In this document: piece by piece, positions 1-64,000 of the stretch
Position numbering within the stretch: position 1 is the stretch's first letter
How the letters are laid out: each line of letters begins with the position of its first letter
Virus record (IMG/VR): IMGVR_UViG_3300005253_000054
Span: 36,284 to 100,283 of that record
DNA: 64,000 nt
Direction: 5' to 3' (one strand)
Source: a virus
Notes under the pieces: generated by a model
What the model saw: only the letters and a program-made list of their open reading frames with translations
Database searches by the model: none
Told to the model about the DNA's origin: nothing
Position numbers and translations under genes: made by a program

Positions 1-3
1 GGA

Positions 4-1329
4 ATGATCCTCGATCCGGTTGTGGTTGCGAGAATCTCTAGCAAGTGGCCACAACAGGGATTGTTTGGCAATCGGTTCGAGAACCTAATCGGTATGTGGG
101 CCGTTAAACATTTCCGCAAATATGGTACACCAATTGATAAAGAGATAGTTTCGGTATTCGATAGTTGGGCTAATGATAAAGGTAGTAACCAACAAGACGT
201 TATTGATATGATTGAACGTCTGTTACAATACATGAGCGATAAGTATGAGCAGGACGGTGAACGGGAATCATCGGACTATGTAATTGATCTTGCTGGTAAG
301 CTTTTCAACAAGGTGCAATTGAAACAACTATCGGAAGCAATAGAAGTCGATCTTGAACGTGGGGACTTGGAAGAGGCGGAAACGAGAGTAGCAAACAGAA
401 ATAAGGTAGAATTGGGGATAGGTTCAGTAATCAAACTGGGGGAAGATTTTGAAGCGTGGCGTCGGGCTTTCGACAATTCTCAAACGAAACCCCTGATTAC
501 ATACCCTGGACCTTTGGGAATCTTTTTCGGTAATGCTCTGAGTCGTGATTCGTTCATTGCATTTACCGGTTCAAGTAAACGGGGAAAATCATTCTGGTTG
601 CTTGATTTGGCATATCGTGGTATAAGACAGAGAAGGCGAGTAGCATATTTTGAGGCTGGGGATTTGAGCGAATCCCAGGCATTGCTCAGATTCGGCGAGA
701 GGGCGACGAGAAGGCCCCGTAGAGACGTCACTGTAGAATACCCGATAGAATACACGGATCGGGTCAAAGGCCCTAAGATGGAAAGCAGGGAGCTTTCAGC
801 CATATCTGCGGGGGATAGCCTCAAAGCATGGGATAAGGTACAAAGGGGAAGGGACAAATTCAGATTATCTTGCCATCCAAATAGCAGTTTGTCGGTGGAT
901 GTGGTATCATCGCTAATTCAGGATTGGAGTAGGGAGGAGTGGGTGCCAGATGTAATTGTGATTGACTACGCTGATATTTTGGCACCACCCCAAGGGGTAA
1001 AAGAAATTAGAGAAGCGACTAATGAGAACTGGAAACACTTGCGTAGAATCTCTCAAGAGTTTCATTGTTTAGTGGTGACGGCTACACAGGGAGATACGAA
1101 AAGTTATGATGCTCCGATCCTCAGACGTGGTAATTTCTCTGATGATCGACGAAAGAACGATCATGTAACTGGGATGGTCGGAATCAATGCATCGGAAGAG
1201 GATGAGAGAGTCGGAGTGAAGCGGCTGAATTGGTTAGTACGTCGAGAGCAGCATTACATAGAGAGTAAGCAGATTTGGGTAGCTGGTTGTTTGGATATTG
1301 CCAGCCCGGCTATTAGATCGACGTTCTGA
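4..1329 (+). CDS. DnaB-like replicative helicase (5' end may lie outside window)
   Basis: RecA-fold ATPase of the DnaB/SF4 helicase type, expected to unwind DNA at the phage fork. The Walker A loop is GSSKRGKS (about residues 187-194) and a Walker B-like strand PDVIVIDYADIL lies near residues 315-326, typical of DnaB-like helicases. The first 120 residues are helical and fit a DnaB N-terminal region. The frame is open to the first base of the window, so the ATG at 4 may be internal. It is followed by a promoter-like site and then by replication genes. Helicase type is fairly sure; loader and partner are unknown. Confidence 0.8.
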   Translation: MILDPVVVARISSKWPQQGLFGNRFENLIGMWAVKHFRKYGTPIDKEIVSVFDSWANDKGSNQQDVIDMIERLLQYMSDKYEQDGERESSDYVIDLAGKLFNKVQLKQLSEAIEVDLERGDLEEAETRVANRNKVELGIGSVIKLGEDFEAWRRAFDNSQTKPLITYPGPLGIFFGNALSRDSFIAFTGSSKRGKSFWLLDLAYRGIRQRRRVAYFEAGDLSESQALLRFGERATRRPRRDVTVEYPIEYTDRVKGPKMESRELSAISAGDSLKAWDKVQRGRDKFRLSCHPNSSLSVDVVSSLIQDWSREEWVPDVIVIDYADILAPPQGVKEIREATNENWKHLRRISQEFHCLVVTATQGDTKSYDAPILRRGNFSDDRRKNDHVTGMVGINASEEDERVGVKRLNWLVRREQHYIESKQIWVAGCLDIASPAIRSTF

Positions 1330-1339
1330 GAAATTAGTT

Positions 1340-1369
1340 TTGGCGATTTTGGATTGGTTGGCGTATAAT
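1340..1369 (+). promoter_or_regulatory. sigma70-like promoter
   Basis: TTGGCG, 18 bp, then TATAAT, just after the helicase stop. The stretch TTTTGGATTGRTTGGCG directly before TATAAT recurs almost unchanged at 14014-14037, so this is a repeated phage promoter type rather than chance. It would drive the gene at 1408. Confidence 0.6.
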
Positions 1370-1407
1370 GAAGTAGCGGGAAATATTGCGGAAATGTCTT
1401 TTAAGAA

Positions 1408-1614
1408 ATGGGAAAACAAATGATGACAAAGGAATACGTTTTGAGCTTGATGGGATCTAGTAAGAATGAACATGAGTGGAATGCAAATTGTGATGTTGTT
1501 AAAAGAGAATATGGAGGTTATCCAGACTGGTGGTATGCTGAGATTATTTTGTCTGGATTGTTGAGACGAACTTTGGGACAAGGATCGGATGAAATAAAGA
1601 TATTGACAAAATAA
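1408..1614 (+). CDS. small conserved phage protein, function unknown
   Basis: A 68-residue protein with the pattern eWNANCDvVK..yGGYPdWWY..II.SGL, which looks like a widespread small phage family of unknown role. In-frame ATGs at 1420 and 1423 are alternative starts; gggaaaac upstream is a weak ribosome site. It lies downstream of the 1340 promoter and upstream of a tRNA-like fragment. Confidence 0.6.
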   Translation: MGKQMMTKEYVLSLMGSSKNEHEWNANCDVVKREYGGYPDWWYAEIILSGLLRRTLGQGSDEIKILTK

Positions 1615-1699
1615 GACTCCATTTTTGGTTTGGTAGGAAAGCTAAAGCGAAGAATCCCTTGAACCGATACGAAACGGTTGTGATTGGGTGAAGCTGGTC

Positions 1700-1728
1700 T
1701 ACAGTAGGTTCGAGTCCTGCCGGAGCCA
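1700..1728 (+). other. tRNA-like 3' half (T arm plus acceptor strand)
   Basis: Positions 1704-1720 form a perfect T arm: GTAGG, loop TTCGAGT, CCTGC, with one G-U pair. The 7-nt acceptor strand CGGAGCC (1721-1727) and an A discriminator follow. No matching GGCTCCG acceptor 5' strand is found in the preceding 120 nt; GACTCCA at 1616 pairs at only 5 of 7 positions. It could be a degenerate tRNA, a tRNA with an unusual body (AACCG-ATACGAAA-CGGTT at about 1662-1679 is a stem-loop), or a copied attachment-site remnant. Confidence 0.4.
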
Positions 1729-1772
1729 CTTGAGTTTTGTTTGCATGTTTTTTCAATAAGGAGTAATTTGCA

Positions 1773-2039
1773 ATGAAACGTAAAGTAGAGGTAGTGGAAA
1801 CCGAAGAAGGCGGATTTGTTTCGATGCTGGGAGAAAAAATATGTTTGTTCTGTGGCGTCTATATTTATGCTGGCAAGCTTGTTGGCGTAAATGAGGATCA
1901 TTTGGAATTAGAAGACGCCGTTTTGGTTTATGAGACTGGTGAATTATCGTCGGGATCATGGAAAGATGCTCAACCACTTTTGGGGATTCATCGTGTAATG
2001 TTACAAGCAATTGAATCATGGGGGCCAGCAAAATGTTGA
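1773..2039 (+). CDS. small conserved phage protein (FCGVYIYAGKLVGV family)
   Basis: An 88-residue protein with a central CLFCGVYIYAGKLVGVNEDH segment followed by an LEDAVLVYETG segment. I recognise this as a recurrent small phage protein of unknown function. A good ribosome site (aaggag, 9 nt before ATG) sets the start. Its stop overlaps the start of the Ser-Arg-Gly repeat protein that follows. Confidence 0.7.
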   Translation: MKRKVEVVETEEGGFVSMLGEKICLFCGVYIYAGKLVGVNEDHLELEDAVLVYETGELSSGSWKDAQPLLGIHRVMLQAIESWGPAKC

Positions 2040-2224
2040 TGCCGGTAAATAAGAGACAAAGGTCTAGGTCTAGGTCTAGGTCTGGGTCTGGGTCTGGGTC
2101 TGGGTCTAGGTCTAGGTCTGGGTCTGGGTCTGGGTCTGGGTCTGGGTCTGGGTCTAGGTCTGGGTCTGGGTCTGGGTCTAGGTCTAGGTCTTGGTCTTGG
2201 TCTTGGTCTAGGTCTGGGTCTTGA
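2033..2224 (+). CDS. low-complexity RS/GS dipeptide-repeat protein
   Basis: After a short leader (MLMPVNKRQ) the protein is an uninterrupted run of Arg-Ser, Gly-Ser and a few Trp-Ser dipeptides, ending at TGA. The start ATG at 2033 overlaps the stop of the previous gene (ATGTTGA), which supports translational coupling. It is entirely encoded by a hexanucleotide array. Basic RS-rich chains often bind nucleic acid, but no function can be assigned. It may also be an incidental open frame across an expanding repeat. Confidence 0.45.
   Translation: MLMPVNKRQRSRSRSRSGSGSGSGSRSRSGSGSGSGSGSGSRSGSGSGSRSRSWSWSWSRSGS
2061..2222 (+). repeat. hexanucleotide tandem repeat ggtctR / ggtctt
   Basis: About 27 head-to-tail copies of a 6-bp unit GGTCTA, GGTCTG or GGTCTT. 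Units are intermixed rather than in blocks. The period is a multiple of 3, so copy-number change lengthens or shortens the encoded dipeptide repeat without frameshift. Confidence 0.95.
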
Positions 2225-2271
2225 GTTGTTTACGTATTTTTTAATTCTAATTAACTAAGGGAGACGAAAAG

Positions 2272-3708
2272 ATGAGTACATTGCAGATTGAGCGTGGATT
2301 AGCTGTGGAATTGCTAGTGGCAATTGGATTCAAGACGGCGGGACAAATGAAGGATGGGAAGCTGAATAAGAAGATTTGCCAGTTGGATAAGATTGGCAAG
2401 CCTGATGACGCTGTGTTGGATGAGGATCAGGAATCCCTGCTGGCCGAAATTTTGCAAACGATTGAGGATGGGGATAAGATTACTTTGGTTGATGAACTCC
2501 CTCCGGACACCGCTGATGATGATGCTGATACTGATACTGATGTTGACGGAGAAGGTGAGGATACTCCCGAAACTGTTAGTGACAATGATAGAGAAGAGGG
2601 GGAGGATACCCCTGATCCTAAACCAAAGAAGAAGGGGAGAGGACGGCCGAGGGGTTCTAAGAACAAGGATGGTGGGGAGAAGCCTGAGAAGAAAAATGTG
2701 CCGGAAGATGTTATTGGCGACGATGTTTTGTATAGTGAGGTATCTTCTGGTATCGAACTTGTTACGGCGAAGAGAGCCAAAAAGTTGCTAGGTTGGAAGG
2801 AAGAGGCGGACGATGAAGATTTCGGCAGTAGCTTTCTTTACCGAGGATTGAATAAGAAGAAAGTCCGTTGTGCAAATGTGCTTTCTAATCGACCATTTCG
2901 ATTGGCTATTGCCAAACGATATGCAAATGAGATTCTACGTGGAAAGTGGAAACTTAATGGCGAGTCTGTAATTATTGACAGGTTGGGGCAGGTTCAGGAC
3001 GCACAACATCGGCTGGTTGGTCTTGTACTGGCCGAAGACATGCGACAAGACGACGAGGAGAAGTGGGGAGAAAAGTCTGTTGCAATAGAGACGATAATCG
3101 TTCTCGGTATTGAAGAGAGTAAGGGGGTTGTTGATACTCTCAACCTCGGTCTGAAACGATCCTTGAAGGATGTTCTATTTCGCAACCAGGAAATTGTGCC
3201 TGATGAAAATTCCAATGTGAAAAAGAAATTGTCGGGTGTTCTGGCTGGTGCTGTTCGGTTGGCTTGGTTGTATGGCTCTGGCCGAAAGGTATCTGATGCC
3301 CCACACTTTCCGCATAGCGAAGCCCTGGATTTTCTGGCGGATAATCCTGATATCGTTTTGACGGCAGAGCGGATTACCGATTTGAACGATAGCGGTGATG
3401 AGAAGAATCGTATTAGTAGTTACATCACACTTGCGTATGCTACTGGTCTGGCCTATCTAATGGAAGAGGCCAGAAGTGAAGAGGATTCTACAGAATTTTG
3501 GACGGCTTTTGCTGATGGTAGTAAGAAAATGCACCCTGTTCGATTGGCATTAAATAGTGTTGCGACCAGCACAGGTTATGGTCGTGATGCTGTGGTAAGT
3601 GTGATTTTCAAGGCATTCAATCTGATGACAGCAGGAGAAGAGATTACAGCAAAGGCAGTTAAGCCGAAGAAGGGTAAGTTGGTAACGATTGCTGGGGAGG
3701 AGAAGTAG
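2272..3708 (+). CDS. ParB-like phage protein with AT-hook and acidic linker
   Basis: A 478-residue protein. Residues 1-80 form a small helical domain; about 80-115 are an acidic D/E linker; PKKKGRGRPRGSKNK (about 118-132) is an AT-hook-like DNA-binding motif. Residues 185-320 resemble the ParB/sulfiredoxin-like proteins of phages: LRGKWKLNGESVIIDRLGQV, then QDAQHRLVG (variant of DGQHRL), then a TLNLGLKRS segment (variant of the usual D-G-x-x-R). The ribosome site gggagacg sets the ATG. It sits between helicase and sliding clamp, so a DNA-binding or replication-linked role is likely; catalytic activity is unproven. Confidence 0.6.
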   Translation: MSTLQIERGLAVELLVAIGFKTAGQMKDGKLNKKICQLDKIGKPDDAVLDEDQESLLAEILQTIEDGDKITLVDELPPDTADDDADTDTDVDGEGEDTPETVSDNDREEGEDTPDPKPKKKGRGRPRGSKNKDGGEKPEKKNVPEDVIGDDVLYSEVSSGIELVTAKRAKKLLGWKEEADDEDFGSSFLYRGLNKKKVRCANVLSNRPFRLAIAKRYANEILRGKWKLNGESVIIDRLGQVQDAQHRLVGLVLAEDMRQDDEEKWGEKSVAIETIIVLGIEESKGVVDTLNLGLKRSLKDVLFRNQEIVPDENSNVKKKLSGVLAGAVRLAWLYGSGRKVSDAPHFPHSEALDFLADNPDIVLTAERITDLNDSGDEKNRISSYITLAYATGLAYLMEEARSEEDSTEFWTAFADGSKKMHPVRLALNSVATSTGYGRDAVVSVIFKAFNLMTAGEEITAKAVKPKKGKLVTIAGEEK

Positions 3709-3709
3709 A

Positions 3710-4723
3710 ATGAAACTCAATAGAGAAGCTTTGTTGCAAAAGTTGCAATCTATTTCCCCGGGCTTATCGACAAAGGATGTAATCGAGCAATCGTCCACCT
3801 ACGTTTTCAAGGATGGTCGAATCATTACGTTCAATGACGAGGTGTCTTGTAGCATTGACAGCCCTATCGAAGATGCAGAATGCTCCGTGCCATCCAAACC
3901 TTTGCTTAGTATCCTTGAAAAACTCAAGGATGAAGAAATTACAGTGGAAGTTACGGATGATTATTTCTGTGTCAAAGGTAAGAATAACAGAACCCGAATC
4001 AGGATGGATAAGGAAATCCTACTTCCAATCGAGGCGGTAGAACCACCTGATAAGTGGAAGAAACTACCATCTGATTTCTGTGAGGCCGTCGGATTGGTTC
4101 AGACTTGTGCTGGTGATGATGCTAGTGATTTCAAAATGACATGTGTTAGGATCACTAACAAATACTTGGAGGCATGCGATAATCATCAGATGATTCGATG
4201 GAATACGGAGACACCTATTAAGGATTGTCTTCTCAAAAGCGGATCGGTTAAACACGTCTCTCGGTTGGGTATGTCCAAGGCATCCGTTACTGATAGTTGG
4301 GTTCACTTCAAAAACGAAACTGGATTGGTATTGAGTTGTCGAAAATGGAACAATGAGGATTACCCCGATCTTAGTGAGATTCTAAAGACTACTGGAGTTA
4401 AGTCTGTACTGCCTGTTGGATTGGGCGAGGCTGTGGAAAGGGCCTCTGTTTTCTGCGAATCGGATATTACCAGTGGCTCGGTGGAGGTGAAGATTAAAGG
4501 ATCGAAATTGGTATTGAAAAGCTACGGTCCTTACGGAGATTATGAAGAGCGTACGAAGATCAAGTATGATGGGGAGCCAATGCGATTTCGTGCGTCCCCG
4601 AGGTTGTTAGCTGCCATCGCTTCACGTACGAAGGATTGTATTCTAACCGAGACGCGGTTGAAGACGGAGACGGATAAATGGACTTGTGTTGTTTGTCTTG
4701 CGAGAGTTGGGAAGGATGAGTGA
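3710..4723 (+). CDS. DNA polymerase sliding clamp (beta-clamp-like)
   Basis: Starts at the ATG after gaggagaag, just after the preceding stop. The 337-residue chain has the repeating beta-strand pattern of DnaN-type clamps: LLSILEKLKDEEITVEV, VRITNKYLEACDNHQMIRW and FRASPRLLAAIA match the domain boundaries of that family. It should tether the family A polymerase (7652) and act with the clamp loader at 14297. Identification rests on overall pattern, not on one catalytic motif. Confidence 0.7.
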   Translation: MKLNREALLQKLQSISPGLSTKDVIEQSSTYVFKDGRIITFNDEVSCSIDSPIEDAECSVPSKPLLSILEKLKDEEITVEVTDDYFCVKGKNNRTRIRMDKEILLPIEAVEPPDKWKKLPSDFCEAVGLVQTCAGDDASDFKMTCVRITNKYLEACDNHQMIRWNTETPIKDCLLKSGSVKHVSRLGMSKASVTDSWVHFKNETGLVLSCRKWNNEDYPDLSEILKTTGVKSVLPVGLGEAVERASVFCESDITSGSVEVKIKGSKLVLKSYGPYGDYEERTKIKYDGEPMRFRASPRLLAAIASRTKDCILTETRLKTETDKWTCVVCLARVGKDE

Positions 4724-4802
4724 TGTTTGATTACTAGATATTTTTGGTTTCGTTGTTACTCTGTTACTGTGTATGAACTTTATTTTTTGGAAGGGGTTTG
4801 TC

Positions 4803-5315
4803 ATGTTTCGATTATGTTTAGTGTTTTTGGTGTTGCTAGTTACTAGGTCAGTTTTGGCAGTTGACGGTCCGATTCCTGAGCCATCATCTGATGTGGGAAC
4901 CATTCATATCGGACCAGAGAATTCAGGTGTTTCTCCTGATGATGTATTGGGCGATTATGAGCAGGATGGAGTAACCAACGGAAGAAATCATTACTTTAAT
5001 GGGGAGTATTTTTTGTGGTGGCAGCCTGCTGCTGATCTTAATATTTGGCTTTTGACGGACACACCAGGAGTAGATGGAAATGCCGCTGTTTGGGTACAAA
5101 TCAATGTTGACGAAAATCAAGCTGTAGATGCTAGTCCGTATTACCCATCTACTAATGCTTCTGGTCCCAATCTCCGGGCAGCAATCAAGCCAATCCCCGA
5201 ACCCTCAACCTTTACCCTCGCCGCCCTTGGCTTTTTGTCATTGGCGTTCTATGGCCGGTGGAGAAGGAAGACTAGTCTATTGGAGCAGATATCCCAAACT
5301 GTTAGGATAAATTGA
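4803..5315 (+). CDS. secreted PEP-CTERM protein sharing a virion-protein domain
   Basis: A 170-residue protein. Residues 1-19 are a signal peptide (hydrophobic LCLVFLVLLVT, cleavage after VLA). Residues about 28-125 form a domain starting DVGTIHIGPENSGVSP and containing NGEYFLWW and NIWLLTDT. The C-terminal region is a PEP-CTERM sorting signal: PEPST, hydrophobic FTLAALGFLSLAFYG, basic RWRRK, then an 18-residue tail. Known biology: exosortase recognises this tail and places proteins at the envelope. The same domain occurs in the virion protein at 62695. The ATG at 4803 is preferred because ggaagggg precedes it and the signal peptide begins there; an ATG at 4773 would add ten residues. Confidence 0.85.
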   Translation: MFRLCLVFLVLLVTRSVLAVDGPIPEPSSDVGTIHIGPENSGVSPDDVLGDYEQDGVTNGRNHYFNGEYFLWWQPAADLNIWLLTDTPGVDGNAAVWVQINVDENQAVDASPYYPSTNASGPNLRAAIKPIPEPSTFTLAALGFLSLAFYGRWRRKTSLLEQISQTVRIN

Positions 5316-5327
5316 CTGCTTCAGCAT

Positions 5328-5356
5328 TGTAGGCGGGTTACCTACATACGTTTTGT
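5328..5356 (+). terminator. weak hairpin after PEP-CTERM gene
   Basis: TGTAGG and CCTACA (6 bp, 7-nt loop) are followed by TACGTTTTG. This is a possible weak terminator or mRNA 3' structure. Confidence 0.3.
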
Positions 5357-5375
5357 GGATGATAAGGGATGAATA

Positions 5376-5540
5376 ATGTCCTACATACTTCGTGAGAATA
5401 CTGAAGAAGAATGTTGGGAAATCCTGGATATAAAAAGTGAACAATCCCACGATGGGCTAGTAGCAGCAGTATATATCGCTTTGGTATACGATTTTGACAG
5501 GGCACAAGTAATTTTGGATTTGTTGAATACCTATGCATAA
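5376..5540 (+). CDS. small hypothetical protein (54 aa)
   Basis: ATG after gataaggg, ending TAA nine bases before the next gene. The acidic 54-residue chain (EENTEEECWEILDIK-like start, hydrophobic LVAAVYIALVY middle) has no family I recognise. It fills an otherwise empty gap between two real genes on the same strand and has a plausible ribosome site. Confidence 0.5.
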   Translation: MSYILRENTEEECWEILDIKSEQSHDGLVAAVYIALVYDFDRAQVILDLLNTYA

Positions 5541-5549
5541 GGATTATCA

Positions 5550-6731
5550 ATGCCCGGTTTCTTCACCCCAGACCAGATAAGCACCACCCCGGTCATCCCG
5601 CGATGCCCCTCTTGTGGTTTGCGATACAAGTGCAACTCGCCTAGTATGCCCTACACTGGGGAGGGTAAGAGACGTGTCCTAATCGTCGCAGAGGCCCCCG
5701 GTAGGGATGAGGATCAAGAGGGTACCCAACTCATTGGGAAGTCGGGGAAGCATTTAAGACGCATCCTCGCGAAGCTGGGGGTGGATTTGGACCGAGACTG
5801 TTGGAAAACCAACGCTCTTACCTGTTGGCCTGGGGAAGGGAATCCCAAACCTACCGATAAACAAATCAGCTATTGCCGAGCTAATCTCTTACGAACTATC
5901 CAAGAGTTGGAACCCATTACCATCATTCTATTAGGTGGTACGGCTGTCAAGAGTTTGATAGGCTACGTTTGGAAAGAGGCCGTTGGTAGGATCGGTCGAT
6001 GGGTAGGATGGCAGATACCCGATAGACGATTCAATACTTGGATTTGTCCGACGTGGCATCCATCCTATTTGCTACGACAGGATGATAAGGTTCTGGAGTT
6101 GTGGTTTCGTAGGCATCTAAAGGCTGCTTTTGAGAAAGAGGGGAAGCCTTATGTAGATACTGGTCTGAGATATGTTCCTGACGTATTTATAGAACATGAT
6201 CCGAAAACAATAGTAAAATTAGTCGATGATTTTATTTGGATCAATAAACCACTTGCTTTTGATTACGAGACAACCAGTATAAAGCCAGAGGGGGATTGGG
6301 CTGAGATTGTTTGTTGTTCTTTTAGTGATGGAGAAGACACGTTCGCGTTCCCTTGGCAGGGTGAAGCAATCCCAGCGATGGGCCGACTGCTGAGAAGCAA
6401 AGTACCCAAGATTGCATGGAATCTGAAAATGGAAGACCGTTGGACGCGGAAAGAATTTGGCCATCCCGTTAGGAATTGGTTGTGGTGTGGGATGCAAAAC
6501 TCCCATATCCTAGATAACAGACGTGGGATAACTTCTCTCAAGTTTCAAGCATACGTGCAACTAGGTCAAGAGTCCTATGACAATCATATCAAACCTTTTC
6601 TAAAAGGTAAACCGGGACAGGCGAATCGGATTAGGGAAGTAGATACTGACAAATTGCTAAGGTATTGCGGGATGGATTCGTTAAATGCTTTTGAGATTGC
6701 AATGAAACAAATGGAGATAATGGGGATGTAA
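5550..6731 (+). CDS. uracil-DNA glycosylase (family 4/5 type) fused to 3'-5' exonuclease domain
   Basis: Residues 1-200 match the Fe-S uracil-DNA glycosylases: CPSCGLRYKC near residue 19, VAEAPGRDEDQEG (motif A region), TNALTCWP, LLGGTAVKSL and the second motif CPTWHPSYLLR. Residues about 225-393 are a DnaQ-like 3'-5' exonuclease as found in family A polymerases: FDYETTS (Exo I), WNLKMED (Exo II-like), and a final YCGMDSLNAFEI segment (Exo III-like). The polymerase domain itself is a separate gene at 7652. So proofreading is fused to uracil excision rather than to synthesis. The gene overlaps the next start (TAATG). Confidence 0.85.
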   Translation: MPGFFTPDQISTTPVIPRCPSCGLRYKCNSPSMPYTGEGKRRVLIVAEAPGRDEDQEGTQLIGKSGKHLRRILAKLGVDLDRDCWKTNALTCWPGEGNPKPTDKQISYCRANLLRTIQELEPITIILLGGTAVKSLIGYVWKEAVGRIGRWVGWQIPDRRFNTWICPTWHPSYLLRQDDKVLELWFRRHLKAAFEKEGKPYVDTGLRYVPDVFIEHDPKTIVKLVDDFIWINKPLAFDYETTSIKPEGDWAEIVCCSFSDGEDTFAFPWQGEAIPAMGRLLRSKVPKIAWNLKMEDRWTRKEFGHPVRNWLWCGMQNSHILDNRRGITSLKFQAYVQLGQESYDNHIKPFLKGKPGQANRIREVDTDKLLRYCGMDSLNAFEIAMKQMEIMGM

Positions 6732-6925
6732 TGCTTAGTCACGAAGTAGAAACCAATCTGTTAGAAATGTTGGATAGCAGCGATGATGGTATTCCTGATG
6801 AATTGATAAAGAGGTGTGGTAGGATTGAGAAACTTATACAAATGGTAAAGCCTGATGGATTTCTAATTTCTTCTCAGGTTTTGGCAATGGTTGTGGAGCA
6901 ATGGGAAAGGGAGAATCAGAAATGA
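6731..6925 (+). CDS. small hypothetical protein (64 aa)
   Basis: A short acidic helical protein whose ATG overlaps the exonuclease stop (TAATG), indicating coupling. No recognised family. Its end overlaps the ATG at 6922 of the MazG-like gene. Confidence 0.6.
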   Translation: MLSHEVETNLLEMLDSSDDGIPDELIKRCGRIEKLIQMVKPDGFLISSQVLAMVVEQWERENQK

Positions 6926-7284
6926 CACTCAAAAGAGTAAAAGTATGGAAACACTTGTGATCATGGATTCAAGAGTTTAATCAGATAGCAGAGCTGATCC
7001 ATGATTGGGCCATAGAAAAAGGGCATTGGGATGAGGATCAAAACGACGGAGAAATTATAGCTCTAATTCATAGTGAGTTATCCGAAGCTTTGGAAGGAAT
7101 AAGGCAAGGAAACCCTCCTGATAAGCATTGTCCAGAATTCAGCAGCGTAGAAATTGAACTAGCTGACACCGTGATTAGGATTATGCATTATGGGGCTGCC
7201 AGAGAATGGGATATTGCGGGGGCATTGCTGGCGAAAATGGAATTTAACGAGTCGCGGCCACACAAACATGGAAAGAAATTTTGA
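6922..7284 (+). CDS. MazG-like NTP pyrophosphohydrolase, start region interrupted by in-frame TGA
   Basis: From 6961 the frame encodes a phage MazG-like all-alpha pyrophosphohydrolase: WAIEKGHWDED, ALIHSELSEALEGIRQG (metal-binding Glu pair), EIELADTVIRIMHY (E and D of the second motif) and a final NESRPHKHGKKF. Such enzymes hydrolyse dNTPs; in aminoadenine phages a MazG-like enzyme (MazZ) makes dGMP for PurZ. The well-placed ATG at 6922 (gggagaat upstream) is in the same frame, but codon 13 is TGA (6958-6960). The next in-frame ATG is at 7090, inside the conserved core. Translation may start at a rare codon such as ATT 6967, the stop may be read through, or the gene may be damaged. Confidence 0.65.
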
Positions 7285-7287
7285 CTG

Positions 7288-7464
7288 ATGGATTCCAAAC
7301 AAATCCAACTAGCAATTGAGGCGAGGGAATGGGCCGAATTGTCTATGGAGTTTGCTGAGGCAAATGTAACATCATACGAAATTAGATATTGGGAAACTCT
7401 TTCTAAGTTAGTCAATGCAAAGTTACCAGAACCAGCGAAGAAAAAGAACCGTCTTATAAGATGA
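7288..7464 (+). CDS. small hypothetical protein (58 aa)
   Basis: ATG three bases after the MazG-like stop; the stop overlaps the next ATG (ATGA). Helical, ends with a basic KKKNRLIR segment. No recognised family. Confidence 0.55.
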   Translation: MDSKQIQLAIEAREWAELSMEFAEANVTSYEIRYWETLSKLVNAKLPEPAKKKNRLIR

Positions 7465-7655
7465 CGGATGAGGAATCTAAACGATTCGAGAAACAGAAAA
7501 TCCCGTTTGGTGAATTCGAGAATCTTACTGTTGACAAGATATTTTTCAATGAAGAGTTAAGAAGTCGATTGGAATGGTACGCGGATGAGGAATCGTTTGT
7601 AGACAAATTGAGGCGGTACTTAAATTCAGATAGGGTGAAGAGGTTATTACGATGA
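7461..7655 (+). CDS. small protein, DUF3820-like pattern
   Basis: A 64-residue protein with KIPFGEFENLTVDKIFF followed by RLEWYADEESFVDKLRRYL. This resembles the short DUF3820-type phage proteins (PFG.y.g.t...I...YL.w). Role unknown. Coupled at both ends by ATGA overlaps between the MazG-like cluster and the polymerase. Confidence 0.55.
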   Translation: MTDEESKRFEKQKIPFGEFENLTVDKIFFNEELRSRLEWYADEESFVDKLRRYLNSDRVKRLLR

Positions 7656-9061
7656 AACCCGCAACACCCCAAGCAATGGAATTGATGATGAAAGGGGCCA
7701 TAGCCTTATCTCAAGTAGAGGCGGACGGGATGCGGATCGACGTTGATTATCTTGATAAGACCATCAAAAAAGTTACGAGGAATATCGCACGACAGACAGA
7801 GAAGCTAAAGGAATCAGAGGAGTGGAAAGTTTGGAAGAAACTCTATGGAAGCAAAATGTCCTTAGAGAGTGGACCACAGTTAGGCAAAGTTCTGTTCGAC
7901 AAGATGGGTCACAAGTGTATAGCCAGAACGAAAACGGGCAAGCCAGCAACGGACCAGACTGCTTTGGAGCAACTAGACATCCCATTCGTAAGGAGATTGT
8001 TGAGCATTAAGAAGAAAAAGAAGATGCTCAGCACGAATCTCAAAGGAATCAGACGTGAGGTAGTAGATGGTATTGTAAGACCTTCATTCAATTTGCACCT
8101 TGTTACTACATACCGATCAAGTGCTGATCGTCCTAACTCAAAAAATATACCAGTTAGGGATAAGAAGATAGGGAGGATGGTACGAAAGGCGTTCATTCCG
8201 AGGGATGGTCATGTTTTGGTAGAGATTGATTACTCTGCCGTAGAATTTAGGGTTGCATCGTGTTTTTGGCAAGATGAGGCAATGGTAGACTATGCCAGTA
8301 ATCCCAATAAGGATATTCATAGGGATATGGCTGCCGAGTGTTATATGCTGAGAGAAGAGCAAGTAACAAAGGATGCCAGATTCTATGCTAAGAATCAATT
8401 TGTTTTTCCAGAGTTGTACGGTAGTTGGTATGGACAATGTGCCATAAATTTATGGGATGCCATTGGAAAAGGAAAGTTGGAAGTTGGTATGACAGATGAT
8501 GAGGAGTGTCGATGGTGTGGTGTGGGTTGTCGTAGTGATGTATGTTCAGTTTGTGGGGGAAAGCAGAAACGGGGATTGAAAGATCACCTGAATTCTAAAG
8601 GGATTACGGGTGTAGAGGGATTCAAAAGGGTTGTTCAAGATGCAGAGAATACTTTTAATGAGATGTTTCACGTATATAACGAAAAGAAAGAGGAATGGTG
8701 GGAAACCTATCTGAAAAGGGGTTATATTCGTTTGATGACCGGGTTTGTTTGTCAGGGAGTTATGAGTCGCAATAAGGTTTACAATTACCCCACTCAAGGT
8801 CCGGGTTTCCACTGTTTGCTTTGGTCCCTGATTCAGATGGTAAAGCGATTGCGAAAGGTGAAGTCGATGGTGATTGGAGAAATATACGATAGCCTTATCT
8901 TGGACGTACATAGGTCTGAGTTGGACGATGTTTTGCAAATGGCTAAACAAGTGATGACGGTCGATTTGTTGAAAGCGTGGGACTGGATTATTTGCCCTAT
9001 GGAAATCGAGGCTGAGGTTGGCGAGGAAAATTGGGCAGATAAGAAAGAGGTGGAGATATGA
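7652..9061 (+). CDS. family A DNA polymerase, polymerase domain only
   Basis: A 469-residue Pol I-like palm/fingers module. Motif A is EIDYSAVEFRVA (usual DYSQIELR, so Gln-Ile is Ala-Val and Leu is Phe). The fingers helix is RFYAKNQFVFPELYGS (usual R..K...FG..YG). Motif C is GEIYDSLILDV, where the usual HDE is YDS, retaining the metal-binding Asp. A small Cys insert (CRWCGVGC, then CSVCGG, about residues 285-309) looks zinc-binding and is not typical of the family. No exonuclease domain is present; it lies in the gene at 5550. Together they should form the replicative polymerase, possibly of the DpoZ kind given the PurZ-like gene at 48124. Confidence 0.9.
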   Translation: MKPATPQAMELMMKGAIALSQVEADGMRIDVDYLDKTIKKVTRNIARQTEKLKESEEWKVWKKLYGSKMSLESGPQLGKVLFDKMGHKCIARTKTGKPATDQTALEQLDIPFVRRLLSIKKKKKMLSTNLKGIRREVVDGIVRPSFNLHLVTTYRSSADRPNSKNIPVRDKKIGRMVRKAFIPRDGHVLVEIDYSAVEFRVASCFWQDEAMVDYASNPNKDIHRDMAAECYMLREEQVTKDARFYAKNQFVFPELYGSWYGQCAINLWDAIGKGKLEVGMTDDEECRWCGVGCRSDVCSVCGGKQKRGLKDHLNSKGITGVEGFKRVVQDAENTFNEMFHVYNEKKEEWWETYLKRGYIRLMTGFVCQGVMSRNKVYNYPTQGPGFHCLLWSLIQMVKRLRKVKSMVIGEIYDSLILDVHRSELDDVLQMAKQVMTVDLLKAWDWIICPMEIEAEVGEENWADKKEVEI

Positions 9062-9234
9062 TTTGGCCATCAGGAATAGAATGTGATAGTAACGAAATTG
9101 AGTTGTGGTATGATGATCTTGACGAGGATGTTATGGGCAAAATCAATAGGTGTCTAAAAGAAAAGGGTTTTCAGTTTGTGGATGATGGCTTAATACACGA
9201 TGGGTATTCTGCCTATCGTTTGGAGAAGTTGTGA
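9058..9234 (+). CDS. small hypothetical protein (58 aa)
   Basis: ATGA overlap with the polymerase stop. Acidic chain with YDDLDEDVMGKINRCLKEKGFQF; no recognised family. Confidence 0.5.
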   Translation: MIWPSGIECDSNEIELWYDDLDEDVMGKINRCLKEKGFQFVDDGLIHDGYSAYRLEKL

Positions 9235-9235
9235 T

Positions 9236-9436
9236 ATGAAAGTTGGGAAAGAAGTTAGTGTGACTCCAGTATGTCAAGGGTGGTGTAGTGTGTTTGCTAC
9301 AAATTTAGTTCCATTAACGGTATCAATACTTGGTAAAACGAAATTAGAAGAAAAATCACAAGTGGAATTTGCTAAAGAAGTTTATGAATGTTATCGACAG
9401 AAACAAGCCAAGGAACGTGGAGAATTAGAAGATTGA
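9236..9436 (+). CDS. small hypothetical protein (66 aa)
   Basis: ATG one base after the previous stop. The end (FAKEVYECYRQKQAKERGELED) is a basic-acidic helix. No recognised family. It overlaps the probable TTG start of the helicase. Confidence 0.5.
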   Translation: MKVGKEVSVTPVCQGWCSVFATNLVPLTVSILGKTKLEEKSQVEFAKEVYECYRQKQAKERGELED

Positions 9437-12400
9437 ATTATCAAACATTCCTCAAAACGAAACGACTACGAACCGATCCTAAAGGATTCGATCCGATATG
9501 GTTACCAGATTGGTTATTCGGATTCCAAAACCATTTGTGTGATTGGTCGATTCGTTTGGGCAGGTCTGCTTTATACGAGGACTGTGGGCTTGGCAAAGGC
9601 AGTCCTCCCAATATGCCTGTTTTAACTCCCACTGGATTTGTCCCAATAGGCAGTTTGGAAATTGGTGATTCTGTTATAGCTTCTGATGGAAAATCCTATG
9701 ATGTAAAGGGGGTTTACTTCAAACCGAGGCAGGATGTTTTCAGATTATGGTTTAGTGATGGTGTTTCGTTAGTAGTGGATTCTGACCATTTGCATATATG
9801 CCGAACAAATAATGACAGACAAAGAGATAAGCCCTGGCGTGTTTTGAGTACCAAGGAATTGTTGGAATGTAATAATTTGAGATATGGTAGTGATGGGAAG
9901 TCTCGTAATTACGATATTCCCGTTGTTGGTCCAGTGGAGTTTTCAGTGGATTGCCCCAAAACATTGACACCATATATTATCGGAGCCTTGTTGGGAGACG
10001 GTTGTACTTCTCAACCAAGTATGATTCAATTCACATCTGCGGATTCTGAGATTGTCAACAGGATCAATAATGAATTGTTGGGTGGTGTTGAATTAGTTTA
10101 TAAAGATCGTTATGAATACCGGTTAAAAACTGGTAAGACTGGTTGTGTGAAACATCCTATTCGTGCTTTTTTGTATCGGATTGGGATGATGGGGAAATTG
10201 TCGTATCAAAAAAGTATTCCAAAAGAATACCTTATGTCGAAACGAATAGAGGATAGGTTGGATTTGCTTCGTGGTTTGATGGACACGGATGGGTACATAA
10301 TGAAGTGTGGTACTTCTCAGTTCTATTCTGTTAGTAGAAAGCTTGCGACAGACGTGGAGTTTTTGGTCAGAAGTCTTGGGGGTGTTCCCACTTTTTCTAG
10401 GAAGCAAACCAGTTTGAATGGAGAACGAAAGAGGGATTGTTATACTGTTACATTTTCATTAAAGACCTTCAATCCTTTCTTTCTGTCGAGAAAAGCAGAA
10501 AGATGGAATCCCGATCCTAGGGACAATGGTAGGTGGATTGATTCCATTGACTATGAGGGACAATCTGAGACAGTGTGTATTTCTGTTGATTCTCCTGATT
10601 CTAGTTATGTCACTAGGAGTTTCATTGTTACACACAATACTCCCCAGCAATTAGTATGGGCTGAGAATGTGGTTAGACACACAAACAAACCCGTTTTGAT
10701 TGTGGCACCTTTGGCTGTATCCGCTCAGTTTGTTACAGAGGCAGAGAAGTTTGGGGTAGGGATACATCGTAGCCGTGATGGTAGATTGAAAAAGGGAATC
10801 AATGTTACGAATTACGAGCGATTACATCATTTTGATCCGAAGAGATTAGCTGGAATATCCTGCGACGAGTGTTTCCCTCCGGGAACGGCAATAGATGTTG
10901 TGAACCCCCTTGACAATTCTTTAGAAAAGAAGTATATTGAAGATATTGCACGGGGTGACCAAATTCTCAATGCTTCTGGAGTAGATCATGTCAAACATAT
11001 ATGGAAGAGAAAAATCAACGGGGCGGTTCAAGTCGGCACCGAAGGATCTAAAATTACCTGTAGCGAAAATCATCCATTCTTTACCTTGCATGGTTGGAAA
11101 TTCGCACGAGATTTACGAGCCGGAGATTGTGTCATGGAGACAGCCTCGGCAATGTACTTGGTGCGGGGAGATTTTCAATCCGAAATATGTAGCGAACAAG
11201 ATGGCGAGATTTTGCGGAACATCTTGCTCAGCGAAATGGCGGATGAATACACCGGAACACAAAGCAAAAGTACACAATCCAACTGTTGCCAAAAAAAGAG
11301 GAAAATCGAAAGCATTATGGTTCAGAGGAGGATCAGCAACAGCCAAAAAAGAACTCAAGCGGATAGCCGAGTTGTGTCCGATGAAAGATCCGAAAGTGAG
11401 AGCGAAGGTGTCCAAACGATTGAAAGAGATAGGACACAAGCCGAGGATTCAGGGAGGGAATGGGAGACCTTTGACGGAGCCGCAACAGATGCTATTAGAT
11501 TTGTTGGGTGGGGAGTGGGTTGCAGAATATCCAATTACCCTTGGGAAAAAGATACCCGGATATCCAACGAATTACAAGGTAGATATAGGTTGCCAATTAC
11601 GAAAAACAGCAATCGAGTTGGATGGGCATTCTCATTATTCCAGAAAAGAATTGGATCAGAAGAAAGACGAAATGCTGGCTTCGTTAGGGTGGACAGTGTT
11701 GAGGTTTTGGAATTGGGACATCCTAGATTGGATAAATGGAGGGATGAAAAAGGAGACGTCTATTTCTATGATATTGAAGCAACACGACATCCATCTTTCA
11801 GTGTGAATGGTTTGTTAGTACACAATTCGTCTATCCTAAAAAACTTTGATGGAAAGATGCGAAGAAGAATTACAGATTTTGTATCATCTATCAATTATCG
11901 TCTCCTATGCACGGCCACCCCAGCACCAAATGACCACATGGAATTGGGAACATCCTCCGAAGCATTGGGTGTAATGAGCCGTGGTCAGATGCTAGGAATG
12001 TTTTTCGTTAATGGTGGGGAAACAACGCAACAATGGTTGCTAAAAGGTCACGCGAAGAAACGATTCTGGCAATGGATGGGAACGTGGGCCAGGGCTATTC
12101 GTATGCCATCTGATCTTGGTTTTGATGACGGGGATTTTATTTTACCAGAGTTGATAATGAAACAGCATCTTGTACCTAGTGAGGTTACGGATGGATTCTT
12201 TCCTACTATGGCTGTTACGTTGGATGAGCAGAGGGCAGAACGAAAACGGACGATGCAGGCTAGGTGCGAAAAAGTGGCTGAGATTGTTCCTAATGATAGG
12301 CCATTTGTTGCTTGGTGTCATCTGAATCCAGAATCAGATTTGCTGGAGAAGTTGATTCCTGATGCCGTTCAAGTTAGTGGTAGTATGAAAGATGAGGTGA

Positions 12401-12759
12401 AAGAGGAGCGATTGAAAGCGTTTGCTGATGGGCAGATAAGGGTACTGGTTACTAAACCAAAAATTGCTTCATTCGGTCTTAATTGGCAGCACTGTGCTGA
12501 TATGTCATTCTTCCCGTCTCATAGTCATGAGCAATTTTATCAGTCTTTACGACGATGTTATCGGTTCCAACAAGAGAATTCAGTAACTTGTAATATCGTT
12601 ACGAGTGAGGCTGAGAGTAGAGTTTTGGATAACATGATGCGGAAAGAGCGGCAGGCTGTGGAAATGTATGATGGGATCGTAAGAGAAATGGGTAGGGCTT
12701 TGGATGAATCGAATGGGCAAAAAGGAAACGAGGAAACGAGTATACCGTCATGGTTGTAA
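9433..12759 (+). CDS. SNF2-type DEAD helicase interrupted by two inteins
   Basis: The exteins make an SF2/SNF2-like helicase. Walker A is DCGLGK|T (intein 1 inserted between K and T). The Walker B/motif II is SCDE|SSILKNF (intein 2 after DE). Motif III is LLCTATPAPND; C-terminal helicase motifs include IRVLVTKPKIASFGLNWQ and FYQSLRRCYRFQQ. Such helicases in phages often pair with the DNA methyltransferase that follows here. TTG at 9433 with ggag upstream is the likely start; an ATG at 9388 lies inside the previous gene. Without inteins the protein is about 440 residues. Function depends on both splicing events, since each intein interrupts the ATPase site. Confidence 0.85.
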   Translation: MNYQTFLKTKRLRTDPKGFDPIWLPDWLFGFQNHLCDWSIRLGRSALYEDCGLGKGSPPNMPVLTPTGFVPIGSLEIGDSVIASDGKSYDVKGVYFKPRQDVFRLWFSDGVSLVVDSDHLHICRTNNDRQRDKPWRVLSTKELLECNNLRYGSDGKSRNYDIPVVGPVEFSVDCPKTLTPYIIGALLGDGCTSQPSMIQFTSADSEIVNRINNELLGGVELVYKDRYEYRLKTGKTGCVKHPIRAFLYRIGMMGKLSYQKSIPKEYLMSKRIEDRLDLLRGLMDTDGYIMKCGTSQFYSVSRKLATDVEFLVRSLGGVPTFSRKQTSLNGERKRDCYTVTFSLKTFNPFFLSRKAERWNPDPRDNGRWIDSIDYEGQSETVCISVDSPDSSYVTRSFIVTHNTPQQLVWAENVVRHTNKPVLIVAPLAVSAQFVTEAEKFGVGIHRSRDGRLKKGINVTNYERLHHFDPKRLAGISCDECFPPGTAIDVVNPLDNSLEKKYIEDIARGDQILNASGVDHVKHIWKRKINGAVQVGTEGSKITCSENHPFFTLHGWKFARDLRAGDCVMETASAMYLVRGDFQSEICSEQDGEILRNILLSEMADEYTGTQSKSTQSNCCQKKRKIESIMVQRRISNSQKRTQADSRVVSDERSESESEGVQTIERDRTQAEDSGREWETFDGAATDAIRFVGWGVGCRISNYPWEKDTRISNELQGRYRLPITKNSNRVGWAFSLFQKRIGSEERRNAGFVRVDSVEVLELGHPRLDKWRDEKGDVYFYDIEATRHPSFSVNGLLVHNSSILKNFDGKMRRRITDFVSSINYRLLCTATPAPNDHMELGTSSEALGVMSRGQMLGMFFVNGGETTQQWLLKGHAKKRFWQWMGTWARAIRMPSDLGFDDGDFILPELIMKQHLVPSEVTDGFFPTMAVTLDEQRAERKRTMQARCEKVAEIVPNDRPFVAWCHLNPESDLLEKLIPDAVQVSGSMKDEVKEERLKAFADGQIRVLVTKPKIASFGLNWQHCADMSFFPSHSHEQFYQSLRRCYRFQQENSVTCNIVTSEAESRVLDNMMRKERQAVEMYDGIVREMGRALDESNGQKGNEETSIPSWL
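9598..10638 (+). mobile_element. intein 1 in helicase Walker A, class 3-like, with LAGLIDADG endonuclease
   Basis: 347 residues between K and T of GLGKT. The first residue is Gly, not Cys or Ser. The end is IVTHN followed by extein Thr. Block F reads ETVCISVDS with Cys at the position where class 1 inteins have Asp, and block G has Thr before His-Asn. Non-nucleophilic residue 1 plus Cys F:4 plus Thr G:5 fits class 3 inteins, but the diagnostic block B Trp appears to be His (DSDHLHI). The LAGLIDADG endonuclease is in frame: IIGALLGDG and LLRGLMDTDG are its two motifs. Boundaries come from restoring an intact GLGKT. Confidence 0.85.
10910..10938 (+). promoter_or_regulatory. sigma70-like promoter inside intein 2
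   Basis: TTGACA (10910-10915), 17 bp, TATATT (10933-10938): 11 of 12 consensus bases with ideal spacing, within the coding sequence of the Hint N-terminal part. Predicted start of transcription near 10945, about 43 nt before the nested endonuclease ATG at 10988. Confidence 0.65.
10988..11806 (+). CDS. Vsr/DUF559-like homing endonuclease nested out of frame in intein 2
   Basis: 272 residues read in the +1 frame relative to the helicase/intein. A zinc finger CTWCGEIFNP...RFCGTSC (Cys 56, 59, 76, 80) is followed by basic helices (KVRAKVSKRLKEIG) and a Vsr-like PD-(D/E)XK domain: NYKVDIGC (D199), TAIELDGHSHY (E210, D212, H214), LGWTVLRFWNWDI. This matches the Vsr-like/EDxHD homing endonucleases known to accompany inteins and introns. 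GGAG lies 6 nt before the ATG and a promoter at 10910-10938. Its last third overlaps Hint blocks F and G, so that DNA encodes two constrained proteins. An ATG at residue 35 is an alternative but lacks a ribosome site. Confidence 0.85.
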   Translation: MSNIYGREKSTGRFKSAPKDLKLPVAKIIHSLPCMVGNSHEIYEPEIVSWRQPRQCTWCGEIFNPKYVANKMARFCGTSCSAKWRMNTPEHKAKVHNPTVAKKRGKSKALWFRGGSATAKKELKRIAELCPMKDPKVRAKVSKRLKEIGHKPRIQGGNGRPLTEPQQMLLDLLGGEWVAEYPITLGKKIPGYPTNYKVDIGCQLRKTAIELDGHSHYSRKELDQKKDEMLASLGWTVLRFWNWDILDWINGGMKKETSISMILKQHDIHLSV

Positions 12760-13703
12760 AGAAACAACTAATTACTGATAACTATGCTCTCCATTGCGGT
12801 GATTGCGTGGAGGTGTTAGCAGATTATCCGGATGAATCAATTGGCTTTTCCGTATTCTCACCACCGTTTAGTGATTTGTATTCGTACACGGATGAGCAAG
12901 AGGATATGAGCAACGTCAGGGATTACAAGGAATTCTTTAAGCATTTCAGATTCTTAGTCAATGAATTGCTTCGTCTTATGCTTCCTGGTCGTGTGGTGGC
13001 TGTGCATTGCATGGATATACCTACTTACAAACGGGATGGTGAGGGTATAGGGATTCGGGATTTTCCGGGTGATATTGTCCGATGTTTTCAGAAAGTGGGG
13101 TTCATTTTTCATAGCCGTCATTGCATCTGGAAAGATCCCCTGATAGCAGCGACTAGAACGAAAGCAATCGGACTAGCCCACAAGTCAGTAGTAAAGGATA
13201 GCAGTATATGTCGTACTGGTATTCCAGATTACATCGTGTCGTTCCGAAAGCCTGGGGAGAATCTGAAACCGATTGAGAATCTGAATGGGTTTACTGAATA
13301 CATAGGTTCTCGATCAGTTCCTAAAGACTTTGATAAGTATATTGGCTGTGAGATTCCAAAAAAGAACAGACGATCCCAATGGATTTGGCAACAGTACGCT
13401 TCCCCTGTTTGGTTTGATATTGACCAAACAAAGGTATTGCCATTTAGGAATGCAAAGGGGAAGGATGATACTAAGCACATTTGTCCTTTACAACTTCAGA
13501 CGATAGAAAGGTGTATGGTATTGTGGTCGAGGGAAGGTGATAATGTTCTATCACCATTTATGGGAGTGGGTAGTGAGGTTTATGTAGCTGTAAAGAATGG
13601 GAGAAGGGGTATCGGTGTAGAACTCAAAAAGAGTTATTATAGGCAAGCCGTTTTGAATGTGAAACAAGCCGAGAAGAAAAGGTCAGCTGGTTTCGATTTG
13701 TAA
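12750..13703 (+). CDS. DNA methyltransferase (N4-cytosine/N6-adenine, beta-type order)
   Basis: A 317-residue SAM-dependent DNA methyltransferase. The catalytic motif SPPF (FSVFSPPFSDLYSY, residues about 35-48) comes first. The SAM-binding region comes late (LSPFMGVGSEVYVAV, then RRGIGVELKKSYY). This order is typical of beta-class enzymes; SPPF favours N4-cytosine but does not exclude N6-adenine. The start overlaps the helicase stop, so the two are coupled. No cognate restriction nuclease is seen, suggesting self-protection of phage DNA. Confidence 0.85.
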   Translation: MVVKKQLITDNYALHCGDCVEVLADYPDESIGFSVFSPPFSDLYSYTDEQEDMSNVRDYKEFFKHFRFLVNELLRLMLPGRVVAVHCMDIPTYKRDGEGIGIRDFPGDIVRCFQKVGFIFHSRHCIWKDPLIAATRTKAIGLAHKSVVKDSSICRTGIPDYIVSFRKPGENLKPIENLNGFTEYIGSRSVPKDFDKYIGCEIPKKNRRSQWIWQQYASPVWFDIDQTKVLPFRNAKGKDDTKHICPLQLQTIERCMVLWSREGDNVLSPFMGVGSEVYVAVKNGRRGIGVELKKSYYRQAVLNVKQAEKKRSAGFDL

Positions 13704-13719
13704 ATGGGAGGTAGCGAAA

Positions 13720-13812
13720 ATGTGCAAATCAAATGATGACGGTTTTGACGAGGATTTCGACGATGATCTTGACGATGAATGGTGGGACGAAGATGGGGAT
13801 GAAGACGAATGA
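13720..13812 (+). CDS. very small acidic protein (30 aa)
   Basis: ATG after gggaggtagcg (strong ribosome site), stop overlapping the next ATG (ATGA). The chain is nearly all Asp/Glu with two Trp. Real translation is suggested by the ribosome site and coupling; function unknown. Confidence 0.45.
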   Translation: MCKSNDDGFDEDFDDDLDDEWWDEDGDEDE

Positions 13813-14003
13813 CAGTTACTTTTGACGAACTGATAATTGAATCCAGATCATTGGCACAGCAAGACAAATCCTGGGGCCAGACGTGGGATGTTGTCGGTCC
13901 CCAGGTGGATCAAGGCATGGTGCTCGGAAGGATTGTTGGAGCTAAGCACGCAAATAGAATAAAGCTTTATCTGTCGTGGGTAAGCGGTCAGAAAACCAAA
14001 TGA
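13809..14003 (+). CDS. small hypothetical protein (64 aa)
   Basis: ATGA-coupled to the acidic mini-gene. Contains VGPQVDQGMVLGRIVGAKHANRIKLYL, a compact beta-like pattern; family not recognised. Followed by a promoter. Confidence 0.55.
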   Translation: MTVTFDELIIESRSLAQQDKSWGQTWDVVGPQVDQGMVLGRIVGAKHANRIKLYLSWVSGQKTK

Positions 14004-14006
14004 CTT

Positions 14007-14037
14007 TTGCCGTGTTTTGGATTGATTGGCGTATAAT
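14007..14037 (+). promoter_or_regulatory. sigma70-like promoter, same type as at 1340
   Basis: TTGCCG, 19 bp, TATAAT. The 17 bases before TATAAT match those of the 1340-1369 promoter at all but one position. It precedes the gene at 14060 and the clamp loader. Confidence 0.6.
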
Positions 14038-14059
14038 ATTGTAAGGAGAATGATACGAA

Positions 14060-14281
14060 ATGAGCACCATAAAAATAGATGATGATGGTTATGCGAAAGT
14101 CACGACTGGTAATCTTACGGCTAGATTCGGTTGGGATGGTCATCCAAATGGTGCTAGGGGAATCGAACGTGCTTGTGAGCAGATAGCTAAGCTACAGAAT
14201 ATAATACTTGAACAACGCAAAATCCTCGACAAGTTGCCGAAGGATGCTGAAGGAAACGTGTACCCGCCGCCAAGCTCCTAA
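14060..14281 (+). CDS. small hypothetical protein (73 aa)
   Basis: ATG after aaggagaatgatacgaa. Ends with a helix (IAKLQNIILEQRKILDKL) and LPKDAEGNVYPPP. A similar helix-LPxDAEG segment appears in the protein at 30992, so the two may share a short motif. Function unknown. Confidence 0.6.
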   Translation: MSTIKIDDDGYAKVTTGNLTARFGWDGHPNGARGIERACEQIAKLQNIILEQRKILDKLPKDAEGNVYPPPSS

Positions 14282-14296
14282 CCGAAAGGATTGACG

Positions 14297-16138
14297 ATGC
14301 CCCCAGAACTCTATCGTAAATACCGACCTACCAAATTCTCAGAGGTATTAGGTCAACCTGAAGCAATCAAGACCCTAAACGATTGGGGCAAGCAAAAAGC
14401 GATACCCCACTTCCTGCTATTCACAGGCCCTAGTGGGTGTTTGCGTGGGGATACGAAGATATTTGATCCGGTGGATTCTAGTGATTTGTCTATTCGGGAG
14501 CGTTGGAGGATTGGTCATCCTTTCCATGTTTTGTCGAGGAACGAGGATAACAGGCTGGTAGTGGCGGAAGCGATGCCACCGGTCCGCCATTCTCCAGATT
14601 GGATGTATCGTGTAAAAACTTCTGAATCGCTTTTTTACGTAACGTCCGAACACCAGTTCCTCGTTGACACTGGTGAGTACCTTTCATTGAGGGAACTTTA
14701 CGCTCGGAGATTCGACGGAGTCCATCTTCTGACCACTTGGGACATTTCCCAAGCAATTCAACACCAAGATGCTCACCATTGTTTGCAAACAAGATTAGAT
14801 TATTCGGATCGTTATCGGTCTTATCCCCGTTTTTATGATGAACGACTTCCGATTCAGTCAGATATCGATTCAAAATACGCTCAAGCACCAAACGATGTTC
14901 TAGGACGTAACCGTTTCTCGCATTTGGATGTTTTGGCATCCGTATCAAAACATAACCATCCCCGTCAATTACACGACCACCTTTCCAGGCAGGATTATCG
15001 ACACCACGTTGGAAAGAATACTGTGGACGAATTTGGGTGTTTGAACGTTTCAACGATTCACGAACGTTTTGACGTTTTGTCTTCAGACGTTTTGCGATTT
15101 GTTTCTGAGTCCAACCGTCTTGATACATGCCCGAAACTAACTTGTCCCGTTCTGGAGTCCAAATACGACGCCTGTGTGGATAGAAGCCTTTTGGCATTGT
15201 CTTCTCCTTGTTTTGATAGGACCATATTCTCTAGTACCATTATACAAGATATCTCCCAAACAAGCAAGCAGCCCTACTATGATTTTCATGTTCCTATTTA
15301 CGAGAATTATTGGGCTGGTGGTTTGATTCATCATAATTGTGGCAAAACGACTTTAGCCCGAATTCTTCGGAAGAAACTCAAGTGTTCCGACCACGATTTT
15401 ATAGAGGTGAATGCCGCCGAGACAAACGGGATTGATATGGTGCGGTCTATCGCGAGGGTAATGGGCCTTGCACCGATGATGGGCAGGTGTAGGGTGTGGC
15501 TCATAGATGAGGCTGCTAGGCTCACTAAGGATGCTCAGAGTGCTTTCCTCAAGATGCTGGAGGATACGCCCGAACACGTCTATTTTATGCTGGCGACAAC
15601 TGATCCTCAGAAGTTACTACCCACGATTATGACAAGGGCATCTGAGATTAAGGTAAAGGCTTTATCTTCTAAGGATATGACGGATTTGGTTAGAGGCGTA
15701 CGTCATCAAGAGGAGCAAGCCAATTCTGAAGAGGATTTGGTTGGAATATCCGATGACGTTTGTGATAAAATTATTGACATAGCAGACGGATCGGCAAGGA
15801 AAGCATTGGTCCTATTGCATCAAGTGATTGGTGAAGGGGACGAGGAGAAGCAGTTAGCGGTCTTGCAACAGGCAGATAGCAAGCAACAGGCAATTGAGAT
15901 TTGCCGATTGCTAATGAAAGCGAATACATCGTGGAAGCAGATGGCTAAGCTGCTTAGAGCCGTTGACGACGAGCCGGAGGGTATCAGGCGGCTGATGTTG
16001 GCTTATATGACCAAGGTAGGGCTGAGTGGTAATAAGAGGGCCATCGTGTGTCTTGAGGCGTTTGAGGAGCCTTATTTCAATACTGGCAGGGCAGGATTGG
16101 TTTTGTCCTGTTGGAATGTAATCAATGGAGGTGGATGA
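14297..16138 (+). CDS. clamp loader ATPase (RFC/DnaX-like) interrupted by an intein
   Basis: Exteins total about 313 residues: LYRKYRPTKFSEVLGQ (N-terminal clamp-loader signature), Walker A GPSG|CGKTT split by the intein, Walker B CRVWLIDEAARL, sensor 1 FMLATTD, and TRASEIK where SRC usually occurs. It loads the clamp from 3710. The ATG at 14297 with gaaagga upstream is preferred over TTG 14291. ATPase activity requires removal of the 300-residue intein. Confidence 0.9.
   Translation: MPPELYRKYRPTKFSEVLGQPEAIKTLNDWGKQKAIPHFLLFTGPSGCLRGDTKIFDPVDSSDLSIRERWRIGHPFHVLSRNEDNRLVVAEAMPPVRHSPDWMYRVKTSESLFYVTSEHQFLVDTGEYLSLRELYARRFDGVHLLTTWDISQAIQHQDAHHCLQTRLDYSDRYRSYPRFYDERLPIQSDIDSKYAQAPNDVLGRNRFSHLDVLASVSKHNHPRQLHDHLSRQDYRHHVGKNTVDEFGCLNVSTIHERFDVLSSDVLRFVSESNRLDTCPKLTCPVLESKYDACVDRSLLALSSPCFDRTIFSSTIIQDISQTSKQPYYDFHVPIYENYWAGGLIHHNCGKTTLARILRKKLKCSDHDFIEVNAAETNGIDMVRSIARVMGLAPMMGRCRVWLIDEAARLTKDAQSAFLKMLEDTPEHVYFMLATTDPQKLLPTIMTRASEIKVKALSSKDMTDLVRGVRHQEEQANSEEDLVGISDDVCDKIIDIADGSARKALVLLHQVIGEGDEEKQLAVLQQADSKQQAIEICRLLMKANTSWKQMAKLLRAVDDEPEGIRRLMLAYMTKVGLSGNKRAIVCLEAFEEPYFNTGRAGLVLSCWNVINGGG
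14490..15197 (-). CDS. HNH homing endonuclease encoded antisense within intein 3
   Basis: A 235-residue protein on the minus strand, the only convincing minus-strand gene in the window. Residues 12-50 look like a helix-turn-helix (WTPERDKLVSGMYQDGWTQK, then IAKRLKTKRQNV). Residues 66-140 are an HNH_3-type core: GVDNPAWKGG, GYVLIRMPKHPNA, VLEHRLVLERIL, VVHHKNGDKTDNDPNNLILF. The Shine-Dalgarno aaggag lies 7 nt before the ATG, and a near-consensus promoter at 15239-15267. The 3' part is antisense to Hint block B and neighbours. By analogy it cleaves inteinless alleles and drives intein spread. Confidence 0.9.
   Translation of the reverse strand: MPKGFYPHRRRIWTPERDKLVSGMYQDGWTQKQIAKRLKTKRQNVRESLKRSNTQIRPQYSFQRGVDNPAWKGGRVIDGDGYVLIRMPKHPNARNGYVLEHRLVLERILNRYLTESEVVHHKNGDKTDNDPNNLILFANNGEHLGVELLGKCPKWSEDGLRRISERKVPSMKGTHQCQRGTGVRTLRKKAIQKFLHDTSNLENGGPVASLPPLPACYPRSSTKHGKDDQSSNAPE
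15239..15267 (-). promoter_or_regulatory. antisense sigma70-like promoter for HNH gene
   Basis: On the minus strand TTGCTT (15267-15262), 17 bp, TATAAT (15244-15239, perfect). The ribosome site and ATG of the HNH gene follow about 40 nt downstream. Located inside intein coding sequence. Confidence 0.65.
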
Positions 16139-16341
16139 TGTCAGAGTACATATTTCCAGAATACTGGATTCAGTGTACCGAATGTGGTAATGATACCGTG
16201 ATGGTTGCGTTAGTGCCCACAACAGGTTGTATATCAAAAACGAAAAGAGAGGCGTGGCAGGCAGCAAAAGGGAGTGGTTGGGGGGGGGGTTCTTATTCAA
16301 AACCGATTTGTCCAGATTGTAAAGGAAAAGAAAACCGATGA
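16138..16341 (+). CDS. small zinc-ribbon protein
   Basis: 67 residues (ATG 16138 after ggaggtggatg; 16135 is also possible and overlaps the clamp-loader stop). Two Cys pairs, CTEC near residue 13 and CPDC near residue 60, are typical of a small zinc ribbon. A run of ten G bases (16280-16289) lies between them, so slippage would remove the second pair. Function unknown. Confidence 0.6.
   Translation: MSEYIFPEYWIQCTECGNDTVMVALVPTTGCISKTKREAWQAAKGSGWGGGSYSKPICPDCKGKENR
16280..16289 (+). repeat. G10 homopolymer tract in a coding gene
   Basis: Ten consecutive G within the zinc-ribbon gene encode W-G-G-G. Such tracts are prone to slipped-strand length change and to sequencing error. The length shown keeps the frame open through the second CxxC. 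Confidence 0.9.
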
Positions 16342-16829
16342 GTGACAAGTTACGATTAGAAATCGACGAATTCAAACTTGACGAGGAATGGATGGGTCAA
16401 GCCAAGTTACGGAGAGAGTGGGGCGAAAAACATGCCGATGCTATTTTCGAGATGGATGAGGCAAAGTCGAAATTGGCAGTAGTCGAGGCTGAGTTAGGTC
16501 GCGAGATGCGGAATGATCCTGAGAGTTTTGATCTTGGGAAGAAGGCCACTGAGACTGCAATAAAGAGCACCATACCCCTTCATTCCAAACATCAAGCAGC
16601 AACTCGTAATCTGAATGAAGCCAAGCACGCAGCTAAAATCTTAGAGGCTGCTGTCGAGGGTATTGAGCACAGGAAACGAGCCCTTGAAAAACTTGTTGAT
16701 TTGCATGGGCGGGATTATTTTGGTGACAAACCGAGACCATCCAAGGAAAACAAAGAGGCTGTAGAAGAAATGGAGAAGAGGACTATCAGACGACGTGGAC
16801 GGAGAAAGGTCAACAGAGACGATGAGTAG
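16338..16829 (+). CDS. coiled-coil protein next to SSB/recombinase genes
   Basis: 163 residues, almost wholly helical and charged, with heptad-like stretches at about 30-60 and 85-120 and a C-terminal basic tail (RRRGRRK). The ...EHRKRALEKLVDLHGRDYFG segment recalls small phage coiled-coil proteins found beside recombination genes, which may act as mediators (UvsY-like role); that assignment is inference. ATGA overlap with the zinc-ribbon gene. Confidence 0.55.
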   Translation: MSDKLRLEIDEFKLDEEWMGQAKLRREWGEKHADAIFEMDEAKSKLAVVEAELGREMRNDPESFDLGKKATETAIKSTIPLHSKHQAATRNLNEAKHAAKILEAAVEGIEHRKRALEKLVDLHGRDYFGDKPRPSKENKEAVEEMEKRTIRRRGRRKVNRDDE

Positions 16830-17010
16830 TCCTTGGTTGACTATCGTCTGTATTTTATTAGGGCTATTCGTTGTGTTGCCATTTGTGGTTTCTCGCAATG
16901 TTAGAATAGCAGCATACTCATGGCAATGGGGTAAACAACAATTCCAGAAGGAGACAGAAAATGGTGAGTCGAAAGCAGAAGAAGAAAGATCGGAAGAGAG
17001 TATCGGCTAA
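16822..17010 (+). CDS. small single-pass membrane protein (62 aa)
   Basis: One hydrophobic segment (LTIVCILLGLFVVLPFVV, residues 6-23) followed by a charged cytoplasm-type tail. Start overlaps the previous gene and its end overlaps the SSB start. Function unknown. Confidence 0.55.
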   Translation: MSSPWLTIVCILLGLFVVLPFVVSRNVRIAAYSWQWGKQQFQKETENGESKAEEERSEESIG

Positions 17011-18169
17011 GCGGCGTAGGGAGGAACATCAATCAGGTTTTACTGGCACGTCGATTAAGTTGCCAGAGGATACGACATTTTTTCAGATTGAGAAAGCCGG
17101 CGTTCGTCGTTTCGATGTTGTTCCTTACGAGGTTGGTGAGGACGCCGGAAATCCCCATGCTGATTCTGGAGAGAAGTATTTCGAGCGTACATTTTACACG
17201 CATCGCATCGGTGCTGAAAGTAAACCTTATATTTGTCCATTGAAAACCTTTAAGAGACCCTGCCCAGTTTGCGTCGAGCGTGGAAAACTGGCACAAGACC
17301 CGGATAATAGTAAGGAGTTAATTAGTGCTTTATTGCCGAAAGAAAGACAGCTTTGGAATGTGTTTGATAGGGAGAATCCCGAAGAGGGTGTACAGATTTG
17401 GGACTACTCTTATCATTTGTTTGGTAAGCAATTGGATGCAAAATTAGATCATGCTGACGAAGAAGATGAGTATGATTATTTTGCTGATCCCGAAGATGGT
17501 TTTACGCTCAAGGTCGGTTTCTCGAAAAAGTCGGGGGGTGGTTATAATTGGAATGAGGCAACGGATATCGAGTTTAAGAATCGTAAAGAGCCTTTGTCTA
17601 AAGAGATTATTGACGCTGCCCATGATTTAGACAGCCTATTGGTTGTTGAATCTTACGATATACTAAAGAAAGTTTTCTTTGAGATGGGTGACGATGACGA
17701 CGGCGATGGTGACGAAGAAGAGGATGAGAAGGAAAAGCCACCGAAAGAGAAGAAACGAAGGTCTAAGAAGGAAAAGAAGAAAGAGACTATGACGGCCGAA
17801 GAGGCTGGACTAGAGGTTGGTGACGAAGTTACTCATAAGGAACATGAAGAGTGGGGCACTTGCGACATCACAAAGATTAGTGGTGATGATACCCCGATTA
17901 CGATAGAGGATGAGGATGGTGAGGAACATCGGGCAATTGGTGTCGAAGATTTGGAGAAGGTCGAGGATGATCCAGAACCCAATCCAGAACCCGAACCTGA
18001 AAAGAAAAAGGGTAGGGGTAAGAAGGGCAAAGGAAAGGATAAGAAGGAAAAGAAGCCCGATCCTGTAGATGATGATGCGGATGGTGATGTTGATGATCAG
18101 GACATAGATGAGGCTGAAGAGAATTGGGACGACGACGACGACGAAGATTGGGACGAAGACGACGACTGA
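16961..18169 (+). CDS. single-stranded DNA-binding protein (gp32-like)
   Basis: 402 residues. Basic N-terminus (KQKKKDRKRVSAKRRRE), an OB-fold-like core with a Cys/zinc site CPLKTFKRPCPVC (residues about 89-101), and YDYFADPEDGFTLKV. The C-terminal half alternates Lys-rich and Asp/Glu-rich blocks and ends in a strongly acidic tail, as in phage SSBs that recruit replication partners. Its position before the RecA-like recombinase fits. ATG follows aaggagacagaaa. Confidence 0.75.
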   Translation: MVSRKQKKKDRKRVSAKRRREEHQSGFTGTSIKLPEDTTFFQIEKAGVRRFDVVPYEVGEDAGNPHADSGEKYFERTFYTHRIGAESKPYICPLKTFKRPCPVCVERGKLAQDPDNSKELISALLPKERQLWNVFDRENPEEGVQIWDYSYHLFGKQLDAKLDHADEEDEYDYFADPEDGFTLKVGFSKKSGGGYNWNEATDIEFKNRKEPLSKEIIDAAHDLDSLLVVESYDILKKVFFEMGDDDDGDGDEEEDEKEKPPKEKKRRSKKEKKKETMTAEEAGLEVGDEVTHKEHEEWGTCDITKISGDDTPITIEDEDGEEHRAIGVEDLEKVEDDPEPNPEPEPEKKKGRGKKGKGKDKKEKKPDPVDDDADGDVDDQDIDEAEENWDDDDDEDWDEDDD

Positions 18170-18180
18170 TTATTTGGCAA

Positions 18181-18234
18181 GGGTGGTAGGTAGTGGGTTT
18201 TAGTCGGCCTTATCGCTGCCTACCATCCTATTTT
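18181..18234 (+). terminator. strong hairpin terminator after SSB
   Basis: A 15-bp stem (18181-18195 with 18214-18228, three G-U pairs) with an 18-nt loop, followed by TATTTTG. Ends the SSB transcript or separates it from the recombinase unit. Confidence 0.55.
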
Positions 18235-18411
18235 GAGATTCCGTACTTTGGGTCGTGATGAGTGCAGGTAGTGGTGATATGACCGGCGCGGCTGCGGCAA
18301 CACCTTTAGGTCGTCATATCAGGGAATGCCGTACTCCCGTTAGTCCAGTCGCAAAGCGTCTGAGGCTAACCCACTATTTTCTGACGGGATACCCCTCCTC
18401 TGGAGAATACT
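18235..18411 (+). ncRNA. candidate structured RNA / long 5' leader
   Basis: A noncoding stretch with several nested complementarities: GATATGAC (18276-18283) with GTCATATC (18313-18320), and CTCCCGT near 18334 with ACGGGAT near 18384-18390. It ends in CCCCTCCTCTGGAGAATACT, where CTCC can pair with the GGAG ribosome site just before the ATG at 18412. A similar CCCCTCCTTTGGAGAA leader is at 25131. No known RNA family recognised. Confidence 0.4.
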
Positions 18412-18768
18412 ATGGATGAGAGAAAAGATATTTTGACCTTATCAAATGGTGAATTGTCGTTGACGTGGCCAGTAGAATTATCTAAGGCAGACTTGGAAGA
18501 TATACAGCAGTGGCTTACTATGCGATTGAATGCTTTTTCACGGGATTCCATAAGAAAACAAAAAACACATTTTCAAAGGATTAGTAGGTTTTTTAATGAT
18601 TGTGGGAATGAATGGGCATTTTTATCAGAGATTCAAGAGATGGTGTGTATCAATAATGCGGCAATTAGGCAGGTTATTTACAATACAAAGAAACAGGAGT
18701 TTGTCAGGCAGGCTGATCCAGAAGGGTCGAAGAAATCACAGTTTAGATTGAGAGTGTTCAATGACTAA
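18412..18768 (+). CDS. hypothetical protein, possible winged-helix C-terminus
   Basis: 118 residues. The C-terminal part (FLSEIQEMVCINNAAIRQVI, then a KKSQFRLR basic end) looks like a winged helix, while the N-terminus is acidic. It overlaps the recombinase start by 8 nt. No family recognised. Confidence 0.6.
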   Translation: MDERKDILTLSNGELSLTWPVELSKADLEDIQQWLTMRLNAFSRDSIRKQKTHFQRISRFFNDCGNEWAFLSEIQEMVCINNAAIRQVIYNTKKQEFVRQADPEGSKKSQFRLRVFND

Positions 18769-19924
18769 AAAGACAGACAAGATCAAGGAAGAGCTAACAA
18801 AGCCACGTCGGAAGAGAAGCCCACCGATCAAGGCGTCTGACTTTCTTAGCACTGGATCAACTCTTCTCAATTATGCTTGTACTGGTATGGTGCATGGAGG
18901 AATACCCAAAGGTAAGTTTGTCTTTTTCGTAGGGGATTCTCAGAGTGGTAAGACGTGGTTAGCTTTGTCTTTATTTGCTGAGGCTTGTCGTAACAAATCT
19001 TTCGATGACTACCGTTTGATTTATGATGATGTAGAGGGCGGGGCTTTGATGGACCTAGAACGGTTTTTTGGATCGAAAATGATCGACCGTATTGAACCCC
19101 CAGCATTAGACAAAGAGGGAATTTCAATTTACTCAGAAACTATTGAGGATTTTTATTTCAATATCGATGATGCTTTGCAAGGTGACAGGCCATTCATTTG
19201 GGTAGAGGATAGTATGGATGCCTTGAGCAGTGATTATGAGGGTAGGAAATTCGAGGAGAAGAAAACGGAAGCAAGGGGAGGGAAGAAAGCCAAAGGTGAT
19301 TATGGGGACGGTAAAGCTAAGATGAATAGTAGTTGGCTTAGAGGCATCTTAGCTGGTCTGAGAGATACAGGGTCGATTCTTATCATTGTCAATCAGACAA
19401 GAGACAATGTGGGGGCGGGACTATTCGAGCCAAAAAAGACTCGGTCAGGTGGACATGCTTTGAGATTCTATGCGACATTGGAGATATGGTCATCTGTTGT
19501 TGGTCAGATTAAGAAAAAAGTGAAAGGGATTGATAGACAGATAGGAACATACGTTAGAGTATCCTTGAAAAAGAATCGGGTAAATGGAAGAGTTGACAGA
19601 TTGGCAGTGATTCCTATTTATCATAGCTACGGTATTGATGATGTAGGTAGTTGTGTTGATTTTCTGATTGAGGAGGGTCATTGGGGAAAGGCTGAATCGG
19701 AAAAGGATAAAAAGAGGAAAGTAAAGAGGTCAAAGGAAAAGAAAGAAAAGAAACCGGCTGGAGTCATTGATGTTAAAGAATTTGGGGTAACATTGAAACG
19801 AACTCAGTTAATCAAACACATAGAGGATGAGGGATTGCAATTCGAGTTGCGGGATATTGTGTCGGATGTGTGGCAAGAGATAGAAGAGGCTTGTGAGTTG
19901 AAACGGAAACCAAGGTATGGATAA
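18761..19924 (+). CDS. RecA-like recombinase
   Basis: 387 residues. Walker A GDSQSGKTW near residue 50; FLSTGSTLLNYACTG and GGIPKGKFVFFVG match RecA/UvsX N-terminal core; RPFIWVEDSMDALS is the Walker B region; GSILIIVNQTRDNVG is the conserved L2-preceding strand. Expected to pair homologous strands in phage recombination and repair with SSB and the Mre11/Rad50-like pair. The C-terminal third is Lys-rich and less conserved. Confidence 0.85.
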   Translation: MTKKTDKIKEELTKPRRKRSPPIKASDFLSTGSTLLNYACTGMVHGGIPKGKFVFFVGDSQSGKTWLALSLFAEACRNKSFDDYRLIYDDVEGGALMDLERFFGSKMIDRIEPPALDKEGISIYSETIEDFYFNIDDALQGDRPFIWVEDSMDALSSDYEGRKFEEKKTEARGGKKAKGDYGDGKAKMNSSWLRGILAGLRDTGSILIIVNQTRDNVGAGLFEPKKTRSGGHALRFYATLEIWSSVVGQIKKKVKGIDRQIGTYVRVSLKKNRVNGRVDRLAVIPIYHSYGIDDVGSCVDFLIEEGHWGKAESEKDKKRKVKRSKEKKEKKPAGVIDVKEFGVTLKRTQLIKHIEDEGLQFELRDIVSDVWQEIEEACELKRKPRYG

Positions 19925-19938
19925 AGGAGATTAGGATT

Positions 19939-20253
19939 ATGTTAGTATTGAGTAGGAAAAAGAACGAGAGAATCGTTATCAACGATAACATCACGATTGT
20001 CGTGGTCGAAATCCGGGGTGACAAGGTACGATTAGGAATTGAAGCTCCTAAAGAAGTCCCTGTACATCGACAGGAAGTGTTTGATGCGATTAAGGCGGGT
20101 GAGCGGAAAGTTCAAGAGGAAGAGATTGCAAGACGGTTAGCTCTCGACCCGCTAGATTCAAGGTCAATCGAGGAGGCAGTTGGTCCTGCTGAAGAATTGA
20201 CCGACGAGGAAATTATTGAAGGGGAAAGACAATGGGAGATGGAAAAAAAGTAA
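19939..20253 (+). CDS. csrA: CsrA carbon-storage regulator homologue
   Basis: The first 55 residues are a textbook CsrA: MLVLSRKKNERIVIND, then VEIRGDKVRLGIEAPKEVPVHRQE. CsrA dimers bind GGA motifs near mRNA ribosome sites and alter translation. The phage version is longer (104 residues) with an acidic extension after the core. Its own leader has aaggag before the ATG, so autoregulation is possible. The sequence resembles planctomycete CsrA. It may reprogram host carbon and surface traits, which is inference. Confidence 0.9.
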   Translation: MLVLSRKKNERIVINDNITIVVVEIRGDKVRLGIEAPKEVPVHRQEVFDAIKAGERKVQEEEIARRLALDPLDSRSIEEAVGPAEELTDEEIIEGERQWEMEKK

Positions 20254-20281
20254 GAAATCAAAGTGGTTAAGGACAAATCCA

Positions 20282-20533
20282 ATGAAACTTAAGATAGTAA
20301 TAAAAGTCTCTGAGTCGATAACATCGGAACAAATGGAACAGATAGAAAAAGGAGTTAAACGGAAGTTAGGATCGGATGTTGATGTATTGGTACTTAATAA
20401 AGGTTTGGATGCCGAATGGTCTAATGGGTATACAATAGAGGAGAAAATTGGGGATTATCATTGGAAAGCCTCCGTCCAAACTTTTGATGAATTGTTGAAG
20501 ATTGCGGAAGTCCATCTTTGTAGGGCGAAATGA
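20282..20533 (+). CDS. small hypothetical protein (83 aa)
   Basis: ATG 28 nt after the csrA stop. Lys-rich with alternating strands and helices (KIVIKVSESITSEQMEQIEK). No family recognised. Confidence 0.55.
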   Translation: MKLKIVIKVSESITSEQMEQIEKGVKRKLGSDVDVLVLNKGLDAEWSNGYTIEEKIGDYHWKASVQTFDELLKIAEVHLCRAK

Positions 20534-20554
20534 TAAAAACATATTGGAGAAGTA

Positions 20555-21445
20555 ATGTCCACCATCCTCTTACTCGATACCAATTATCTAGCCCATCGTG
20601 CTTTCTACAGTACGGGTCACCTATCCCATGACGGAGAAGGGACGGGGATTCTTTACGGTATCTTACAAACGGTAGACCAATTACAAGACCGATTTGCTAC
20701 CGATAAAGTGGTATTCGCTTTCGATAGAGGATACGTCGGCCGCACCGAAATCTTTCCAGACTACAAAGCCAATCGGTATAAGAAGGAAAAGACCGAAGAA
20801 GAGCTAGAACAGATTAGGGAATTTCGAAAGCAACTATCCCAGATTCGGGATAAATGGTTGCCAATGTTGGGCTATCGGAATGTATTCTGGCAGAATGGTT
20901 ACGAGGCTGATGACGTGATTGCCTCATTGTCCTTTATTTTCCCTTTTCATAGTGCTAATACAGTGTATGAATTTATAATCGTGTCATCTGACAAAGATTT
21001 GTGGCAATTGGTTAATCAACACGTTCGCTGTTATAACCCACAGACTCAGGTGCTTACTACATGGGAATCATTCCAAAAAGAATGGGGTGTTGATCCAGAA
21101 ATGTGGCCACACGTCAAAGCGATTGCAGGAGACCCCTCTGATGGGATTCCAGGGGTAAAAGGCGTGGGGTTAAAGACGGCTGCTAAATATTATTCTGGGG
21201 GATTGAAAGAGGATTCAGCAGTCTACAAACGTATAATAGGTGAGGGGGTTGAGATTCACAATCGGAATATCAAACTGATTCGATTACCGTTTCCAGGTAC
21301 AGAGAAGTTTGAGTTGCGGGAGGATAGGGTAACAGCAAAACGTAGAGAGAAGGTGTTTAGGAAATTAGGATTTGCTGGGGGTAGAGTTAGGGGTGTGAGG
21401 AAACGAAAACGTAAAGAGGTTGTGGAAACAGGCGGATTTTTCTAA
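20555..21445 (+). CDS. 5'-3' exonuclease (Pol I N-terminal/FEN-like)
   Basis: 296 residues. LLLDTNYLAHRAFYS gives the first metal-binding Asp; VVFAFDRG and FPDYKANRYKK follow; YEADDVIA and SSDKDLWQLV are the central acidic motifs; GDPSDGIPGVKGVGLKTAAK is the H3TH motif. It would remove primers or flaps and completes the Pol I functions that are split over three genes here. Confidence 0.9.
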   Translation: MSTILLLDTNYLAHRAFYSTGHLSHDGEGTGILYGILQTVDQLQDRFATDKVVFAFDRGYVGRTEIFPDYKANRYKKEKTEEELEQIREFRKQLSQIRDKWLPMLGYRNVFWQNGYEADDVIASLSFIFPFHSANTVYEFIIVSSDKDLWQLVNQHVRCYNPQTQVLTTWESFQKEWGVDPEMWPHVKAIAGDPSDGIPGVKGVGLKTAAKYYSGGLKEDSAVYKRIIGEGVEIHNRNIKLIRLPFPGTEKFELREDRVTAKRREKVFRKLGFAGGRVRGVRKRKRKEVVETGGFF

Positions 21446-21795
21446 TGACCGGTAAAAAACTCAATTCGGGATCAAAAGGAAAACGTGGGGAGTGTGAGGC
21501 TGCGGCTGAGCTAATCCGCCTCTTCCGATGTGAAGCCCGAAGAGGCAGACAGTACCAAGGTTCTCCAGAGTCTCCAGACATAAAGACCACGATTCCAAAA
21601 GTGCATTTTGAGGTTAAGCGCACGGAATATCTCAGCCTATACGCTGCAATGGATCAGGCCGAGGAAGACGCTGGTACGGATATTCCAGTGGTGTTGCATC
21701 GTAGGAACAATAAGGATTGGCTTGCAATCGTAGCCTTGGATGACTTGCCTGGGCTGGTCAAGATTTTGAGTAAGCTATTGAAAGAAAGGGAATAG
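21445..21795 (+). CDS. Holliday junction resolvase-like nuclease
   Basis: 116 residues. GSKGKRGECEAAAEL (catalytic Glu), QYQGSPESPDI (catalytic Asp), KVHFEVKRTEYLSLYAAMDQA (E-x-K). This is the Hjc/PD-(D/E)XK pattern of phage resolvases. TAATG overlap with the exonuclease. Would resolve junctions left by the RecA-like protein. Confidence 0.75.
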   Translation: MTGKKLNSGSKGKRGECEAAAELIRLFRCEARRGRQYQGSPESPDIKTTIPKVHFEVKRTEYLSLYAAMDQAEEDAGTDIPVVLHRRNNKDWLAIVALDDLPGLVKILSKLLKERE

Positions 21796-21797
21796 TC

Positions 21798-22304
21798 ATG
21801 TTACGTCGAGCATTTATGAAGTTGATGGGGGCTACGCCTTTGTTGCCTTTGTTACCATTGCCAGAATCAGTTGCCAAGGATATTGTAGAAGATGGCTGTG
21901 ATGATGGTCCTATTATGGAGGTGTGGGAATCGGCTTACAAGGGTGATCTTGTCGATGCCGTAGCTGCGGAAGAATGGAAAGGATTAGTTGATTTACAACA
22001 ATGCCGCCTGGATAGACATTGGTATAGTGTTGTTTACTACGTGTGCATACCTCCGGGGTGTATAGGACATGGTTATCCTGCTTGGGATGGTTTTTACTAC
22101 GGATTTAAGCATGATTGTCCATTTGATTTGTATGAGAAATTATTTTGGATGAGGCGTGCTTTGCATAGACGACTAGAGACAAAATATCCGAAGACGTATT
22201 ATACAGGGCCAGTGAATACTATTGTATCGGAAGTCTGTAAGAGAGGTTTAACAGATACGAAATACACAATTGTAAATTGGGATGATAGCATGAGGTGGGA
22301 ATAG
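21798..22304 (+). CDS. hypothetical protein with Tat-like N-terminus
   Basis: 168 residues beginning MLRRAFMKLMGATPLLPLLPLP, close to a twin-arginine signal (R-R-x-F-M-K then hydrophobic run). The rest is aromatic and Cys-containing (HWYSVVYYVCIPPGC, AWDGFYYGFKHDC). Family not recognised. If the signal is real the protein is exported folded, which is odd among replication genes. Confidence 0.55.
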   Translation: MLRRAFMKLMGATPLLPLLPLPESVAKDIVEDGCDDGPIMEVWESAYKGDLVDAVAAEEWKGLVDLQQCRLDRHWYSVVYYVCIPPGCIGHGYPAWDGFYYGFKHDCPFDLYEKLFWMRRALHRRLETKYPKTYYTGPVNTIVSEVCKRGLTDTKYTIVNWDDSMRWE

Positions 22305-22313
22305 AGAAAACTG

Positions 22314-23330
22314 ATGATAACCAAAATAGGAATCCGCAATTTTCAGTGCCACCGCTCGTTGACAATAGACCTTGACGAATTCGTTACGGTAATTGTTGGC
22401 CCCAGCGACTCTGGCAAATCTGCAATCATCCGGGCTATTCGATGGCTATGCCTCAATCAGCCTAGCGGGGATTCCTTCATTTGCGACGGTACCGACTCAG
22501 TTACAGCCCGAATGAAAGTTGACGGCCGAACTGTCACAAGGCATCGAGACAAGTCAGATAATCTTTATAAATTAGGTAAAGATGAATTCAAGTCTTTCGG
22601 CTCAAGTGTACCAGCTCCAATCGAGCGTTTGCTAAATATTGGTCCTGTAAACTTCCAGCAGCAGCATGACCCCCCTTATTGGTTGTCCAATTCAGCCGGT
22701 CAGGTGTCCCGCGAACTAAACGCCATCGTCAATTTAGAGGTGATTGACTCGGTTCTGTCGGCCGTCGCCAAGCAAATAACCAAATCCAGAAATGAGGTAG
22801 GATTCATTGAGGAACGATTAAGCAAAGCAGAAACCGAAGTAAAGGATACGGAATGGGCTGAAGACGCCGAATCCGATCTAAAGCGACTAGATAAGGCTAG
22901 ATCAGAACATGCCCGTCAGGTCGTCAGAGTGGCCCATTTTCGCGATGTTGTGGAAGAGGCCATCGAACGTCGCGAAACACACCAACAGGCCAGTAAACAG
23001 GCGTCTGCTTTGCGTACGGTAGTATCTGCTGGCAAGATGCTGAGGAAACTAGGGAAGCGACGGAAAGGATTGGACGAGTTGCTAGGACAGATAGCCAGTA
23101 AAGAGGTAATAGAGGCTCCCGATATTACTAGATTGGGGGGATTGAAAGAGATATGTAAAACGAGAAGTCAAGCGGCAGTAGGATTGGCAAGTTTGCTAAT
23201 TGATATTCAAGAGTGTCACGAAAAGGTGAATTGGAAGAAATCCGATTATGTGGCGGCTAAGGATCGACTCCGAAAAGAGACTGATGGTAAATGTCCAATA
23301 TGTGGGAGTTCTTACAAGGGAGACCTATGA
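22314..23330 (+). CDS. Rad50/SbcC-like ATPase, N-terminal half with zinc hook
   Basis: 338 residues. IRNFQCHRSLTIDL and Walker A VGPSDSGKSAIIRAI start the ATPase; NFQQQHDPPYWLS is the Q-loop region; a coiled coil spans about 155-320; the chain ends with CPICGSSYKG, a CxxC zinc hook. The second coil and C-terminal ATPase are missing here but occur in the gene at 25844. So this is a split Rad50/gp46, cut just after the hook. Confidence 0.8.
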   Translation: MITKIGIRNFQCHRSLTIDLDEFVTVIVGPSDSGKSAIIRAIRWLCLNQPSGDSFICDGTDSVTARMKVDGRTVTRHRDKSDNLYKLGKDEFKSFGSSVPAPIERLLNIGPVNFQQQHDPPYWLSNSAGQVSRELNAIVNLEVIDSVLSAVAKQITKSRNEVGFIEERLSKAETEVKDTEWAEDAESDLKRLDKARSEHARQVVRVAHFRDVVEEAIERRETHQQASKQASALRTVVSAGKMLRKLGKRRKGLDELLGQIASKEVIEAPDITRLGGLKEICKTRSQAAVGLASLLIDIQECHEKVNWKKSDYVAAKDRLRKETDGKCPICGSSYKGDL

Positions 23331-23644
23331 TGGAATTGTTTAGAAGAAAGTTCAGATATGTAAACAGCTATTGGTGGACTAGCAAGGGTATTGACTTGTC
23401 CGCTGATTTGATAACCAAATTGTTTGATATTCCTGAAAAGATCAAAACGATTTGGATTTCACTTCACGATAAATCGGTATCCAATCGACATATAGCTAGG
23501 GTGATAAAAGGCAATTGGGGTTATCCGGAAGTGTTAGTGGAGACGGAAAAGGGGATTTATAGGTTCGATGATGCAGGATTAGATAGAATACTCAAACCGT
23601 TAGTGGGAAAAACGGTGTACCTAGATTGCGAGTATCTCGAATGA
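23327..23644 (+). CDS. hypothetical protein between Rad50 half and Mre11
   Basis: 105 residues with gggagacct before the ATG and ATGA overlaps on both sides. Contains KIKTIWISLHDKSVSNRHIARV and an acidic end. No family recognised; its place in a coupled gene set suggests a DNA-repair link. Confidence 0.6.
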   Translation: MMELFRRKFRYVNSYWWTSKGIDLSADLITKLFDIPEKIKTIWISLHDKSVSNRHIARVIKGNWGYPEVLVETEKGIYRFDDAGLDRILKPLVGKTVYLDCEYLE

Positions 23645-24558
23645 AAACACTAGCCATATTTTGTGCAGACTTACATCTGTCTCTGAAACCTCCTTCTGCC
23701 CGATCAGCCGAGCTTGATTGGCTGGCGTCACAGAAACGCCATTTAGACCAGCTTGGTGATTTGAACAAGGGAGAAATCCCCATTGTAATCGCGGGGGATT
23801 TATTAGATCGTTGGAATAATAGTAGTGAGTTCGTGAATTTTGTTATTGATTATCTACCAAACTGTTTAAGTCTTGTTGGTCAGCATGATTTACCAAATCA
23901 TCGTTATGACGATTTGGACAGGTCATCTTATGGCACTTTGATTCGGTCTGGAAAAATTCAAAACTTGTCGCCGAATGGGATTGTGTCTATGGGAGGGTTT
24001 GTGTTGTATTCTTTTCCTTGGGGCTCAGATATAAAACCAATAGAATCAAAAGAGGATGGAAAACAACATATAGCAGTTATCCACAAATTTATTTACAAAG
24101 GCAAATCAACCTCTTACCCAGGGGCACCAAAAGACGAGCAGATACGGGCCTACGCTGATTGTCTCAAAGGATATGACGCCGCCACTTTTGGTGACAATCA
24201 CATTCCATTTACGGGCAAGGCGGGTGATTGTAGGGTACTCAATTGTGGTTCTCTGATTCCAAGGAATATAAAAGAGCGAGAGCACAAACCAAGAGTCCTT
24301 ATGTTGATGGAAGATGGTAGCTGGGAATCACAAGACCTCGATACATCCGCTGATAAATGGATCGATGCGACAGAAGCAGAGCGATTGGAACATCAAGAGT
24401 TGGATATGTCAAAACTGTTAAGTGAATTGGATAGATTGGGAACGGAAGAAATGGATTATCGGGTTGCAGTGGAACGTTACATAGGAGACAAAGTAAACAA
24501 GGTTTGCAAGAGTATTGCGAAAAGAGTATTGGAGGTATTGGACGATGCCATTGATTGA
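23641..24558 (+). CDS. Mre11/SbcD-like nuclease
   Basis: 305 residues of the calcineurin-like phosphoesterase fold: CADLHLS (D-x-H), VIAGDLLDRW (GD..D), LVGQHDLPNH (replacing GNHD), AVIHKF and FGDNH (later His motifs). In SbcCD/gp46-47 systems this nuclease works with the Rad50-type ATPase, here made of two polypeptides. The last 70 residues are helical. Confidence 0.85.
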   Translation: MKTLAIFCADLHLSLKPPSARSAELDWLASQKRHLDQLGDLNKGEIPIVIAGDLLDRWNNSSEFVNFVIDYLPNCLSLVGQHDLPNHRYDDLDRSSYGTLIRSGKIQNLSPNGIVSMGGFVLYSFPWGSDIKPIESKEDGKQHIAVIHKFIYKGKSTSYPGAPKDEQIRAYADCLKGYDAATFGDNHIPFTGKAGDCRVLNCGSLIPRNIKEREHKPRVLMLMEDGSWESQDLDTSADKWIDATEAERLEHQELDMSKLLSELDRLGTEEMDYRVAVERYIGDKVNKVCKSIAKRVLEVLDDAID

Positions 24559-24862
24559 AGAACCAAGGAAGTATAAAGAGATTGTGCATAGATTAAGAGT
24601 TAAACATGTGCCATTTATCCTTAGTCGCATGTTGGGTAAGGGTATGTGGGGTTGGGTTTTTCAAGATTTCAATTGGGTTAGAGATAGTAATGGTTGTTTT
24701 GTCGTTCAGCTACGTTGGACCAATTTGAGAATGTATGCTGTCGAAATCACGTCAGAGCGTTGTGTCGATTATTGGTTCTATGATACTGCGTCGATAAAAA
24801 ATCAGATAAAGTACCTTTGGTTTTTGTTTTGGGGTATCAAAGTTAAGGAGCCAAGCAAATGA
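24545..24862 (+). CDS. hypothetical protein (105 aa)
   Basis: Starts inside the end of the nuclease gene. Trp- and Arg-rich (GKGMWGWVFQDFNWV, VVQLRWTNLRMY). No family recognised. Confidence 0.55.
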   Translation: MPLIEEPRKYKEIVHRLRVKHVPFILSRMLGKGMWGWVFQDFNWVRDSNGCFVVQLRWTNLRMYAVEITSERCVDYWFYDTASIKNQIKYLWFLFWGIKVKEPSK

Positions 24863-24895
24863 TCCCGCAGTCTAATCAACAGGGAGGGACGGCGG

Positions 24896-25120
24896 ATGAA
24901 AAGAGAATATTACGTTGGTGGGGAGTATACACCGACGCAAGCGGTCATAAGGCAACGTACGTTGGATTTGAGGTGGTTATTGGACAATCAATTTGAGGAG
25001 GTGATTCTTTTAGCGGTAATGAATTACGATATGCTTGATATTGACTTGGTAAAGAGTATGACCGACCGATTTGGGGCGGCAGAGGCACAAATACGGTTAA
25101 TCGAATTTCTGAGGGATTGA
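24896..25120 (+). CDS. small hypothetical protein (74 aa)
   Basis: ATG after gggagggacggcgg. A different start at 24859 opens a short overlapping frame that looks less likely. The helical end (FGAAEAQIRLIEFLRD) suggests a real fold; function unknown. Confidence 0.5.
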   Translation: MKREYYVGGEYTPTQAVIRQRTLDLRWLLDNQFEEVILLAVMNYDMLDIDLVKSMTDRFGAAEAQIRLIEFLRD

Positions 25121-25125
25121 AAAGA

Positions 25126-25150
25126 GGATACCCCTCCTTTGGAGAAAGTT
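25126..25150 (+). promoter_or_regulatory. ribosome-site hairpin leader (CTCC-TTT-GGAG)
   Basis: ATACCCCTCCTTTGGAGAA precedes the gene at 25153. CTCC can pair with the GGAG ribosome site across a 3-nt loop. The same layout with CTCT/TGGAG is seen just before 18412, so a shared control element is plausible. Confidence 0.4.
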
Positions 25151-25152
25151 AA

Positions 25153-25335
25153 ATGAGTAATTGGAAAGAGACAATATTGGGCGGGATGGCCATGGGTATT
25201 AGTATTATACTGTTATGGATAGCTTTTTCCTGGATAGAGGCCAGGCAATACAACAGGCTTACGGGTGGTAATGCAACCACACTTGACGCGATGTTCATTC
25301 AGTTACGTGTACAAGGAAAAGAAAAGGAGACCTAA
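25153..25335 (+). CDS. small single-pass membrane protein (60 aa)
   Basis: One transmembrane segment (MAMGISIILLWIAFSWI, residues 12-28) with a short soluble tail. Function unknown; small membrane proteins recur in this genome. Confidence 0.55.
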   Translation: MSNWKETILGGMAMGISIILLWIAFSWIEARQYNRLTGGNATTLDAMFIQLRVQGKEKET

Positions 25336-25338
25336 TAA

Positions 25339-25578
25339 ATGCGAGATAAAGAACAAATAGAACAAACAGAGCAGGATCGAGAATGGTGGGTAGAAGTGGG
25401 CTTTCTGATCGATCCGAAAGCCAAGTTGTGCGGTTGGGATCATCGGTATAAGGCTGCATTTGGAAACCCCACTCAGTTTACGGTATGTGGTGCGGCGGCT
25501 AGGGTTTTGATGAGACAGCAAGATAAGCTTAAACAATTTCGTAAAAAGATATTGGAGGTTCGGACGATCGTTGTTTGA
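25339..25578 (+). CDS. small hypothetical protein (79 aa)
   Basis: Ribosome site ggagacc before the ATG. Contains EWWVEVGFLIDPKAKLCGW and a Gly-Asp-poor helical end. No family recognised. Confidence 0.55.
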   Translation: MRDKEQIEQTEQDREWWVEVGFLIDPKAKLCGWDHRYKAAFGNPTQFTVCGAAARVLMRQQDKLKQFRKKILEVRTIVV

Positions 25579-25601
25579 TTAAAAGAAAAGGAATAAGAAT
25601 T

Positions 25602-25847
25602 GTGGATATCAAAAAGTTTACTCGGTTAAAAGAAAAAGCAGAAGCCCTACGCACTGAGGCTGAACAGGCCAAGGGTGCCTTGAATCAGCTTAAAAAAAAG
25701 TTGGAGGAAGACTTTGGGTGTCAATCGATTGAGGATGCCGAGAGGTTGTTAGAGAAGTACGAGAAAGAGGTGAAGAAAGCAGAAGAGGATTATGGTGAGG
25801 AATTGATTAGCTTTGAAGAGGAATGGGGTGAGAAACTGAGCAAATGA
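25602..25847 (+). CDS. small coiled-coil protein upstream of Rad50 C-half
   Basis: 81 residues from GTG 25602 (aaagga upstream); a TTG at 25575 would lengthen it. Almost entirely heptad-like (RLKEKAEALRTEAEQAKGAL, then a second coil). ATGA overlap with the next gene. It may pair with the coils of the split Rad50; inference. Confidence 0.55.
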   Translation: MDIKKFTRLKEKAEALRTEAEQAKGALNQLKKKLEEDFGCQSIEDAERLLEKYEKEVKKAEEDYGEELISFEEEWGEKLSK

Positions 25848-26422
25848 CTAACGCTGAATTAGACATTTATCGCCGGCGAGTAACCGAGGCAGTCATCACC
25901 CATAAGACTGCTAAGAAATCCTTACAACAAACCAAATTAGAACTAAAACAAGCTATCCAAACTAGAGACGAAATCGAACAAACTCAATCAATTTTCCAAC
26001 ACGTAGCCCAAGCCGTCCAGCAATCCGTACATAACAAAATAGCTGGTGTGGTCTCCCGTTGCTTAGAAACCATCTTCGATGAGCCTTACGAATTCAGAAT
26101 TACATTTGAGAGAAAACGGGGTAGGACAGAAGCAAAACTTTCATTCGTAAGAAACGGAATGGAAGTAGACCCCATGACGGCATCAGGCGGGGGTGTTATT
26201 GACGTGGCAGCATTCGCTTTAAGATTAGCTTGCCTTATCCTCGCCAAGCCACAACAACGTAGGTTAATCATCCTTGACGAGCCTTTCAAGTATTTGTCAT
26301 TGGAATTCAGGTATAGGGTAAAAGAGCTACTGATGGGCTTAGCAAAGGAAATGAAAGTGCAATTCCTGATGGTAACCCACTTCAGAGAATTGGAATGTGG
26401 GACGGTAATTGAATTGGAGTAA
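25844..26422 (+). CDS. Rad50/SbcC-like ATPase, C-terminal half
   Basis: 192 residues. A coiled coil (about 1-55) is followed by the C-terminal ATPase lobe: TASGGGVIDVAAFALRLA (ABC signature position) and RRLIILDEPFKYLS (Walker B and D-loop), then VTHFRELECG (His switch). It lacks Walker A, which is in the gene at 22314. The pair should form one composite ATPase. Confidence 0.8.
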   Translation: MTNAELDIYRRRVTEAVITHKTAKKSLQQTKLELKQAIQTRDEIEQTQSIFQHVAQAVQQSVHNKIAGVVSRCLETIFDEPYEFRITFERKRGRTEAKLSFVRNGMEVDPMTASGGGVIDVAAFALRLACLILAKPQQRRLIILDEPFKYLSLEFRYRVKELLMGLAKEMKVQFLMVTHFRELECGTVIELE

Positions 26423-26437
26423 ATAAAGGAGATAGGA

Positions 26438-26653
26438 ATGTCAATAGTTGATAAACAAACCCCAGTAACTTCAGGATATAAACGACAGTGGACACGTTGT
26501 AAGGAATGTAAGAATATTGCCTATTACGACTACATACCGTATGGTTTGGGTAATCCTACACGTACATTACCATGCGGTCATGGTCTGTTCCTTCGTTTTG
26601 ATGAGGCCATAGATTTTATTACAGAAGAAGATGCGATAAAGGAAACTTCATAA
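26438..26653 (+). CDS. small zinc-ribbon-like protein (71 aa)
   Basis: CKEC near residue 21 and LPCGHG near residue 47 suggest a zinc site. Small, acidic end. No function recognised. Confidence 0.55.
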   Translation: MSIVDKQTPVTSGYKRQWTRCKECKNIAYYDYIPYGLGNPTRTLPCGHGLFLRFDEAIDFITEEDAIKETS

Positions 26654-26681
26654 TGAATGGTCCGAATTGGGGTAAGGGACG

Positions 26682-26933
26682 ATGCAGCAAGATCAGCTAA
26701 AGAAGGATAGATTAGAGAAACGAATCACACACATAATAGGGTTGATGGGGGAAGACCCCACTGATGGGGCCTTACGAGAGAGATTAAGAGTAATGTCAAG
26801 ACAACGCAGACATGTACTAGAGAAGAGGTATTTAAGACTGAGCCGTCTTTTTGAGCTATTAAAGATACTCTTACCTACAGAAGAAAAATCAAAACAATCA
26901 AACCGATATATGGAGGTTCTAATCGAGCGATGA
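26682..26933 (+). CDS. small basic helical protein (83 aa)
   Basis: Arg- and Leu-rich helices (LRERLRVMSRQRRHVLEKR). ATGA overlap with the next gene. No family recognised. Confidence 0.5.
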   Translation: MQQDQLKKDRLEKRITHIIGLMGEDPTDGALRERLRVMSRQRRHVLEKRYLRLSRLFELLKILLPTEEKSKQSNRYMEVLIER

Positions 26934-27223
26934 ATAAAATAGAACAAATACGAGTAATACTATCTGACTTAGAGCCATCGCGGTCTTCTAATTTGGTACC
27001 ATTGGTAGCTGATTTAGTAAAAGATTATGAACGATTAGAGAAGTCTTTGCCTGATTTGGTTGAACTTGCCGGAAAGCATGGTAGAGAAGGAAACGAACCA
27101 TCAATCTACCAACGTGGTAATATATGGCGTTATCATGTAAATCGTTGTGGTAATAACTGGGAGGACGATACTGATCCATCTAAAGCAGCCGAGAGAGCAG
27201 ATAAACAAAAGAGGATCAAATGA
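26930..27223 (+). CDS. hypothetical protein (97 aa)
   Basis: Helical N-terminus and an aromatic stretch (IYQRGNIWRYHVNRCGNNWEDD). Coupled at both ends by ATGA. No family recognised. Confidence 0.5.
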   Translation: MNKIEQIRVILSDLEPSRSSNLVPLVADLVKDYERLEKSLPDLVELAGKHGREGNEPSIYQRGNIWRYHVNRCGNNWEDDTDPSKAAERADKQKRIK

Positions 27224-27459
27224 CTAACAAGCAATCCGTACCAAGAGAATATGTAATCACAAGGAAGGAGACGGATTTATGGTCTGCTCAAGGCCCGGTC
27301 TATTGGCACGAAAAACCTATTCATATTGGTCGAGATCGTGAAGGGGCGTTTAAGATACTAGCAAAGGAAAGGAAACGAGATACAAAACGAGCAGAGGGTA
27401 AGTCGTTGAGATATACGTTACTGAATGTTTACTGTGATGGGGATGAAAGATATGGATAA
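27220..27459 (+). CDS. hypothetical protein (79 aa)
   Basis: Contains EYVITRKETDLWSAQGPVYW, a compact beta-like start, and a basic middle (AKERKRDTKR). No family recognised. Confidence 0.5.
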   Translation: MTNKQSVPREYVITRKETDLWSAQGPVYWHEKPIHIGRDREGAFKILAKERKRDTKRAEGKSLRYTLLNVYCDGDERYG

Positions 27460-27488
27460 CTCTTAACAAAAACAAGGGAGAAAACAAA

Positions 27489-27635
27489 ATGTTGACAAGC
27501 AAACAGATACATCTTATCCTCAATTTAATATCAGAGAAGTATGGTGCAGGGTATGTATCGGAAGAGGATCATCCTAAAATGGGTGGACTACAGGCAACCC
27601 TGTCTGTTATGTTGGAAGTGGCATTGAAAAGGTAA
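27489..27635 (+). CDS. very small protein (48 aa)
   Basis: ATG after aagggagaaaac. The chain (KQIHLILNLISEKYGAGY, then LQATLSVMLEVALKR) resembles short phage proteins of unknown role. Last gene before a promoter. Confidence 0.5.
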   Translation: MLTSKQIHLILNLISEKYGAGYVSEEDHPKMGGLQATLSVMLEVALKR

Positions 27636-27671
27636 AACAATTCCTAACTAACTCTTCAATACTACCCCCAT

Positions 27672-27700
27672 TTGCAAAACAACCCGAAATCCCGTACAAT
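27672..27700 (+). promoter_or_regulatory. late-type sigma70-like promoter
   Basis: TTGCAA, 17 bp, TACAAT, followed by GGGAAAGGG. It precedes the putative small terminase and matches the TTGNNN-17-TAcAAT pattern seen at 29858 and 42343. Confidence 0.6.
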
Positions 27701-27729
27701 GGGAAAGGGAGTACAAAGGATATGCAAAA

Positions 27730-28428
27730 ATGGGTCGTATAGCTAATCGTCAAGAGAATGCTAAGAAAGCATCAATGAGGGAACGTAGACGCAGAGTAGA
27801 AACTGCTGTCTGTAAAGGGATTCCACAATGGCAAATAGCTAGGATGGAAGGGGTGGATGATTCTACTATCTGTCTTGATCTAAAAGTAATACGGAAAGAG
27901 TGGACCAAAGAGGATGAGGAGTGGGGAAAGTCACATCGGGATAGAAGGATAAAGGAGTTCGAGCAATTAAGACGGGATGCCTACAAATCCTTTGATCGGA
28001 GTAAGAGGAAAGCAACAGTAGTCCCATGTCAGACGTGTGGGGGCAAAGGGTACATACCTGATAATGGTGCTTGCCCGATATGTGAAGGTAAGGGATACCT
28101 TAGAACGGAATACAAGGTAGCCGGGGATTCCAAATTTTTAGCAGAGGTAAGGGCGTGTACGATAGAGATTGCCAAACTCGAAAGCCTTTATCCTGATAAG
28201 AAGGTACAAGTGGGTGTCAATGGGAAGGTGGAACACGAACATAAACATGTAGTGATGAATGGCAATCCTTATCTGAACGCATCCGATGATGATGTGTTAG
28301 AGATTTGGAAGCAAATGGAACGTTTGCGGAATGGGAACGGGCGTGGTACAATGAATGGAGATAGGGTGATTGAGGGTAAGGTAATTAAGAAGAAAGAGAA
28401 GAAAGAGAAGAAAGGGAAGAAAGCATGA
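27730..28428 (+). CDS. probable small terminase subunit with zinc motif
   Basis: 232 residues. An N-terminal helix-turn-helix (CKGIPQWQIARMEGVDDSTI) is usual in small terminase subunits. The middle has DnaJ-like zinc pairs CQTCGGKGYIP and CPICEGKGYL. The tail is Lys-rich. It lies in the late direction upstream of the large terminase but is separated from it by about 5.6 kb. Small-terminase role is inference from HTH and position. Confidence 0.5.
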   Translation: MGRIANRQENAKKASMRERRRRVETAVCKGIPQWQIARMEGVDDSTICLDLKVIRKEWTKEDEEWGKSHRDRRIKEFEQLRRDAYKSFDRSKRKATVVPCQTCGGKGYIPDNGACPICEGKGYLRTEYKVAGDSKFLAEVRACTIEIAKLESLYPDKKVQVGVNGKVEHEHKHVVMNGNPYLNASDDDVLEIWKQMERLRNGNGRGTMNGDRVIEGKVIKKKEKKEKKGKKA

Positions 28429-28538
28429 TAGAAGAATCCGAAGAGAGAATCTTACGAATGCCAGCCAAGTCATTTTGGAAAATCCTGAATGTAGCTTTCC
28501 TCTTTGGTGCATTCTGTATGTGGGTAGTAATGCGGTGA
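28425..28538 (+). CDS. very small membrane protein (37 aa)
   Basis: ATGA overlap with the previous gene. Hydrophobic half (WKILNVAFLFGAFCMWVVM). Function unknown. Confidence 0.45.
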   Translation: MIEESEERILRMPAKSFWKILNVAFLFGAFCMWVVMR

Positions 28539-28559
28539 TTGAGAAAAGGGATAAGTAAC

Positions 28560-28697
28560 ATGGGAAGAGGTGCAAATCGTCGTGGTAAAAGAAAACAACA
28601 GACGGCTAAGCAGTTGATAGACAAACGTAAGAAGATTATCGATGCTGCCGATGCAAAGGCTGTGGATGATATACGGAAGAAAGAGAGACACCCCTAA
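28560..28697 (+). CDS. very small basic protein (45 aa)
   Basis: ATG after aaaagggataagtaac. Chain rich in Lys/Arg (RGANRRGKRKQQTAKQ). Its stop lies in the left arm of a terminator hairpin. Function unknown. Confidence 0.45.
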   Translation: MGRGANRRGKRKQQTAKQLIDKRKKIIDAADAKAVDDIRKKERHP

Positions 28698-28771
28698 ACG
28701 ATCTTGCTGTTGGTGTTTGGCTATTCTGTCCGGTGGCTGTATACTGATGTCTTGATCGTTAGGGGCTTTTT
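28691..28771 (+). terminator. terminator with long loop
   Basis: CCCCTAAACGATC (28691-28703) pairs with GATCGTTAGGGG (28754-28765), one bulged A, followed by C and TTTTT. The loop is about 50 nt. Ends the small-terminase unit before the GC-rich gene. Confidence 0.65.
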
Positions 28772-28785
28772 GAGAAAGTAATAGA

Positions 28786-29343
28786 ATGAACGCTCCCGAT
28801 CCAGCGAACGAACCGCAGACGCCGATAGGCGAATGTTTGGAACCATTTGACTTCCTCGTTAAACCGGGTGATGCAACGTCAGAGGAATTGTCCAAGTTGT
28901 TTATGAGTCTATCCGATCTGTGGAAGTTGACCGGTGGGCAGTCTCTCGCGTTCTCGGTTGTAGAGTCCCGAGATACAGCAGACGGTGGAATCGTGAAGGT
29001 ACGGGCGACACCAACTGATTTCGGTGTCCCGGCTGAGCAAGTGGAACCACGGGCACCGATGGCCAAGATTGATAAGGCAATTGCTACTCTGGAAGCGGTA
29101 GTGCAACCCGACGTATTCGCCCGGCTGGAGGCGTGGCTTCGCGGAGAGAGTGGACGAAAAATCATCGTGAACGAGATGGGTGACAGCGGGTTTGAGGTGG
29201 TTCTACGAGTCAGTAGTAGAGAACTCGACGTTGTTGCGTCAGAGCGGGAGACCAGCTTCGTAGATGCATTAATTGCCAAAGCCCCCGGCCTTGCCGCAAC
29301 GATCGAGGCGGCGTTAGAGAAAGTGGAAAAGGAGGAGTTATGA
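28786..29343 (+). CDS. hypothetical GC-rich protein (185 aa)
   Basis: Codon use is visibly GC-rich (GCG, CGC, GAC and CCG common), unlike neighbouring genes rich in AAA, GAA and TTG, so this gene may be a recent acquisition. Sequence is acidic-helical with a repeated pattern (KAIATLEAVVQPDVFARLEAW). No family recognised. Ends with ggaggag, the ribosome site for the next gene. Confidence 0.6.
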   Translation: MNAPDPANEPQTPIGECLEPFDFLVKPGDATSEELSKLFMSLSDLWKLTGGQSLAFSVVESRDTADGGIVKVRATPTDFGVPAEQVEPRAPMAKIDKAIATLEAVVQPDVFARLEAWLRGESGRKIIVNEMGDSGFEVVLRVSSRELDVVASERETSFVDALIAKAPGLAATIEAALEKVEKEEL

Positions 29344-29516
29344 ACCGAGTAGCCTACATCGCACCGCGAGTGCTATTTGGAGTCAGTGCAGCGTGTTACT
29401 CATATTCGACATTTTTCCCAGTGACACCGTTGACTGGGGCTGTGTTAGCTTTTACCGCTGGTATAATTGCATTTGTCGGATTGACAATGGCGTGTTTTAT
29501 CTACGTGGAGACGTGA
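29340..29516 (+). CDS. small two-helix membrane protein (58 aa)
   Basis: Two hydrophobic segments (residues 8-28 and 33-55). ATG overlaps the previous stop and has a strong ribosome site. Holin-like size, but no certain function. Also GC-rich. Confidence 0.55.
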   Translation: MNRVAYIAPRVLFGVSAACYSYSTFFPVTPLTGAVLAFTAGIIAFVGLTMACFIYVET

Positions 29517-29519
29517 CGA

Positions 29520-29675
29520 ATGACCGAGCAAACCGCGAAGACGCCCGACCTATTAGATTGGATCGCCTGGAGAAATACGATGAGATCGCTCGTGCGTCTC
29601 TGCAGGGAAATCAAGTATGGTCCTACCGACTGCCAAGCCGCTGCCGAGCAGATACGTGAATGGGAGAATCAATGA
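29520..29675 (+). CDS. very small protein (51 aa), tail repeated in next gene
   Basis: GC-rich. Ends AAAEQIREWENQ; the next gene ends AAEQIAEWEKQ, and both are followed by an ATGAACGTTG start. This indicates a local duplication of the 3' end and next start. Confidence 0.45.
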   Translation: MTEQTAKTPDLLDWIAWRNTMRSLVRLCREIKYGPTDCQAAAEQIREWENQ

Positions 29676-29839
29676 ACGTTGCACCACCATTCCGCTTTAC
29701 GCCGCTGAGCTTCGATGACCCTGACCAACGCAGCCGATTTGTCGCGGTGCCGGTCGTGACGCCGAACGGGAAAGAATACACAATGGTACTGCCTCGTCAT
29801 GACGCCGCCGAGCAGATCGCTGAATGGGAGAAGCAATGA
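29672..29839 (+). CDS. very small protein (55 aa)
   Basis: ATGA-coupled. Beta-rich (RFVAVPVVTPNGKEYTMVL) then a short helix duplicated from the previous gene. A third ATGAACGTTG at 29836 opens only a 26-codon remnant. Function unknown. Confidence 0.45.
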   Translation: MNVAPPFRFTPLSFDDPDQRSRFVAVPVVTPNGKEYTMVLPRHDAAEQIAEWEKQ

Positions 29840-29857
29840 ACGTTGTACTCCCACTTT

Positions 29858-29886
29858 TTGGAGAATCAAACAGGATGGTGTACAAT
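29858..29886 (+). promoter_or_regulatory. late-type sigma70-like promoter
   Basis: TTGGAG, 17 bp, TACAAT. It marks the end of the GC-rich patch and drives the genes from 29936. Confidence 0.6.
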
Positions 29887-29935
29887 TGTAGATGTTGGTT
29901 TTTGAGTTTTCTCTAATCGAAAGTGAGGTGTTGTG

Positions 29936-30205
29936 ATGGAGATTCTTATTTTGTTTATGCCATATTTCATCGAATGGTTGATGAAATGTCAAGAGGATCG
30001 TAATCGTGATGATATTGAGGCTGGATTGAATAATCCTGGGATTAGGGAATGGTTTGCTATTCGGGCAGTTATTAAGAGGAGAAAGAATCTTAAAGGCAGA
30101 GATTTGCGTATGACAGTGCGTGATAGTTTTGCCGCATTAAAAGAGCTTGAACCAGAGGATGTACAGGAACTTATGGCAGCGGTTCCGTTGTTGCCTCAAT
30201 CTTAG
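29936..30205 (+). CDS. hypothetical protein (89 aa)
   Basis: ATG 29936 preferred (gaggtg upstream) over GTG 29933. Hydrophobic start (MEILILFMPYFIEWLM) followed by charged helices. No family recognised. Confidence 0.55.
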   Translation: MEILILFMPYFIEWLMKCQEDRNRDDIEAGLNNPGIREWFAIRAVIKRRKNLKGRDLRMTVRDSFAALKELEPEDVQELMAAVPLLPQS

Positions 30206-30218
30206 GAGAGGAGATCCT

Positions 30219-30995
30219 ATGAAACCGCTATTTACGTTCTACCGTCTCGGCTGGCCGCTCATTCCGGTTGCCATCGTATTGGTGTGGGCGTTCCACGCCC
30301 CGGGCCAATCGTTACCTCAGCCCGGCGACACCCCCGCTCCGGTGGTTGATCTAGTTGAGCACAACGAACTGGTTGCCAAGATTACTGGACCAACCACGGT
30401 TAGGGTTGGTTCAGTTATCACTTTCAACATCTTTGGTTCCAGTGAAGAGGGACAAGAGCTTGTATTTCGCCCCCACGTCCCTGACGATGCGATTATGTGG
30501 GATACTGGCGGTGAGGTTATCTACGCATGGGTGGCCCGTCTAGGGCATTACAAGGCAATCTGGAGCGTTGAGACGGACCATGCGGCAGATATAAAGATTT
30601 GGGCGTTTGAGGTTACGGAAGATGATCCCGATGATCTGCCACCTAATGACAATGGAATTACGGAAGTTATGGTAAGGGAATGGCTCAATAATGTGCCAAA
30701 AGCAGTAAGGGATGAGATCATAGAAGATCCAATTACGGGTGAGAAGTATACACGACAAGAGGCGGTTGGTAAGACGTTCTCACAGATTGGTGAGACTGTT
30801 AAGGCTCTTGGTTCTGTCAGGGCGGCTAATGTTATGCTCACTACTGGATTAGTGGCGTCGTTCGGACCAAAGGCGAAAGAGTGGCAATCGTTCGCAGTGT
30901 TGGCCGATGCTGCCCTAAAGGAGTTGGAGGATGATAAGGTGGGTGCTGCTGAATATGGTCAAGTGCTTTTGTTGATAGGGGGTGTTTTACAATGA
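30219..30995 (+). CDS. secreted or anchored protein with Ig-like domain
   Basis: 258 residues. N-terminal hydrophobic segment (WPLIPVAIVLVWAFHAPGQS) is a signal or anchor. Residues about 50-125 read like an Ig/PKD-type beta domain (ITGPTTVRVGSVITFNIFGS, then a YKAIWSVETD strand). The C-terminal 120 residues are helical. Sits in an envelope-directed gene group; start set by aggagaggagatcct. Confidence 0.6.
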   Translation: MKPLFTFYRLGWPLIPVAIVLVWAFHAPGQSLPQPGDTPAPVVDLVEHNELVAKITGPTTVRVGSVITFNIFGSSEEGQELVFRPHVPDDAIMWDTGGEVIYAWVARLGHYKAIWSVETDHAADIKIWAFEVTEDDPDDLPPNDNGITEVMVREWLNNVPKAVRDEIIEDPITGEKYTRQEAVGKTFSQIGETVKALGSVRAANVMLTTGLVASFGPKAKEWQSFAVLADAALKELEDDKVGAAEYGQVLLLIGGVLQ

Positions 30996-31516
30996 CGGAT
31001 TTTTCTAATCAGTTACGGGATATTGCCATGCGACCGGCTGTTTCTCGTAAGGATCGTGATTGTTTCCGTGGGGCTGCTACCAAGATTGAACATCTCAAGA
31101 TGGCCCTCGCTCGTTGGATGAAACATCCACCTGCGGAATGTGTTCCGACTCAAGCTATTGTGATGGGAAAGCGTGCTTTGGAGGGTGAAGATTTGGCTGA
31201 TCTGGATGTGGTGACTCGTGCTTGTAAGGCTGAGACCGAGATTGAACGCCTCCAAGGAATCGTCGATAGTCTGCCAGTTGATGCAGAAGGTGTGGCGATT
31301 GTTCCAGGTCGTACCGTAGCATTACGCCATAATACAGTGATAAAAAGTGGTACTGTCGATTTGCATATTCGTGGTACAAAGGTATATATTGTTGCCAATG
31401 TTGCCACCGATGCAATCCTACTGTACGGTGAACATCACGGGACTTACGGAATTGCAAAACCTAGTGATTGCTATGGATCAATAGAAGCCGCTGAAGCCGT
31501 AAAGGAGAAAGTATGA
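30992..31516 (+). CDS. hypothetical protein (174 aa)
   Basis: Cys and His scattered in the N-terminal half; helix ETEIERLQGIVDSLPVDAEG resembles the end of the protein at 14060. The C-terminal part is beta-rich. ATGA overlaps on both sides. No family recognised. Confidence 0.55.
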   Translation: MTDFSNQLRDIAMRPAVSRKDRDCFRGAATKIEHLKMALARWMKHPPAECVPTQAIVMGKRALEGEDLADLDVVTRACKAETEIERLQGIVDSLPVDAEGVAIVPGRTVALRHNTVIKSGTVDLHIRGTKVYIVANVATDAILLYGEHHGTYGIAKPSDCYGSIEAAEAVKEKV

Positions 31517-32421
31517 CAGATCGAGAAGTTATCGAACTGCTTGAACGAACGGGGCATTTGCGTCGTCCGTTTGGTGCTATTCGCCAAAACGTGCCGCGTT
31601 GCGACGAATCAGATTATGATGCTCTTACACTTGATAGTGATACAGTGGTGTATTCTATTCTCAGTTATCAAGACTTTATGATGGAACGTCTTGACCCGTT
31701 GTGTCTGAAACATCATTCTCGCCCGGCATTATTAGATGGTCATGTTGGACCAGCGACCAGAGAGCTATTCGAGTTGCCACGTTGCGGCTATCCCGATTAC
31801 GGGGAAGAGGTACAGCCTGCTATTGGTAAGGGTAGTTGGGCAGGTTGTCATGGCATAGGTGATTTTCATGCTGCAACAATTTATGTAGATGAAACCAATA
31901 TGTCAGCATTCCTAAAGCCCATTTTTCAGAAGGTATGGGATAGATCGGTAGCGGCCTATACTGATATTGGTTTGCAGTTTACCAGAACGGATGATGAAAA
32001 ATCTGCAAATATCCACATGTCCTTTGAGCTTGGGCGTAGACCTTATATTGGATTGGCCCAAGTTGGAAGGAATCAGCCCTGTAAAGGTGATCAGATTTGG
32101 TGCAAATTCCTAGCATCATATCAACCAGCTAAATTGTTAGAGTATTGGACGCGATTGAACATGCACGAATGGGCACACCTTGCAAGTTTGCGGCATACTA
32201 GGGGTGGGATAATGAATCCTAGTATTACGCCTGGTCTAGCATCTTGGAAAGACGATCCATCGGAACCGATTCTAAAGGGACTCTATGGTGGTGTGCCAAT
32301 ACCTGATAATAGAACAGAGGAGTATTGGGTTACACAATGCTTTAAGTCTAATAGAGGCAGAGAGTCTTGTGTGCCATTGGTGCCGCCTATACGTGTTGAT
32401 GAGGAGCCTTGGGATGCGTAA
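31513..32421 (+). CDS. metzincin (matrixin-like) metalloprotease with Cys switch and PG-binding-like prodomain
   Basis: 302 residues. An N-terminal domain resembling PG_binding_1 (YSILSYQDFM, LLDGHVGPATRELF) leads into PRCGYPD, the pro-peptide Cys switch of matrix metalloproteases. The catalytic zinc motif is HEWAHLASLRH, matching HExxHxxGxxH except Ser for Gly; GGIMNPSI supplies the Met-turn. No signal peptide is seen, so release by lysis or carriage by the virion is likely. Possible roles: virion maturation, envelope breach or host-surface cleavage; all are inference. Confidence 0.75.
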   Translation: MTDREVIELLERTGHLRRPFGAIRQNVPRCDESDYDALTLDSDTVVYSILSYQDFMMERLDPLCLKHHSRPALLDGHVGPATRELFELPRCGYPDYGEEVQPAIGKGSWAGCHGIGDFHAATIYVDETNMSAFLKPIFQKVWDRSVAAYTDIGLQFTRTDDEKSANIHMSFELGRRPYIGLAQVGRNQPCKGDQIWCKFLASYQPAKLLEYWTRLNMHEWAHLASLRHTRGGIMNPSITPGLASWKDDPSEPILKGLYGGVPIPDNRTEEYWVTQCFKSNRGRESCVPLVPPIRVDEEPWDA

Positions 32422-32914
32422 TTTGATATTAGCAATTGTGTTGATCTGCCCATCGTTAGTGATGGCTGGTCCCTTATTAGATGCCATTGCAATATCAGAG
32501 AAGAGAATGGGACCAATCGAGAGAGCCATTGCGTTGGCATCTTCCAATGTTGAGGTTTTCGAGATTGCAACAACCAGCGGCAGTAAGGTTTTATTGCAGT
32601 TAGAACAACCAAGCATTCTGGAACCTGAGAAGAAACTGGATGTTGATTTATCGACTGGTCCAATTCTCAGGCCAGACGTAGGTTGTAAGTTATCAACTTG
32701 TGGTATGTGCGTCTTGAATAGTTTAGCGAATCACGGGCAGAGTTACGATTATCTGAAGACGTTGACCAACACTGAGCAGATGAGATTGCATTACCGATTA
32801 CATAATGAGTCTGGTTTTGAGGGGACTGTTGGAACGGTTCAATGTGTTACCAATAGTAGTGGTGGAGTACGAACGCAAAAGAAAGGGCCTTTGCGGAGGT
32901 TGTTTGGTAAGTAA
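32414..32914 (+). CDS. secreted Cys-containing protein (166 aa)
   Basis: Signal peptide MRNLILAIVLICPSLVMAG. Later Cys-rich CKLSTCGMC and a final Cys (VQCVTN). The start overlaps the protease stop. Family not recognised. Confidence 0.6.
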   Translation: MRNLILAIVLICPSLVMAGPLLDAIAISEKRMGPIERAIALASSNVEVFEIATTSGSKVLLQLEQPSILEPEKKLDVDLSTGPILRPDVGCKLSTCGMCVLNSLANHGQSYDYLKTLTNTEQMRLHYRLHNESGFEGTVGTVQCVTNSSGGVRTQKKGPLRRLFGK

Positions 32915-32933
32915 TATCATGGGAGATAACAGG

Positions 32934-33635
32934 ATGAATACCCTTATCAATTTTATTTTGTGGCCATTTTGTTGGTTGGATAAACACAATCCAAATAGTA
33001 TAGGTCGTTTTCGTGGCCAGTTAGTTTGTTGTTGCAAAAGATGTGGGAAATTGCTAACCTGTTTGCTTTTAATGGTTTTGCTATTCGTTTCGGTTTCTCA
33101 GGCAGGAGAATCCCGCTATGTCACAACTCCACCTGATGTTGTGGTGGCTATGTTGGATGCCGCTGCTGTAATAATTACCGACACGGTGGTTGACTTGGGT
33201 TGCGGTGACGGTCGTATTCCGATTATTGCTGCCGCCAAGTATGGGGTCAGGGCTATAGGCGTCGAACTTGATTCAGAGATAGCGACGATTGCTAAACAGA
33301 ACGTAAAGCGTAATAACCTCGATCATTTGGTAGATATTCGGCAAGGTGATATACTACAAATGAAGTGGGGCGAGTCACGGCAGGTTGTAACTGTTTATCT
33401 TGATCCTGAATTATTGCAGAGATTAAGACCTGTTTTTGATAAATTGCCGATTGGATCGAGGATTGTTAGCTACCAACACCCCCTCTTTGGGTATAGCCAA
33501 GGGAAGGTTATTGAATTGTTTGGGCATCGTTTGTATCGGTATCGAGTAATTCAGAAGATCCGAAAGCAAAAGGTCTGCGGTCCAAGGGGTTGTACGTACG
33601 TGGATGTAGCTTACAAGGTGATTGAGGGTTTTTGA
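32934..33635 (+). CDS. membrane-anchored SAM methyltransferase
   Basis: 233 residues from ATG 32934 (gggag upstream; ATG 32919 also in frame). A Cys-rich patch (LVCCCKRCG) and a hydrophobic segment LTCLLLMVLLFVSVSQ at about 40-55 suggest an anchor or signal. Then a class I methyltransferase: TTPPDVVVAMLD, VVDLGCGDGRIP (motif I), AIGVELDSE, VTVYLDPELL. Substrate unknown; the layout resembles bacterial methyltransferases with a signal segment. Its envelope placement is odd because SAM is cytoplasmic. Confidence 0.65.
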   Translation: MNTLINFILWPFCWLDKHNPNSIGRFRGQLVCCCKRCGKLLTCLLLMVLLFVSVSQAGESRYVTTPPDVVVAMLDAAAVIITDTVVDLGCGDGRIPIIAAAKYGVRAIGVELDSEIATIAKQNVKRNNLDHLVDIRQGDILQMKWGESRQVVTVYLDPELLQRLRPVFDKLPIGSRIVSYQHPLFGYSQGKVIELFGHRLYRYRVIQKIRKQKVCGPRGCTYVDVAYKVIEGF

Positions 33636-33646
33636 AAGAGGTGGAA

Positions 33647-33829
33647 ATGATGACTAGCCAAGCTGAATTGATTGAAGCAATCCAAACAAAATCTGCTAAA
33701 GAGTTGTTTGTATTGTTTGCCACTCTTGGAGAAGAATCGACACGACCAACGGCAGAAGATCAGATTGGGGAAGTGCTAGGTAGGATTGCTGCTGCGATTG
33801 TGGAAGAAAGATTTTTGAGAAATATTTGA
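33647..33829 (+). CDS. small hypothetical protein (60 aa)
   Basis: Two ATGs (33647 and 33650) after gaaagaggtgg. Helical; no family recognised. Confidence 0.5.
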   Translation: MMTSQAELIEAIQTKSAKELFVLFATLGEESTRPTAEDQIGEVLGRIAAAIVEERFLRNI

Positions 33830-33850
33830 TAATCGGGGAGACCCAGGAAG

Positions 33851-34036
33851 ATGGAATTTGAAAAATCGTGTAAGTGCAAAGCTGTAGCACACACTAGTTC
33901 AGTGGTCATCAGGACGACAAAAGAAAACGGTAGTTATGGGATGGATATTACACACCATCCAGGACCAGTATGTGATAAATGCAAAACACCGTGGAGACCT
34001 AGGAAGATGAACATGCGAGTTGAAAGAACAAACTGA
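33851..34036 (+). CDS. small zinc-ribbon protein (61 aa)
   Basis: CKCK near residue 7 and CDKCKTPW near residue 41 suggest a zinc ribbon. Precedes and overlaps the large terminase. Function unknown. Confidence 0.55.
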   Translation: MEFEKSCKCKAVAHTSSVVIRTTKENGSYGMDITHHPGPVCDKCKTPWRPRKMNMRVERTN

Positions 34037-35570
34037 AGAAGATATTAAGTTATTAGAAGCCTACAGGGAGAAAGCGTCAAACAGTTTTCTCACCTTCTTA
34101 AAGGGTCTTACGATACCCTCGGCTACGGGTCCGCAAGTATTTGATGATTGCTTGTACCCTTTCCAATTGGAATTCTTCCAAGACGTAGCACCTGCCCTAG
34201 AGGCCGTCAGATTGGGCCACATGCCACCTAAACGACGATTCTGGGTGGAGCGTACTAAGAAGGCAAGTAAGGATGGGGACATAGCCGTGTGTCTCTTGTG
34301 GCTGGTTGCCTTTGCTGTTAGACCTACTCGATTCCAAGCGGGTGCCGCCGACCGAGAACAGGCTGCCATTATCAGGGATAGGATAACGGATATTCTGCAT
34401 TGGAATCCGTGGCTAAATGAATTGGTTACAGTCCATACTTGGAACGTCAAATCTGAGAATGATTTAGCTACTTTGAGGATACTGGCTGCTGATATTGCGG
34501 GCAGCCACGGAGCTACACCAGACCTATTGGTGCTTGATGAATTGTCCCATATTACCAAGTGGGAATTTATTGAGAATCTTATGGATAATGCTACAGGCGT
34601 TCCCCAAGGCGTAGTGATTGTGGCAACGAATGCGGGATTCAAGGGAACGAAAGCAGATGTGTTACGTAAGAATGCAATCGAATCGGAGGATTGGTATACA
34701 CATTTTTGGCAAAGACCTAGCCCGTGGTTAAACAAAACGGATTTAGCTGATGCGAAGAGACGTAATCCAGCGACTAGATATAATCGTCTTTACTGGGGTA
34801 AGTGGGCTAGTGGCAAAGGTGATGCCTTGGATGAGGAGGACATAGATCGGTGTTTTTCTTATGGGATTAGGTCATTGGTCCGCCCGGAAGAGGGATGGCA
34901 ATACATCGCTGGTTTGGATCTTGGAATCAAAAACGATCATAGTGGGCTTGTTATTCTAGGTGTAAACGAAAGGGAAGGGGTCATACGGACGGCTTGGTAC
35001 AGGGATTGGGCCCCAAACCCCAAGACGGGAGAAGTCGATTTGGTAGACGTACAGGATACTTGTGAGGCGATGAGCAAAGCATTCGGCATTTGGTGGTTTG
35101 GTTTTGATCCTCACCAAGCTACATTGATGGCACAGCAGTTGCGGCGTAAACGAATACCGATGCAAGAGATGGTTTTTAATGGTAAGAACCTAGACGATAT
35201 GGCCCAATCATTTTTGCAGGTTGTAGAGAATGGTGTGCTTCAATGTTATGATGATGGGGAAGGTACGTTAAGAAGAGACTTTGGAAAATTCAATATAGTA
35301 GAAAGAGCTAACGGATTCAAGTTGGAATCGGTAAGTGATGAATATGGTCATGCCGATGTAGGAACGGCATTGGTTATATGTTTGCCGAAAGCAGTGTCCA
35401 TGTTGGAAGGCAAGATTGGTGGTTTGCTTCCCGGCGATGTGTTGGTGGAAGAAAACGATAGTCCATTAACTGAAAAAGAGGTTGACGATATGCCAGAGGA
35501 ACTGCGGGATATATACAATTCGGTAGAGGAACCAATAGGTACGGGTGTTGATGATTGGCAAACTTTTTAA
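34020..35570 (+). CDS. terminase large subunit
   Basis: 516 residues from a TTG start. The ATPase half has ERTKKASKDGD in the Walker A position (deviant) and PDLLVLDELSH as Walker B; VVIVATNAGFKG is the coupling motif. The nuclease half starts YIAGLDLGIKNDHSGLV (first acidic motif), then WWFGFDPHQAT and EYGHADVGTALV. It cuts and packages DNA into the prohead. Confidence 0.85.
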   Translation: MKEQTEEDIKLLEAYREKASNSFLTFLKGLTIPSATGPQVFDDCLYPFQLEFFQDVAPALEAVRLGHMPPKRRFWVERTKKASKDGDIAVCLLWLVAFAVRPTRFQAGAADREQAAIIRDRITDILHWNPWLNELVTVHTWNVKSENDLATLRILAADIAGSHGATPDLLVLDELSHITKWEFIENLMDNATGVPQGVVIVATNAGFKGTKADVLRKNAIESEDWYTHFWQRPSPWLNKTDLADAKRRNPATRYNRLYWGKWASGKGDALDEEDIDRCFSYGIRSLVRPEEGWQYIAGLDLGIKNDHSGLVILGVNEREGVIRTAWYRDWAPNPKTGEVDLVDVQDTCEAMSKAFGIWWFGFDPHQATLMAQQLRRKRIPMQEMVFNGKNLDDMAQSFLQVVENGVLQCYDDGEGTLRRDFGKFNIVERANGFKLESVSDEYGHADVGTALVICLPKAVSMLEGKIGGLLPGDVLVEENDSPLTEKEVDDMPEELRDIYNSVEEPIGTGVDDWQTF

Positions 35571-35585
35571 TAGGAGGTAAGATAA

Positions 35586-36050
35586 ATGCCACTGCCACAA
35601 TTTTTCCGAATCATAGTTACGAACAATTCAGGACGAACAGTTACGTTCAATAACAATGGACGTTTCAATCTCAAGGTAACGTTCTGGCACATTGACCCTG
35701 ATACGGGTAAAACTGTCTATACGCAAGATGTCGATGACAATTTGGCATTTATTGCAGGTGATTCGACTATTGATGGGGCGGAAGAAAAGTCAAGTGAGAT
35801 TGATAACATTGCTGGGGATACGGAATTTCTTGGTGCCCATGTACAGTTGGAAGTAACGCACGATGAGGGTACTCTTGCAGATGGTAATTTCAATATTTAT
35901 CTTGATGGTGGTGACGCCGCCGGTGAGTTAGCATCGGATGCGGGTGGTTATACAAGTGCCGAGGCGGACTTTCTTCAGCATATAGGTTCATTGGCTTGGA
36001 TACCAGGTGCAGATGATGACACCAGGCGATCTGAAGTAATTGAGATTTAG
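35586..36050 (+). CDS. virion-associated protein (154 aa)
   Basis: Beta-rich chain (FFRIIVTNNSGRTVTF, NLKVTFWHIDPDTGK). Ribosome site aggagg. Its stop directly abuts the giant Ser-rich protein, so a structural or decoration role is likely. Confidence 0.55.
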   Translation: MPLPQFFRIIVTNNSGRTVTFNNNGRFNLKVTFWHIDPDTGKTVYTQDVDDNLAFIAGDSTIDGAEEKSSEIDNIAGDTEFLGAHVQLEVTHDEGTLADGNFNIYLDGGDAAGELASDAGGYTSAEADFLQHIGSLAWIPGADDDTRRSEVIEI

Positions 36051-39000
36051 ATGGGTATTATTATACTACCAAATCCGAAACCTACTTTGGGTCGCCATAC
36101 TCGTAATGCTAGGCAGGCTAAGAATCCGTCTGCATGGCAAGGTTTGGTTGGTGCTTGGTTTCCAATACTTGGTAATATGGGCCGCACGTTACGAGACATC
36201 AGCAGTCGCCACAATCACGCGAGCAACAACGCGACGTGGGTAGTCGGCGACGAAGGGCCAGAGCTAAAATTTACGTTGGGATCTCAGCAGTTTTTGGAAC
36301 CAAGGAACAACATACCCGATTCGATTGCATCCTCTGGCACGATTGCGATGCGGATGTCATGGTTGAGTGCATCAGGCGTACAATGGGCTTGTTCACACCC
36401 GTCAGGCGACAGAATATACATCAGGAAAAACAGTTCTAATTGGGCCTGGAGGCTCGGATCGTCGGCGTTAAACACAACGGCCGTATCGACCGTCGCGGGT
36501 TTGTACGTTACTGTAGTCCTTGCCTGGGATGGGACAACCGGGCGATTCTATGTCGACGGGAAAGAAGTCGACAGTAACACTTATACCGGTTTGAGTGCCC
36601 CACTCTCTGGTCCATTTTATTTTGGCCGGTTATCCACTACCTATTCGTCAATGTCGTTGCAATGGGCGGCGATATGGGATCGAGCACTTACCGCTTCGGA
36701 AATTAAAGATTTTTCTGACAATCCCTTCTGGCTAATCACACTAGCGACGAAAAATATTGCAGTATCAGGTGTTGTTGATGTATCGTCATCGAGTATCAGT
36801 ACGTCTTCACAGTCAAGTATATCAACGTCAAGTGAATCATCCTCTTCATCAATATCAACATCAAGTGAATCCTCTTCATCTTCAGTTAGTACAAGTAGCC
36901 AGTCATCTATTTCGACTAGTTCTGAATCATCGTCATCGTCGATTTCGACATCTTCACAATCATCAATAAGCACCTCTTCTGAATCTTCATCGTCAAGTAT
37001 CAGTACCAGTAGTCAATCGAGTATTAGCACATCATCAGAATCATCTTCATCATCAATTAGTACGTCAAGTCAGTCATCTATTTCGACTAGTTCTGTTAGT
37101 TCATCATCCTCAATTAGTACGTCAAGTGTTAGCTCGATTAGTACGTCTTCGGCTTCGTCAATAAGTACCAGTTCTAGTTCAATTAGTACATCATCCAGTT
37201 CAATTAGCACATCATCATCCTCGATCAGCACATCATCTAGTTCGATTAGCACGTCGAGTATATCAACAAGTAGTTCATCCATCAGCACTAGTTCGATCAG
37301 CACATCATCCAGTTCGATTAGCACATCATCTAGTACATTCCTTGATAGTAGTGCATCTAGTATATCATCATCATCGTCAATTAGCACAAGTAGTATATCA
37401 TCCATAAGCACATCATCAGAATCATCATCATCATCAATTAGCACAAGTAGCCAATCAAGTATAAGTACATCTTCAGAAAGTTCATCGTCTAGTATATCGA
37501 CGTCAAGCCAGTCAAGTATAAGCACATCTTCTGAATCATCTTCATCATCAATTAGTACGTCAAGTCAGTCATCTATTTCTACCTCGTCAGAATCATCTTC
37601 ATCATCCATAAGCACAAGTAGCCAATCAAGTATTTCGACTAGTTCTGAATCATCATCGAGCAGTATTAGCACAAGTAGCCAATCATCTATTTCTACCTCG
37701 TCAGAATCATCTTCATCAAGTATTAGTACGTCTTCTCAGTCAAGCATTTCTACCTCTTCAGAATCCTCGATTAGCACATCTTCAGAAAGTTCATCGTCTA
37801 GTATATCCACATCAAGTCAGTCAGTTGATTCATCATCATCTTCGATCAGTACATCTTCCGAATTATCTAGTAGCTCGATTAGTACATCATCAATTAGTAC
37901 CTCTTCGGAATCATCACTGTCAAGTTCGTCAAGCACGGGATTATTAAAGTATCCCGTTAGCAAGACAGTTACAAGAGTAGGACCAGCAAGTAAAACTATC
38001 ACGATTATAGGTCCATCAAGTTCTGGTGTGACCGTAGTGGGACCGGCGAGTAAGACGGCAACGGTTCCATTGAGCAGACTTTTTGATGAAGAGGATTCGT
38101 CTGTCAGTAGCCAATCTAGTATATCAACGTCGTCTAGTAGCTTGAGTAGTGTTTCTACTTCGTCGGACAGTTCGTTATCTAGTATATCTACCTCTTCTGT
38201 TTCTTCATCTTCTTCAATAAGTACCTCTTCTGTTAGTTCAATAAGCACAAGTTCTGAATCATCATCCAGTAGTATTAGCACATCGTCGGAATCGTCAATA
38301 AGTACGTCGAGTGTATCGAGTGTTTCGACATCAAGTCAATCCAGTATAAGCACATCATCTGAATCGTCTTCATCATCAATTAGCACAAGTAGTCAATCAA
38401 GTATTTCTACCTCGTCTGAATCGTCTTCATCATCAATTAGTACCTCTTCTCAGTCATCTATTTCTACCTCTTCAGAATCATCTTCATCAAGTATTAGTAC
38501 GTCTTCTCAGTCTAGCATTTCAACGTCAAGTGAATCGTCTTCATCAAGTATTAGTACCAGTTCTCAGTCAAGTATATCAACGTCTTCAGAGTCGTCTTCC
38601 TCATCTGTCAGTACATCAAGTGAGTCGTCCGTAAGCACATCTTCTGAATCATCTTCATCATCTATTAGCACATCTTCTCAATCAAGTATAAGCACATCCT
38701 CTGAATCATCCATAAGCACATCATCTGAATCGTCTTCATCGTCTATTAGTACCTTTTCTGAATCAAGTATTAGTACTTCTTCTGAATCCTCAATAAGTAC
38801 GTCGAGCCTATCAAGTATAAGCACATCATCTGAATCATCTTCATCATCCATAAGCACATCTTCTGAATCCTCTTCAAGTAGTATTTCTACCAGTAGTCAA
38901 TCATCAATATCGACTAGTTCTGAATCTTCATCCAGTTCTATTAGTACATCTTCACAATCGAGTATTAGTACATCAAGTCAGTCATCAATTAGCACAAGTA

Positions 39001-42000
39001 GCCAATCAAGTATTTCTACTAGCTCGGTCAGTTCTACAAGCAGTCAATCGAGCCCGTCAAGTATAAGCACGTCAAGTAGTTCAGTAAGCAGTATAAGTAC
39101 ATCCTCGGTTTCTACATCATCATCGTCAATAAGTACCAGTTCTAGTTCTATCAGTACGTCTTCATCCTCGATTAGTACATCTTCCGATTCCAGCCCGTCA
39201 TCGGTTAGTTCTAGTTCGATTAGCACATCCTCTATTAGTTCACCATCATCTGATATAAGTACATCTTCAGTTAGCACATCCTCCAGTTCCGTCAGTTCGG
39301 TAAGCAGTATAAGTACATCTTCAGTTTCTACGTCGTCATCTTCGATTAGCACATCCTCAATAAGCACATCATCTAGTTCGTCTAGTGTTTCTACGTCTTC
39401 ATCCTCGATTAGTACATCAAGTGTCAGTTCGATTTCCACGTCGTCAATTAGTACAAGTTCTTCATCTATTAGTACGTCATCCGTTTCTAGTAGTAGCAGT
39501 TCTCAATCCAGTAGTTCGTCAATTAGTACATCTTCGATAAGCACGTCATCATCCTCAATCAGTACATCATCATCCTCAATCAGTACATCTTCGATTAGCA
39601 CATCATCCAGTTCAATTAGCACATCATCCACCCTTGATCCTGACGTAGACTTTACATACTTCAGTACAAATCAAGCAATAAACGAGTATGCATTCGAGCA
39701 AGCTTATTACAATATGCCTGCCGATGAATTGGTTGATTTGTTGCATGAGTTAGGGCTCAATTCTGGCACGGAAACTCTGGTACAATGGCAGACGGTTGTA
39801 GACAATGAGGTTGATAGACAGTCCGATAATATTGTATTGAGCGGGCTAAGGCCAGATGGTTTATTGCATATTTTGCTGACTGCTTTTTCCAATAATGGTT
39901 TTTCCTTATTGAATGAATCTGGTAATGGAGCCATTGATAGAATCAAGAGTTCTTTAAGAAGCAGCTTTGATTTGGTTCCAGCAAAATTCTTAACTGCGAA
40001 CACCGTGGCAAATATACGATCCAACGAGAACTTTAGATCGGGGGATATAACCGATACCCCTAAATATTGGTTGTCATGGCCCATGCCACCTGATGAACAC
40101 AATATTATTGAGACCCCTTCGTCTACTTTGGTGCCAATGGTTTTTGTTACTAGGTACCTTACCGGTGTAGATAGTTCTGATGCCGATACTCCAGAGGATC
40201 TCTTGGGTTTCTTGGTGGATCACCCAGAAGGTTTAGCAGTAGCTTTGGGAAAATGGGATCGTGTGCCATTTAACTATCAGAAGCTAGTGTTTACTGATCG
40301 GTCAGGAAATTTTACACTCACATTGAATGGGCGGACAACAGGGCCAATAGACGCTTCTTTACTTTTTGCAGGTGAGGTTACTGATGGTGTGAACAATGAT
40401 CTTCGTACAAAGGTGCGTGAAGAGTTGGCGGCGTTGAATGTTTCTTTCCCTGCTGATGTACCCCCATGTTCTGTATTCTACAATGGCAATAGTGCCAGTC
40501 CCGCATTAGAGGTTTACTTTTTCGGCACTCTTGATAATGTATACCCAACGGGTTCCTTCTATTCCGCAGAGACTAGCATGGAAAATACTATGACATCTTC
40601 AATAGATGGTGGTAGTATTACAATTACACAAGTAGTAGGTAACGACCAATTCCATTTTCTGGATTTCTTAGGCGATGGTGGGGTGCCCTTGGTTGATTCT
40701 ACAGGCAAATCTATTAAGTCCATGAAGTATGACAATCATATCAACTTCATAACGACATACTTAAGGACGTGGCTTGGTGAATACGATGATCTTGGTGGAA
40801 AATTGGATGATTTCATTCTGGATTTTGAGGGGCATATATCGACTTTCCATATTTCTAGGGATTACTATTATGGTGGTGCTGATGATGCCGCCAACGTGGA
40901 GGCGACAGCAGATAAGTTACGTAATGAGAACATATTCAAGACGGGTTTTTGGAAAGATAAGTTACCGGATGACTTGCATGATTCCTTTGTTGATATAAGG
41001 ACTTGGTGGAATGATGCGAGTACCGGTGGAGAACCAGTGACTAGATCGCAGTTTGATGGTGTTTGTCGATTACAACGGGCAGCCTTTGCGGATGATATTT
41101 TTCAGATTGTTTTGGAGACTTTTCCAAATGCAAAGAATAGTAATTTTTTTGCTAGTCCACAAACTTCGCAATTTCCAATAGGCAATCTTTCTAAAGGGAA
41201 TGTACATTCGTTGCAGGGTTTTTCAGGTACGCACAGTTCACCTGTCAACTATAACGGCCGCCCCTGGGTCAATGACATAGGTGATTCGGCATTGGAAGAG
41301 CCTCCAGATAAAGCGGCAAATCGTAGCTGGTCACCAGCCCACATGATCCGATGGAGATACATTCAGAGAAACTCGTCCGGTATCGTAACGATGGATTTTT
41401 GGACTGACGCAGAGCGTGCCAGTGATCCAATTTTGGGAGGGGATCAAACTATAGATGGGTTGAGTGTTGGGGATCGTGTTAGATTGTTTGCAAACACTAC
41501 TGCTGATCGTGGCATTGTTGGTAGTTTTTTGGCTAATAATGTAACAGATCAATTCTTCGGTTTTCCAATAACTGAGATTGGTACCCATACCGTAGATTAT
41601 GGCGATGGTGCGGAGTCACGTGATTTTATCAAATACCAAGACACAGAAACCAGTGCATTGGGGGTGGTTGATGGAAAGATATCTCCTAACAGATTTGGTA
41701 ATGGTACTTTTCTAACTACTTTGAAAGCCTGGGAAGGTTTTCTTTCAGATTTGCTTAATGTAAGATCATCAGCAAGTGCTTACGATATTCCTATACAATC
41801 TTGGTGGATAAATTGGGGTCAGTTCCCCGAATCGGAGGATAGACAATTTGGAAGATACAAAACACAGTGGAGAGCCGAATCGTGGTTCCATTCTGTTTTA
41901 TGTGGTGAGTTAGATAATCAGATACTTTTTGGTCGGGGTTGGTTGAATGAGAATGATCATTTTCCATCGGTGGCTGAGGCTGCCTTTACTTATACCTTTG

Positions 42001-42338
42001 ATGATATCACTGATTGGGCTCAATTCGATACTGCTCGACAAGAGATAAATAATTTGTTCGGATTTGTTTCCAGTGAGATAAGGCCATTGTCGATTAACTT
42101 TGAGCCTTTGAGTATGCAAGGTCAAGAGTATGTGATTAGTGGTGTCAGCTTGCCAGATAGTAGTAAGTTGTTTAGAATTACTTTGAAAGATGTGGGCGGT
42201 TCGGTGGGACTGTTACCGTTAGTAAGTAACGATTTTAGGGACTTCCGTACTGTTAGTGGTTTGATCGTTCGTGTACCGGGTCAGATTGTGAGCGGGAGTT
42301 TCGAGGACAATGGGTGGTGGGTGAAGATTTCAGCTTGA
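36051..42338 (+). CDS. giant Ser-rich virion protein: LamG-like domain, ISTSS linkers, C-terminal enzyme-like domain
   Basis: 2,095 residues, the largest gene here. Residues about 20-235 form a LamG/concanavalin-like domain (AWDGTTGRFYVDGKEV, WDRALTASEI). About 244-629 and 684-1194 are low-complexity repeats of the ISTSS and SSESS type, split by a Val-Gly-Pro segment (TVTRVGPASKTITIIGP). Residues about 1195-2095 are a globular domain with DDFILDFEGHIS and QSWWINWGQFPE, reminiscent of TIM-barrel glycoside hydrolases, though no family is certain. Likely a tail or surface adhesin that binds or digests host surface polymer. No ribosome site is obvious; the start abuts the preceding stop. Confidence 0.75.
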   Translation: MGIIILPNPKPTLGRHTRNARQAKNPSAWQGLVGAWFPILGNMGRTLRDISSRHNHASNNATWVVGDEGPELKFTLGSQQFLEPRNNIPDSIASSGTIAMRMSWLSASGVQWACSHPSGDRIYIRKNSSNWAWRLGSSALNTTAVSTVAGLYVTVVLAWDGTTGRFYVDGKEVDSNTYTGLSAPLSGPFYFGRLSTTYSSMSLQWAAIWDRALTASEIKDFSDNPFWLITLATKNIAVSGVVDVSSSSISTSSQSSISTSSESSSSSISTSSESSSSSVSTSSQSSISTSSESSSSSISTSSQSSISTSSESSSSSISTSSQSSISTSSESSSSSISTSSQSSISTSSVSSSSSISTSSVSSISTSSASSISTSSSSISTSSSSISTSSSSISTSSSSISTSSISTSSSSISTSSISTSSSSISTSSSTFLDSSASSISSSSSISTSSISSISTSSESSSSSISTSSQSSISTSSESSSSSISTSSQSSISTSSESSSSSISTSSQSSISTSSESSSSSISTSSQSSISTSSESSSSSISTSSQSSISTSSESSSSSISTSSQSSISTSSESSISTSSESSSSSISTSSQSVDSSSSSISTSSELSSSSISTSSISTSSESSLSSSSSTGLLKYPVSKTVTRVGPASKTITIIGPSSSGVTVVGPASKTATVPLSRLFDEEDSSVSSQSSISTSSSSLSSVSTSSDSSLSSISTSSVSSSSSISTSSVSSISTSSESSSSSISTSSESSISTSSVSSVSTSSQSSISTSSESSSSSISTSSQSSISTSSESSSSSISTSSQSSISTSSESSSSSISTSSQSSISTSSESSSSSISTSSQSSISTSSESSSSSVSTSSESSVSTSSESSSSSISTSSQSSISTSSESSISTSSESSSSSISTFSESSISTSSESSISTSSLSSISTSSESSSSSISTSSESSSSSISTSSQSSISTSSESSSSSISTSSQSSISTSSQSSISTSSQSSISTSSVSSTSSQSSPSSISTSSSSVSSISTSSVSTSSSSISTSSSSISTSSSSISTSSDSSPSSVSSSSISTSSISSPSSDISTSSVSTSSSSVSSVSSISTSSVSTSSSSISTSSISTSSSSSSVSTSSSSISTSSVSSISTSSISTSSSSISTSSVSSSSSSQSSSSSISTSSISTSSSSISTSSSSISTSSISTSSSSISTSSTLDPDVDFTYFSTNQAINEYAFEQAYYNMPADELVDLLHELGLNSGTETLVQWQTVVDNEVDRQSDNIVLSGLRPDGLLHILLTAFSNNGFSLLNESGNGAIDRIKSSLRSSFDLVPAKFLTANTVANIRSNENFRSGDITDTPKYWLSWPMPPDEHNIIETPSSTLVPMVFVTRYLTGVDSSDADTPEDLLGFLVDHPEGLAVALGKWDRVPFNYQKLVFTDRSGNFTLTLNGRTTGPIDASLLFAGEVTDGVNNDLRTKVREELAALNVSFPADVPPCSVFYNGNSASPALEVYFFGTLDNVYPTGSFYSAETSMENTMTSSIDGGSITITQVVGNDQFHFLDFLGDGGVPLVDSTGKSIKSMKYDNHINFITTYLRTWLGEYDDLGGKLDDFILDFEGHISTFHISRDYYYGGADDAANVEATADKLRNENIFKTGFWKDKLPDDLHDSFVDIRTWWNDASTGGEPVTRSQFDGVCRLQRAAFADDIFQIVLETFPNAKNSNFFASPQTSQFPIGNLSKGNVHSLQGFSGTHSSPVNYNGRPWVNDIGDSALEEPPDKAANRSWSPAHMIRWRYIQRNSSGIVTMDFWTDAERASDPILGGDQTIDGLSVGDRVRLFANTTADRGIVGSFLANNVTDQFFGFPITEIGTHTVDYGDGAESRDFIKYQDTETSALGVVDGKISPNRFGNGTFLTTLKAWEGFLSDLLNVRSSASAYDIPIQSWWINWGQFPESEDRQFGRYKTQWRAESWFHSVLCGELDNQILFGRGWLNENDHFPSVAEAAFTYTFDDITDWAQFDTARQEINNLFGFVSSEIRPLSINFEPLSMQGQEYVISGVSLPDSSKLFRITLKDVGGSVGLLPLVSNDFRDFRTVSGLIVRVPGQIVSGSFEDNGWWVKISA
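36780..37935 (+). repeat. Ser-rich ISTSS repeat block 1
   Basis: About 385 codons of S-I-S-T-S-S, S-E-S-S and S-Q-S-S units. Ser codons switch freely between AGT/AGC and TCN, so the protein is far more repetitive than the DNA. Confidence 0.9.
38095..39630 (+). repeat. Ser-rich ISTSS repeat block 2
   Basis: A second array of about 510 codons with the same units and codon scrambling, ending at TLDPDVDF where the C-terminal domain begins. Related arrays occur at 56523-56900 and 63250-63555. Confidence 0.9.
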
Positions 42339-42342
42339 CGAT

Positions 42343-42371
42343 TTGGAAGAATTGGCTTGGCATGGTACAAT
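42343..42371 (+). promoter_or_regulatory. late-type sigma70-like promoter
   Basis: TTGGAA, 17 bp, TACAAT, right after the giant gene, driving the genes at 42393 and 42780. Confidence 0.6.
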
Positions 42372-42392
42372 GGTATTGGGAGGGATTGAATA

Positions 42393-42746
42393 ATGACACT
42401 TATTTATGCATATCAGGATCGTGGACTTACAAGAGATATTGTAATAAGGGATGCAGATGAGGCTGCGATTACACCGGGCTCGAATGATAATGTACGTGCT
42501 ATCATTGGTAGGCTTGGTGATGTTGCAAAATTGACGGTGACCGGTGGCAGTTCTACGGACAATGGAAGTGCTTTTGATAAGAATTTTCCAACAGATGGAA
42601 CGAATAGGTTACGATTGGATGCCTCCGATTTGGCGGCGATTGAGCCAGGAACGTATACTTTGTCAATCGAGTTTTTTGATAATGCTGATGGTGCCGAATG
42701 GAAAAATGTGGAACGGCAGATTTTCTCGTTGGAGGAAACTACATAA
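42393..42746 (+). CDS. virion-associated protein (117 aa)
   Basis: Beta-rich (DIVIRDADEAAITPGSNDNV, YTLSIEFFDNADG), similar in style to phage decoration or tail proteins. First gene after a promoter. Confidence 0.55.
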   Translation: MTLIYAYQDRGLTRDIVIRDADEAAITPGSNDNVRAIIGRLGDVAKLTVTGGSSTDNGSAFDKNFPTDGTNRLRLDASDLAAIEPGTYTLSIEFFDNADGAEWKNVERQIFSLEETT

Positions 42747-42779
42747 TAATTGTTGTAACTCTTTCTAGGGAGACTCGTT

Positions 42780-42986
42780 ATGGGTTCTACTATTTTGGGT
42801 GATTGTGTAAGGGATTCTATTACTGGTTTTGAGGGTACTGTTATTAGTATTTGTCAAAACTTACACAATGTGGATAGGATTTGTGTTGTCTTGCACAATT
42901 TGGATCAAGGGAAGATTGTGCAAGAGTGGTTTGATGCAGACAGATTGAGTGTTGTGGATAAAAGTACGATGAAGTGCGTTAACTAA
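42780..42986 (+). CDS. small protein of TGFEG type (68 aa)
   Basis: ILGDCVRDSITGFEGTVISI and VQEWFDADRLSVV match a recurring small phage protein with an SH3/KOW-like pattern. Role unknown. Followed by a terminator. Confidence 0.6.
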   Translation: MGSTILGDCVRDSITGFEGTVISICQNLHNVDRICVVLHNLDQGKIVQEWFDADRLSVVDKSTMKCVN

Positions 42987-43001
42987 GACTCACTTGAGCG
43001 G

Positions 43002-43043
43002 GTGAGTGGGGTTGTTTCCAGGCTTTCGACCCCACTCACATTT
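43002..43043 (+). terminator. rho-independent terminator
   Basis: GTGAGTGGGGT (43002-43012) and ACCCCACTCAC (43029-43039) form a perfect 11-bp stem, 16-nt loop, followed by ATTTTG. Confidence 0.75.
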
Positions 43044-43049
43044 TGAAAT

Positions 43050-43132
43050 ACCAATAGATACCCTAGCCTAACATGGATCGCTTATAGCCCGTTGGGTGCA
43101 ACGAGGACAAGGGTGTTTTCGTATCTATTGGT
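43050..43132 (+). ncRNA. candidate structured RNA closed by 12-bp inverted repeat
   Basis: ACCAATAGATAC (43050-43061) and GTATCTATTGGT (43121-43132) are perfect complements enclosing 59 nt. Inside is CGTTG-GGTG-CAACG. It lies between a terminator and the tRNA, with no coding frame. It may be a processed RNA or tRNA leader; no known family recognised. Confidence 0.45.
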
Positions 43133-43135
43133 TAA

Positions 43136-43210
43136 TGCGGGATAGCTCAGTTGGTAGAGCAGGAAATCAGATGAATTTCCGTGTCGGTGGTTCGAGTCCA
43201 TCTCCCGCAG
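43136..43210 (+). tRNA. tRNA with atypical anticodon arm
   Basis: Acceptor TGCGGGA pairs fully with TCCCGCA (43203-43209), discriminator G, T8 and A9 in place. D arm GCTC/GAGC with GG in the loop; T arm GGTGG-TTCGAGT-CCATC. The anticodon arm is 19 nt instead of 17: GGAAA, TCAGATGAA, TTTCC. It folds as 5 bp with a 9-nt loop or 6 bp with a CAGATGA loop that lacks T33. Anticodon cannot be assigned safely (CAG after T, or GAT if the 6-bp form). Confidence 0.7.
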
Positions 43211-43216
43211 TTTATT

Positions 43217-43245
43217 TTGATTTATTCGGTGTAGTATGGTAGGAT
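43217..43245 (+). promoter_or_regulatory. sigma70-like promoter
   Basis: TTGATT, 17 bp, TAGGAT. A hairpin with a T run follows about 75 nt downstream, so the first product may be a short RNA or an attenuated leader. Confidence 0.45.
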
Positions 43246-43319
43246 AGTTGAACCGATGGTACGAGAAAGACTACATATTGTACCCATCAGACCGGCACGG
43301 TGTAAAGTGCAACGGCCCT

Positions 43320-43370
43320 GGACGACGGCACGAGCAAGCAGCCGGCCGCCAAAATAGTCGTCCATTTTTT
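43320..43370 (+). terminator. leader terminator / attenuator hairpin
   Basis: GGACGAC (43320-43326) and GTCGTCC (43357-43363) close a GC-rich loop (GGC...GCC inside), followed by ATTTTTT. Lies between the 43217 promoter and the gene at 43396. Either a small-RNA terminator or attenuator. Confidence 0.5.
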
Positions 43371-43395
43371 AGACCCTGATAAGGAATCCTAAACG

Positions 43396-44196
43396 ATGGG
43401 AAAAATTGCAGATATATCTGAAGTCTTACTCGAATTAGGCTTATCCTCTTCAGCAACGGATGAGGAAAGGGCTATCGCCAATTCTGCCATCATAAGAGCA
43501 GAGGCAGCGATTCGTAGACACATCTTTTATGATCCTGTTGAACGAACCAGAACCGAATACTATCCTCAATCCGAAAATATGATTCGGAGTAGGGGAGTTG
43601 TCTGGGAGACGGAAGGGGACCAAGCATTCTTAAGACAAGTGGCTAATGCCTCTGCAACCGAGTTACAGATTCAGAATATCCCTATCCGATCCATTACGCA
43701 GTTATTCGTTGATTTTGATGGTAGGGCTGGTACAAGAGCTTCCTCGTTTGCAGATTCGACATTAAAGGTAGAGGGTACCGATTACTGGCCTAACAATGAT
43801 GGGTTTGATAGTAGCGATGCTAATATCTGTAGGGATGGAATCATTCGGTCTGGTGGGTTATGGCCGACTACGCCGGGTACCGTCAAGATTGTCTATGTGG
43901 CGGGCTACACGCCCGCTGAGTTGCACGGACAGGACAATATCGTAGATGCAATGCCCATCTTGGATGCGGTCATAGACGAGGCTGTGAGGCGTACTAAGAA
44001 GGCTTTCGTGAATATGAAGAAAACGGGAGCAGGTTGGACGGCCGGGCCGTTTACGTCCGAGACGTTGGGTGATTATCGGTATCAAATCGACTCAAAACTT
44101 TCGGCTCGATTATTTGGTAGTTCGTTTGATATTACGTCAGAGAGTAAGGAGAAAATTTCTTCGTTCGTCAATTTTGGATGGTCACTTAGTTCGTGA
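43396..44196 (+). CDS. head-tail connector-like protein
   Basis: 266 residues. The helical start with repeated Ala and acidic residues (ATDEERAIANSAIIRAEAAI) and a later VKIVYVAGYTPAEL pattern are typical of gp6-like connector proteins of siphoviruses. Position among portal, neck and tail genes fits. Ribosome site weak. Confidence 0.6.
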   Translation: MGKIADISEVLLELGLSSSATDEERAIANSAIIRAEAAIRRHIFYDPVERTRTEYYPQSENMIRSRGVVWETEGDQAFLRQVANASATELQIQNIPIRSITQLFVDFDGRAGTRASSFADSTLKVEGTDYWPNNDGFDSSDANICRDGIIRSGGLWPTTPGTVKIVYVAGYTPAELHGQDNIVDAMPILDAVIDEAVRRTKKAFVNMKKTGAGWTAGPFTSETLGDYRYQIDSKLSARLFGSSFDITSESKEKISSFVNFGWSLSS

Positions 44197-44939
44197 GTGG
44201 AATACGTATAGTGGAACCAATTGAAAAAGTAGCGATGCGATTCCAAATCGTGTTTACCTATAGCTGCAATATGGCTTGCCAGTATTGCGATAGGTACGTG
44301 GATTCCTTGCCTTGGCCTAATACGGACATTACGAAAGAGGATTTAAGGCTAGGTTTAGAGGTAGTAAAGAAATCAAGAGTTCACATTAAACAGTGCCGCA
44401 TAACTGGAGGCGAGCCAAAGGTACACCCCTCCTTTGAGGAATTGGCAAAGTACGTTTTGGAAACATGGGGGGATAAAGGCAGGATCAGGACGTCAGTAAG
44501 TACGAATATGGTTCTAAAGAATCCGAGAGGATTGGGGGTGAGGTGGCAGAAATATCCGATGGCAGAGAAGAATCATGTTCCGGTAATGATTAGCCCCTAT
44601 GATTTGGGGAAACATCCAGTAAGGGGGTACACTACGTATTGCCGAGTGCAATGTCGATGTGGTAGGTTGTTTGATAAATTTGGGTTTGCCTCGTGTCCTT
44701 ATGCTGGTCCGATTGGTAGAGTATTGGGAATTGATCCTTACCAGTCCATGCCAGTCTTGTATGGTAGGCCGGATATTTGCAGGCATTGTGTGCATTCGTT
44801 GGATAGGTGGGATAGGCTTAAGATTTATAAGGATGCGTTGGCCGGTAAAATTGAATTCCCGACGAAGACATTTCGAGAAGGATTGGAAAGGTTCAAAGCA
44901 GAACCTACAGAGTTTAAGACTTTTCAGGAAAGGGTATAA
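44193..44939 (+). CDS. radical SAM enzyme
   Basis: 248 residues from a GTG start overlapping the previous stop. YSCNMACQYCDRY holds the CxxxCxxC [4Fe-4S] motif, and CRITGGEPKVHPSF contains the GGEP SAM-binding motif. Later Cys pairs (CRVQCRCG, CPYAG, CRHCVH) suggest an auxiliary cluster or zinc, as in SPASM-like enzymes. Could modify a phage or host peptide or nucleotide; the substrate is unknown. Confidence 0.8.
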   Translation: MSGIRIVEPIEKVAMRFQIVFTYSCNMACQYCDRYVDSLPWPNTDITKEDLRLGLEVVKKSRVHIKQCRITGGEPKVHPSFEELAKYVLETWGDKGRIRTSVSTNMVLKNPRGLGVRWQKYPMAEKNHVPVMISPYDLGKHPVRGYTTYCRVQCRCGRLFDKFGFASCPYAGPIGRVLGIDPYQSMPVLYGRPDICRHCVHSLDRWDRLKIYKDALAGKIEFPTKTFREGLERFKAEPTEFKTFQERV

Positions 44940-44941
44940 TT

Positions 44942-45154
44942 ATGTGTGAGAAAGAGAAGGTGTTTTGTGGATTACTTTCAAAGGCTTACATAGAAGGTCG
45001 TAGAAAATCTTGGTGTGTTTGTCATAAATGTAAGGTTGTTTTTGAGGATGATTGTCCCATTGTTGGTAGTATAAAATGTCCCGGGTGTGGTCACATATTA
45101 GAACGTAAAGTATCACTGAGGCTAGCAAAGGAATTGATAGGTGTCCCTGTATAG
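44942..45154 (+). CDS. zinc-ribbon protein, tandem copy 1
   Basis: 70 residues. CVCHKCK then CPGCGHILER form a four-Cys ribbon. The next gene shares WC.CH.CK.VFEDD and C-terminal LAKELIGV, so the two are tandem duplicates. Confidence 0.65.
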   Translation: MCEKEKVFCGLLSKAYIEGRRKSWCVCHKCKVVFEDDCPIVGSIKCPGCGHILERKVSLRLAKELIGVPV

Positions 45155-45165
45155 GAGCGAGTTTG

Positions 45166-45420
45166 ATGTCAAAAGACCTTTGGGAACGTTCGTTTCAGTT
45201 ATTGTCACAAGCTTACAAGTTGGCAAATGAGGATTGGCCACAGATTAGAAAATTGTTTTGGAGAAAGACTTGGTGTGCTTGTCATGTTTGTAAGCTTGTT
45301 TTTGAGGATGATTATCCAGAAGGTAAAGATAATGTGTATTGTCCTCATTGTGGACAAAATCTGGAACGGGGATTGTCACTGAAGAAAGCAAAGGAATTGA
45401 TAGGTGTCATCATTACTTGA
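45166..45420 (+). CDS. zinc-ribbon protein, tandem copy 2
   Basis: 84 residues, paralogue of the gene at 44942 with a longer N-terminus. CACHVCKLVFEDD and CPHCGQNLER. The end overlaps the next gene. Confidence 0.65.
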   Translation: MSKDLWERSFQLLSQAYKLANEDWPQIRKLFWRKTWCACHVCKLVFEDDYPEGKDNVYCPHCGQNLERGLSLKKAKELIGVIIT

Positions 45421-45757
45421 TTCATTCCCACATACCTGTACAGCTAAACGACGAATTCGCACTAAGGGTTCGTTGGGTGGCAGTAAGGAAACCTTCCCCA
45501 CTACCACATTTACAGGTAGGGCATGTTGGCAACAGCCAGCGGGAGAAGCATTGATACGTGAGTTTCAGAAGCGTGGAATCACAGTAACGAATAAGGTTTA
45601 CTTTACGGCTGATCCTGGATTAGATGAAAGGGACATTCTTATCATTGGGTCAGATACTTTTGAGGTTCGTTCTAAGGCGAATCCCGATGCATCCGCTGGC
45701 CTCGGGATTGTGTATCGTATATTATGCGAGAAGACCACGACAGGCAGTACACCCTAA
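45404..45757 (+). CDS. head-tail adaptor/closure-like protein
   Basis: 117 residues from GTG 45404. KVYFTADPGLDERDILIIGSDTFEVRS is the typical core of phage head-closure/adaptor proteins. Belongs with the connector at 43396. Confidence 0.6.
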   Translation: MSSLLDSFPHTCTAKRRIRTKGSLGGSKETFPTTTFTGRACWQQPAGEALIREFQKRGITVTNKVYFTADPGLDERDILIIGSDTFEVRSKANPDASAGLGIVYRILCEKTTTGSTP

Positions 45758-45774
45758 CTAAGGAGACCTATTAA

Positions 45775-46011
45775 ATGACAGATGAACAAATGGCAGCAGC
45801 ATTTAATGAATGGATGAGAGTTTATGTGGAGGAACCAGAAAAGTTTGAACGTGATTGGCAAACAATACGGGAATTTTTATCTGATACTAATAATGGTACA
45901 GAACCAAGTTATGGTCAGGAATGCGTGAAGACATTACGGCGATATCACGAATTGTTATTTGGCCGGGGAGGAACAACTCCCACCAAGTTATCCGCACCAC
46001 CAGTTAGATAG
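45775..46011 (+). CDS. small hypothetical protein (78 aa)
   Basis: Ribosome site aaggagacc before ATG. Helical, acidic (FNEWMRVYVEEPEKFERDW). No family recognised. Confidence 0.6.
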   Translation: MTDEQMAAAFNEWMRVYVEEPEKFERDWQTIREFLSDTNNGTEPSYGQECVKTLRRYHELLFGRGGTTPTKLSAPPVR

Positions 46012-46028
46012 TATAGGAGACCCCGACA

Positions 46029-46355
46029 ATGATTGATTTTGAAAGAGCACAAGTTATCGTGGACTATTTGAATGGGTTGTTGGAATTGGATAGACCCGCC
46101 GTAGCGGCATTGATTGCGAATCGTGTGCCTTGTAATAAGGCTCTTGCGGATCATCCTACTTGTCAGGTGGTTGCTCAGCATGGTAGTTGTCACGTTGGGT
46201 TGTTGGGGATTTTGAATGGGTTATGTGGAAAAGACAAGAGGGGGTGGGGTGGGATTGTTGTCGTATTTTCATCACCTGGGGATAGTCCAAAAACAAATGC
46301 ACCACGGGAAACGGGACATAGAGATTTGGCCCGTTTTGAAGTTGCGGGGCATTGA
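46029..46355 (+). CDS. hypothetical protein (108 aa)
   Basis: Start after ggagacccc. Cys-containing middle (VPCNKALADHPTC, HGSCHVGLLGILNGLCG). No family recognised. Confidence 0.55.
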   Translation: MIDFERAQVIVDYLNGLLELDRPAVAALIANRVPCNKALADHPTCQVVAQHGSCHVGLLGILNGLCGKDKRGWGGIVVVFSSPGDSPKTNAPRETGHRDLARFEVAGH

Positions 46356-46360
46356 TTTTC

Positions 46361-46582
46361 ATGGCAGTTCGTAGTTGTGAACGTGGATGGTCCATTATTT
46401 ATATTGATGGGAAATGGTTGTATGAAGATACACGAGAGGTTGTAAATAATCGTCGAATTTGCAAGCGATGTGGACGAAGGCCGACTACAGAAGGATATGA
46501 TCCTTGTTTGGGAAAATTACGAGGGGTGTCATCTGCCTGTTGTGGGCATGGTATTCAAGAGGGTTTTGTAATAAGTGTTTAA
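46361..46582 (+). CDS. small CGHG-type phage protein (73 aa)
   Basis: CKRCGRRPTTEGYDPCLGKL and SSACCGHGIQEGFV match a recurrent small phage family with conserved Cys and CGHG end. Function unknown. Confidence 0.65.
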   Translation: MAVRSCERGWSIIYIDGKWLYEDTREVVNNRRICKRCGRRPTTEGYDPCLGKLRGVSSACCGHGIQEGFVISV

Positions 46583-46599
46583 CTTGAAAGGTGATTATA

Positions 46600-46815
46600 A
46601 TGGGTTATCTTACGAAATCGAGATGGCAGTCTAAGACAGTTTGGCTTGGGATTGCAACGAGTGTTCTTAGTATCTTGGGGATATTTGCTGGAGAAAAATG
46701 GATTATGGAATATCCACAGATCGCCTCTGGCATCGGTCTAACGATTGGTATTCTGACTGTGGTGGTCAGACACTTTACAAGTGTACCATTGATGAAAGGA
46801 CCGTCTAAACAATGA
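46600..46815 (+). CDS. putative holin-like protein (71 aa)
   Basis: Two hydrophobic segments (VWLGIATSVLSILGIFAG and ASGIGLTIGILTVVV) separated by a short charged turn, with a basic N-terminus. Size and topology suit a class II holin; no dedicated lysin lies next to it. Confidence 0.5.
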   Translation: MGYLTKSRWQSKTVWLGIATSVLSILGIFAGEKWIMEYPQIASGIGLTIGILTVVVRHFTSVPLMKGPSKQ

Positions 46816-47153
46816 GAATCGAATGTCGAACTATGGAAGCCTTTCTGGAAAATCTAAAAGGAGAATCTATATTTCTAAACACGGTCTACGTAGACAAGAC
46901 AAAACAATCTTTGACTGATAAATCCGTGAGGGAGGCATCAAGTGTTAGTATAACTTTGCAGGCTTCCACGCTTTTGGATTTTGAAGATGAAACTCTATTT
47001 TTGTTAGTGTGTGGAATCGACTGTGGTATTGATCGTCATACGGAAGATGGTGGATTAGAGGGGACAAAGCAACTTGATGTGTATTTACTTATGCTTGAAG
47101 AATACTGCAAAGGTTGTGGTATCAAACTGAAACCCGGAATTTTGGATATGTAA
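46812..47153 (+). CDS. hypothetical protein (113 aa)
   Basis: ATGA overlap with the holin-like gene. Contains LFLLVCGIDCGIDRHTEDGG and a Cys pair YCKGCG near the end. No family recognised. Confidence 0.55.
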   Translation: MRIECRTMEAFLENLKGESIFLNTVYVDKTKQSLTDKSVREASSVSITLQASTLLDFEDETLFLLVCGIDCGIDRHTEDGGLEGTKQLDVYLLMLEEYCKGCGIKLKPGILDM

Positions 47154-47168
47154 AGGGAGACCCGAACG

Positions 47169-47741
47169 ATGGCTGATGTTCTAAACGAGACTGTTGAAGA
47201 TGCGATGAAAAATGTTAATGAGGCTTGTGGTGAGGCTTTGGAAAGTGGTAAGTGGATGACCGTTACTTGGTTTGTCAAGGATGGGAAACTTATGATGAGA
47301 AGAACTACATGGAATTTTCCCACGGGTGATTTTGAGAAGTGTATAGAGCAATTGCAAAACGTTTGCAATACACAAACGGGGAAGTCTAGGCCCGATAAAG
47401 GACCACTGCCCTTTGCGGATATCCTTGCGGGGAAAAGAACGCCTATGTCCGTGGTGGATAAAGTAGCGGAGGAATCGAGTATTCCGCCTGCTAAGGAACC
47501 TACTTTTGAGGAGATTGTGGAATCGGCTAAAACTGATCCACCGCCTGGAAACGTGGTGGTGGAAAAAGTGGGTGTTGATTCTAAGGAGTTTGATAAAGCA
47601 ACTGAGGAAATGTTTAGTAAGGGTTTGGAAAAGAAAGTGGAAAAGTTGGATAAGGAGATTGTGGATAGAGAATGTGACGAAACTGTGGCAAAAACCCCGC
47701 CCGATGATACAGAGGAGACCAAACCCCCATGCGAAGACTGA
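47169..47741 (+). CDS. hypothetical protein (190 aa)
   Basis: Start after gggagaccc. N-terminal half folded-like (WMTVTWFVKDGKLMM), C-terminal half acidic and helical. No family recognised. Confidence 0.55.
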   Translation: MADVLNETVEDAMKNVNEACGEALESGKWMTVTWFVKDGKLMMRRTTWNFPTGDFEKCIEQLQNVCNTQTGKSRPDKGPLPFADILAGKRTPMSVVDKVAEESSIPPAKEPTFEEIVESAKTDPPPGNVVVEKVGVDSKEFDKATEEMFSKGLEKKVEKLDKEIVDRECDETVAKTPPDDTEETKPPCED

Positions 47742-48106
47742 TAAACTATCTAAGATCATGGTTCATTGCTTCCAAAGTTTCTCGACAGTTAGGAGAGTCT
47801 GAACAACGTCTTACAGCGTTGGAAAGAGATTGTGGGATTGCTAAGAAATTGTTTGAGAGATACCAAAGGAATTTGGAAAGAATATTCGATCAGGCACAAG
47901 AGCACATTGAACGTGCTTCTATTTTGACTAAACAATACGAAGAGGCTTTGGAAAAAGAGCGTGCTGCCAACCGAGTGCATGAGAAGACGATAGAAGGGTT
48001 GGTAGCACAGAGTGAGACGTTTGTGAAACGGTGGGAAACACAAACAGCCGTGGAGGTAATGAAGCAGACGGGGGCAAGACCTAGAACCCTTGATGACGAT
48101 GTTTAA
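47729..48106 (+). CDS. coiled-coil protein (125 aa)
   Basis: Overlaps the previous gene. Nearly all helix, with heptads (AQEHIERASILTKQYEEALE). Possible structural spanin or scaffold role is unsupported. Confidence 0.5.
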   Translation: MRRLINYLRSWFIASKVSRQLGESEQRLTALERDCGIAKKLFERYQRNLERIFDQAQEHIERASILTKQYEEALEKERAANRVHEKTIEGLVAQSETFVKRWETQTAVEVMKQTGARPRTLDDDV

Positions 48107-48123
48107 TAGAAAGTGGAGTAAAA

Positions 48124-49236
48124 ATGAAAACTGGTAAATTTAATGTAGTTGTGGACGGTCAATGGGGTAGTTGTGGTAAGGGAAAAACCGTAACTTCATT
48201 GGCGGACAAATTCAGGCCAGAATTTGTATCAACCACTAATATGCCGAATGCGGGACACACCGCGGTATGGGATGACGGCAGAAAATTTGTGGCAAAGTCG
48301 CTACCGGTGGCGGCTATACTTAGAAAGTGGATTGCCAATCAAGGGTATAAACCAACGATCATATTGGGGGCATCTAGTGCATTCCGGGTGGAAAATCTAT
48401 TAAAAGAGGTGGAGGAGTGTTTGTTGGATGCCACAAGTCTATGGATTCACGAAAGATCCGGGGTGATGACGGACCGTCACGCCAAAATGGAGATGGGTCA
48501 GGGTGGTACTAAGCACATTGCTAGTACTATGCAGGGATGTGGTGCCTTCCTAGCGGAAAAAATAATGCGGGGGGAAGATGTGGAATTGGCGGGTGGAGAT
48601 TCCCGGTTGAGAAGGCATATTTTTCCAGGTTTATCCATGGAGTTGAATGAAAAACTGAGTTTTGATGAAACAATATTACATGAGGGTGCCCAGGGATTTT
48701 CACTTGATATTTCCCACGGAAGTCATTATCCATTTTGTACGAGTAGGGGAACTACAGCAACGCAGAACATGGCCGATATGGGGATCAACCCCAGGAAACT
48801 GGGAGATATATATTTGGTAATACGACCGTTTCCCATAAGGGTTGGTAATGTAGTAGAGGGTGGTAAAATGGTTGGATACTCAGGGGATTGTTATGAGGAT
48901 CAAGAGGAAATGAAGTGGGCCGACGTTGGTGAGATAGCCGGTGTTGGGACTGAGGAATTTAGTGGGGAACTTACCACCGTTACCAAACGGCTAAGAAGGG
49001 TATTTTCATTCTCGAAAATACAATTGAGGGAGGCAGTAGAAATAAATGGTGCAAACAAGTTGGTATTGAATTTTGCGGACTATCTAGATTGGAATTGTAG
49101 GGGTTGTGATGATTGGGAAAATCTGCCGAATATTGTATTGGATTTTATTGGGATGTGCGAGGGTGTGGCTGGAATTCCTGTTGTAATTGTGGGCACTGGT
49201 GCTAAAAATGGCGATACATGTTGGAGGAATCAATAA
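48124..49236 (+). CDS. purZ: PurZ-like adenylosuccinate synthetase homologue
   Basis: 370 residues of the PurA/PurZ fold. P-loop region VVVDGQWGSCGKGKT (residues 8-22) aligns with GTQWGDEGKGK of PurA, with Ser16 where PurA has its catalytic Asp; this swap is the reported mark of PurZ, which joins Asp to dGMP on the route to 2-aminoadenine. NAGHT (42-46) keeps the catalytic His. Other family segments include MQGCGAFLAEKI, LHEGAQGFSLDI and CTSRGTTATQNM. Its presence, with a MazG-like gene and family A polymerase, suggests Z-DNA. DatZ was not found in the window. Confidence 0.75.
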   Translation: MKTGKFNVVVDGQWGSCGKGKTVTSLADKFRPEFVSTTNMPNAGHTAVWDDGRKFVAKSLPVAAILRKWIANQGYKPTIILGASSAFRVENLLKEVEECLLDATSLWIHERSGVMTDRHAKMEMGQGGTKHIASTMQGCGAFLAEKIMRGEDVELAGGDSRLRRHIFPGLSMELNEKLSFDETILHEGAQGFSLDISHGSHYPFCTSRGTTATQNMADMGINPRKLGDIYLVIRPFPIRVGNVVEGGKMVGYSGDCYEDQEEMKWADVGEIAGVGTEEFSGELTTVTKRLRRVFSFSKIQLREAVEINGANKLVLNFADYLDWNCRGCDDWENLPNIVLDFIGMCEGVAGIPVVIVGTGAKNGDTCWRNQ

Positions 49237-49538
49237 TGAATGAACCTGGAAAAAAGAAAAGTATACTTGAGGAGGCCGGTGAATTAGTGGCAGGACCACG
49301 CGAGGATGATTATGGTCCTCCAATTGATGATTGGAAACGAACTGCTGCGATATGGTCTGCCATTTTGGGTATTACAATTACGGCAGAACAAGCATGTATG
49401 TGTATGGTGGGGGTTAAAATATCCCGTCAGGTAAACAAACCCAGTCGGGACAATTTGGTGGATGCGGCCGGTTACCTTCTTTGTATCGAAATGATAGAAG
49501 AGGTTGTAAGAAATGAACGCCTTAGCAAAAGCGTATGA
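49236..49538 (+). CDS. small phage protein, DUF6378-like
   Basis: 100 residues, start overlapping the purZ stop by one base. LEEAGELVAGPREDDYGPP, a WSAILG segment and RDNLVDAAGYLLC match the DUF6378-type phage pattern. The all-helical layout may suggest a nucleotide pyrophosphohydrolase fold; this is speculative. Position next to purZ suggests a nucleotide-related role. Confidence 0.55.
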   Translation: MNEPGKKKSILEEAGELVAGPREDDYGPPIDDWKRTAAIWSAILGITITAEQACMCMVGVKISRQVNKPSRDNLVDAAGYLLCIEMIEEVVRNERLSKSV

Positions 49539-51813
49539 TCGTAGCCTTTCTGTAACTCAACAGGCAAGACAAACTGCCCTTGATCTGAAAGCAGCGGGCA
49601 TCGACCTGTCGCCGTCTGGTATGGGTGGTATGGATACATTCCGAAGCCAACGGGGTGATAAGGAGCGGTATGCACAGTTTAGAGGGTGGTTGTACGCTGC
49701 TATCAATGCTTTGGCGAAAGAGGCTGCTGGTCAACCAGTCAACGTGGGTAAGTTGCTAGATGTAGAACCAGAGAATGGGGAACGAAAAACACCTACAAGT
49801 TCTAAGCAATTTCATCGTAACAAAATGTTAGAGGGTGCCCATACGAAAACGGCTGGAAGGGATTTTGAGGTATTGGTTTCTCATCCGCTAATTGATGTAT
49901 TGGAGAAACCGAATCCGATTCAATATCGTTATCAGTTTGTTTACTCATTCGTAGCTAATCTGCTGTTGACTGGTTGGAGTTACATTATTATTGATACGGA
50001 TAAGGATGGGAATCTTCAATTCTTTTCCATTCCGTCTACGTGGGTTCAACCAATACATAAACCAGAACCATTTTCGGCTTTCAAGATTGTCAATCCTAAA
50101 AATCCAGCCGCCTCAACAAATGCCAAACCAATTCCGAGAGAGAACGTAGCGTTTGCATGTCTTCCTGATCCGTCGAGTCCTTTGGGGGCATTGGCTCCTG
50201 CTGCTTCTCAGATGAATGCGATTAAGATTGATAATCATATTCAGTCAAGTCAGAATGTATTTTTCGAGAATAGTATTCATCCGTCTGCCATTATTTCAAT
50301 TGGTAATGACCCTCATCCTGATGTTCCGAGTGGCGTTCGTCCTAGATTGACTGGGGTGCAGCGTAGGCAAGTTATAGGGGTGATTAAGCGGGCATGGGCG
50401 GGTGTTGCAAATTATGGGGAACCTGCGATTATTGATGGTCTGATTGAAGGTATTCAGATGTTATCGGCTAATAGCACTGAAATGGGATGGGACAAATCGG
50501 AGAGATCAGTCAAGATGAGAATCCTATCTGCTTTCGGTGTTCACGAAAGTATTTTGGGCGAGACTGTTAAGGTGGGTGGTCATGCTCAAGCATTTGTAAT
50601 TGATAGGCGATTCTGTAAAAACGTCAATGTCAATCTGAATTTGCTTGGCACAGTCCTAACTGAGTCCGTCAATTTTCATTCTGAAGAAGCTGTGAAATTA
50701 CTTGTTTGGTGGGAGAAATGCACAGCCGAAGATGAGAGTCTGAGACAGAAGAGTTTGATTGAGGCTCGTAAGAATGAGGATATTACTAGAAACGAATATA
50801 GGGCTGAGTTGGGATTCCCTCCATTAGAAGATCAGGATGAACGCAGCAAGCTGTTGGAATCTGCTGGTGGATTAACGGTAACACTTACCACATTAAAAGA
50901 GGTTGGTTTGGGTACTGTCGGTAGAGAACAAGCTGCTAAATTGTTGGCTTTATTCCTACAGATTTCGGAAGAGCAAGCTAAGGAATTGACTGGCGTGGGA
51001 GAAGTTTCGTTGCCTGAAGTTATCGAGGAATTATCTGCCGTTCTGGAGGAGATGAAGAAACCCATTAAGGTCGATTTTGATGATGAGGAATTACAGGGTA
51101 TTCTGAAACAACTTACTAGGACTTCTAGCCGATCTTCTATGACCGCTGAGTCTGCTAAGTTTGTGGCCGAGGAAACGGAAGGTAGGGTTATCAAATTGGA
51201 AACGGCTTTGCAGATAGAACGATCAGAGCGGAAATGTGATGGTAGGTTAATGTTGGAAGGGGCTAAGTCTGATATAACCAAATCACAGGTCGAGACTGTA
51301 AAAGCTTTTCAAGAGTTGGGAAAGTCGATGGCTGATAATCAATCGACTGAGAATCAACTCAAGTTAGTTCACAAGTTTTTGGATAGCTTTTCCGAGAGTG
51401 TAAAAGGCAGTCTCGAATCCATTGACAAGCAATCAGCTCAACCTATTACTATAAATGTTCCTGTTACTGTAGAACCCACCCCAATCGAAATAGGGGTGGA
51501 GAATAAAGTAGAACCGGCAGAGGTGAAGATAACCAATGAGGTGAAAACTCCTAATGTGAGTGTACCAGTAACGGTACAACCATCCGAAGTAATAACACCA
51601 ATAATTGTAGAACCTACCTCAGTTCAGATTGAGAATAAGATAGAGACTCCGAAAGTGATTGTTAAGTCAGAACCGCAAATTGATATTACCGTTCCCAAAA
51701 TTCCTGCTGCCGAGGTAGAGGTAAAAGTGAATGTAACGAGAGATGACGCACCGAAGAGGGCCACCATCATACATCCAGATCAGAGACAATCTCAAGTTAT
51801 ATTGGAAGATTAA
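49513..51813 (+). CDS. portal protein
   Basis: 766 residues. The first 430 show the HK97-type portal order: FRGWLYAAINALAKE, PNPIQYRYQFVYSF, GWSYIIIDTDKDG and NEYRAELGFPPLED. A long C-terminal extension contains Pro-Glu-Val repeats (VEPTPIEIGVENKVEP) and is likely flexible. Starts within the preceding gene. Dodecameric ring of the head vertex. Confidence 0.8.
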   Translation: MNALAKAYDRSLSVTQQARQTALDLKAAGIDLSPSGMGGMDTFRSQRGDKERYAQFRGWLYAAINALAKEAAGQPVNVGKLLDVEPENGERKTPTSSKQFHRNKMLEGAHTKTAGRDFEVLVSHPLIDVLEKPNPIQYRYQFVYSFVANLLLTGWSYIIIDTDKDGNLQFFSIPSTWVQPIHKPEPFSAFKIVNPKNPAASTNAKPIPRENVAFACLPDPSSPLGALAPAASQMNAIKIDNHIQSSQNVFFENSIHPSAIISIGNDPHPDVPSGVRPRLTGVQRRQVIGVIKRAWAGVANYGEPAIIDGLIEGIQMLSANSTEMGWDKSERSVKMRILSAFGVHESILGETVKVGGHAQAFVIDRRFCKNVNVNLNLLGTVLTESVNFHSEEAVKLLVWWEKCTAEDESLRQKSLIEARKNEDITRNEYRAELGFPPLEDQDERSKLLESAGGLTVTLTTLKEVGLGTVGREQAAKLLALFLQISEEQAKELTGVGEVSLPEVIEELSAVLEEMKKPIKVDFDDEELQGILKQLTRTSSRSSMTAESAKFVAEETEGRVIKLETALQIERSERKCDGRLMLEGAKSDITKSQVETVKAFQELGKSMADNQSTENQLKLVHKFLDSFSESVKGSLESIDKQSAQPITINVPVTVEPTPIEIGVENKVEPAEVKITNEVKTPNVSVPVTVQPSEVITPIIVEPTSVQIENKIETPKVIVKSEPQIDITVPKIPAAEVEVKVNVTRDDAPKRATIIHPDQRQSQVILED

Positions 51814-52698
51814 ATGACGTTACGCACAATACCAATATTGGGCTCTGATGGTACCACGCAACGTAGCATGGTTCTAGATGTGATAGCTGGTATATCATGG
51901 CCTCCATACAAGATGGCCTTTGGTGCTGAGAATGCTGCTATACTGGTGTCTGCTGCCAGACCCTTGCCCGTAATTGACTCAAATCAATCAACGGATGATT
52001 TTGATACTGGGGTTGAGGCGGATACAAGAGCGGTAACAGGACTGGTTTCTGCTGAGGATGGTGGAGGTGTTTTGGTTGGTTCTGCTAATCCTTTAGCAAC
52101 ACATATTAGAGATAGTGGAGGAACAGAATTAGGCACATCTGCTAGTCCATTTTTTGTAGCATTATCGGATGGTACTTCTATATTTGATATAGATGTTTTG
52201 TCTAAACATGTTGTGATGATTGATGCTTTACATCATCATATTCATAATGAAATGGCTTTTTCTGTATGTCATATATTTGATGCTGTTGCTGCTGGAGCTA
52301 ATGCTGATTTGCGAATAACTGTTCCGGTAGGAAAAGAATTACATTTAACTTTTAGTGTTGCTGCTATTCTTAAAAGTCGGATAAGTATTTATGAGGGAAC
52401 AACGTTCTCTGCTGATGGAACTGTAGTTGCTTCATTTAATAAACGCCGTTCGTCTGGTCTTTCTACATCAGTAATTATTCGACATACACCAACAGTAGAT
52501 GTTTTAGGATTACAATTTGAAGGGCCTATGTTGATACCGGCTGGTGCGAAAATAAACCAATCGGCTGGTGGTGCTGGTACCGGGCGTGATGAATGGGATT
52601 TGAAAGAAGGTGATCATCTTGTTCGTGTAACAAATAATGGGTCTCAAGAATCTGACACGGGTATCTGTTTAGCATGGTATGAAGTGGATGTTGGATGA
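51814..52698 (+). CDS. virion-associated beta-rich protein (294 aa)
   Basis: Starts right after the portal stop. Gly/Ser/Asp-rich beta chain ending AWYEVDVG; pattern of a phage head decoration or fibre protein. No family certain. Confidence 0.5.
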   Translation: MTLRTIPILGSDGTTQRSMVLDVIAGISWPPYKMAFGAENAAILVSAARPLPVIDSNQSTDDFDTGVEADTRAVTGLVSAEDGGGVLVGSANPLATHIRDSGGTELGTSASPFFVALSDGTSIFDIDVLSKHVVMIDALHHHIHNEMAFSVCHIFDAVAAGANADLRITVPVGKELHLTFSVAAILKSRISIYEGTTFSADGTVVASFNKRRSSGLSTSVIIRHTPTVDVLGLQFEGPMLIPAGAKINQSAGGAGTGRDEWDLKEGDHLVRVTNNGSQESDTGICLAWYEVDVG

Positions 52699-52701
52699 CC
52701 A

Positions 52702-52899
52702 ATGCCTTTAGTAGTAACATCCGATTGGAACGATGGGCCAATGGGTCCGGGGTGGTTCGTTATGCTCCCAAAAAACACATCCATATTTTACGATGGTGGG
52801 CCTATGGACGATTTGCTCGTAGGACCAGAGGGAGCAGACGAGAGAAAAAGACAGGATGAATTGTTCGCATTGATTATGTTAATGAGACAGTCACAATAA
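52702..52899 (+). CDS. small hypothetical protein (65 aa)
   Basis: WNDGPMGPGWFVMLPKNTSIFYDGG then a charged helix. Ribosome site weak. Function unknown. Confidence 0.5.
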   Translation: MPLVVTSDWNDGPMGPGWFVMLPKNTSIFYDGGPMDDLLVGPEGADERKRQDELFALIMLMRQSQ

Positions 52900-52911
52900 G
52901 GAGACCTAAAA

Positions 52912-53220
52912 ATGAGTGGGACGAAAGAAGAACAAAAAGAGATGGTAATGGGGGAAAGGGAATGGGAAATTAGCAGAGAAGCCAAGGAATTGGGATGGGG
53001 TATAAAAGTTGATCCTAAGGTTTACATACATCGGCTTGGGATACGCGATGCTAAAATATCTGTTGGGCTTTGTGATATTGTTTGTGAGATTAGTAAAGAA
53101 AGGTTTTACTGTTTGCGATTTACAAATCAGAAAGATGGAAAAGTAAATATGATCGTTTTGGATAGTCCGACACGCCAACGATTATTTTCATTGTTTGCCA
53201 GTATTTTGTGTGACCATTGA
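52912..53220 (+). CDS. hypothetical protein (102 aa)
   Basis: Ribosome site aaggagacc. Charged helical start and Cys-containing beta end (GLCDIVCEISKERFYCLRF). No family recognised. Confidence 0.55.
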   Translation: MSGTKEEQKEMVMGEREWEISREAKELGWGIKVDPKVYIHRLGIRDAKISVGLCDIVCEISKERFYCLRFTNQKDGKVNMIVLDSPTRQRLFSLFASILCDH

Positions 53221-53223
53221 TAG

Positions 53224-55002
53224 ATGAACAAATCTTTAGCACAAATTGCGATAGAGTTGGCAGGGCAAATTGTTGTTCTAGGCACCAAGTTTAGACGTAG
53301 AGAAGCTAGGCTTTTGGTTGAACGAAAAGCTAAACGTCTTACCAGTCAAGCACGATTCCAAGACTTGGAGGAACGAACGGAGGAGGCCCTTACTGAAACT
53401 CTCAATAGGATGTTCAATCGGCAGATCAGATCGGCTACTAGCAAACTGTTAGATTTGGAAACCAAATCCATAAGTCAAACCGCTACGAATCTATCAGAGA
53501 TAATTTTTGATCCTACAGAATGGGATGAGGAGTTAGTAAACAGAACCCTACCAATCCTAGCACGTGCTATGGCTGATGCAATGGTAGGCATTTTGGTAGA
53601 GCTTGGGGTCGATTTAACGAAGCTGAAAGGTAGTCTATGGACGAAAGCCTCTACAGCATCGGAATGGTTGGCAGCGAATGATAGGGAATTGCCAGAGGGT
53701 CTTGAGTTTGAATTAGAGGATGGGCAGCAATTCTCACTTCAGTTTGAGACGGAATATCCCCAGTGGATGAAAGAGGAGATTGGTAGAGAATTGCAAGAGG
53801 TTTACGATCAGCCTTTTTGGGAGGATATTAACAGAACATCCGGCAGTGATATTGAAAGATTCCTTGATAGTGGTATAAAGGATGGTTGGTCGATCAACCG
53901 AATGGCTAGGGAGATGGCTGGATCATTGGGTGGTAGTGCTTATGGTAAGATGCGGGGAAAGAGGATTGCAAGGACAGAAAGCGGTCACGTTTTGAATTCG
54001 GCAAGGACTAGTAGTATTGATAAACTCAAGGAAGAATTGGGACCAGAGGTTTCTGAGTTTATCAAGAGGATGTGGAATTCAGTATTGGGGAATACGACTA
54101 GGGATGATCATGCTGCTATGGATGGTCAGTTTGAGGTGATTGAGGAAGGTTTGGGTTTGTTTACTTTGCCCAATGGGGAGATGCCTAGATGGCCAAGAGA
54201 CATTACATTGTCAGCAGGTATGCGGGTAAATTGTCAATGCTTTATTACTGCTGAGTTAGGTGTAGGGGCACCGGAGGAGGAGATCCAACAAATTATTCAG
54301 GGGATGGGGGAGAAGCCACCAAAGCCAGTTGATGATGTTGTGAGACCAAAACCAAAGCCCAAACCTAAACCACCGAAACCGAAGCCTAAACCGAAGCCCA
54401 AACCGAAACCGAAACCGAAACCTGAAACCCCTGAACAGAAACTCGATAAACAGTTGTTAAAAGCAGAGAAGGAATTACAGAATCGAAAAACAGAACAATT
54501 GCGAGTATATGATAAGGATGGTAATTTGATTGCAAAAGTGAATGGGACTAAACATCAAGTAGAATTGGATGAGGAGACTCTAGATTTGATAAAGAGAGAA
54601 GGTCATACAACAGTACACAATCATCCGTATTCAGTGGATAAATCTAGTGGGGGGAAAGCCACTTCTTCGTTTTCGCTTTCAGATATAAAATCCGGTATTT
54701 TTGCCAATGAGCGTGAATCCAGAATAATTACACAGGATGGCAGACGTTTTTCAATGAAATACAGCAAGGCTTTTGCCAATATGGATGATAATGCAAAGGA
54801 ATTTATTGTACTACAATTAAAGAGTGATTTTAATTCTGAATACAACGAGGAATTAGCTAAATGGAAAACGAAATTGCAGAGTGGCAAATTGACTAGGAAA
54901 CAGGCAGTTCAAGAGATGGGACGTGCTACACATGAGGTATGGGATAGGACGATAAATCAAGACGATACGTGGTCCAAAGTTTTGGAGTATAAGCAATTAT
55001 GA
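53224..55002 (+). CDS. MuF-like head morphogenesis protein with KPKP linker and JAB-like C-terminus
   Basis: 592 residues. Residues about 190-360 match the Mu F/SPP1 gp7 minor head domain: GKRIARTESGHVLNSART, DHAAMDGQF and GMRVNCQCFI. About 375-405 are a Lys-Pro repeat. The C-terminal domain (about 410-592) has TTVHNHPYS followed by FSLSDIKSGI, matching the HxHP...S..D zinc site of JAB/JAMM enzymes. Phage MuF proteins are known to carry variable toxin-like tails; here a peptidase-like tail is likely. The gene that follows overlaps its end. Confidence 0.7.
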   Translation: MNKSLAQIAIELAGQIVVLGTKFRRREARLLVERKAKRLTSQARFQDLEERTEEALTETLNRMFNRQIRSATSKLLDLETKSISQTATNLSEIIFDPTEWDEELVNRTLPILARAMADAMVGILVELGVDLTKLKGSLWTKASTASEWLAANDRELPEGLEFELEDGQQFSLQFETEYPQWMKEEIGRELQEVYDQPFWEDINRTSGSDIERFLDSGIKDGWSINRMAREMAGSLGGSAYGKMRGKRIARTESGHVLNSARTSSIDKLKEELGPEVSEFIKRMWNSVLGNTTRDDHAAMDGQFEVIEEGLGLFTLPNGEMPRWPRDITLSAGMRVNCQCFITAELGVGAPEEEIQQIIQGMGEKPPKPVDDVVRPKPKPKPKPPKPKPKPKPKPKPKPKPETPEQKLDKQLLKAEKELQNRKTEQLRVYDKDGNLIAKVNGTKHQVELDEETLDLIKREGHTTVHNHPYSVDKSSGGKATSSFSLSDIKSGIFANERESRIITQDGRRFSMKYSKAFANMDDNAKEFIVLQLKSDFNSEYNEELAKWKTKLQSGKLTRKQAVQEMGRATHEVWDRTINQDDTWSKVLEYKQL

Positions 55003-55220
55003 GTTTTGTTTTAGATGATGACAAACCTAGTGTTATATGTACGTTTTGTGAAAGACTGGATAACATTACTGAACGATCTTGTGAAGCCTATCTTGAGAAT
55101 AAGAGTATTCCTAGTGCGATATGGAATGGTGGGAATAATCACACTGATCCTTTTCCAGGGGATAATGGAAAACGGTTTGTATTGTTGGGTGATAAGAGAC
55201 CAGAGGATGTAGAGAAATAA
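54999..55220 (+). CDS. small Cys protein after MuF (73 aa)
   Basis: ATGA overlap with the MuF gene. CTFCERLDNITERSC and IPSAIWNGGNNHTDPFPGDN form a pattern seen in small phage proteins. Immunity role for the MuF tail is possible but unsupported. Confidence 0.55.
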   Translation: MSFVLDDDKPSVICTFCERLDNITERSCEAYLENKSIPSAIWNGGNNHTDPFPGDNGKRFVLLGDKRPEDVEK

Positions 55221-55222
55221 TA

Positions 55223-55546
55223 ATGATGGCAAATAAACAACAACACTCTAACCGACTGATTCCTAGTGAGCAGGATGATATTCTGTTGGCTTACACAGTG
55301 GAAGAAAATTATTTAATACTGTGTAGAAATCATCTTACTGTAACGGGCGAACGTTTGATTCCCCCTACATCAATGAACAATGACATTATGCAATGGCGTA
55401 CATTGCGGGTACGTCACAAGCAAGGTGATTTGAGACATACAGAAGCAGAAATGAAATCGGTTAGGGCAATAGCTCAGTGGACGGTTGACGTAAATCATGC
55501 GTTGTGTCAACAATCTAATACTCCCAAGATTGAATGGGGTGAATAA
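55223..55546 (+). CDS. hypothetical protein (107 aa)
   Basis: Double ATG start. Cys/His present (CRNHLTVTGERL, NHALCQQ). No family recognised. TAATG overlap with the next gene. Confidence 0.55.
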   Translation: MMANKQQHSNRLIPSEQDDILLAYTVEENYLILCRNHLTVTGERLIPPTSMNNDIMQWRTLRVRHKQGDLRHTEAEMKSVRAIAQWTVDVNHALCQQSNTPKIEWGE

Positions 55547-55773
55547 TGGTAAGACCTAGACTTGCCAATGTACAATGTACCCGAATGCAATTCCAGCCGG
55601 GTGATCAAGTAATTGTAAAGAGTAGACATAGATTATCAAAAGAGGATGCGTTGAAGTTAAAGAGGACTGTCGAGAAATGGGCGGGTGATGTCGTGGAAGT
55701 TTTAGTTGTAGACCTAACGCTAATGGACGTGGAGATTGAACATGGCGAAAAACGGGGACTCAAAATATCTTGA
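55546..55773 (+). CDS. hypothetical protein (75 aa)
   Basis: Contains MQFQPGDQVIVKSRHRL and a helical-beta end (VEVLVVDLTLMDVEIE). No family recognised. Confidence 0.55.
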   Translation: MVRPRLANVQCTRMQFQPGDQVIVKSRHRLSKEDALKLKRTVEKWAGDVVEVLVVDLTLMDVEIEHGEKRGLKIS

Positions 55774-56017
55774 GGCTTTCGGTGATGATAAAGAATCACT
55801 GGCACTCTTTCTATTGAGTATGCGTAAATTTGACCAGCATTTTTGTGAGTGTATGTTTGATGGTTCGGATTTTACCATAGTTTTGGAAGTTCGTGGTAGT
55901 AAAGGCAAGCTAGTTCACGTTAGGCCAAAGTCTGATGCATTCTTCCGACCGGAGGGGATAGAAGAGTTAGAAGAAGACTCAGACGCCAAGAGGCGAAAGC
56001 CCTCAAAAGGAATTTGA
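55742..56017 (+). CDS. hypothetical protein (91 aa)
   Basis: ATG 55742 inside the previous gene. Acidic C-terminus (EELEEDSDAKRRK). No family recognised. Ends before a promoter. Confidence 0.5.
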   Translation: MAKNGDSKYLEAFGDDKESLALFLLSMRKFDQHFCECMFDGSDFTIVLEVRGSKGKLVHVRPKSDAFFRPEGIEELEEDSDAKRRKPSKGI

Positions 56018-56037
56018 GAATTCTGTTGCTACCCCTA

Positions 56038-56065
56038 TTGCACAGATTTCCATTTTCTGTATAAT
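56038..56065 (+). promoter_or_regulatory. sigma70-like promoter
   Basis: TTGCAC, 16 bp, TATAAT, followed by GGG. Transcription would enter the long hairpin at 56111. Confidence 0.6.
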
Positions 56066-56110
56066 GGGATAGGTAATACAAAACATCGTCAAGGTGCTGT
56101 CTAGGGAGAC

Positions 56111-56179
56111 AAGGCTACGACGGTGTAGATACATCCTTCGTTGTGGAGGTTTTGTGTCTACATCATCGTAGCCTTTTTT
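56111..56179 (+). terminator. long terminator/attenuator hairpin
   Basis: 56111-56133 pairs with 56153-56175 (10 bp, one mismatch, then 8 bp), followed by a T run. It sits 15-20 nt before the ribosome site (gggagtaa) of the next gene, so it fits transcription attenuation from the promoter at 56038. Confidence 0.6.
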
Positions 56180-56195
56180 ATTGGGAGTAAATATC

Positions 56196-56921
56196 ATGGC
56201 AAAGGACGTTTCATTTTGGTTAGGTCCGAATGCGGGTGCTCACTTGGCTTCTCGTACTTTGCAGATTCGTAGGATTATGGATGCAGGGGATGATGCCCTT
56301 ATTGCTCTTGCTTATGATAATGATGAAGGGGCTGGGGCTGAGTTTGCTACAGTCACCTTAGAAGACAATCGAATTTGGCAAGCCGTACTTCAGGACGTTA
56401 CGATTAGTGGTGATGATCTTGCACCATCAGTTTTGCATTTTAATACTGGTGATGATGCTTTTCCTGGACCTGGACCAGCCGATCCAACTCAACCGAATAG
56501 GTTGCAAATCTTGGGGATGAATGATAACAGTTCTAGTTCTATCTCAACTAGTTCCAATTCCTCTTCCAGTTCAATCAGCACAAGCAGTAGTTCGGTTTCT
56601 ACATCGTCTGTCTCAACTAGTTCTAATTCCTCTAGCAGTTCGATTTCTACTTCGTCTGTTAGTTCTACCTCTACATCGAGCCATAGCTCTAGCAGTTCGT
56701 CTAGTAGTTCTGTTAGCACATCGAGCCATAGCTCTAGTTCTAGCTCGATTAGCACATCCTCGGCTAGTTCAATTAGTACATCCAGTAGCTCGATTAGTAC
56801 ATCATCGATCAGCACATCTAGCAGTTCGATCAGTACCAGTTCCGCCAGTTCAATTTCGACGTCTTCAATTTCGACGTCTTCAGTATCATCCGTTTCTAGT
56901 ACCAGTAGTGAAGGGACTTAA
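56196..56921 (+). CDS. virion protein with ISTSS tail
   Basis: 241 residues. The first 108 form a folded domain (WLGPNAGAHLASRTLQIRR, ATVTLEDNRIWQAVLQD). The remaining 133 are Ser-rich ISTSS repeats like those at 36780-39630. Likely a surface or head decoration protein sharing the same linker module. Confidence 0.6.
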   Translation: MAKDVSFWLGPNAGAHLASRTLQIRRIMDAGDDALIALAYDNDEGAGAEFATVTLEDNRIWQAVLQDVTISGDDLAPSVLHFNTGDDAFPGPGPADPTQPNRLQILGMNDNSSSSISTSSNSSSSSISTSSSSVSTSSVSTSSNSSSSSISTSSVSSTSTSSHSSSSSSSSSVSTSSHSSSSSSISTSSASSISTSSSSISTSSISTSSSSISTSSASSISTSSISTSSVSSVSSTSSEGT

Positions 56922-56939
56922 TCTTAGGGAGTTTCGATT

Positions 56940-57224
56940 ATGGCTGAGTTGTTAGGGTACCAATTCGATAATGTTATTCGTGGTATCAAAACGAGTTCGC
57001 TTGAAAGAGCTAAGCAAGTTCGTCATGTTACTTATAACGAATTGAAAAGATTGGGTGTCAAACGGAATAAGTCGAAGGCCATTAAGGGCATTCCCAAGGG
57101 TAGCGACCAAACGAATCTTGGTTCGACTTATACTTGGATGTATGCAATCGAGCCCAATCAGAAAAAGGCTATTCGGCAATTGGTGATTATTGATGCCACG
57201 GCGGTTGCTAGAACGGAAGGGTAA
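56940..57224 (+). CDS. small basic protein (94 aa)
   Basis: Lys-rich (ERAKQVRHVTYNELKRLGVK) then a compact beta end. Ribosome site agggag. No family recognised. Confidence 0.55.
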   Translation: MAELLGYQFDNVIRGIKTSSLERAKQVRHVTYNELKRLGVKRNKSKAIKGIPKGSDQTNLGSTYTWMYAIEPNQKKAIRQLVIIDATAVARTEG

Positions 57225-57229
57225 GATCT

Positions 57230-57496
57230 ATGCCATTTGTAGGTTTTGAGCAAGTTGCCGCCACTGGCACCAGAAAAACAGTGGCACAATTGACCGTGCC
57301 AGTAAATGCTAATCACGCAGAGTTGCAAGCAACCGGTGGAAACGTTCGTTATTGGATGGCAGGTGACCCGGTAGCGGGTGGGATGGTTTTGGTTTCCAAT
57401 ACCGATCCGAAATCGTTTCCGATTGAGGATGTAAGAAATATCACATTCACTAGCGACGGGGTGGATTGTTTGTTGTTACTTCATTATGCAACGTGA
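57230..57496 (+). CDS. virion-associated beta protein (88 aa)
   Basis: Starts 5 nt after the previous stop. Beta-rich (QLTVPVNANHAELQATGGNV). Placement just before the protease suggests a head component. Confidence 0.5.
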   Translation: MPFVGFEQVAATGTRKTVAQLTVPVNANHAELQATGGNVRYWMAGDPVAGGMVLVSNTDPKSFPIEDVRNITFTSDGVDCLLLLHYAT

Positions 57497-57499
57497 TTG

Positions 57500-59215
57500 A
57501 TGCCTTTACCAAAACCAAGATCAGATGAAAATAGAGCGGAATTTATTAGTCGATGTATTTCTAATCCAACAGTTCAGCAAGAGTTTAATACGAACGAACA
57601 ACGAGTGGCCATTTGTGCTACTCAATTCGAGGAATCAAGGGAGCGTAATATGACTCCTAATGAGCTATTACTAACGAAGATTAAAACCCGTACGCAAAAG
57701 AGAACGGAATTCTCCCATGGTGTTTTGACTGCCGATAGATGGGTCAAGACATTACAAGAGGGAGTGGGTCTCGATCTTTGTTACCGATTCGGTTCAAATC
57801 GTCAGACTAGTTTTGATGACGTTTTGCAAAAGGCGGCACAGACTCTTACCTATTCTAATGAGGATATGGTGTTAGAGGAAAAGGCCCCAAGGTTGCCGAA
57901 GGGTATTGAAATGCCTAAGAACACTCTAATGGTGTTTAGGCACATTTTGACGACACCTCGTAAAGATCGGGATGGTGATATTCTTAGAACGGAAGGGGCT
58001 GAGGTTGACCTTAAGATGTTGTTATTGTGGCAGCATGTTCCTACATTGCCAATCGGTAAGATGTTGACAATTGTGAAGCGGAATAGTAAGCAATTGGTTT
58101 TGATATCTGCGATTGTGGATATTAACGAATTGTCCCACGATGCTGCCGTGATGATCGACAATGGGATGGGTAGATTTAGTCATGGATTTAGGGCCTTAGA
58201 ATTTGAGGAGTTGAAAGAGAAGGAAGGCGAACCTAGTGGGTTTGATGTTAAGAGATTCGAGATTATGGAAGAATCATTAGTTAGTGTGCCTTCCAATGCC
58301 GATGCCGAGACTCAAGAGGTTCTGTTGTCTCTGGTTGAAGGTGGTAAGTTGACCAGTTGCATGATGAAAGAGTATGGCAAGTCAATTCGGGAGAAACGTC
58401 CTGTCAGTATTCCCGTTAAACTTGATTTGAGTGTATCAATAAATGGAAAGGACATTAACAATGAAAGCGACGAATCTAGCAGCAATGCAACGGGCGGCGA
58501 AGAGGGGCGAGGAATTGCCAGCCCATCAGAAAAAGCAAATGAGAATTCACAGACGGGAGGAGAAGAAACGAAGCAAGCCAAAGACTCAGAAGTAAAGGCT
58601 ATGGTTGGCACGACTGGTCTTGCTGATGGTCATCGTCATGGTGCTCGGGTGGACGATGATGGTAATGGTAAGACTGGGGCATCCAATGGACATAGACACC
58701 CTATTAAGAAGTTTGTAGTGCAAGAGGTGAATGGTCATAAACATCCTTTGAGTAAGGGCGATTTGGAGGAACGTTCGTTTATAGATGTGGATAAAATTCT
58801 TAACAATTGCAAACTTACAGAGAAAGATCGTGAATGGTTTAAGGCGTCTGCATCGCAGTTATGGGGAAGTGATTGGATCGAGGGCGAAAAAGGCGGACGA
58901 TCATTGAGCAAAGCCAATGAGATCAAAATTAAGGACGCTAAAGAAATCGTTGATGAGGTTGTTGGAATGGATATTTCCAGGCCAGCCAAGGCGGCGTTAC
59001 GTGAGGCTAGTACGTCGCTTGCTACTGTACTTGTGGGCCTTGGCGAGGAAACTGAAACGTCCACGAAGGTGGAAGTAAAAGACGCAATGGTCTTTGTGTT
59101 GGCAGAAGCCTCTTCTGAACAACGAACTAAAATGATCGAGTTGCTACGACTAGGAAAACAAATCGAAAAGCAAGACCGGCGACTAGAAGATTTTCATAGG
59201 ATGCTGGGAAGATAA
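57500..59215 (+). CDS. HK97-type prohead protease with C-terminal scaffold-like extension
   Basis: 572 residues from ATG 57500. The protease part (about 115-270) has TPRKDRDGDILRTEGAEVD, LLWQHVPTLPIGKM (catalytic His region) and MEESLVSVPSNADAE (catalytic Ser region). A His-rich stretch DGHRHGARV, NGHRHP, NGHKHP (about 375-415) and an acidic-helical tail follow and may be scaffold. It processes the major capsid protein that follows. Confidence 0.75.
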   Translation: MPLPKPRSDENRAEFISRCISNPTVQQEFNTNEQRVAICATQFEESRERNMTPNELLLTKIKTRTQKRTEFSHGVLTADRWVKTLQEGVGLDLCYRFGSNRQTSFDDVLQKAAQTLTYSNEDMVLEEKAPRLPKGIEMPKNTLMVFRHILTTPRKDRDGDILRTEGAEVDLKMLLLWQHVPTLPIGKMLTIVKRNSKQLVLISAIVDINELSHDAAVMIDNGMGRFSHGFRALEFEELKEKEGEPSGFDVKRFEIMEESLVSVPSNADAETQEVLLSLVEGGKLTSCMMKEYGKSIREKRPVSIPVKLDLSVSINGKDINNESDESSSNATGGEEGRGIASPSEKANENSQTGGEETKQAKDSEVKAMVGTTGLADGHRHGARVDDDGNGKTGASNGHRHPIKKFVVQEVNGHKHPLSKGDLEERSFIDVDKILNNCKLTEKDREWFKASASQLWGSDWIEGEKGGRSLSKANEIKIKDAKEIVDEVVGMDISRPAKAALREASTSLATVLVGLGEETETSTKVEVKDAMVFVLAEASSEQRTKMIELLRLGKQIEKQDRRLEDFHRMLGR

Positions 59216-59309
59216 CACAAACTGTCCCTATGTAGGGGATTGATAAGTAGCTTCGCAACGGTTGCGGATGTACAACAACCAAGACTGTTAGTAATATAAG
59301 GAACACATT
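59216..59309 (+). other. intergenic leader with two short hairpins before capsid gene
   Basis: CCCTA-TG-TAGGG and CGCAA-CGG-TTGCG lie 5' of the GTG start. Both are short; they may stabilise mRNA between protease and capsid. Confidence 0.35.
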
Positions 59310-60956
59310 GTGAAACTGACAGCAAATCTGAAGAAGTGGATTGTCGAAAATTGCGACGTCAAAGCAGACGCCGCAGATGACGAATTCCGCAAGGCCGTTA
59401 GTGAGGCACTTATTGATGGTTCACTGACGGGAGAAAAGTATAGTGAGCTTATGACCGATCCGAAGTCGGAAGAGATTGATGGGTTCAAAGCTACCTTGGA
59501 AGGAATCAATGAGACTTTAGTTTCATTGACCGAGCTAATCAAGACTTCCAAGGAAACTTCCGGGGATAAAACGGAAGATAAGACAAAGGATACTTCCGAT
59601 GATAAGAGTACGGATAAAACGGAAGACAAGAGTAAGGACAAGGATAAAACAAAGGATGAGCCTAGTAGTTGGGCTAAGAATATCGCTTCTCTTGTGCTTC
59701 CCCAAATGGTTGGTGATAAGGGAATTGATATTAGGGTAAAGGAAGTGGCTGATAGTTACAATGGTACTAAGTCCGCGTTACTATACCCGGCTACTACTAA
59801 GAAGGGTGATCCACATTTGATGGCTGGTCGTCCTGTAATCTTGGAAGATAGGGGACGAGCGATTGAATTGTCTCAAAGGGATAAGGCCGTTTCCGGTGCC
59901 TATGCCAAATGGATGATTGCCTCTTCTGTTCATTGCCACGGCAATAAGCGAATGGGGTTGTCTATGTTGAGGGACCACGATAAGGAATTGGTACTTTATG
60001 CCATTAAGAATATGGAATGGGGCGGTTCCTCAAATGGTGGTGATTTCGGTGATATCAAAGATCGTAAGCTTACTGAAATGGAGCAGAAGCAGATCATTGA
60101 TGATAATGTGTCCGGTGGTTTGGAAGCGGCTCCTATCGTTTTTGATGACGATATTATTCAAACTCCTCTTCTCCACGGTGAATTGTTCCCGCTGGTTAAG
60201 AAAGTGAATATTGATCGTGGTCGAAGAATCGAAGGTGTTGCGACTGGTACTGTGACACTTGGTTGGGGTGGTATTGATGCCACTGCAATTACGCTGTTCA
60301 ATACGGCCGCTTATGTTACGGCCTTCGACACGACCATCTATCGGGTAGAAGGTGCCATCCAAATCGGTTTGGATTTCCTTTCTGATACACCGATTGACTT
60401 TGGACAACACGTTACCAGTCAATACGGCGAAAGGTTGTTAGAAGAGCTTGACGGTGTTATCGCAACTGGTAACGGTACCACGCAACCCCAGGGAATTATG
60501 AACTCGGGTGCTACGGCTGTTGCCTTCGGAGGTGTTGCAGCGACTATTGGTGGTTACGAAACGTTGCGATATACAGTAACTAAGCCGGAACATGGTGGGA
60601 ACATGGATTCCACGGCGGTGTTCTGTGGCACAGAGCAGAGCTTTGTACGGGCACGGGCTATTCCCGTTGGTGCTACTGATGAACGTCGATTGTTTGGTTT
60701 GGGACACTTCACCTCAGATTATAATCTGAGTGGAAGGTCTTACAGGATCAATGAAACTCTGGCAAACAACCAAATTTTCTATGCTGTTCTCGGTCGTTAT
60801 CGTATGTATATCCGACGTGGATTGACCATGCGAAGTAGCACCGAGGGCAATACCCTGATTCTCAATAACTTGATGCTTATTGCGATCACGGCACGATTTG
60901 GCGGTCAGATGGAACGTGCTGCTGCGGCAGCATTGACCATTACTGCTCAGGCGTAA
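59310..60956 (+). CDS. major capsid protein (HK97 fold) with N-terminal delta domain
   Basis: 548 residues from GTG 59310 (aaggaac upstream). The first ~120 residues are charged and helical (KTSKETSGDKTEDKTKDTSD), a delta/scaffold region to be cleaved by the protease at 57500. The rest is the HK97-like coat: RIEGVATGTVTLGW, LLEELDGVIATGNGTTQPQG, RSYRINETLANNQIF and QMERAAAAALTI. Most abundant virion protein expected. Confidence 0.85.
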   Translation: MKLTANLKKWIVENCDVKADAADDEFRKAVSEALIDGSLTGEKYSELMTDPKSEEIDGFKATLEGINETLVSLTELIKTSKETSGDKTEDKTKDTSDDKSTDKTEDKSKDKDKTKDEPSSWAKNIASLVLPQMVGDKGIDIRVKEVADSYNGTKSALLYPATTKKGDPHLMAGRPVILEDRGRAIELSQRDKAVSGAYAKWMIASSVHCHGNKRMGLSMLRDHDKELVLYAIKNMEWGGSSNGGDFGDIKDRKLTEMEQKQIIDDNVSGGLEAAPIVFDDDIIQTPLLHGELFPLVKKVNIDRGRRIEGVATGTVTLGWGGIDATAITLFNTAAYVTAFDTTIYRVEGAIQIGLDFLSDTPIDFGQHVTSQYGERLLEELDGVIATGNGTTQPQGIMNSGATAVAFGGVAATIGGYETLRYTVTKPEHGGNMDSTAVFCGTEQSFVRARAIPVGATDERRLFGLGHFTSDYNLSGRSYRINETLANNQIFYAVLGRYRMYIRRGLTMRSSTEGNTLILNNLMLIAITARFGGQMERAAAAALTITAQA

Positions 60957-61015
60957 TTAGCAATGGGAGTAGGGGGAGACTTCCACAACTCTCCTGTTAA
61001 TACTCCTTTCCAAAG

Positions 61016-61061
61016 CCTCACCCGTGGCAGGTCGGGTCTCCTCTACGGGTGAGGTTATTTT
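61016..61061 (+). terminator. terminator after capsid gene
   Basis: CCTCACCCGT (61016-61025) and ACGGGTGAGG (61045-61054), perfect 10 bp, followed by TTATTTT. Probably gives high capsid mRNA and lower downstream expression. Confidence 0.65.
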
Positions 61062-61101
61062 CCCAAACTTTAGACCTATTACTAAGGAGACTCACAGAAT
61101 T

Positions 61102-61716
61102 ATGGCTACTAAAGAAAAAGAGAATGGAATGCATGTTGCCCCATTTGGAGTTGAGATGGATGCCGGTAATAAAGATGTTATGTTGCGATCAATCCAGGGA
61201 CAACGGGTGCGTTCCAGAATCAATCCGACTAGGACTATTAAGGATTCCAAAACGGGCATGGAAATGATTATAGCAGACGAAGCTCGGGTACTTGCTGCAT
61301 ATGGCGAGATACCCGGACAACAGGTTCACGTAGACCCGGCTAAGATGACGTATGTGATTTATGATCCACTGACAGAGAAAAAGCACGAATCGACCTGTGA
61401 TAGGATTGTTGCTGCTATGACTAGGAATGGTTTTTTCAATGTGAAAAAGATTACTGGCGTTCCTGCACAAGAGGGTAATTTTCTACATCCGAAAGATCCT
61501 AGTCGTATGAGGACGTTGGTAAGGGAGTTGCTTTGGTTGTTGGACTCAGGTGAAGCTAGGATGGTAAAAGGACCAAAACCAGATATGGATGATATTGAGG
61601 CGATGCCAGGGAAGTTCATCTTGAATGCGGGAGAAATTACACCTTCTCATCAGCCAAGATATGAAGAGGATTATGAGGCTTGGCTTAGCAAGTTGACTTC
61701 TTCTGGAGTGTTGTAA
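61102..61716 (+). CDS. hypothetical structural protein (204 aa)
   Basis: ATG 61102 with aaggagac upstream; an earlier in-frame start would run through the terminator hairpin. Charged-beta mixture with IPGQQVHVDPAKMTYVIYD. No family certain; may be a neck protein. Confidence 0.55.
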   Translation: MATKEKENGMHVAPFGVEMDAGNKDVMLRSIQGQRVRSRINPTRTIKDSKTGMEMIIADEARVLAAYGEIPGQQVHVDPAKMTYVIYDPLTEKKHESTCDRIVAAMTRNGFFNVKKITGVPAQEGNFLHPKDPSRMRTLVRELLWLLDSGEARMVKGPKPDMDDIEAMPGKFILNAGEITPSHQPRYEEDYEAWLSKLTSSGVL

Positions 61717-61717
61717 T

Positions 61718-62179
61718 GTGGCGAAATTCAAGGCACCTTCTGCCGCTGTATTGACAGCAAGGGCTAAGAAAGCTGGAAGGGCCGGTACAGAAAAGGCTCG
61801 GATACAGTGGTTTATTAAGGAGGTTTTGAATAAGCATAGGATTACGATGCGTGGTCGAATGTTCTTAGCAGTTTCATTGCTACGGGATAAGACCAGCAAA
61901 AACATCAGCCGTCCTGTCACAAAAGGAAAAGCGGGTAGGGTGACCAATCGTAGCAAACCTGGAGAGTTTCCGAAAGCAGAAACGACTCAGTTATTGTTGT
62001 CGATCTTTAGTGATGTAAGAACAAGTCGTAGTCAAGTGATAGAGGGGTTCGTTGGTACACCTTTAGATTACGGTGTAATTTTGGAAACATCCAAGAGATT
62101 AGATCGTCCATTTTTGCTTAGAACCTTGAACGAAGAAATGTCCACAATCCGAAAGATTTTAACGGGACCAATCAGGTGA
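61718..62179 (+). CDS. neck/tail-completion-like protein (153 aa)
   Basis: GTG start. Basic N-terminus and NRSKPGEFPKAETTQLLLSI with VGTPLDYGVILE and DRPFLLRTLNE are typical of HK97 gp10-like head-tail joining proteins. GTGA overlap with the next gene. Confidence 0.65.
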   Translation: MAKFKAPSAAVLTARAKKAGRAGTEKARIQWFIKEVLNKHRITMRGRMFLAVSLLRDKTSKNISRPVTKGKAGRVTNRSKPGEFPKAETTQLLLSIFSDVRTSRSQVIEGFVGTPLDYGVILETSKRLDRPFLLRTLNEEMSTIRKILTGPIR

Positions 62180-62676
62180 GCGTAGCATCGGCGGACTTGC
62201 ATAAAGCAGTTGCGGCATTGTGGGAAAGTAGTGGTCTTGAGGCATTATTTATTTCGACTTGGACTGCCGATGAGAAAACACAATTCGATGCCTTGAACGA
62301 TCAAGAGGCAGGCCCACAACAGGCATTTCCCTATTGCGTATTCGAGCAGTCGCCGAGTGAAACGGCTGTTAGAATGTCGTCTGTCAATGCTAACAGCAAA
62401 CGAGAGATACACGATATTCCTTGGGTGTTCAATGTGTATGCTAGGTTTGAATCGGGTGATTCAACTACTGCTAAAGAACAAGTTGCCGTTTTGGTGGAAG
62501 AGATTTTGAAGATATTCGGTGGGCATCCTGAAGTAAGTTCAACACCCTTGGCATTAGATAACGGAAACTTCTTAATCTCACAATTGATAACTGATTACGG
62601 TGTGGGGAATGCTGACGATGTTTATCAGTGGATTATCTCATATATGTTCAAAGTGGACGTGCCAGTGGCCGTCTGA
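62176..62676 (+). CDS. tail terminator-like protein (166 aa)
   Basis: GTG start. PYCVFEQSPSETAVRMSSVN and the small alpha-beta layout (VAVLVEEILKIFG) resemble siphovirus tail terminators that cap the tube. Coupled to the neck gene by overlap. Confidence 0.6.
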   Translation: MSVASADLHKAVAALWESSGLEALFISTWTADEKTQFDALNDQEAGPQQAFPYCVFEQSPSETAVRMSSVNANSKREIHDIPWVFNVYARFESGDSTTAKEQVAVLVEEILKIFGGHPEVSSTPLALDNGNFLISQLITDYGVGNADDVYQWIISYMFKVDVPVAV

Positions 62677-62694
62677 TAATTAGAGGTAAATACA

Positions 62695-63972
62695 ATGGCT
62701 AATAGAAGTTTGACAAGCCCCAAGGTGACGTTGCAAGTTCAAGCGACCATCAACAACACGATGGATGATGGCGTGGTAGCCTCCGGTGCAATGAACGGCA
62801 ACGTTAGTGATACGCTTACAAATGGTGTTAGTGTGGCACAAGCTAACAGGGCTTTTCAGTGGAAGAATAAAACTTTGGACGTTGGTGACCCTCTTGACTT
62901 TGATGTGTACAACTTTACCGGATTGGATCAAGGTTCCGGGAATCAGAATGATGTAGTGGGCCAGGATCTTATCATGGAAGAGATCGTGTCCATTATGATT
63001 GTGAATGAGAACGCGGAGGGAACTGCTGGGGAATTGGAGATTTCTCCTAGTAGTGTGAATGGCTGGACTCCGATTGGAACGCATACATTAGCAACTCTTG
63101 GTTTCTTACGGGCACAGGCGGTGCTTGCGAAACATCAACCGGATACGGACGCCTTCCCGGTGACGAATGGTAGCAATCATAGAATTCGTTTGCGGGCTTT
63201 GACTGCTACGGTAACCTACAGTATTTACATATTGGGCAGACATGATGACGACGAATCTAGTTCGTCAATTAGTACGTCGTCGTCAAGCAGTTCAATTAGC
63301 ACATCTAGTTCATCACAAAGCTCGATTAGTACGTCTAGTTCATCACAAAGCTCAATCAGCACTAGTTCCAGTTCGATTAGCACCAGTTCAATTTCTACAT
63401 CGTCTGTCAGTTCTGTTAGCTCTGTTTCGACGTCGAGTGTATCGTCATTGTCAAGCAGTTCAATTAGTACGTCAAGCAGTTCGATTAGCACATCCTCGGT
63501 CAGTTCGATTAGTACGTCGTCATCAAGTATCAGTACGTCATCATTAAGTTCATCATCTGATGTGGGAACCGTTCATATTGGTCCTGCTAACTCCGGTGTT
63601 TCTCCTGCTGATGTGTTGGGTGATTATACAGCGGTCGGTACGACTAATGGTAGAACTCATTATAGTAACGGAACTTATTTCCTTTGGTGGCAGTCTGCTG
63701 CTAGTCTTAACATTTGGCTTTTGACGGATACAGCAGGAAATGATGGAACAGCAGCAGTTTGGGTACAAACTACTGGTGGTGAAAACCAAGCTGTTGATGC
63801 TAGTGATTATTCACCATCTACTGGTGCTACTGGCCCCGATCTTTGGGCTGCAATAAATCCAACAGATGAATCTTCATCGTACTCGTCGTTGTCGTCTTCG
63901 TCTAGTATTAGCACATCTTCAGTTAGTACATCCAGCAGTAGTGTATCCAGTAGCAGCAGTCTACTTCCTTAA
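62695..63972 (+). CDS. tail-associated virion protein with ISTSS linker and DVGTVHIGP domain
   Basis: 425 residues. The first 180 form a folded domain (ALAKHQPDTD-like HTLATLGFLRAQ, TATVTYSIYILGR). About 185-285 are ISTSS repeats. About 286-390 form the DVGTVHIGPANSGVSP domain with NGTYFLWW and NIWLLTDTAG, which is also in the PEP-CTERM protein at 4803. A short Ser-rich end follows. Location after the tail terminator suggests a tail tube or appendage component. Confidence 0.7.
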   Translation: MANRSLTSPKVTLQVQATINNTMDDGVVASGAMNGNVSDTLTNGVSVAQANRAFQWKNKTLDVGDPLDFDVYNFTGLDQGSGNQNDVVGQDLIMEEIVSIMIVNENAEGTAGELEISPSSVNGWTPIGTHTLATLGFLRAQAVLAKHQPDTDAFPVTNGSNHRIRLRALTATVTYSIYILGRHDDDESSSSISTSSSSSSISTSSSSQSSISTSSSSQSSISTSSSSISTSSISTSSVSSVSSVSTSSVSSLSSSSISTSSSSISTSSVSSISTSSSSISTSSLSSSSDVGTVHIGPANSGVSPADVLGDYTAVGTTNGRTHYSNGTYFLWWQSAASLNIWLLTDTAGNDGTAAVWVQTTGGENQAVDASDYSPSTGATGPDLWAAINPTDESSSYSSLSSSSSISTSSVSTSSSSVSSSSSLLP

Positions 63973-63986
63973 TAGGAGTCTAAATA

Positions 63987-64000
63987 ATGACTAGTGAAAA
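63987..64000 (+). CDS. start of next gene (partial)
   Basis: ATG after taggagtctaaata near the window end; only MTSE is seen. No assignment possible. Confidence 0.4.

Follow-up and report, generated by a model that had tools for sequence, protein, structure and literature searches.

Animal pro-matrix metalloproteases (pro-MMPs; MEROPS M10A, with pro-MMP-9, -1, -2, -3 and -10 as examples) combine a pro-domain of peptidoglycan-binding-domain (PGBD)-like fold, an R-C-x-x-x-D cysteine switch placed about 126 residues before the HExxH zinc site, and a catalytic domain of metzincin fold with a Met-turn. The bacterial matrixin karilysin shares the catalytic fold, but it is a secreted protein whose latency relies on a short pro-peptide, with neither a PGBD-like pro-domain nor a Cys switch. 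Virus-borne M10-like proteins are also found in insect viruses (nudiviruses, iridoviruses, entomopoxviruses, ascoviruses and granuloviruses); these are viruses of animals, which likely acquired their MMPs from their hosts. Cys-switch latency has been described in the bacterial metzincins myroilysin (PMC9848320), mirolysin and ulilysin (PMC11674741), where a Cys of the pro-segment blocks the zinc; these enzymes belong to other metzincin families (astacin, pappalysin) and have different pro-segments. Our searches of the open-access literature yielded papers neither on phage matrixins nor on the lysis of Planctomycetes by phages.

The locus considered here lies in the window, meaning the whole stretch of 64,000 bases that was analysed (bases 36284-100283 of a 100,283-base virus record). 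Since matches to terminase large subunit, portal, minor head, head maturation protease and major head proteins are all present in the window, its phage is a tailed one. The ORF of interest encodes 302 amino acids and starts with ATG, with AAGGAG just upstream. The motifs first noticed in the DNA (PRCGYPD, HEWAHLASLRH and IMNPS, following a PGBD-like domain) are indeed there, with key residues kept in all 22 aligned family members and a predicted fold matching pro-MMPs. The gene and its parts are as follows:

31513..32421, + strand: matrixin-like metzincin zymogen gene, predicted without signal peptide (ORF, translation, 22-member family)
31519..31770, + strand: helical PGBD-like pro-domain, residues about 3-86 (predicted helices; alignment to pro-MMP pro-domains)
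31777..31797, + strand: Cys-switch segment PRCGYPD, residues 89-95 (conservation; profile alignment to the pro-MMP switch)
31798..31863, + strand: low-confidence linker, residues about 96-117 (pLDDT <50 at 101-112 and 114-116)
32164..32196, + strand: zinc-binding motif HEWAHLASLRH, residues 218-228 (H218, E219, H222 and H228 in 22/22)
32203..32217, + strand: Met-turn GGIMN, residues 231-235 (G231, G232 and M234 in 22/22; N235 in 21/22)

Searched alone, the window protein had no match in Pfam, PHROGs, NCBIfam or the PDB, and single-sequence tblastn against phages and plasmids gave nothing convincing. Querying two collections with this single protein was equally fruitless, the peptides used being poorly conserved, and fold prediction from the single sequence was useless (pLDDT 32). 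To find relatives, viral contigs were scanned with a pattern, in reverse complement, in which the Met-turn, the zinc motif and PRCG are spaced as in MMPs; it retrieved proteins in contigs L009 (55% identity to the window protein, 4e-97) and L004 (36%, 1e-47), together with more distant proteins having Pfam Peptidase_M10 matches. Profile scans of viral contigs then gave overlapping sets of 14 and 22 loci, and those of bacterial genomes two loci, one of them in the Planctomycete Thalassoglobus neptunius. Because the contig with this bacterial copy also encodes a terminase (phrog_38, 9.2e-29), the copy most likely resides in a prophage or prophage remnant. The nearest database relative, A0A6J5RTD2 of an uncultured Caudovirales phage, is a full-length family member (36% identity, Foldseek E 8.5e-25) that is uncharacterised and has no function assigned; the insect-virus MMPs are much weaker matches.

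All conservation counts refer to the 22-member alignment, window copy included, in which C91, W109, C112, G180, C190, H218, E219, H222, H228, G231, G232, M234 and D248 are invariant. The original prediction described the switch as PRCG: its Cys and, in 20/22 members, its Arg (R90) are retained, as is D95 (21/22), but G92 occurs in just 9/22, and the family constant read from the aligned sequences is R-C-x-x-x-D, a Cys in an Arg/Asp frame, rather than the textbook form. The two other invariant Cys, C112 and C190, could pair as a disulfide, and conserved His residues outside the catalytic motif are found at H15 and H119. The residues by which a metzincin is recognised, i.e., the three zinc His and the Glu of HExxHxxxxxH and the Met of the Met-turn, are present across the family. 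At the turn of HExxHxx[G/N]xxH, the window copy alone has Ser (Ser225), as opposed to Gly (19) or Asn (2) in the other 21 members, and within the same motif it has A221 where 19/22 members have Gly. Given Ser instead of Gly or Asn at the turn, confidence in the activity of the window copy is lower than for its relatives. In four relatives found on different contigs (L043:7971-8999, L046:7995-9011, L047:7989-8948 and L048:7884-9113), one residue has been inserted into the zinc helix (HEYKGH, HEFLGH, HEQFGH), yielding HExxxHxxxxxH with the switch Cys kept in all four. The HExxxH form is otherwise familiar from dipeptidyl peptidase III.

When a 13-member profile was compared with the PDB, the top matches were pro-MMP-1 (1.1e-5), pro-MMP-9, -10 and -3, and in the alignments to pro-MMP-1 and pro-MMP-9 the switch segment and the zinc site pair up in order. 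The model obtained from the 22-row alignment (pLDDT 77.9, pTM 0.65) has pro-MMP-9 as its best structural match (Z 15.4, rmsd 3.7-4.0 over 198-207 residues, model residues 1-259), followed by other pro-MMPs and karilysin. Its predicted helices at residues 3-12, 32-37, 43-55, 57-68 and 80-86 make up a PGBD-like pro-domain that, in the model, packs as in pro-MMPs, whose own pro-domains align with the window protein starting at model residue 1 or 2. The model predicts the latent arrangement of the two domains as a unit, and a latent matrixin-like fold for the phage protein is highly probable. Modelling and conservation together suggest that Cys91 (codon 31783-31785) would sit on the catalytic zinc and hold the protease off, so that the phage protein would work like a pro-MMP, with the low-confidence linker as a possible zone of activation cleavage. 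The original prediction had named a PRCG Cys modelled far from the zinc as the result that would speak against it; no such model was seen, the pro- and catalytic domains superposing on pro-MMPs in one alignment, at the level of domains. Conservation, profile matches and predicted fold hence all support its assignment of a metzincin with an MMP-type pro-domain and switch Cys. Its peptidoglycan-binding-like domain stands as a matter of fold, but we do not accept this domain as a sign of murein binding, because the PGBD-like fold is that of the MMP pro-domain.

Compared with the systems described above, animal pro-MMPs are the best fold match over both domains. They differ from the phage protein in having a signal peptide, the structural-zinc histidines in MMP places and a Met-turn with MYP instead of MN, the phage protein having in addition its two other invariant Cys and only about 20% identity. 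Karilysin matches the catalytic fold (Z up to 14.9), and the likeness to myroilysin, mirolysin and ulilysin lies in the zinc-blocking Cys, which for the phage protein is predicted. No hydrophobic N-terminal core or secretion signal was found in the 22-member alignment, and no His/Asp cluster of the kind that binds the structural zinc of MMP catalytic domains is conserved in its S-loop region. The window protein has no Pfam Peptidase_M10 match above the cut-off and the L009 and L004 proteins fall below it, while distant phage relatives pass it. As the Pfam cut-off, structural-zinc residues and secretion signal are wanting, the protein is called here matrixin-like and is not filed as an MMP.

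The view that such a protein is unusual in a phage does not survive the wider search, since dozens of viral contigs carry the trait. With five M10-like viral proteins as queries, a scan returned 55 loci, and 33 of the 44 non-redundant ORFs at these loci have R-C-x-x-x-D about 117-126 residues before HExxHxx[GN]xxH, all 33 being devoid of a strongly hydrophobic N-terminus. RCGLPD and MAPYYDPN recur in many of this wider set, which come from contigs as long as about 205 kb, and hhalign links the pro and catalytic parts of the five M10-like proteins, which are M10-positive in Pfam, to those of the window family (99.5%, 4.6e-23). On these two grounds, phage matrixin-like zymogens are common and not peculiar to the window phage. 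An unnamed, widespread phage family has the complete latent build of animal MMPs, pro-domain and Cys switch included, but no signal peptide, and has exported and thiol-active neighbours of its own; it bears on the origin of MMP pro-domains.

The genes that surround the protease in the window are these:

29936..30205, + strand: small protein with an N-terminal hydrophobic segment ending in Cys (L027 45%, 4e-22; L030 42%, 4e-16; same place)
30219..30995, + strand: exported (signal peptide) protein of a loose upstream-partner family (homologues, family alignment, hydrophobic N-terminus)
30992..31516, + strand: unknown 174-aa ORF (ORF list; its last 4 nt are also the first 4 of the protease gene)
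32414..32914, + strand: exported CxxC (CGMC) protein (sequence, L027 homologue; its ATG at 32414 overlaps the protease end by 8 nt)
32805..33635, + strand: methyltransferase, predicted exported or membrane-anchored (Pfam Methyltransf_25, 5.7e-8)
34020..35570, + strand: terminase large subunit (phrog_9, 1.4e-26)

The terminase places the protease cassette in the packaging/late region of the phage, and the overlaps of the protease gene with the ORFs upstream (4 nt) and downstream (8 nt) suggest coupled translation. The exported protein at 30219..30995, with homologues in L027 (40%, 9e-45) and L032 (33%, 1e-18), represents a loose family that in most members lies directly upstream of the protease, its stop mostly overlapping or abutting the protease start; in the window and L027 one extra gene stands between the two. 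The product of 29936..30205, whose wider alignment is weak although the Cys is invariant, has a possible holin-like role. No clear holin was identified near the window protease gene, and PHROG and Pfam scans of small membrane neighbours gained little. Such small membrane proteins are usual near family members. An r1t holin lies two genes upstream of the protease in L033 (1e-18) and another occurs in the L036 record, and L096 has a weak Phage_holin_10 match. The methyltransferase is kept beside several members, with homologues in L027, L032, L041 and L037.

Downstream of the protease, thiol chemistry recurs. Ten members, counted by eye and including the window with its CGMC protein (which has no Pfam match), have an exported CxxC protein just downstream or as the next exported gene. 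Thioredoxin (PF00085) occurs in just 3/20 phage records, each time as the gene directly following the protease, and in L063 and L089 of the wider, second group the downstream exported proteins carry CPPC or WCGPC, that of L089 matching phrog_22 thioredoxin (1.8e-5). In two members the next gene encodes a subtilase without signal peptide (L038:6343-7290 and L042:5423-6424; Pfam S8, 3e-40 and 2.5e-38), and these are the only subtilase matches in the 20 phage records; by analogy with the furin-type activation of MMPs, such subtilases are possible activators of the metzincin. Near the metzincin of L029 there is an exported protein with G8 and CEMIP beta-helix domains (L029:6490-8883; 5e-10 and 9e-12), and ORFs resembling it were seen by eye in L033 and L036.

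The best overall explanation of these data, to which we give an even chance, is a latent zymogen that acts late to break through an envelope rich in protein. The protease would be made from the phage genome in the host cytoplasm as a zymogen, its PGBD-like pro-domain bringing Cys91 of the R-C-x-x-x-D motif onto the zinc that H218, H222 and H228 bind and so keeping the enzyme off. Late in infection the zymogen would reach the envelope through phage membrane proteins and be activated at that site, either by a cut within the flexible linker (about 96-117) or through thiol chemistry in which the exported CxxC partner perhaps takes part. The active protease might then cleave protein components of an envelope of Planctomycete type, such a host being putative for the window phage, and let the progeny leave. 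Counted in favour of a late envelope or lysis role are the protease without signal peptide whose start is joined to an exported-protein gene in most members, the r1t holin of L033, the thioredoxin/CxxC neighbours, the Planctomycete contig copy with its terminase, and the lack of matches to seven common endolysin families in the phage records. Amidase_2, Amidase_3, NLPC_P60, SLT, M15_3, Phage_lysozyme and CHAP matched in 0/20 records, a count that covers only family-bearing phages, whose records are perhaps partial and could hold divergent endolysins that were missed; controls in these searches behaved as expected. Counted against it are the unusual zinc motif of the window copy and the lack of a clear holin close to its gene. 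Taken by itself, this role is plausible at somewhat below an even chance.

The walls of Planctomycetes were for a long time portrayed as sacculi of disulfide-bonded protein (PMC2754498), an arrangement that would suit a protease encoded beside a thiol protein. Even so, Planctomycetes do possess lysozyme-sensitive peptidoglycan (PMC4432640), so that a protease alone may not lyse them and protein cleavage is perhaps one step only. The more specific proposal that phages of Planctomycetes, and perhaps of other hosts, lyse cells by means of a Cys-switch matrixin zymogen activated outside the membrane by the adjacent exported thiol protein or subtilase is speculative, and we hold it at roughly one chance among four. 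Were the lysis role true, it would amount to a protease-based exit from the host, with latency of the zymogen as its timer, for phages in which the usual endolysin families gave no match. The family also points to enzymes possibly acting on protein-rich bacterial walls.

The position of the gene lends itself to other readings. In several members its late-region location is close to terminase, portal or tail-type genes, and a virion protein needs no signal peptide, as would be expected of an entry protease carried as a zymogen in or on the particle, activated at infection and cutting host surface proteins; its tight coupling to exported and holin-like/membrane proteins rather than to tail genes makes this reading rather unlikely. 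The same proximity to packaging genes could suggest a prohead protease, the least likely of the rivals, considering that a separate head maturation protease match (57497-59215, phrog_80, 4e-10) stands beside the major head protein and that another is found in L027. We know of no metzincin prohead protease, and the identification of the window protein as the head maturation protease was rejected, one being annotated elsewhere in the window.

The exported and thiol-active neighbours and a copy in a bacterial contig could also be accommodated by a moron, namely an accessory secreted protease from which the host, infected or lysogenic, would profit and which is released by lysis or a non-classical route. 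Against this are the missing signal peptide and the conserved local gene order in many phage contigs of very different size, and we regard it as quite improbable. It is similarly improbable, if a shade less so, that the window copy has degenerated or lost its activity: S225 and A221 in HEWAHLASLRH do set it apart from its relatives, but zinc ligands, Glu, Met and switch Cys are all retained and the frame is intact.

Several other features of the phage record were noted. The ORF at 48124-49236 is PurZ-like, its best NCBIfam model being amino_Aden_PurZ (1.1e-65, 221.8 bits, below the 300-bit cut-off), with GQWGSCGKGK at the place of the PurA Asp, and the window phage may have 2-aminoadenine DNA; the polymerase ORF at 7652-9061 is a better fit to Pol I than to DpoZ. 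Late-region proteins encoded at 36051-42338 and 56181-56921 hold very long Ser-rich repeats (SISTSSxSS), one of these proteins having 2095 amino acids and no Pfam match. The ORF at 4773-5315 combines a signal peptide with a C-terminal PEP-CTERM-like tail (PIPEPSTFTLAALGFLSLAFYGRWRRK), for which a host exosortase would be required, and a CsrA homologue is encoded at 19939-20253 (TIGR00202, 2.5e-22, above cut-off). Intein-like insertions occur in a helicase-type ORF (9388-12759) and in a clamp-loader-type ORF (14291-16138). In the part of the record outside the window (L002:6596-18012), a run of glycosyltransferase- and methyltransferase-like ORFs with a radical SAM protein was recognised by eye, and a second radical SAM ORF lies within the window at 44193-44939.

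What the first reader, a model, noticed from the sequence alone, without database searches (positions are those of the whole stretch)
48124..49538. PurZ-like gene suggests 2-aminoadenine (Z) genome
Seen: DGQWGSCGKGK with Ser where PurA has the catalytic Asp, NAGHT kept. A MazG-like gene (6961-7284) and family A polymerase (7652) are also present, plus a DUF6378-like gene beside purZ. Known: PurZ, MazZ and DpoZ form the Z-DNA pathway, often with DatZ. No HD-type DatZ is in the window, so adenine exclusion could rely on a gene outside it.
Basis: partly seen in the sequence, partly recalled or inferred. Interest (0 to 1): 0.85.

Follow-up and report, generated by a model that had tools for sequence, protein, structure and literature searches.

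The report
Lone purZ gene in ordinary phage
This phage carries a real gene for making the unusual DNA letter Z (2-aminoadenine), of a type otherwise seen in very large uncultured phages, but it lacks every partner enzyme known to help Z replace A, and its genome still looks like ordinary A-containing DNA.

Summary
Observation: confirmed, with corrections. The PurZ-like ORF is 48124-49236 (370 aa); 49218-49538 is a separate DUF6378 gene. Ser replaces the PurA catalytic Asp, and NAGHT is intact.

Enzyme: a true PurZ-type synthetase. It falls on the PurZ side of the PurA/PurZ0/PurZ tree (UFBoot 100, with S-2L, phiVC8 and SH-Ab 15497) and carries PurZ-diagnostic S, T and F. It belongs to a divergent sister clade seen only in metagenomic viral contigs (up to 436 kb). 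In 50,697 phage records the best match is 39%.

Interpretation: only partly supported. The record's ends overlap by exactly 121 bp, so the genome (100,162 bp) is probably complete. It has no DatZ, DutZ, DmtZ/NDT, MazZ(DUF550) or DpoZ. purZ+DUF6378 is inserted before the portal gene; nine portal-homologous contigs have no purZ. A-containing 6-bp palindromes are as depleted here (0.52) as in those contigs (0.57), unlike known Z phages (0.68-0.92) or the closest large-phage purZ group (0.92).

Best reading: a recently acquired, probably active PurZ that makes dZTP and partial A-to-Z substitution at most. The large relatives, with an N-glycosidase-like gene beside purZ or a DatZ-like gene, are the better candidates for full Z genomes.

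The parts
48124..49236 (+). purZ-like gene, 370 aa: succino-amino-deoxyadenylate synthetase of a PurZ sister clade; Ser16 in place of PurA Asp13, NAGHT 42-46, ELTTVTK loop, Phe equivalent to S-2L F306
49218..49538 (+). DUF6378 gene, 106 aa; overlaps purZ by 19 bp and the portal gene by 26 bp; all-helical predicted fold with no PDB match; role unknown
49513..51813 (+). portal gene (PF04860), directly downstream; in homologous contig L352 it follows the 47729-48106 homologue with no purZ/DUF6378 between
47729..48106 (+). ORF directly upstream of purZ (125 aa, unknown function); left edge of the purZ-DUF6378 insertion
7652..9061 (+). DNA polymerase family A domain, 469 aa, phrog_17 type, not DpoZ; motif C reads YDS
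5550..6731 (+). UDG-like domain plus 3'-5' exonuclease domain, the separate proofreading half of the polymerase
6967..7284 (+). MazG-like ORF with intact ELSE...ELAD motif but no canonical start codon (in-frame TGA at 6958-6960); best local candidate for dGTP to dGMP supply

Best explanation
The gene encodes an active PurZ-type synthetase that condenses dGMP and aspartate, most likely with ATP, to N6-succino-2-amino-dAMP; host PurB and kinases would then make dZTP, as in known Z phages (enzyme chemistry inferred from homology and residues, not shown here). The phage acquired it with DUF6378 as a two-gene insertion in its head-gene operon, between ORF 47729-48106 and the portal gene, from the gene pool of large phages whose purZ forms a sister clade of canonical PurZ (tree and synteny shown; donor and direction inferred). 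Because the phage has no recognisable enzyme that removes dATP and no Z-selective polymerase, dZTP would compete with dATP at the host's and phage's ordinary polymerases. The expected outcome is partial A-to-Z substitution at most, or a newly acquired function, rather than a long-established full Z genome (inferred).
For: Tree: UFBoot 100 for {S-2L, SH-Ab 15497, Kokobel2, Bm1, phiVC8, ZP6 + large-phage clade with window}; UFBoot 100 for the large-phage clade; PurZ0, archaeal PurA and bacterial PurA fall outside. Residues by S-2L numbering: S23 is Asp in 12/12 PurA but Ser in the window and 49/49 large-phage PurZ; T273 is Gly in 12/12 PurA but Thr in the window and 49/49; F306 is Phe in the window, 49/49 large-phage and 8/8 PurZ. 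No DatZ, DutZ, NDT or MazZ in the whole record, with the known Z phages as positive controls. Exact 121-bp end overlap implies a closed genome. DpoZ score 87/500, against 909 and 1194 bits for true DpoZ. Portal-homologous contigs lack purZ, and in L352 the site is empty. A-containing 6-mer palindromes obs/exp: window phage 0.52 (575/1113), portal relatives 0.57, other viral contigs 0.63, Z-type reference phages 0.68-0.92 (eight, all or part of the genome), large-phage group A 0.92. Phages with hydroxymethylated DNA show no site avoidance (PMC6286503).
Against: S-2L PurZ can itself consume dATP (PMC8342488), so full substitution without DatZ is imaginable. S-2L replicates with a PrimPol that takes A and Z alike, so DpoZ is not obligatory. 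An unrecognised dATPase could hide among the unannotated ORFs. Palindrome depletion changes slowly, so a recently acquired full Z genome would look the same. Nine homologous contigs, most of them fragments, are a thin basis for 'recent insertion' as opposed to loss elsewhere. The enzyme's own activity has not been tested.
Confidence: 0.62

Rival explanations
1. Full Z-genome phage: PurZ together with the MazG-like ORF and PurZ's own dATP use (or an unrecognised dATPase) suffices for complete replacement of A by Z.
For: Intact PurZ with all diagnostic residues; MazG-like ORF with intact motif; S-2L does without DpoZ, and its PurZ can act as a dATPase (PMC8342488).
Against: No DatZ/DutZ/NDT/MazZ in the apparently complete genome; strong depletion of A-containing palindromes, as in portal relatives without purZ; MazG-like ORF lacks a canonical start.
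Confidence: 0.2
2. PurZ is active but serves something other than genome-wide Z, for example draining dGTP/dGMP or aspartate, or raising 2-amino-purine nucleotides that interfere with host DNA or defence; the virion DNA stays A-DNA.
For: purZ lies in a head-gene operon, with ORFs overlapping into the portal gene, rather than in the replication module; ordinary palindrome depletion; no partner genes.
Against: All characterised PurZ and PurZ0 enzymes that bracket this clade serve Z-DNA (PMC12884076); dZTP made in the cell would be expected to be incorporated to some extent.
Confidence: 0.13
3. The protein is a PurA (adenylosuccinate synthetase) with a chance Ser, boosting host adenine synthesis.
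For: Belongs to PF00709; NCBIfam PurZ score is under the curated cut-off.
Against: Tree and three diagnostic positions; the Ser is fixed in all 49 relatives examined; replacing the catalytic Asp would disable PurA chemistry.
Confidence: 0.03

Closest known systems
PurZ of cyanophage S-2L / vibriophage phiVC8 / Acinetobacter phage SH-Ab 15497
   Same: Same fold family, Ser for Asp13, TTVT loop, Phe stacking position, sister clade with UFBoot 100
   Different: Only 32-37% identical by tblastn; those phages keep purZ with datZ, a MazG-type ppase and (except S-2L) dpoZ in a replication cluster; here it stands alone beside the portal gene
PurZ0 of actinobacteriophages (DrRobert, Typher, Galactica; Wayne/Ghobes type)
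   Same: Ser for Asp, Z-pathway synthetase
   Different: Outside the window's clade; always with dutZ, often dmtZ (PMC12884076), neither of which is present here; Met instead of Phe at the F306 position
PurZ genes of large metagenomic viral contigs (L003, L093-L100, up to 436 kb)
   Same: Closest relatives, 50-57% identical; same PurZ residues
   Different: In the closest group purZ sits in a conserved block with an NDT-family gene; unlike the window phage they show no depletion of A-containing palindromes
Archaeal PurA (Archaeoglobaceae, Methanobrevibacter)
   Same: Short PurA architecture, 28-31% identity
   Different: GDEGKGK with catalytic Asp, Gly at T273, outside the PurZ group

Membership tests
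PurZ (2-amino-dAMP succinate synthetase), broad phage PurZ group | Asp13 of PurA replaced by Ser | tested here: met
   Ser16 of the window protein
PurZ (broad phage PurZ group) | Clusters with characterised PurZ to the exclusion of PurA and PurZ0 | tested here: met
   UFBoot 100, SH-like 0.997; as a sister clade, not inside canonical PurZ
PurZ (broad phage PurZ group) | PurZ-specific substrate-loop Thr (S-2L T273) and purine-stacking Phe (F306) | tested here: met
NCBIfam NF038379 (curated PurZ model) | Score above curated cut-off of 300 bits | tested here: not met
   221.8 bits, still the best NCBIfam match
PurZ (broad phage PurZ group) | Makes dSMP from dGMP + Asp | not testable with these tools
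   needs purified enzyme
Z-genome phage | dATP-removing enzyme (DatZ, DutZ, DUF5664 or DmtZ) | tested here: not met
   DatZ, DutZ and NDT profiles: no match in the whole record, positive controls found; DUF5664 was searched only within the MazZ alignment
Z-genome phage | Z-selective DNA polymerase DpoZ | tested here: not met
   87 of 500 and 31 of 350 bits; not obligatory, S-2L lacks it
MazZ (DUF550 dGTP pyrophosphohydrolase) | Match to the MazZ profile built from S-2L, Bm1, SH-Ab, PSA28, Kokobel2 | tested here: not met
   no match at E<=0.001 in G000; a different MazG-like ORF exists
Z-genome phage | 2-aminoadenine in virion DNA | not testable with these tools
   needs nucleoside mass spectrometry; indirect palindrome test points against a long-standing full Z genome

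The most novel reading that the evidence does not exclude
A third PurZ lineage operates in very large uncultured phages (viral contigs up to 436 kb), several times larger than the known Z phages compared here. They use ordinary rather than DpoZ polymerases and remove adenine nucleotides with a purZ-linked N-glycosidase-like enzyme or a DatZ homologue. The window phage has recently picked up purZ from that pool and makes a mixed A/Z genome with PurZ alone.
Probability: 0.4. Interest if true: 0.8.

Novelty: new variant of a known kind. Interest (0 to 1): 0.55.

Why it matters
Known Z phages carry purZ with helper genes for removing dATP, supplying dGMP and choosing Z at the polymerase. A phage with purZ alone makes it testable whether PurZ by itself gives partial Z substitution and whether that already pays off, i.e. 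how a Z genome could begin. The sister clade in large phages, unseen among isolates, would extend Z-DNA to genomes many times larger and adds an independent case of a dNMP N-glycosidase-like gene paired with purZ. The contrast between A-containing and A-free palindromes is a cheap test that can be run on any metagenomic purZ phage.

Tried and rejected
DUF6378 as a hidden MazZ: a 41-sequence alignment gave a confident all-helical model (pLDDT 91) but no PDB fold match (best E 0.8, TM below 0.4 by query length), no profile match to MazG chains, and the family is common in phages with no reported Z chemistry; rejected as evidence for the Z pathway. It does also occur near datZ in Bm1 (E 5e-9) and weakly in phiVC8 (E 0.0035).

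AF2 model of the window PurZ: only three sequences were supplied; pLDDT 51, not used.

First IQ-TREE run on 100 sequences timed out; replaced by FastTree and a 40-taxon IQ-TREE.

DeoC-like reading of the gene family between NDT and purZ in large phages: resemblance by eye only, no Pfam, PHROG or PDB match; left as a guess.

Close relatives of the window polymerase in IMG/VR: none found. Relation of the window polymerase to those of the large phages: only weak generic PolA similarity.

Full report
Checking the observation. The window is the last 64 kb of a 100,283-bp IMG/VR record (G000:C1:36284-100283). The ORF at 48124-49236 encodes 370 aa with DGQWGSCGKGK and NAGHT as stated. Pfam, NCBIfam, PHROG and PDB searches all put the protein in the adenylosuccinate synthetase superfamily with PurZ as the best sub-family. 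The NCBIfam PurZ score (221.8) is below the curated cut-off (300). By tblastn against 50,697 phage records the matches are PurZ and PurZ0 genes plus a few weak PurA-type ones; the best is 39% identical.

PurZ or PurA? A tree of 100 sequences (FastTree) and one of 40 (IQ-TREE, LG+G4) give the same picture. Bacterial PurA and archaeal PurA are outside; PurZ0 branches next; the window protein is in a clade of large-contig PurZ (UFBoot 100) that is sister to canonical PurZ of S-2L, phiVC8, SH-Ab 15497, Bm1, ZP6 and Kokobel2 (joint UFBoot 100). Mapping the S-2L residues described in PMC8342488 onto the alignment, the three positions that separate PurZ from PurA are all PurZ-like in the window protein: S23 (Asp in 12/12 PurA), T273 (Gly in 12/12 PurA) and F306 (Cys, Gly or Lys in PurA). 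They are conserved in 49/49 relatives. Since characterised PurZ0 and PurZ bracket the clade (PMC12884076), PurZ activity is the parsimonious inference; it is not shown here.

A clade unseen in isolates. A viral-contig scan with a PurZ profile kept 80 of 373 encoding loci. About fifty of these form the window's clade. Many lie on contigs of 150-436 kb (e.g. L093 408 kb, L115 436 kb, L116 427 kb); contig integrity was not checked. Queries from three members find nothing above 39% identity among phage records. No paper on PurZ in jumbo phages was found in the held library, which lacks most subscription journals.

Helper genes in the relatives. In the group closest to the window (12 loci), purZ lies in a conserved block, and an NDT-family gene (PF05014) is within about 3 kb upstream on the same strand in 11 of 12. 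Its profile matches CMP N-glycosidase MilB, Blasticidin M and nucleoside deoxyribosyltransferases, the neighbourhood of DmtZ, the dAMP hydrolase/transferase of PurZ0 phages (PMC12884076). dUTPase-like genes occur in many of these genomes. In the second group (PurZ with ThyX, RNR and a PolA), DatZ-profile hits occur in seven genomes counting G027 below; the three tested match PHROG 7076, dATP triphosphohydrolase. That 118-kb contig (G027/L136) has purZ followed by mazZ-like and datZ-like genes. None of the polymerases tested is DpoZ by NCBIfam (positive controls 909 and 1194 bits).

The window phage itself. The first 121 bp of the record equal the last 121 bp, so it closes as a 100,162-bp circle, and head genes at the end run on into tail genes at the start. 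Searches of the whole record with DatZ, DutZ, MazZ and NDT models found nothing, while known Z phages gave strong hits to the first three. The polymerase is a family A domain split from a UDG/exonuclease ORF and is not DpoZ. The MazG-like ORF has an intact metal motif but an in-frame TGA (6958-6960) and no canonical start after it; whether it is expressed is open.

An insertion in the head operon. Nine contigs carry a portal protein 42-53% identical to this phage's, several with syntenic neighbours and capsid. None has purZ in the fetched flank or anywhere on its contig, including one of 92 kb. In L352 the homologues of ORFs 47169 and 47729 are followed after about 200 bp by the portal gene: the purZ-DUF6378 pair is absent. 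In the window purZ overlaps DUF6378 by 19 bp and DUF6378 overlaps the portal gene by 26 bp, so the pair is probably co-expressed with a late gene, an odd time to start making a nucleotide precursor.

An indirect test of the genome's chemistry. Z blocks many restriction enzymes at A-containing sites, so a Z phage should lose the usual selection against A-containing palindromes but not against A-free ones; phages with hydroxymethylated DNA indeed show no site avoidance (PMC6286503). Observed/expected ratios of 6-bp palindromes (maximal-order Markov expectation; non-palindromic controls 0.95-1.08), A-containing then A-free: S-2L 0.92/1.00, phiVC8 0.88/0.35, SH-Ab 0.91/0.39, PSA28 0.73/0.18, DrRobert 0.68/0.27, BpsS-140 0.86/(too few), Bm1 (part) 0.76/0.56, ZP6 (part) 0.78/0.39; large-phage group A 0.92/0.42; group B 0.95/0.90; DUF6378-bearing viral contigs without detected purZ 0.63/0.79; portal relatives 0.57/0.61; window phage 0.52/0.67 (A-containing 0.46-0.56 in every 20-kb piece). 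Group A looks like the Z phages; the window phage looks like its relatives without purZ. Group B shows little depletion of either class, so other protections are possible there. Ordinary contigs vary widely (sd 0.18), so the test is statistical and host-dependent, and it would miss a recent switch.

Conclusion. The enzyme call is well supported; the Z-genome call for this phage is not. The most likely state is a recently acquired, active PurZ giving partial substitution at most. The stronger candidates for Z genomes are the large phages from whose gene pool this purZ seems to come.

Noticed in passing
L005:6869-10507: purZ of a 137-kb viral contig is interrupted by what look like two inteins, one right after NAGH and one at the CTSR motif of the dGMP pocket; read by eye from the 1212-aa ORF.
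   Followed up: no
L003:7350-7736 and equivalents in L005, L093-L097, L099, L100, L102, L103: NDT-family gene within about 3 kb upstream of purZ in 11 of 12 loci; profile matches MilB/Blasticidin M N-glycosidases. Candidate DmtZ analogue.
   Followed up: partly
L003:7729-8427 (16 loci): Conserved 230-aa gene between the NDT gene and purZ, no Pfam/PHROG/PDB match; looks DeoC-like by eye, which would consume deoxyribose 5-phosphate.
   Followed up: partly
L136:9929-13088: purZ, mazZ-like and datZ-like genes in a row on a 118-kb contig in the large-phage clade.
   Followed up: partly
window 1-64000 and L006/L007: Record has an exact 121-bp end overlap although IMG/VR classes it linear: closed genome of 100,162 bp.
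   Followed up: yes
whole record: GCGC is nearly absent (9 sites, 0.11 of expected), the most depleted tetranucleotide; GGATCC, CTCGAG and TTTAAA have no site at all.
   Followed up: no
window 9388-12759 and 14291-16138: Helicase with two intein-like insertions and clamp-loader subunit with one.
   Followed up: no
window 4773-5315: Small secreted-type protein with a C-terminal PEP-CTERM sorting motif (Pfam E 3e-5, above cut-off), unusual in a phage; hints at an exosortase-bearing host.
   Followed up: no
window 12750-13703: N4/N6 DNA methyltransferase with SPPF motif, which is typical of N4-cytosine rather than N6-adenine enzymes (from general knowledge).
   Followed up: no
window 6922-7284: MazG-like ORF with in-frame TGA at codon 13 and no canonical start after it; possible rare ATT start, sequence error or decay.
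   Followed up: partly
window 49218-49538: DUF6378 is a confidently modelled helical protein with no PDB fold match, found next to DNA polymerase/primase genes in several phages.
   Followed up: partly
window 44193-44939 and L006:13308-14021: Two paralogous radical SAM genes in one phage genome, the second within a glycosyltransferase-rich cluster.
   Followed up: no
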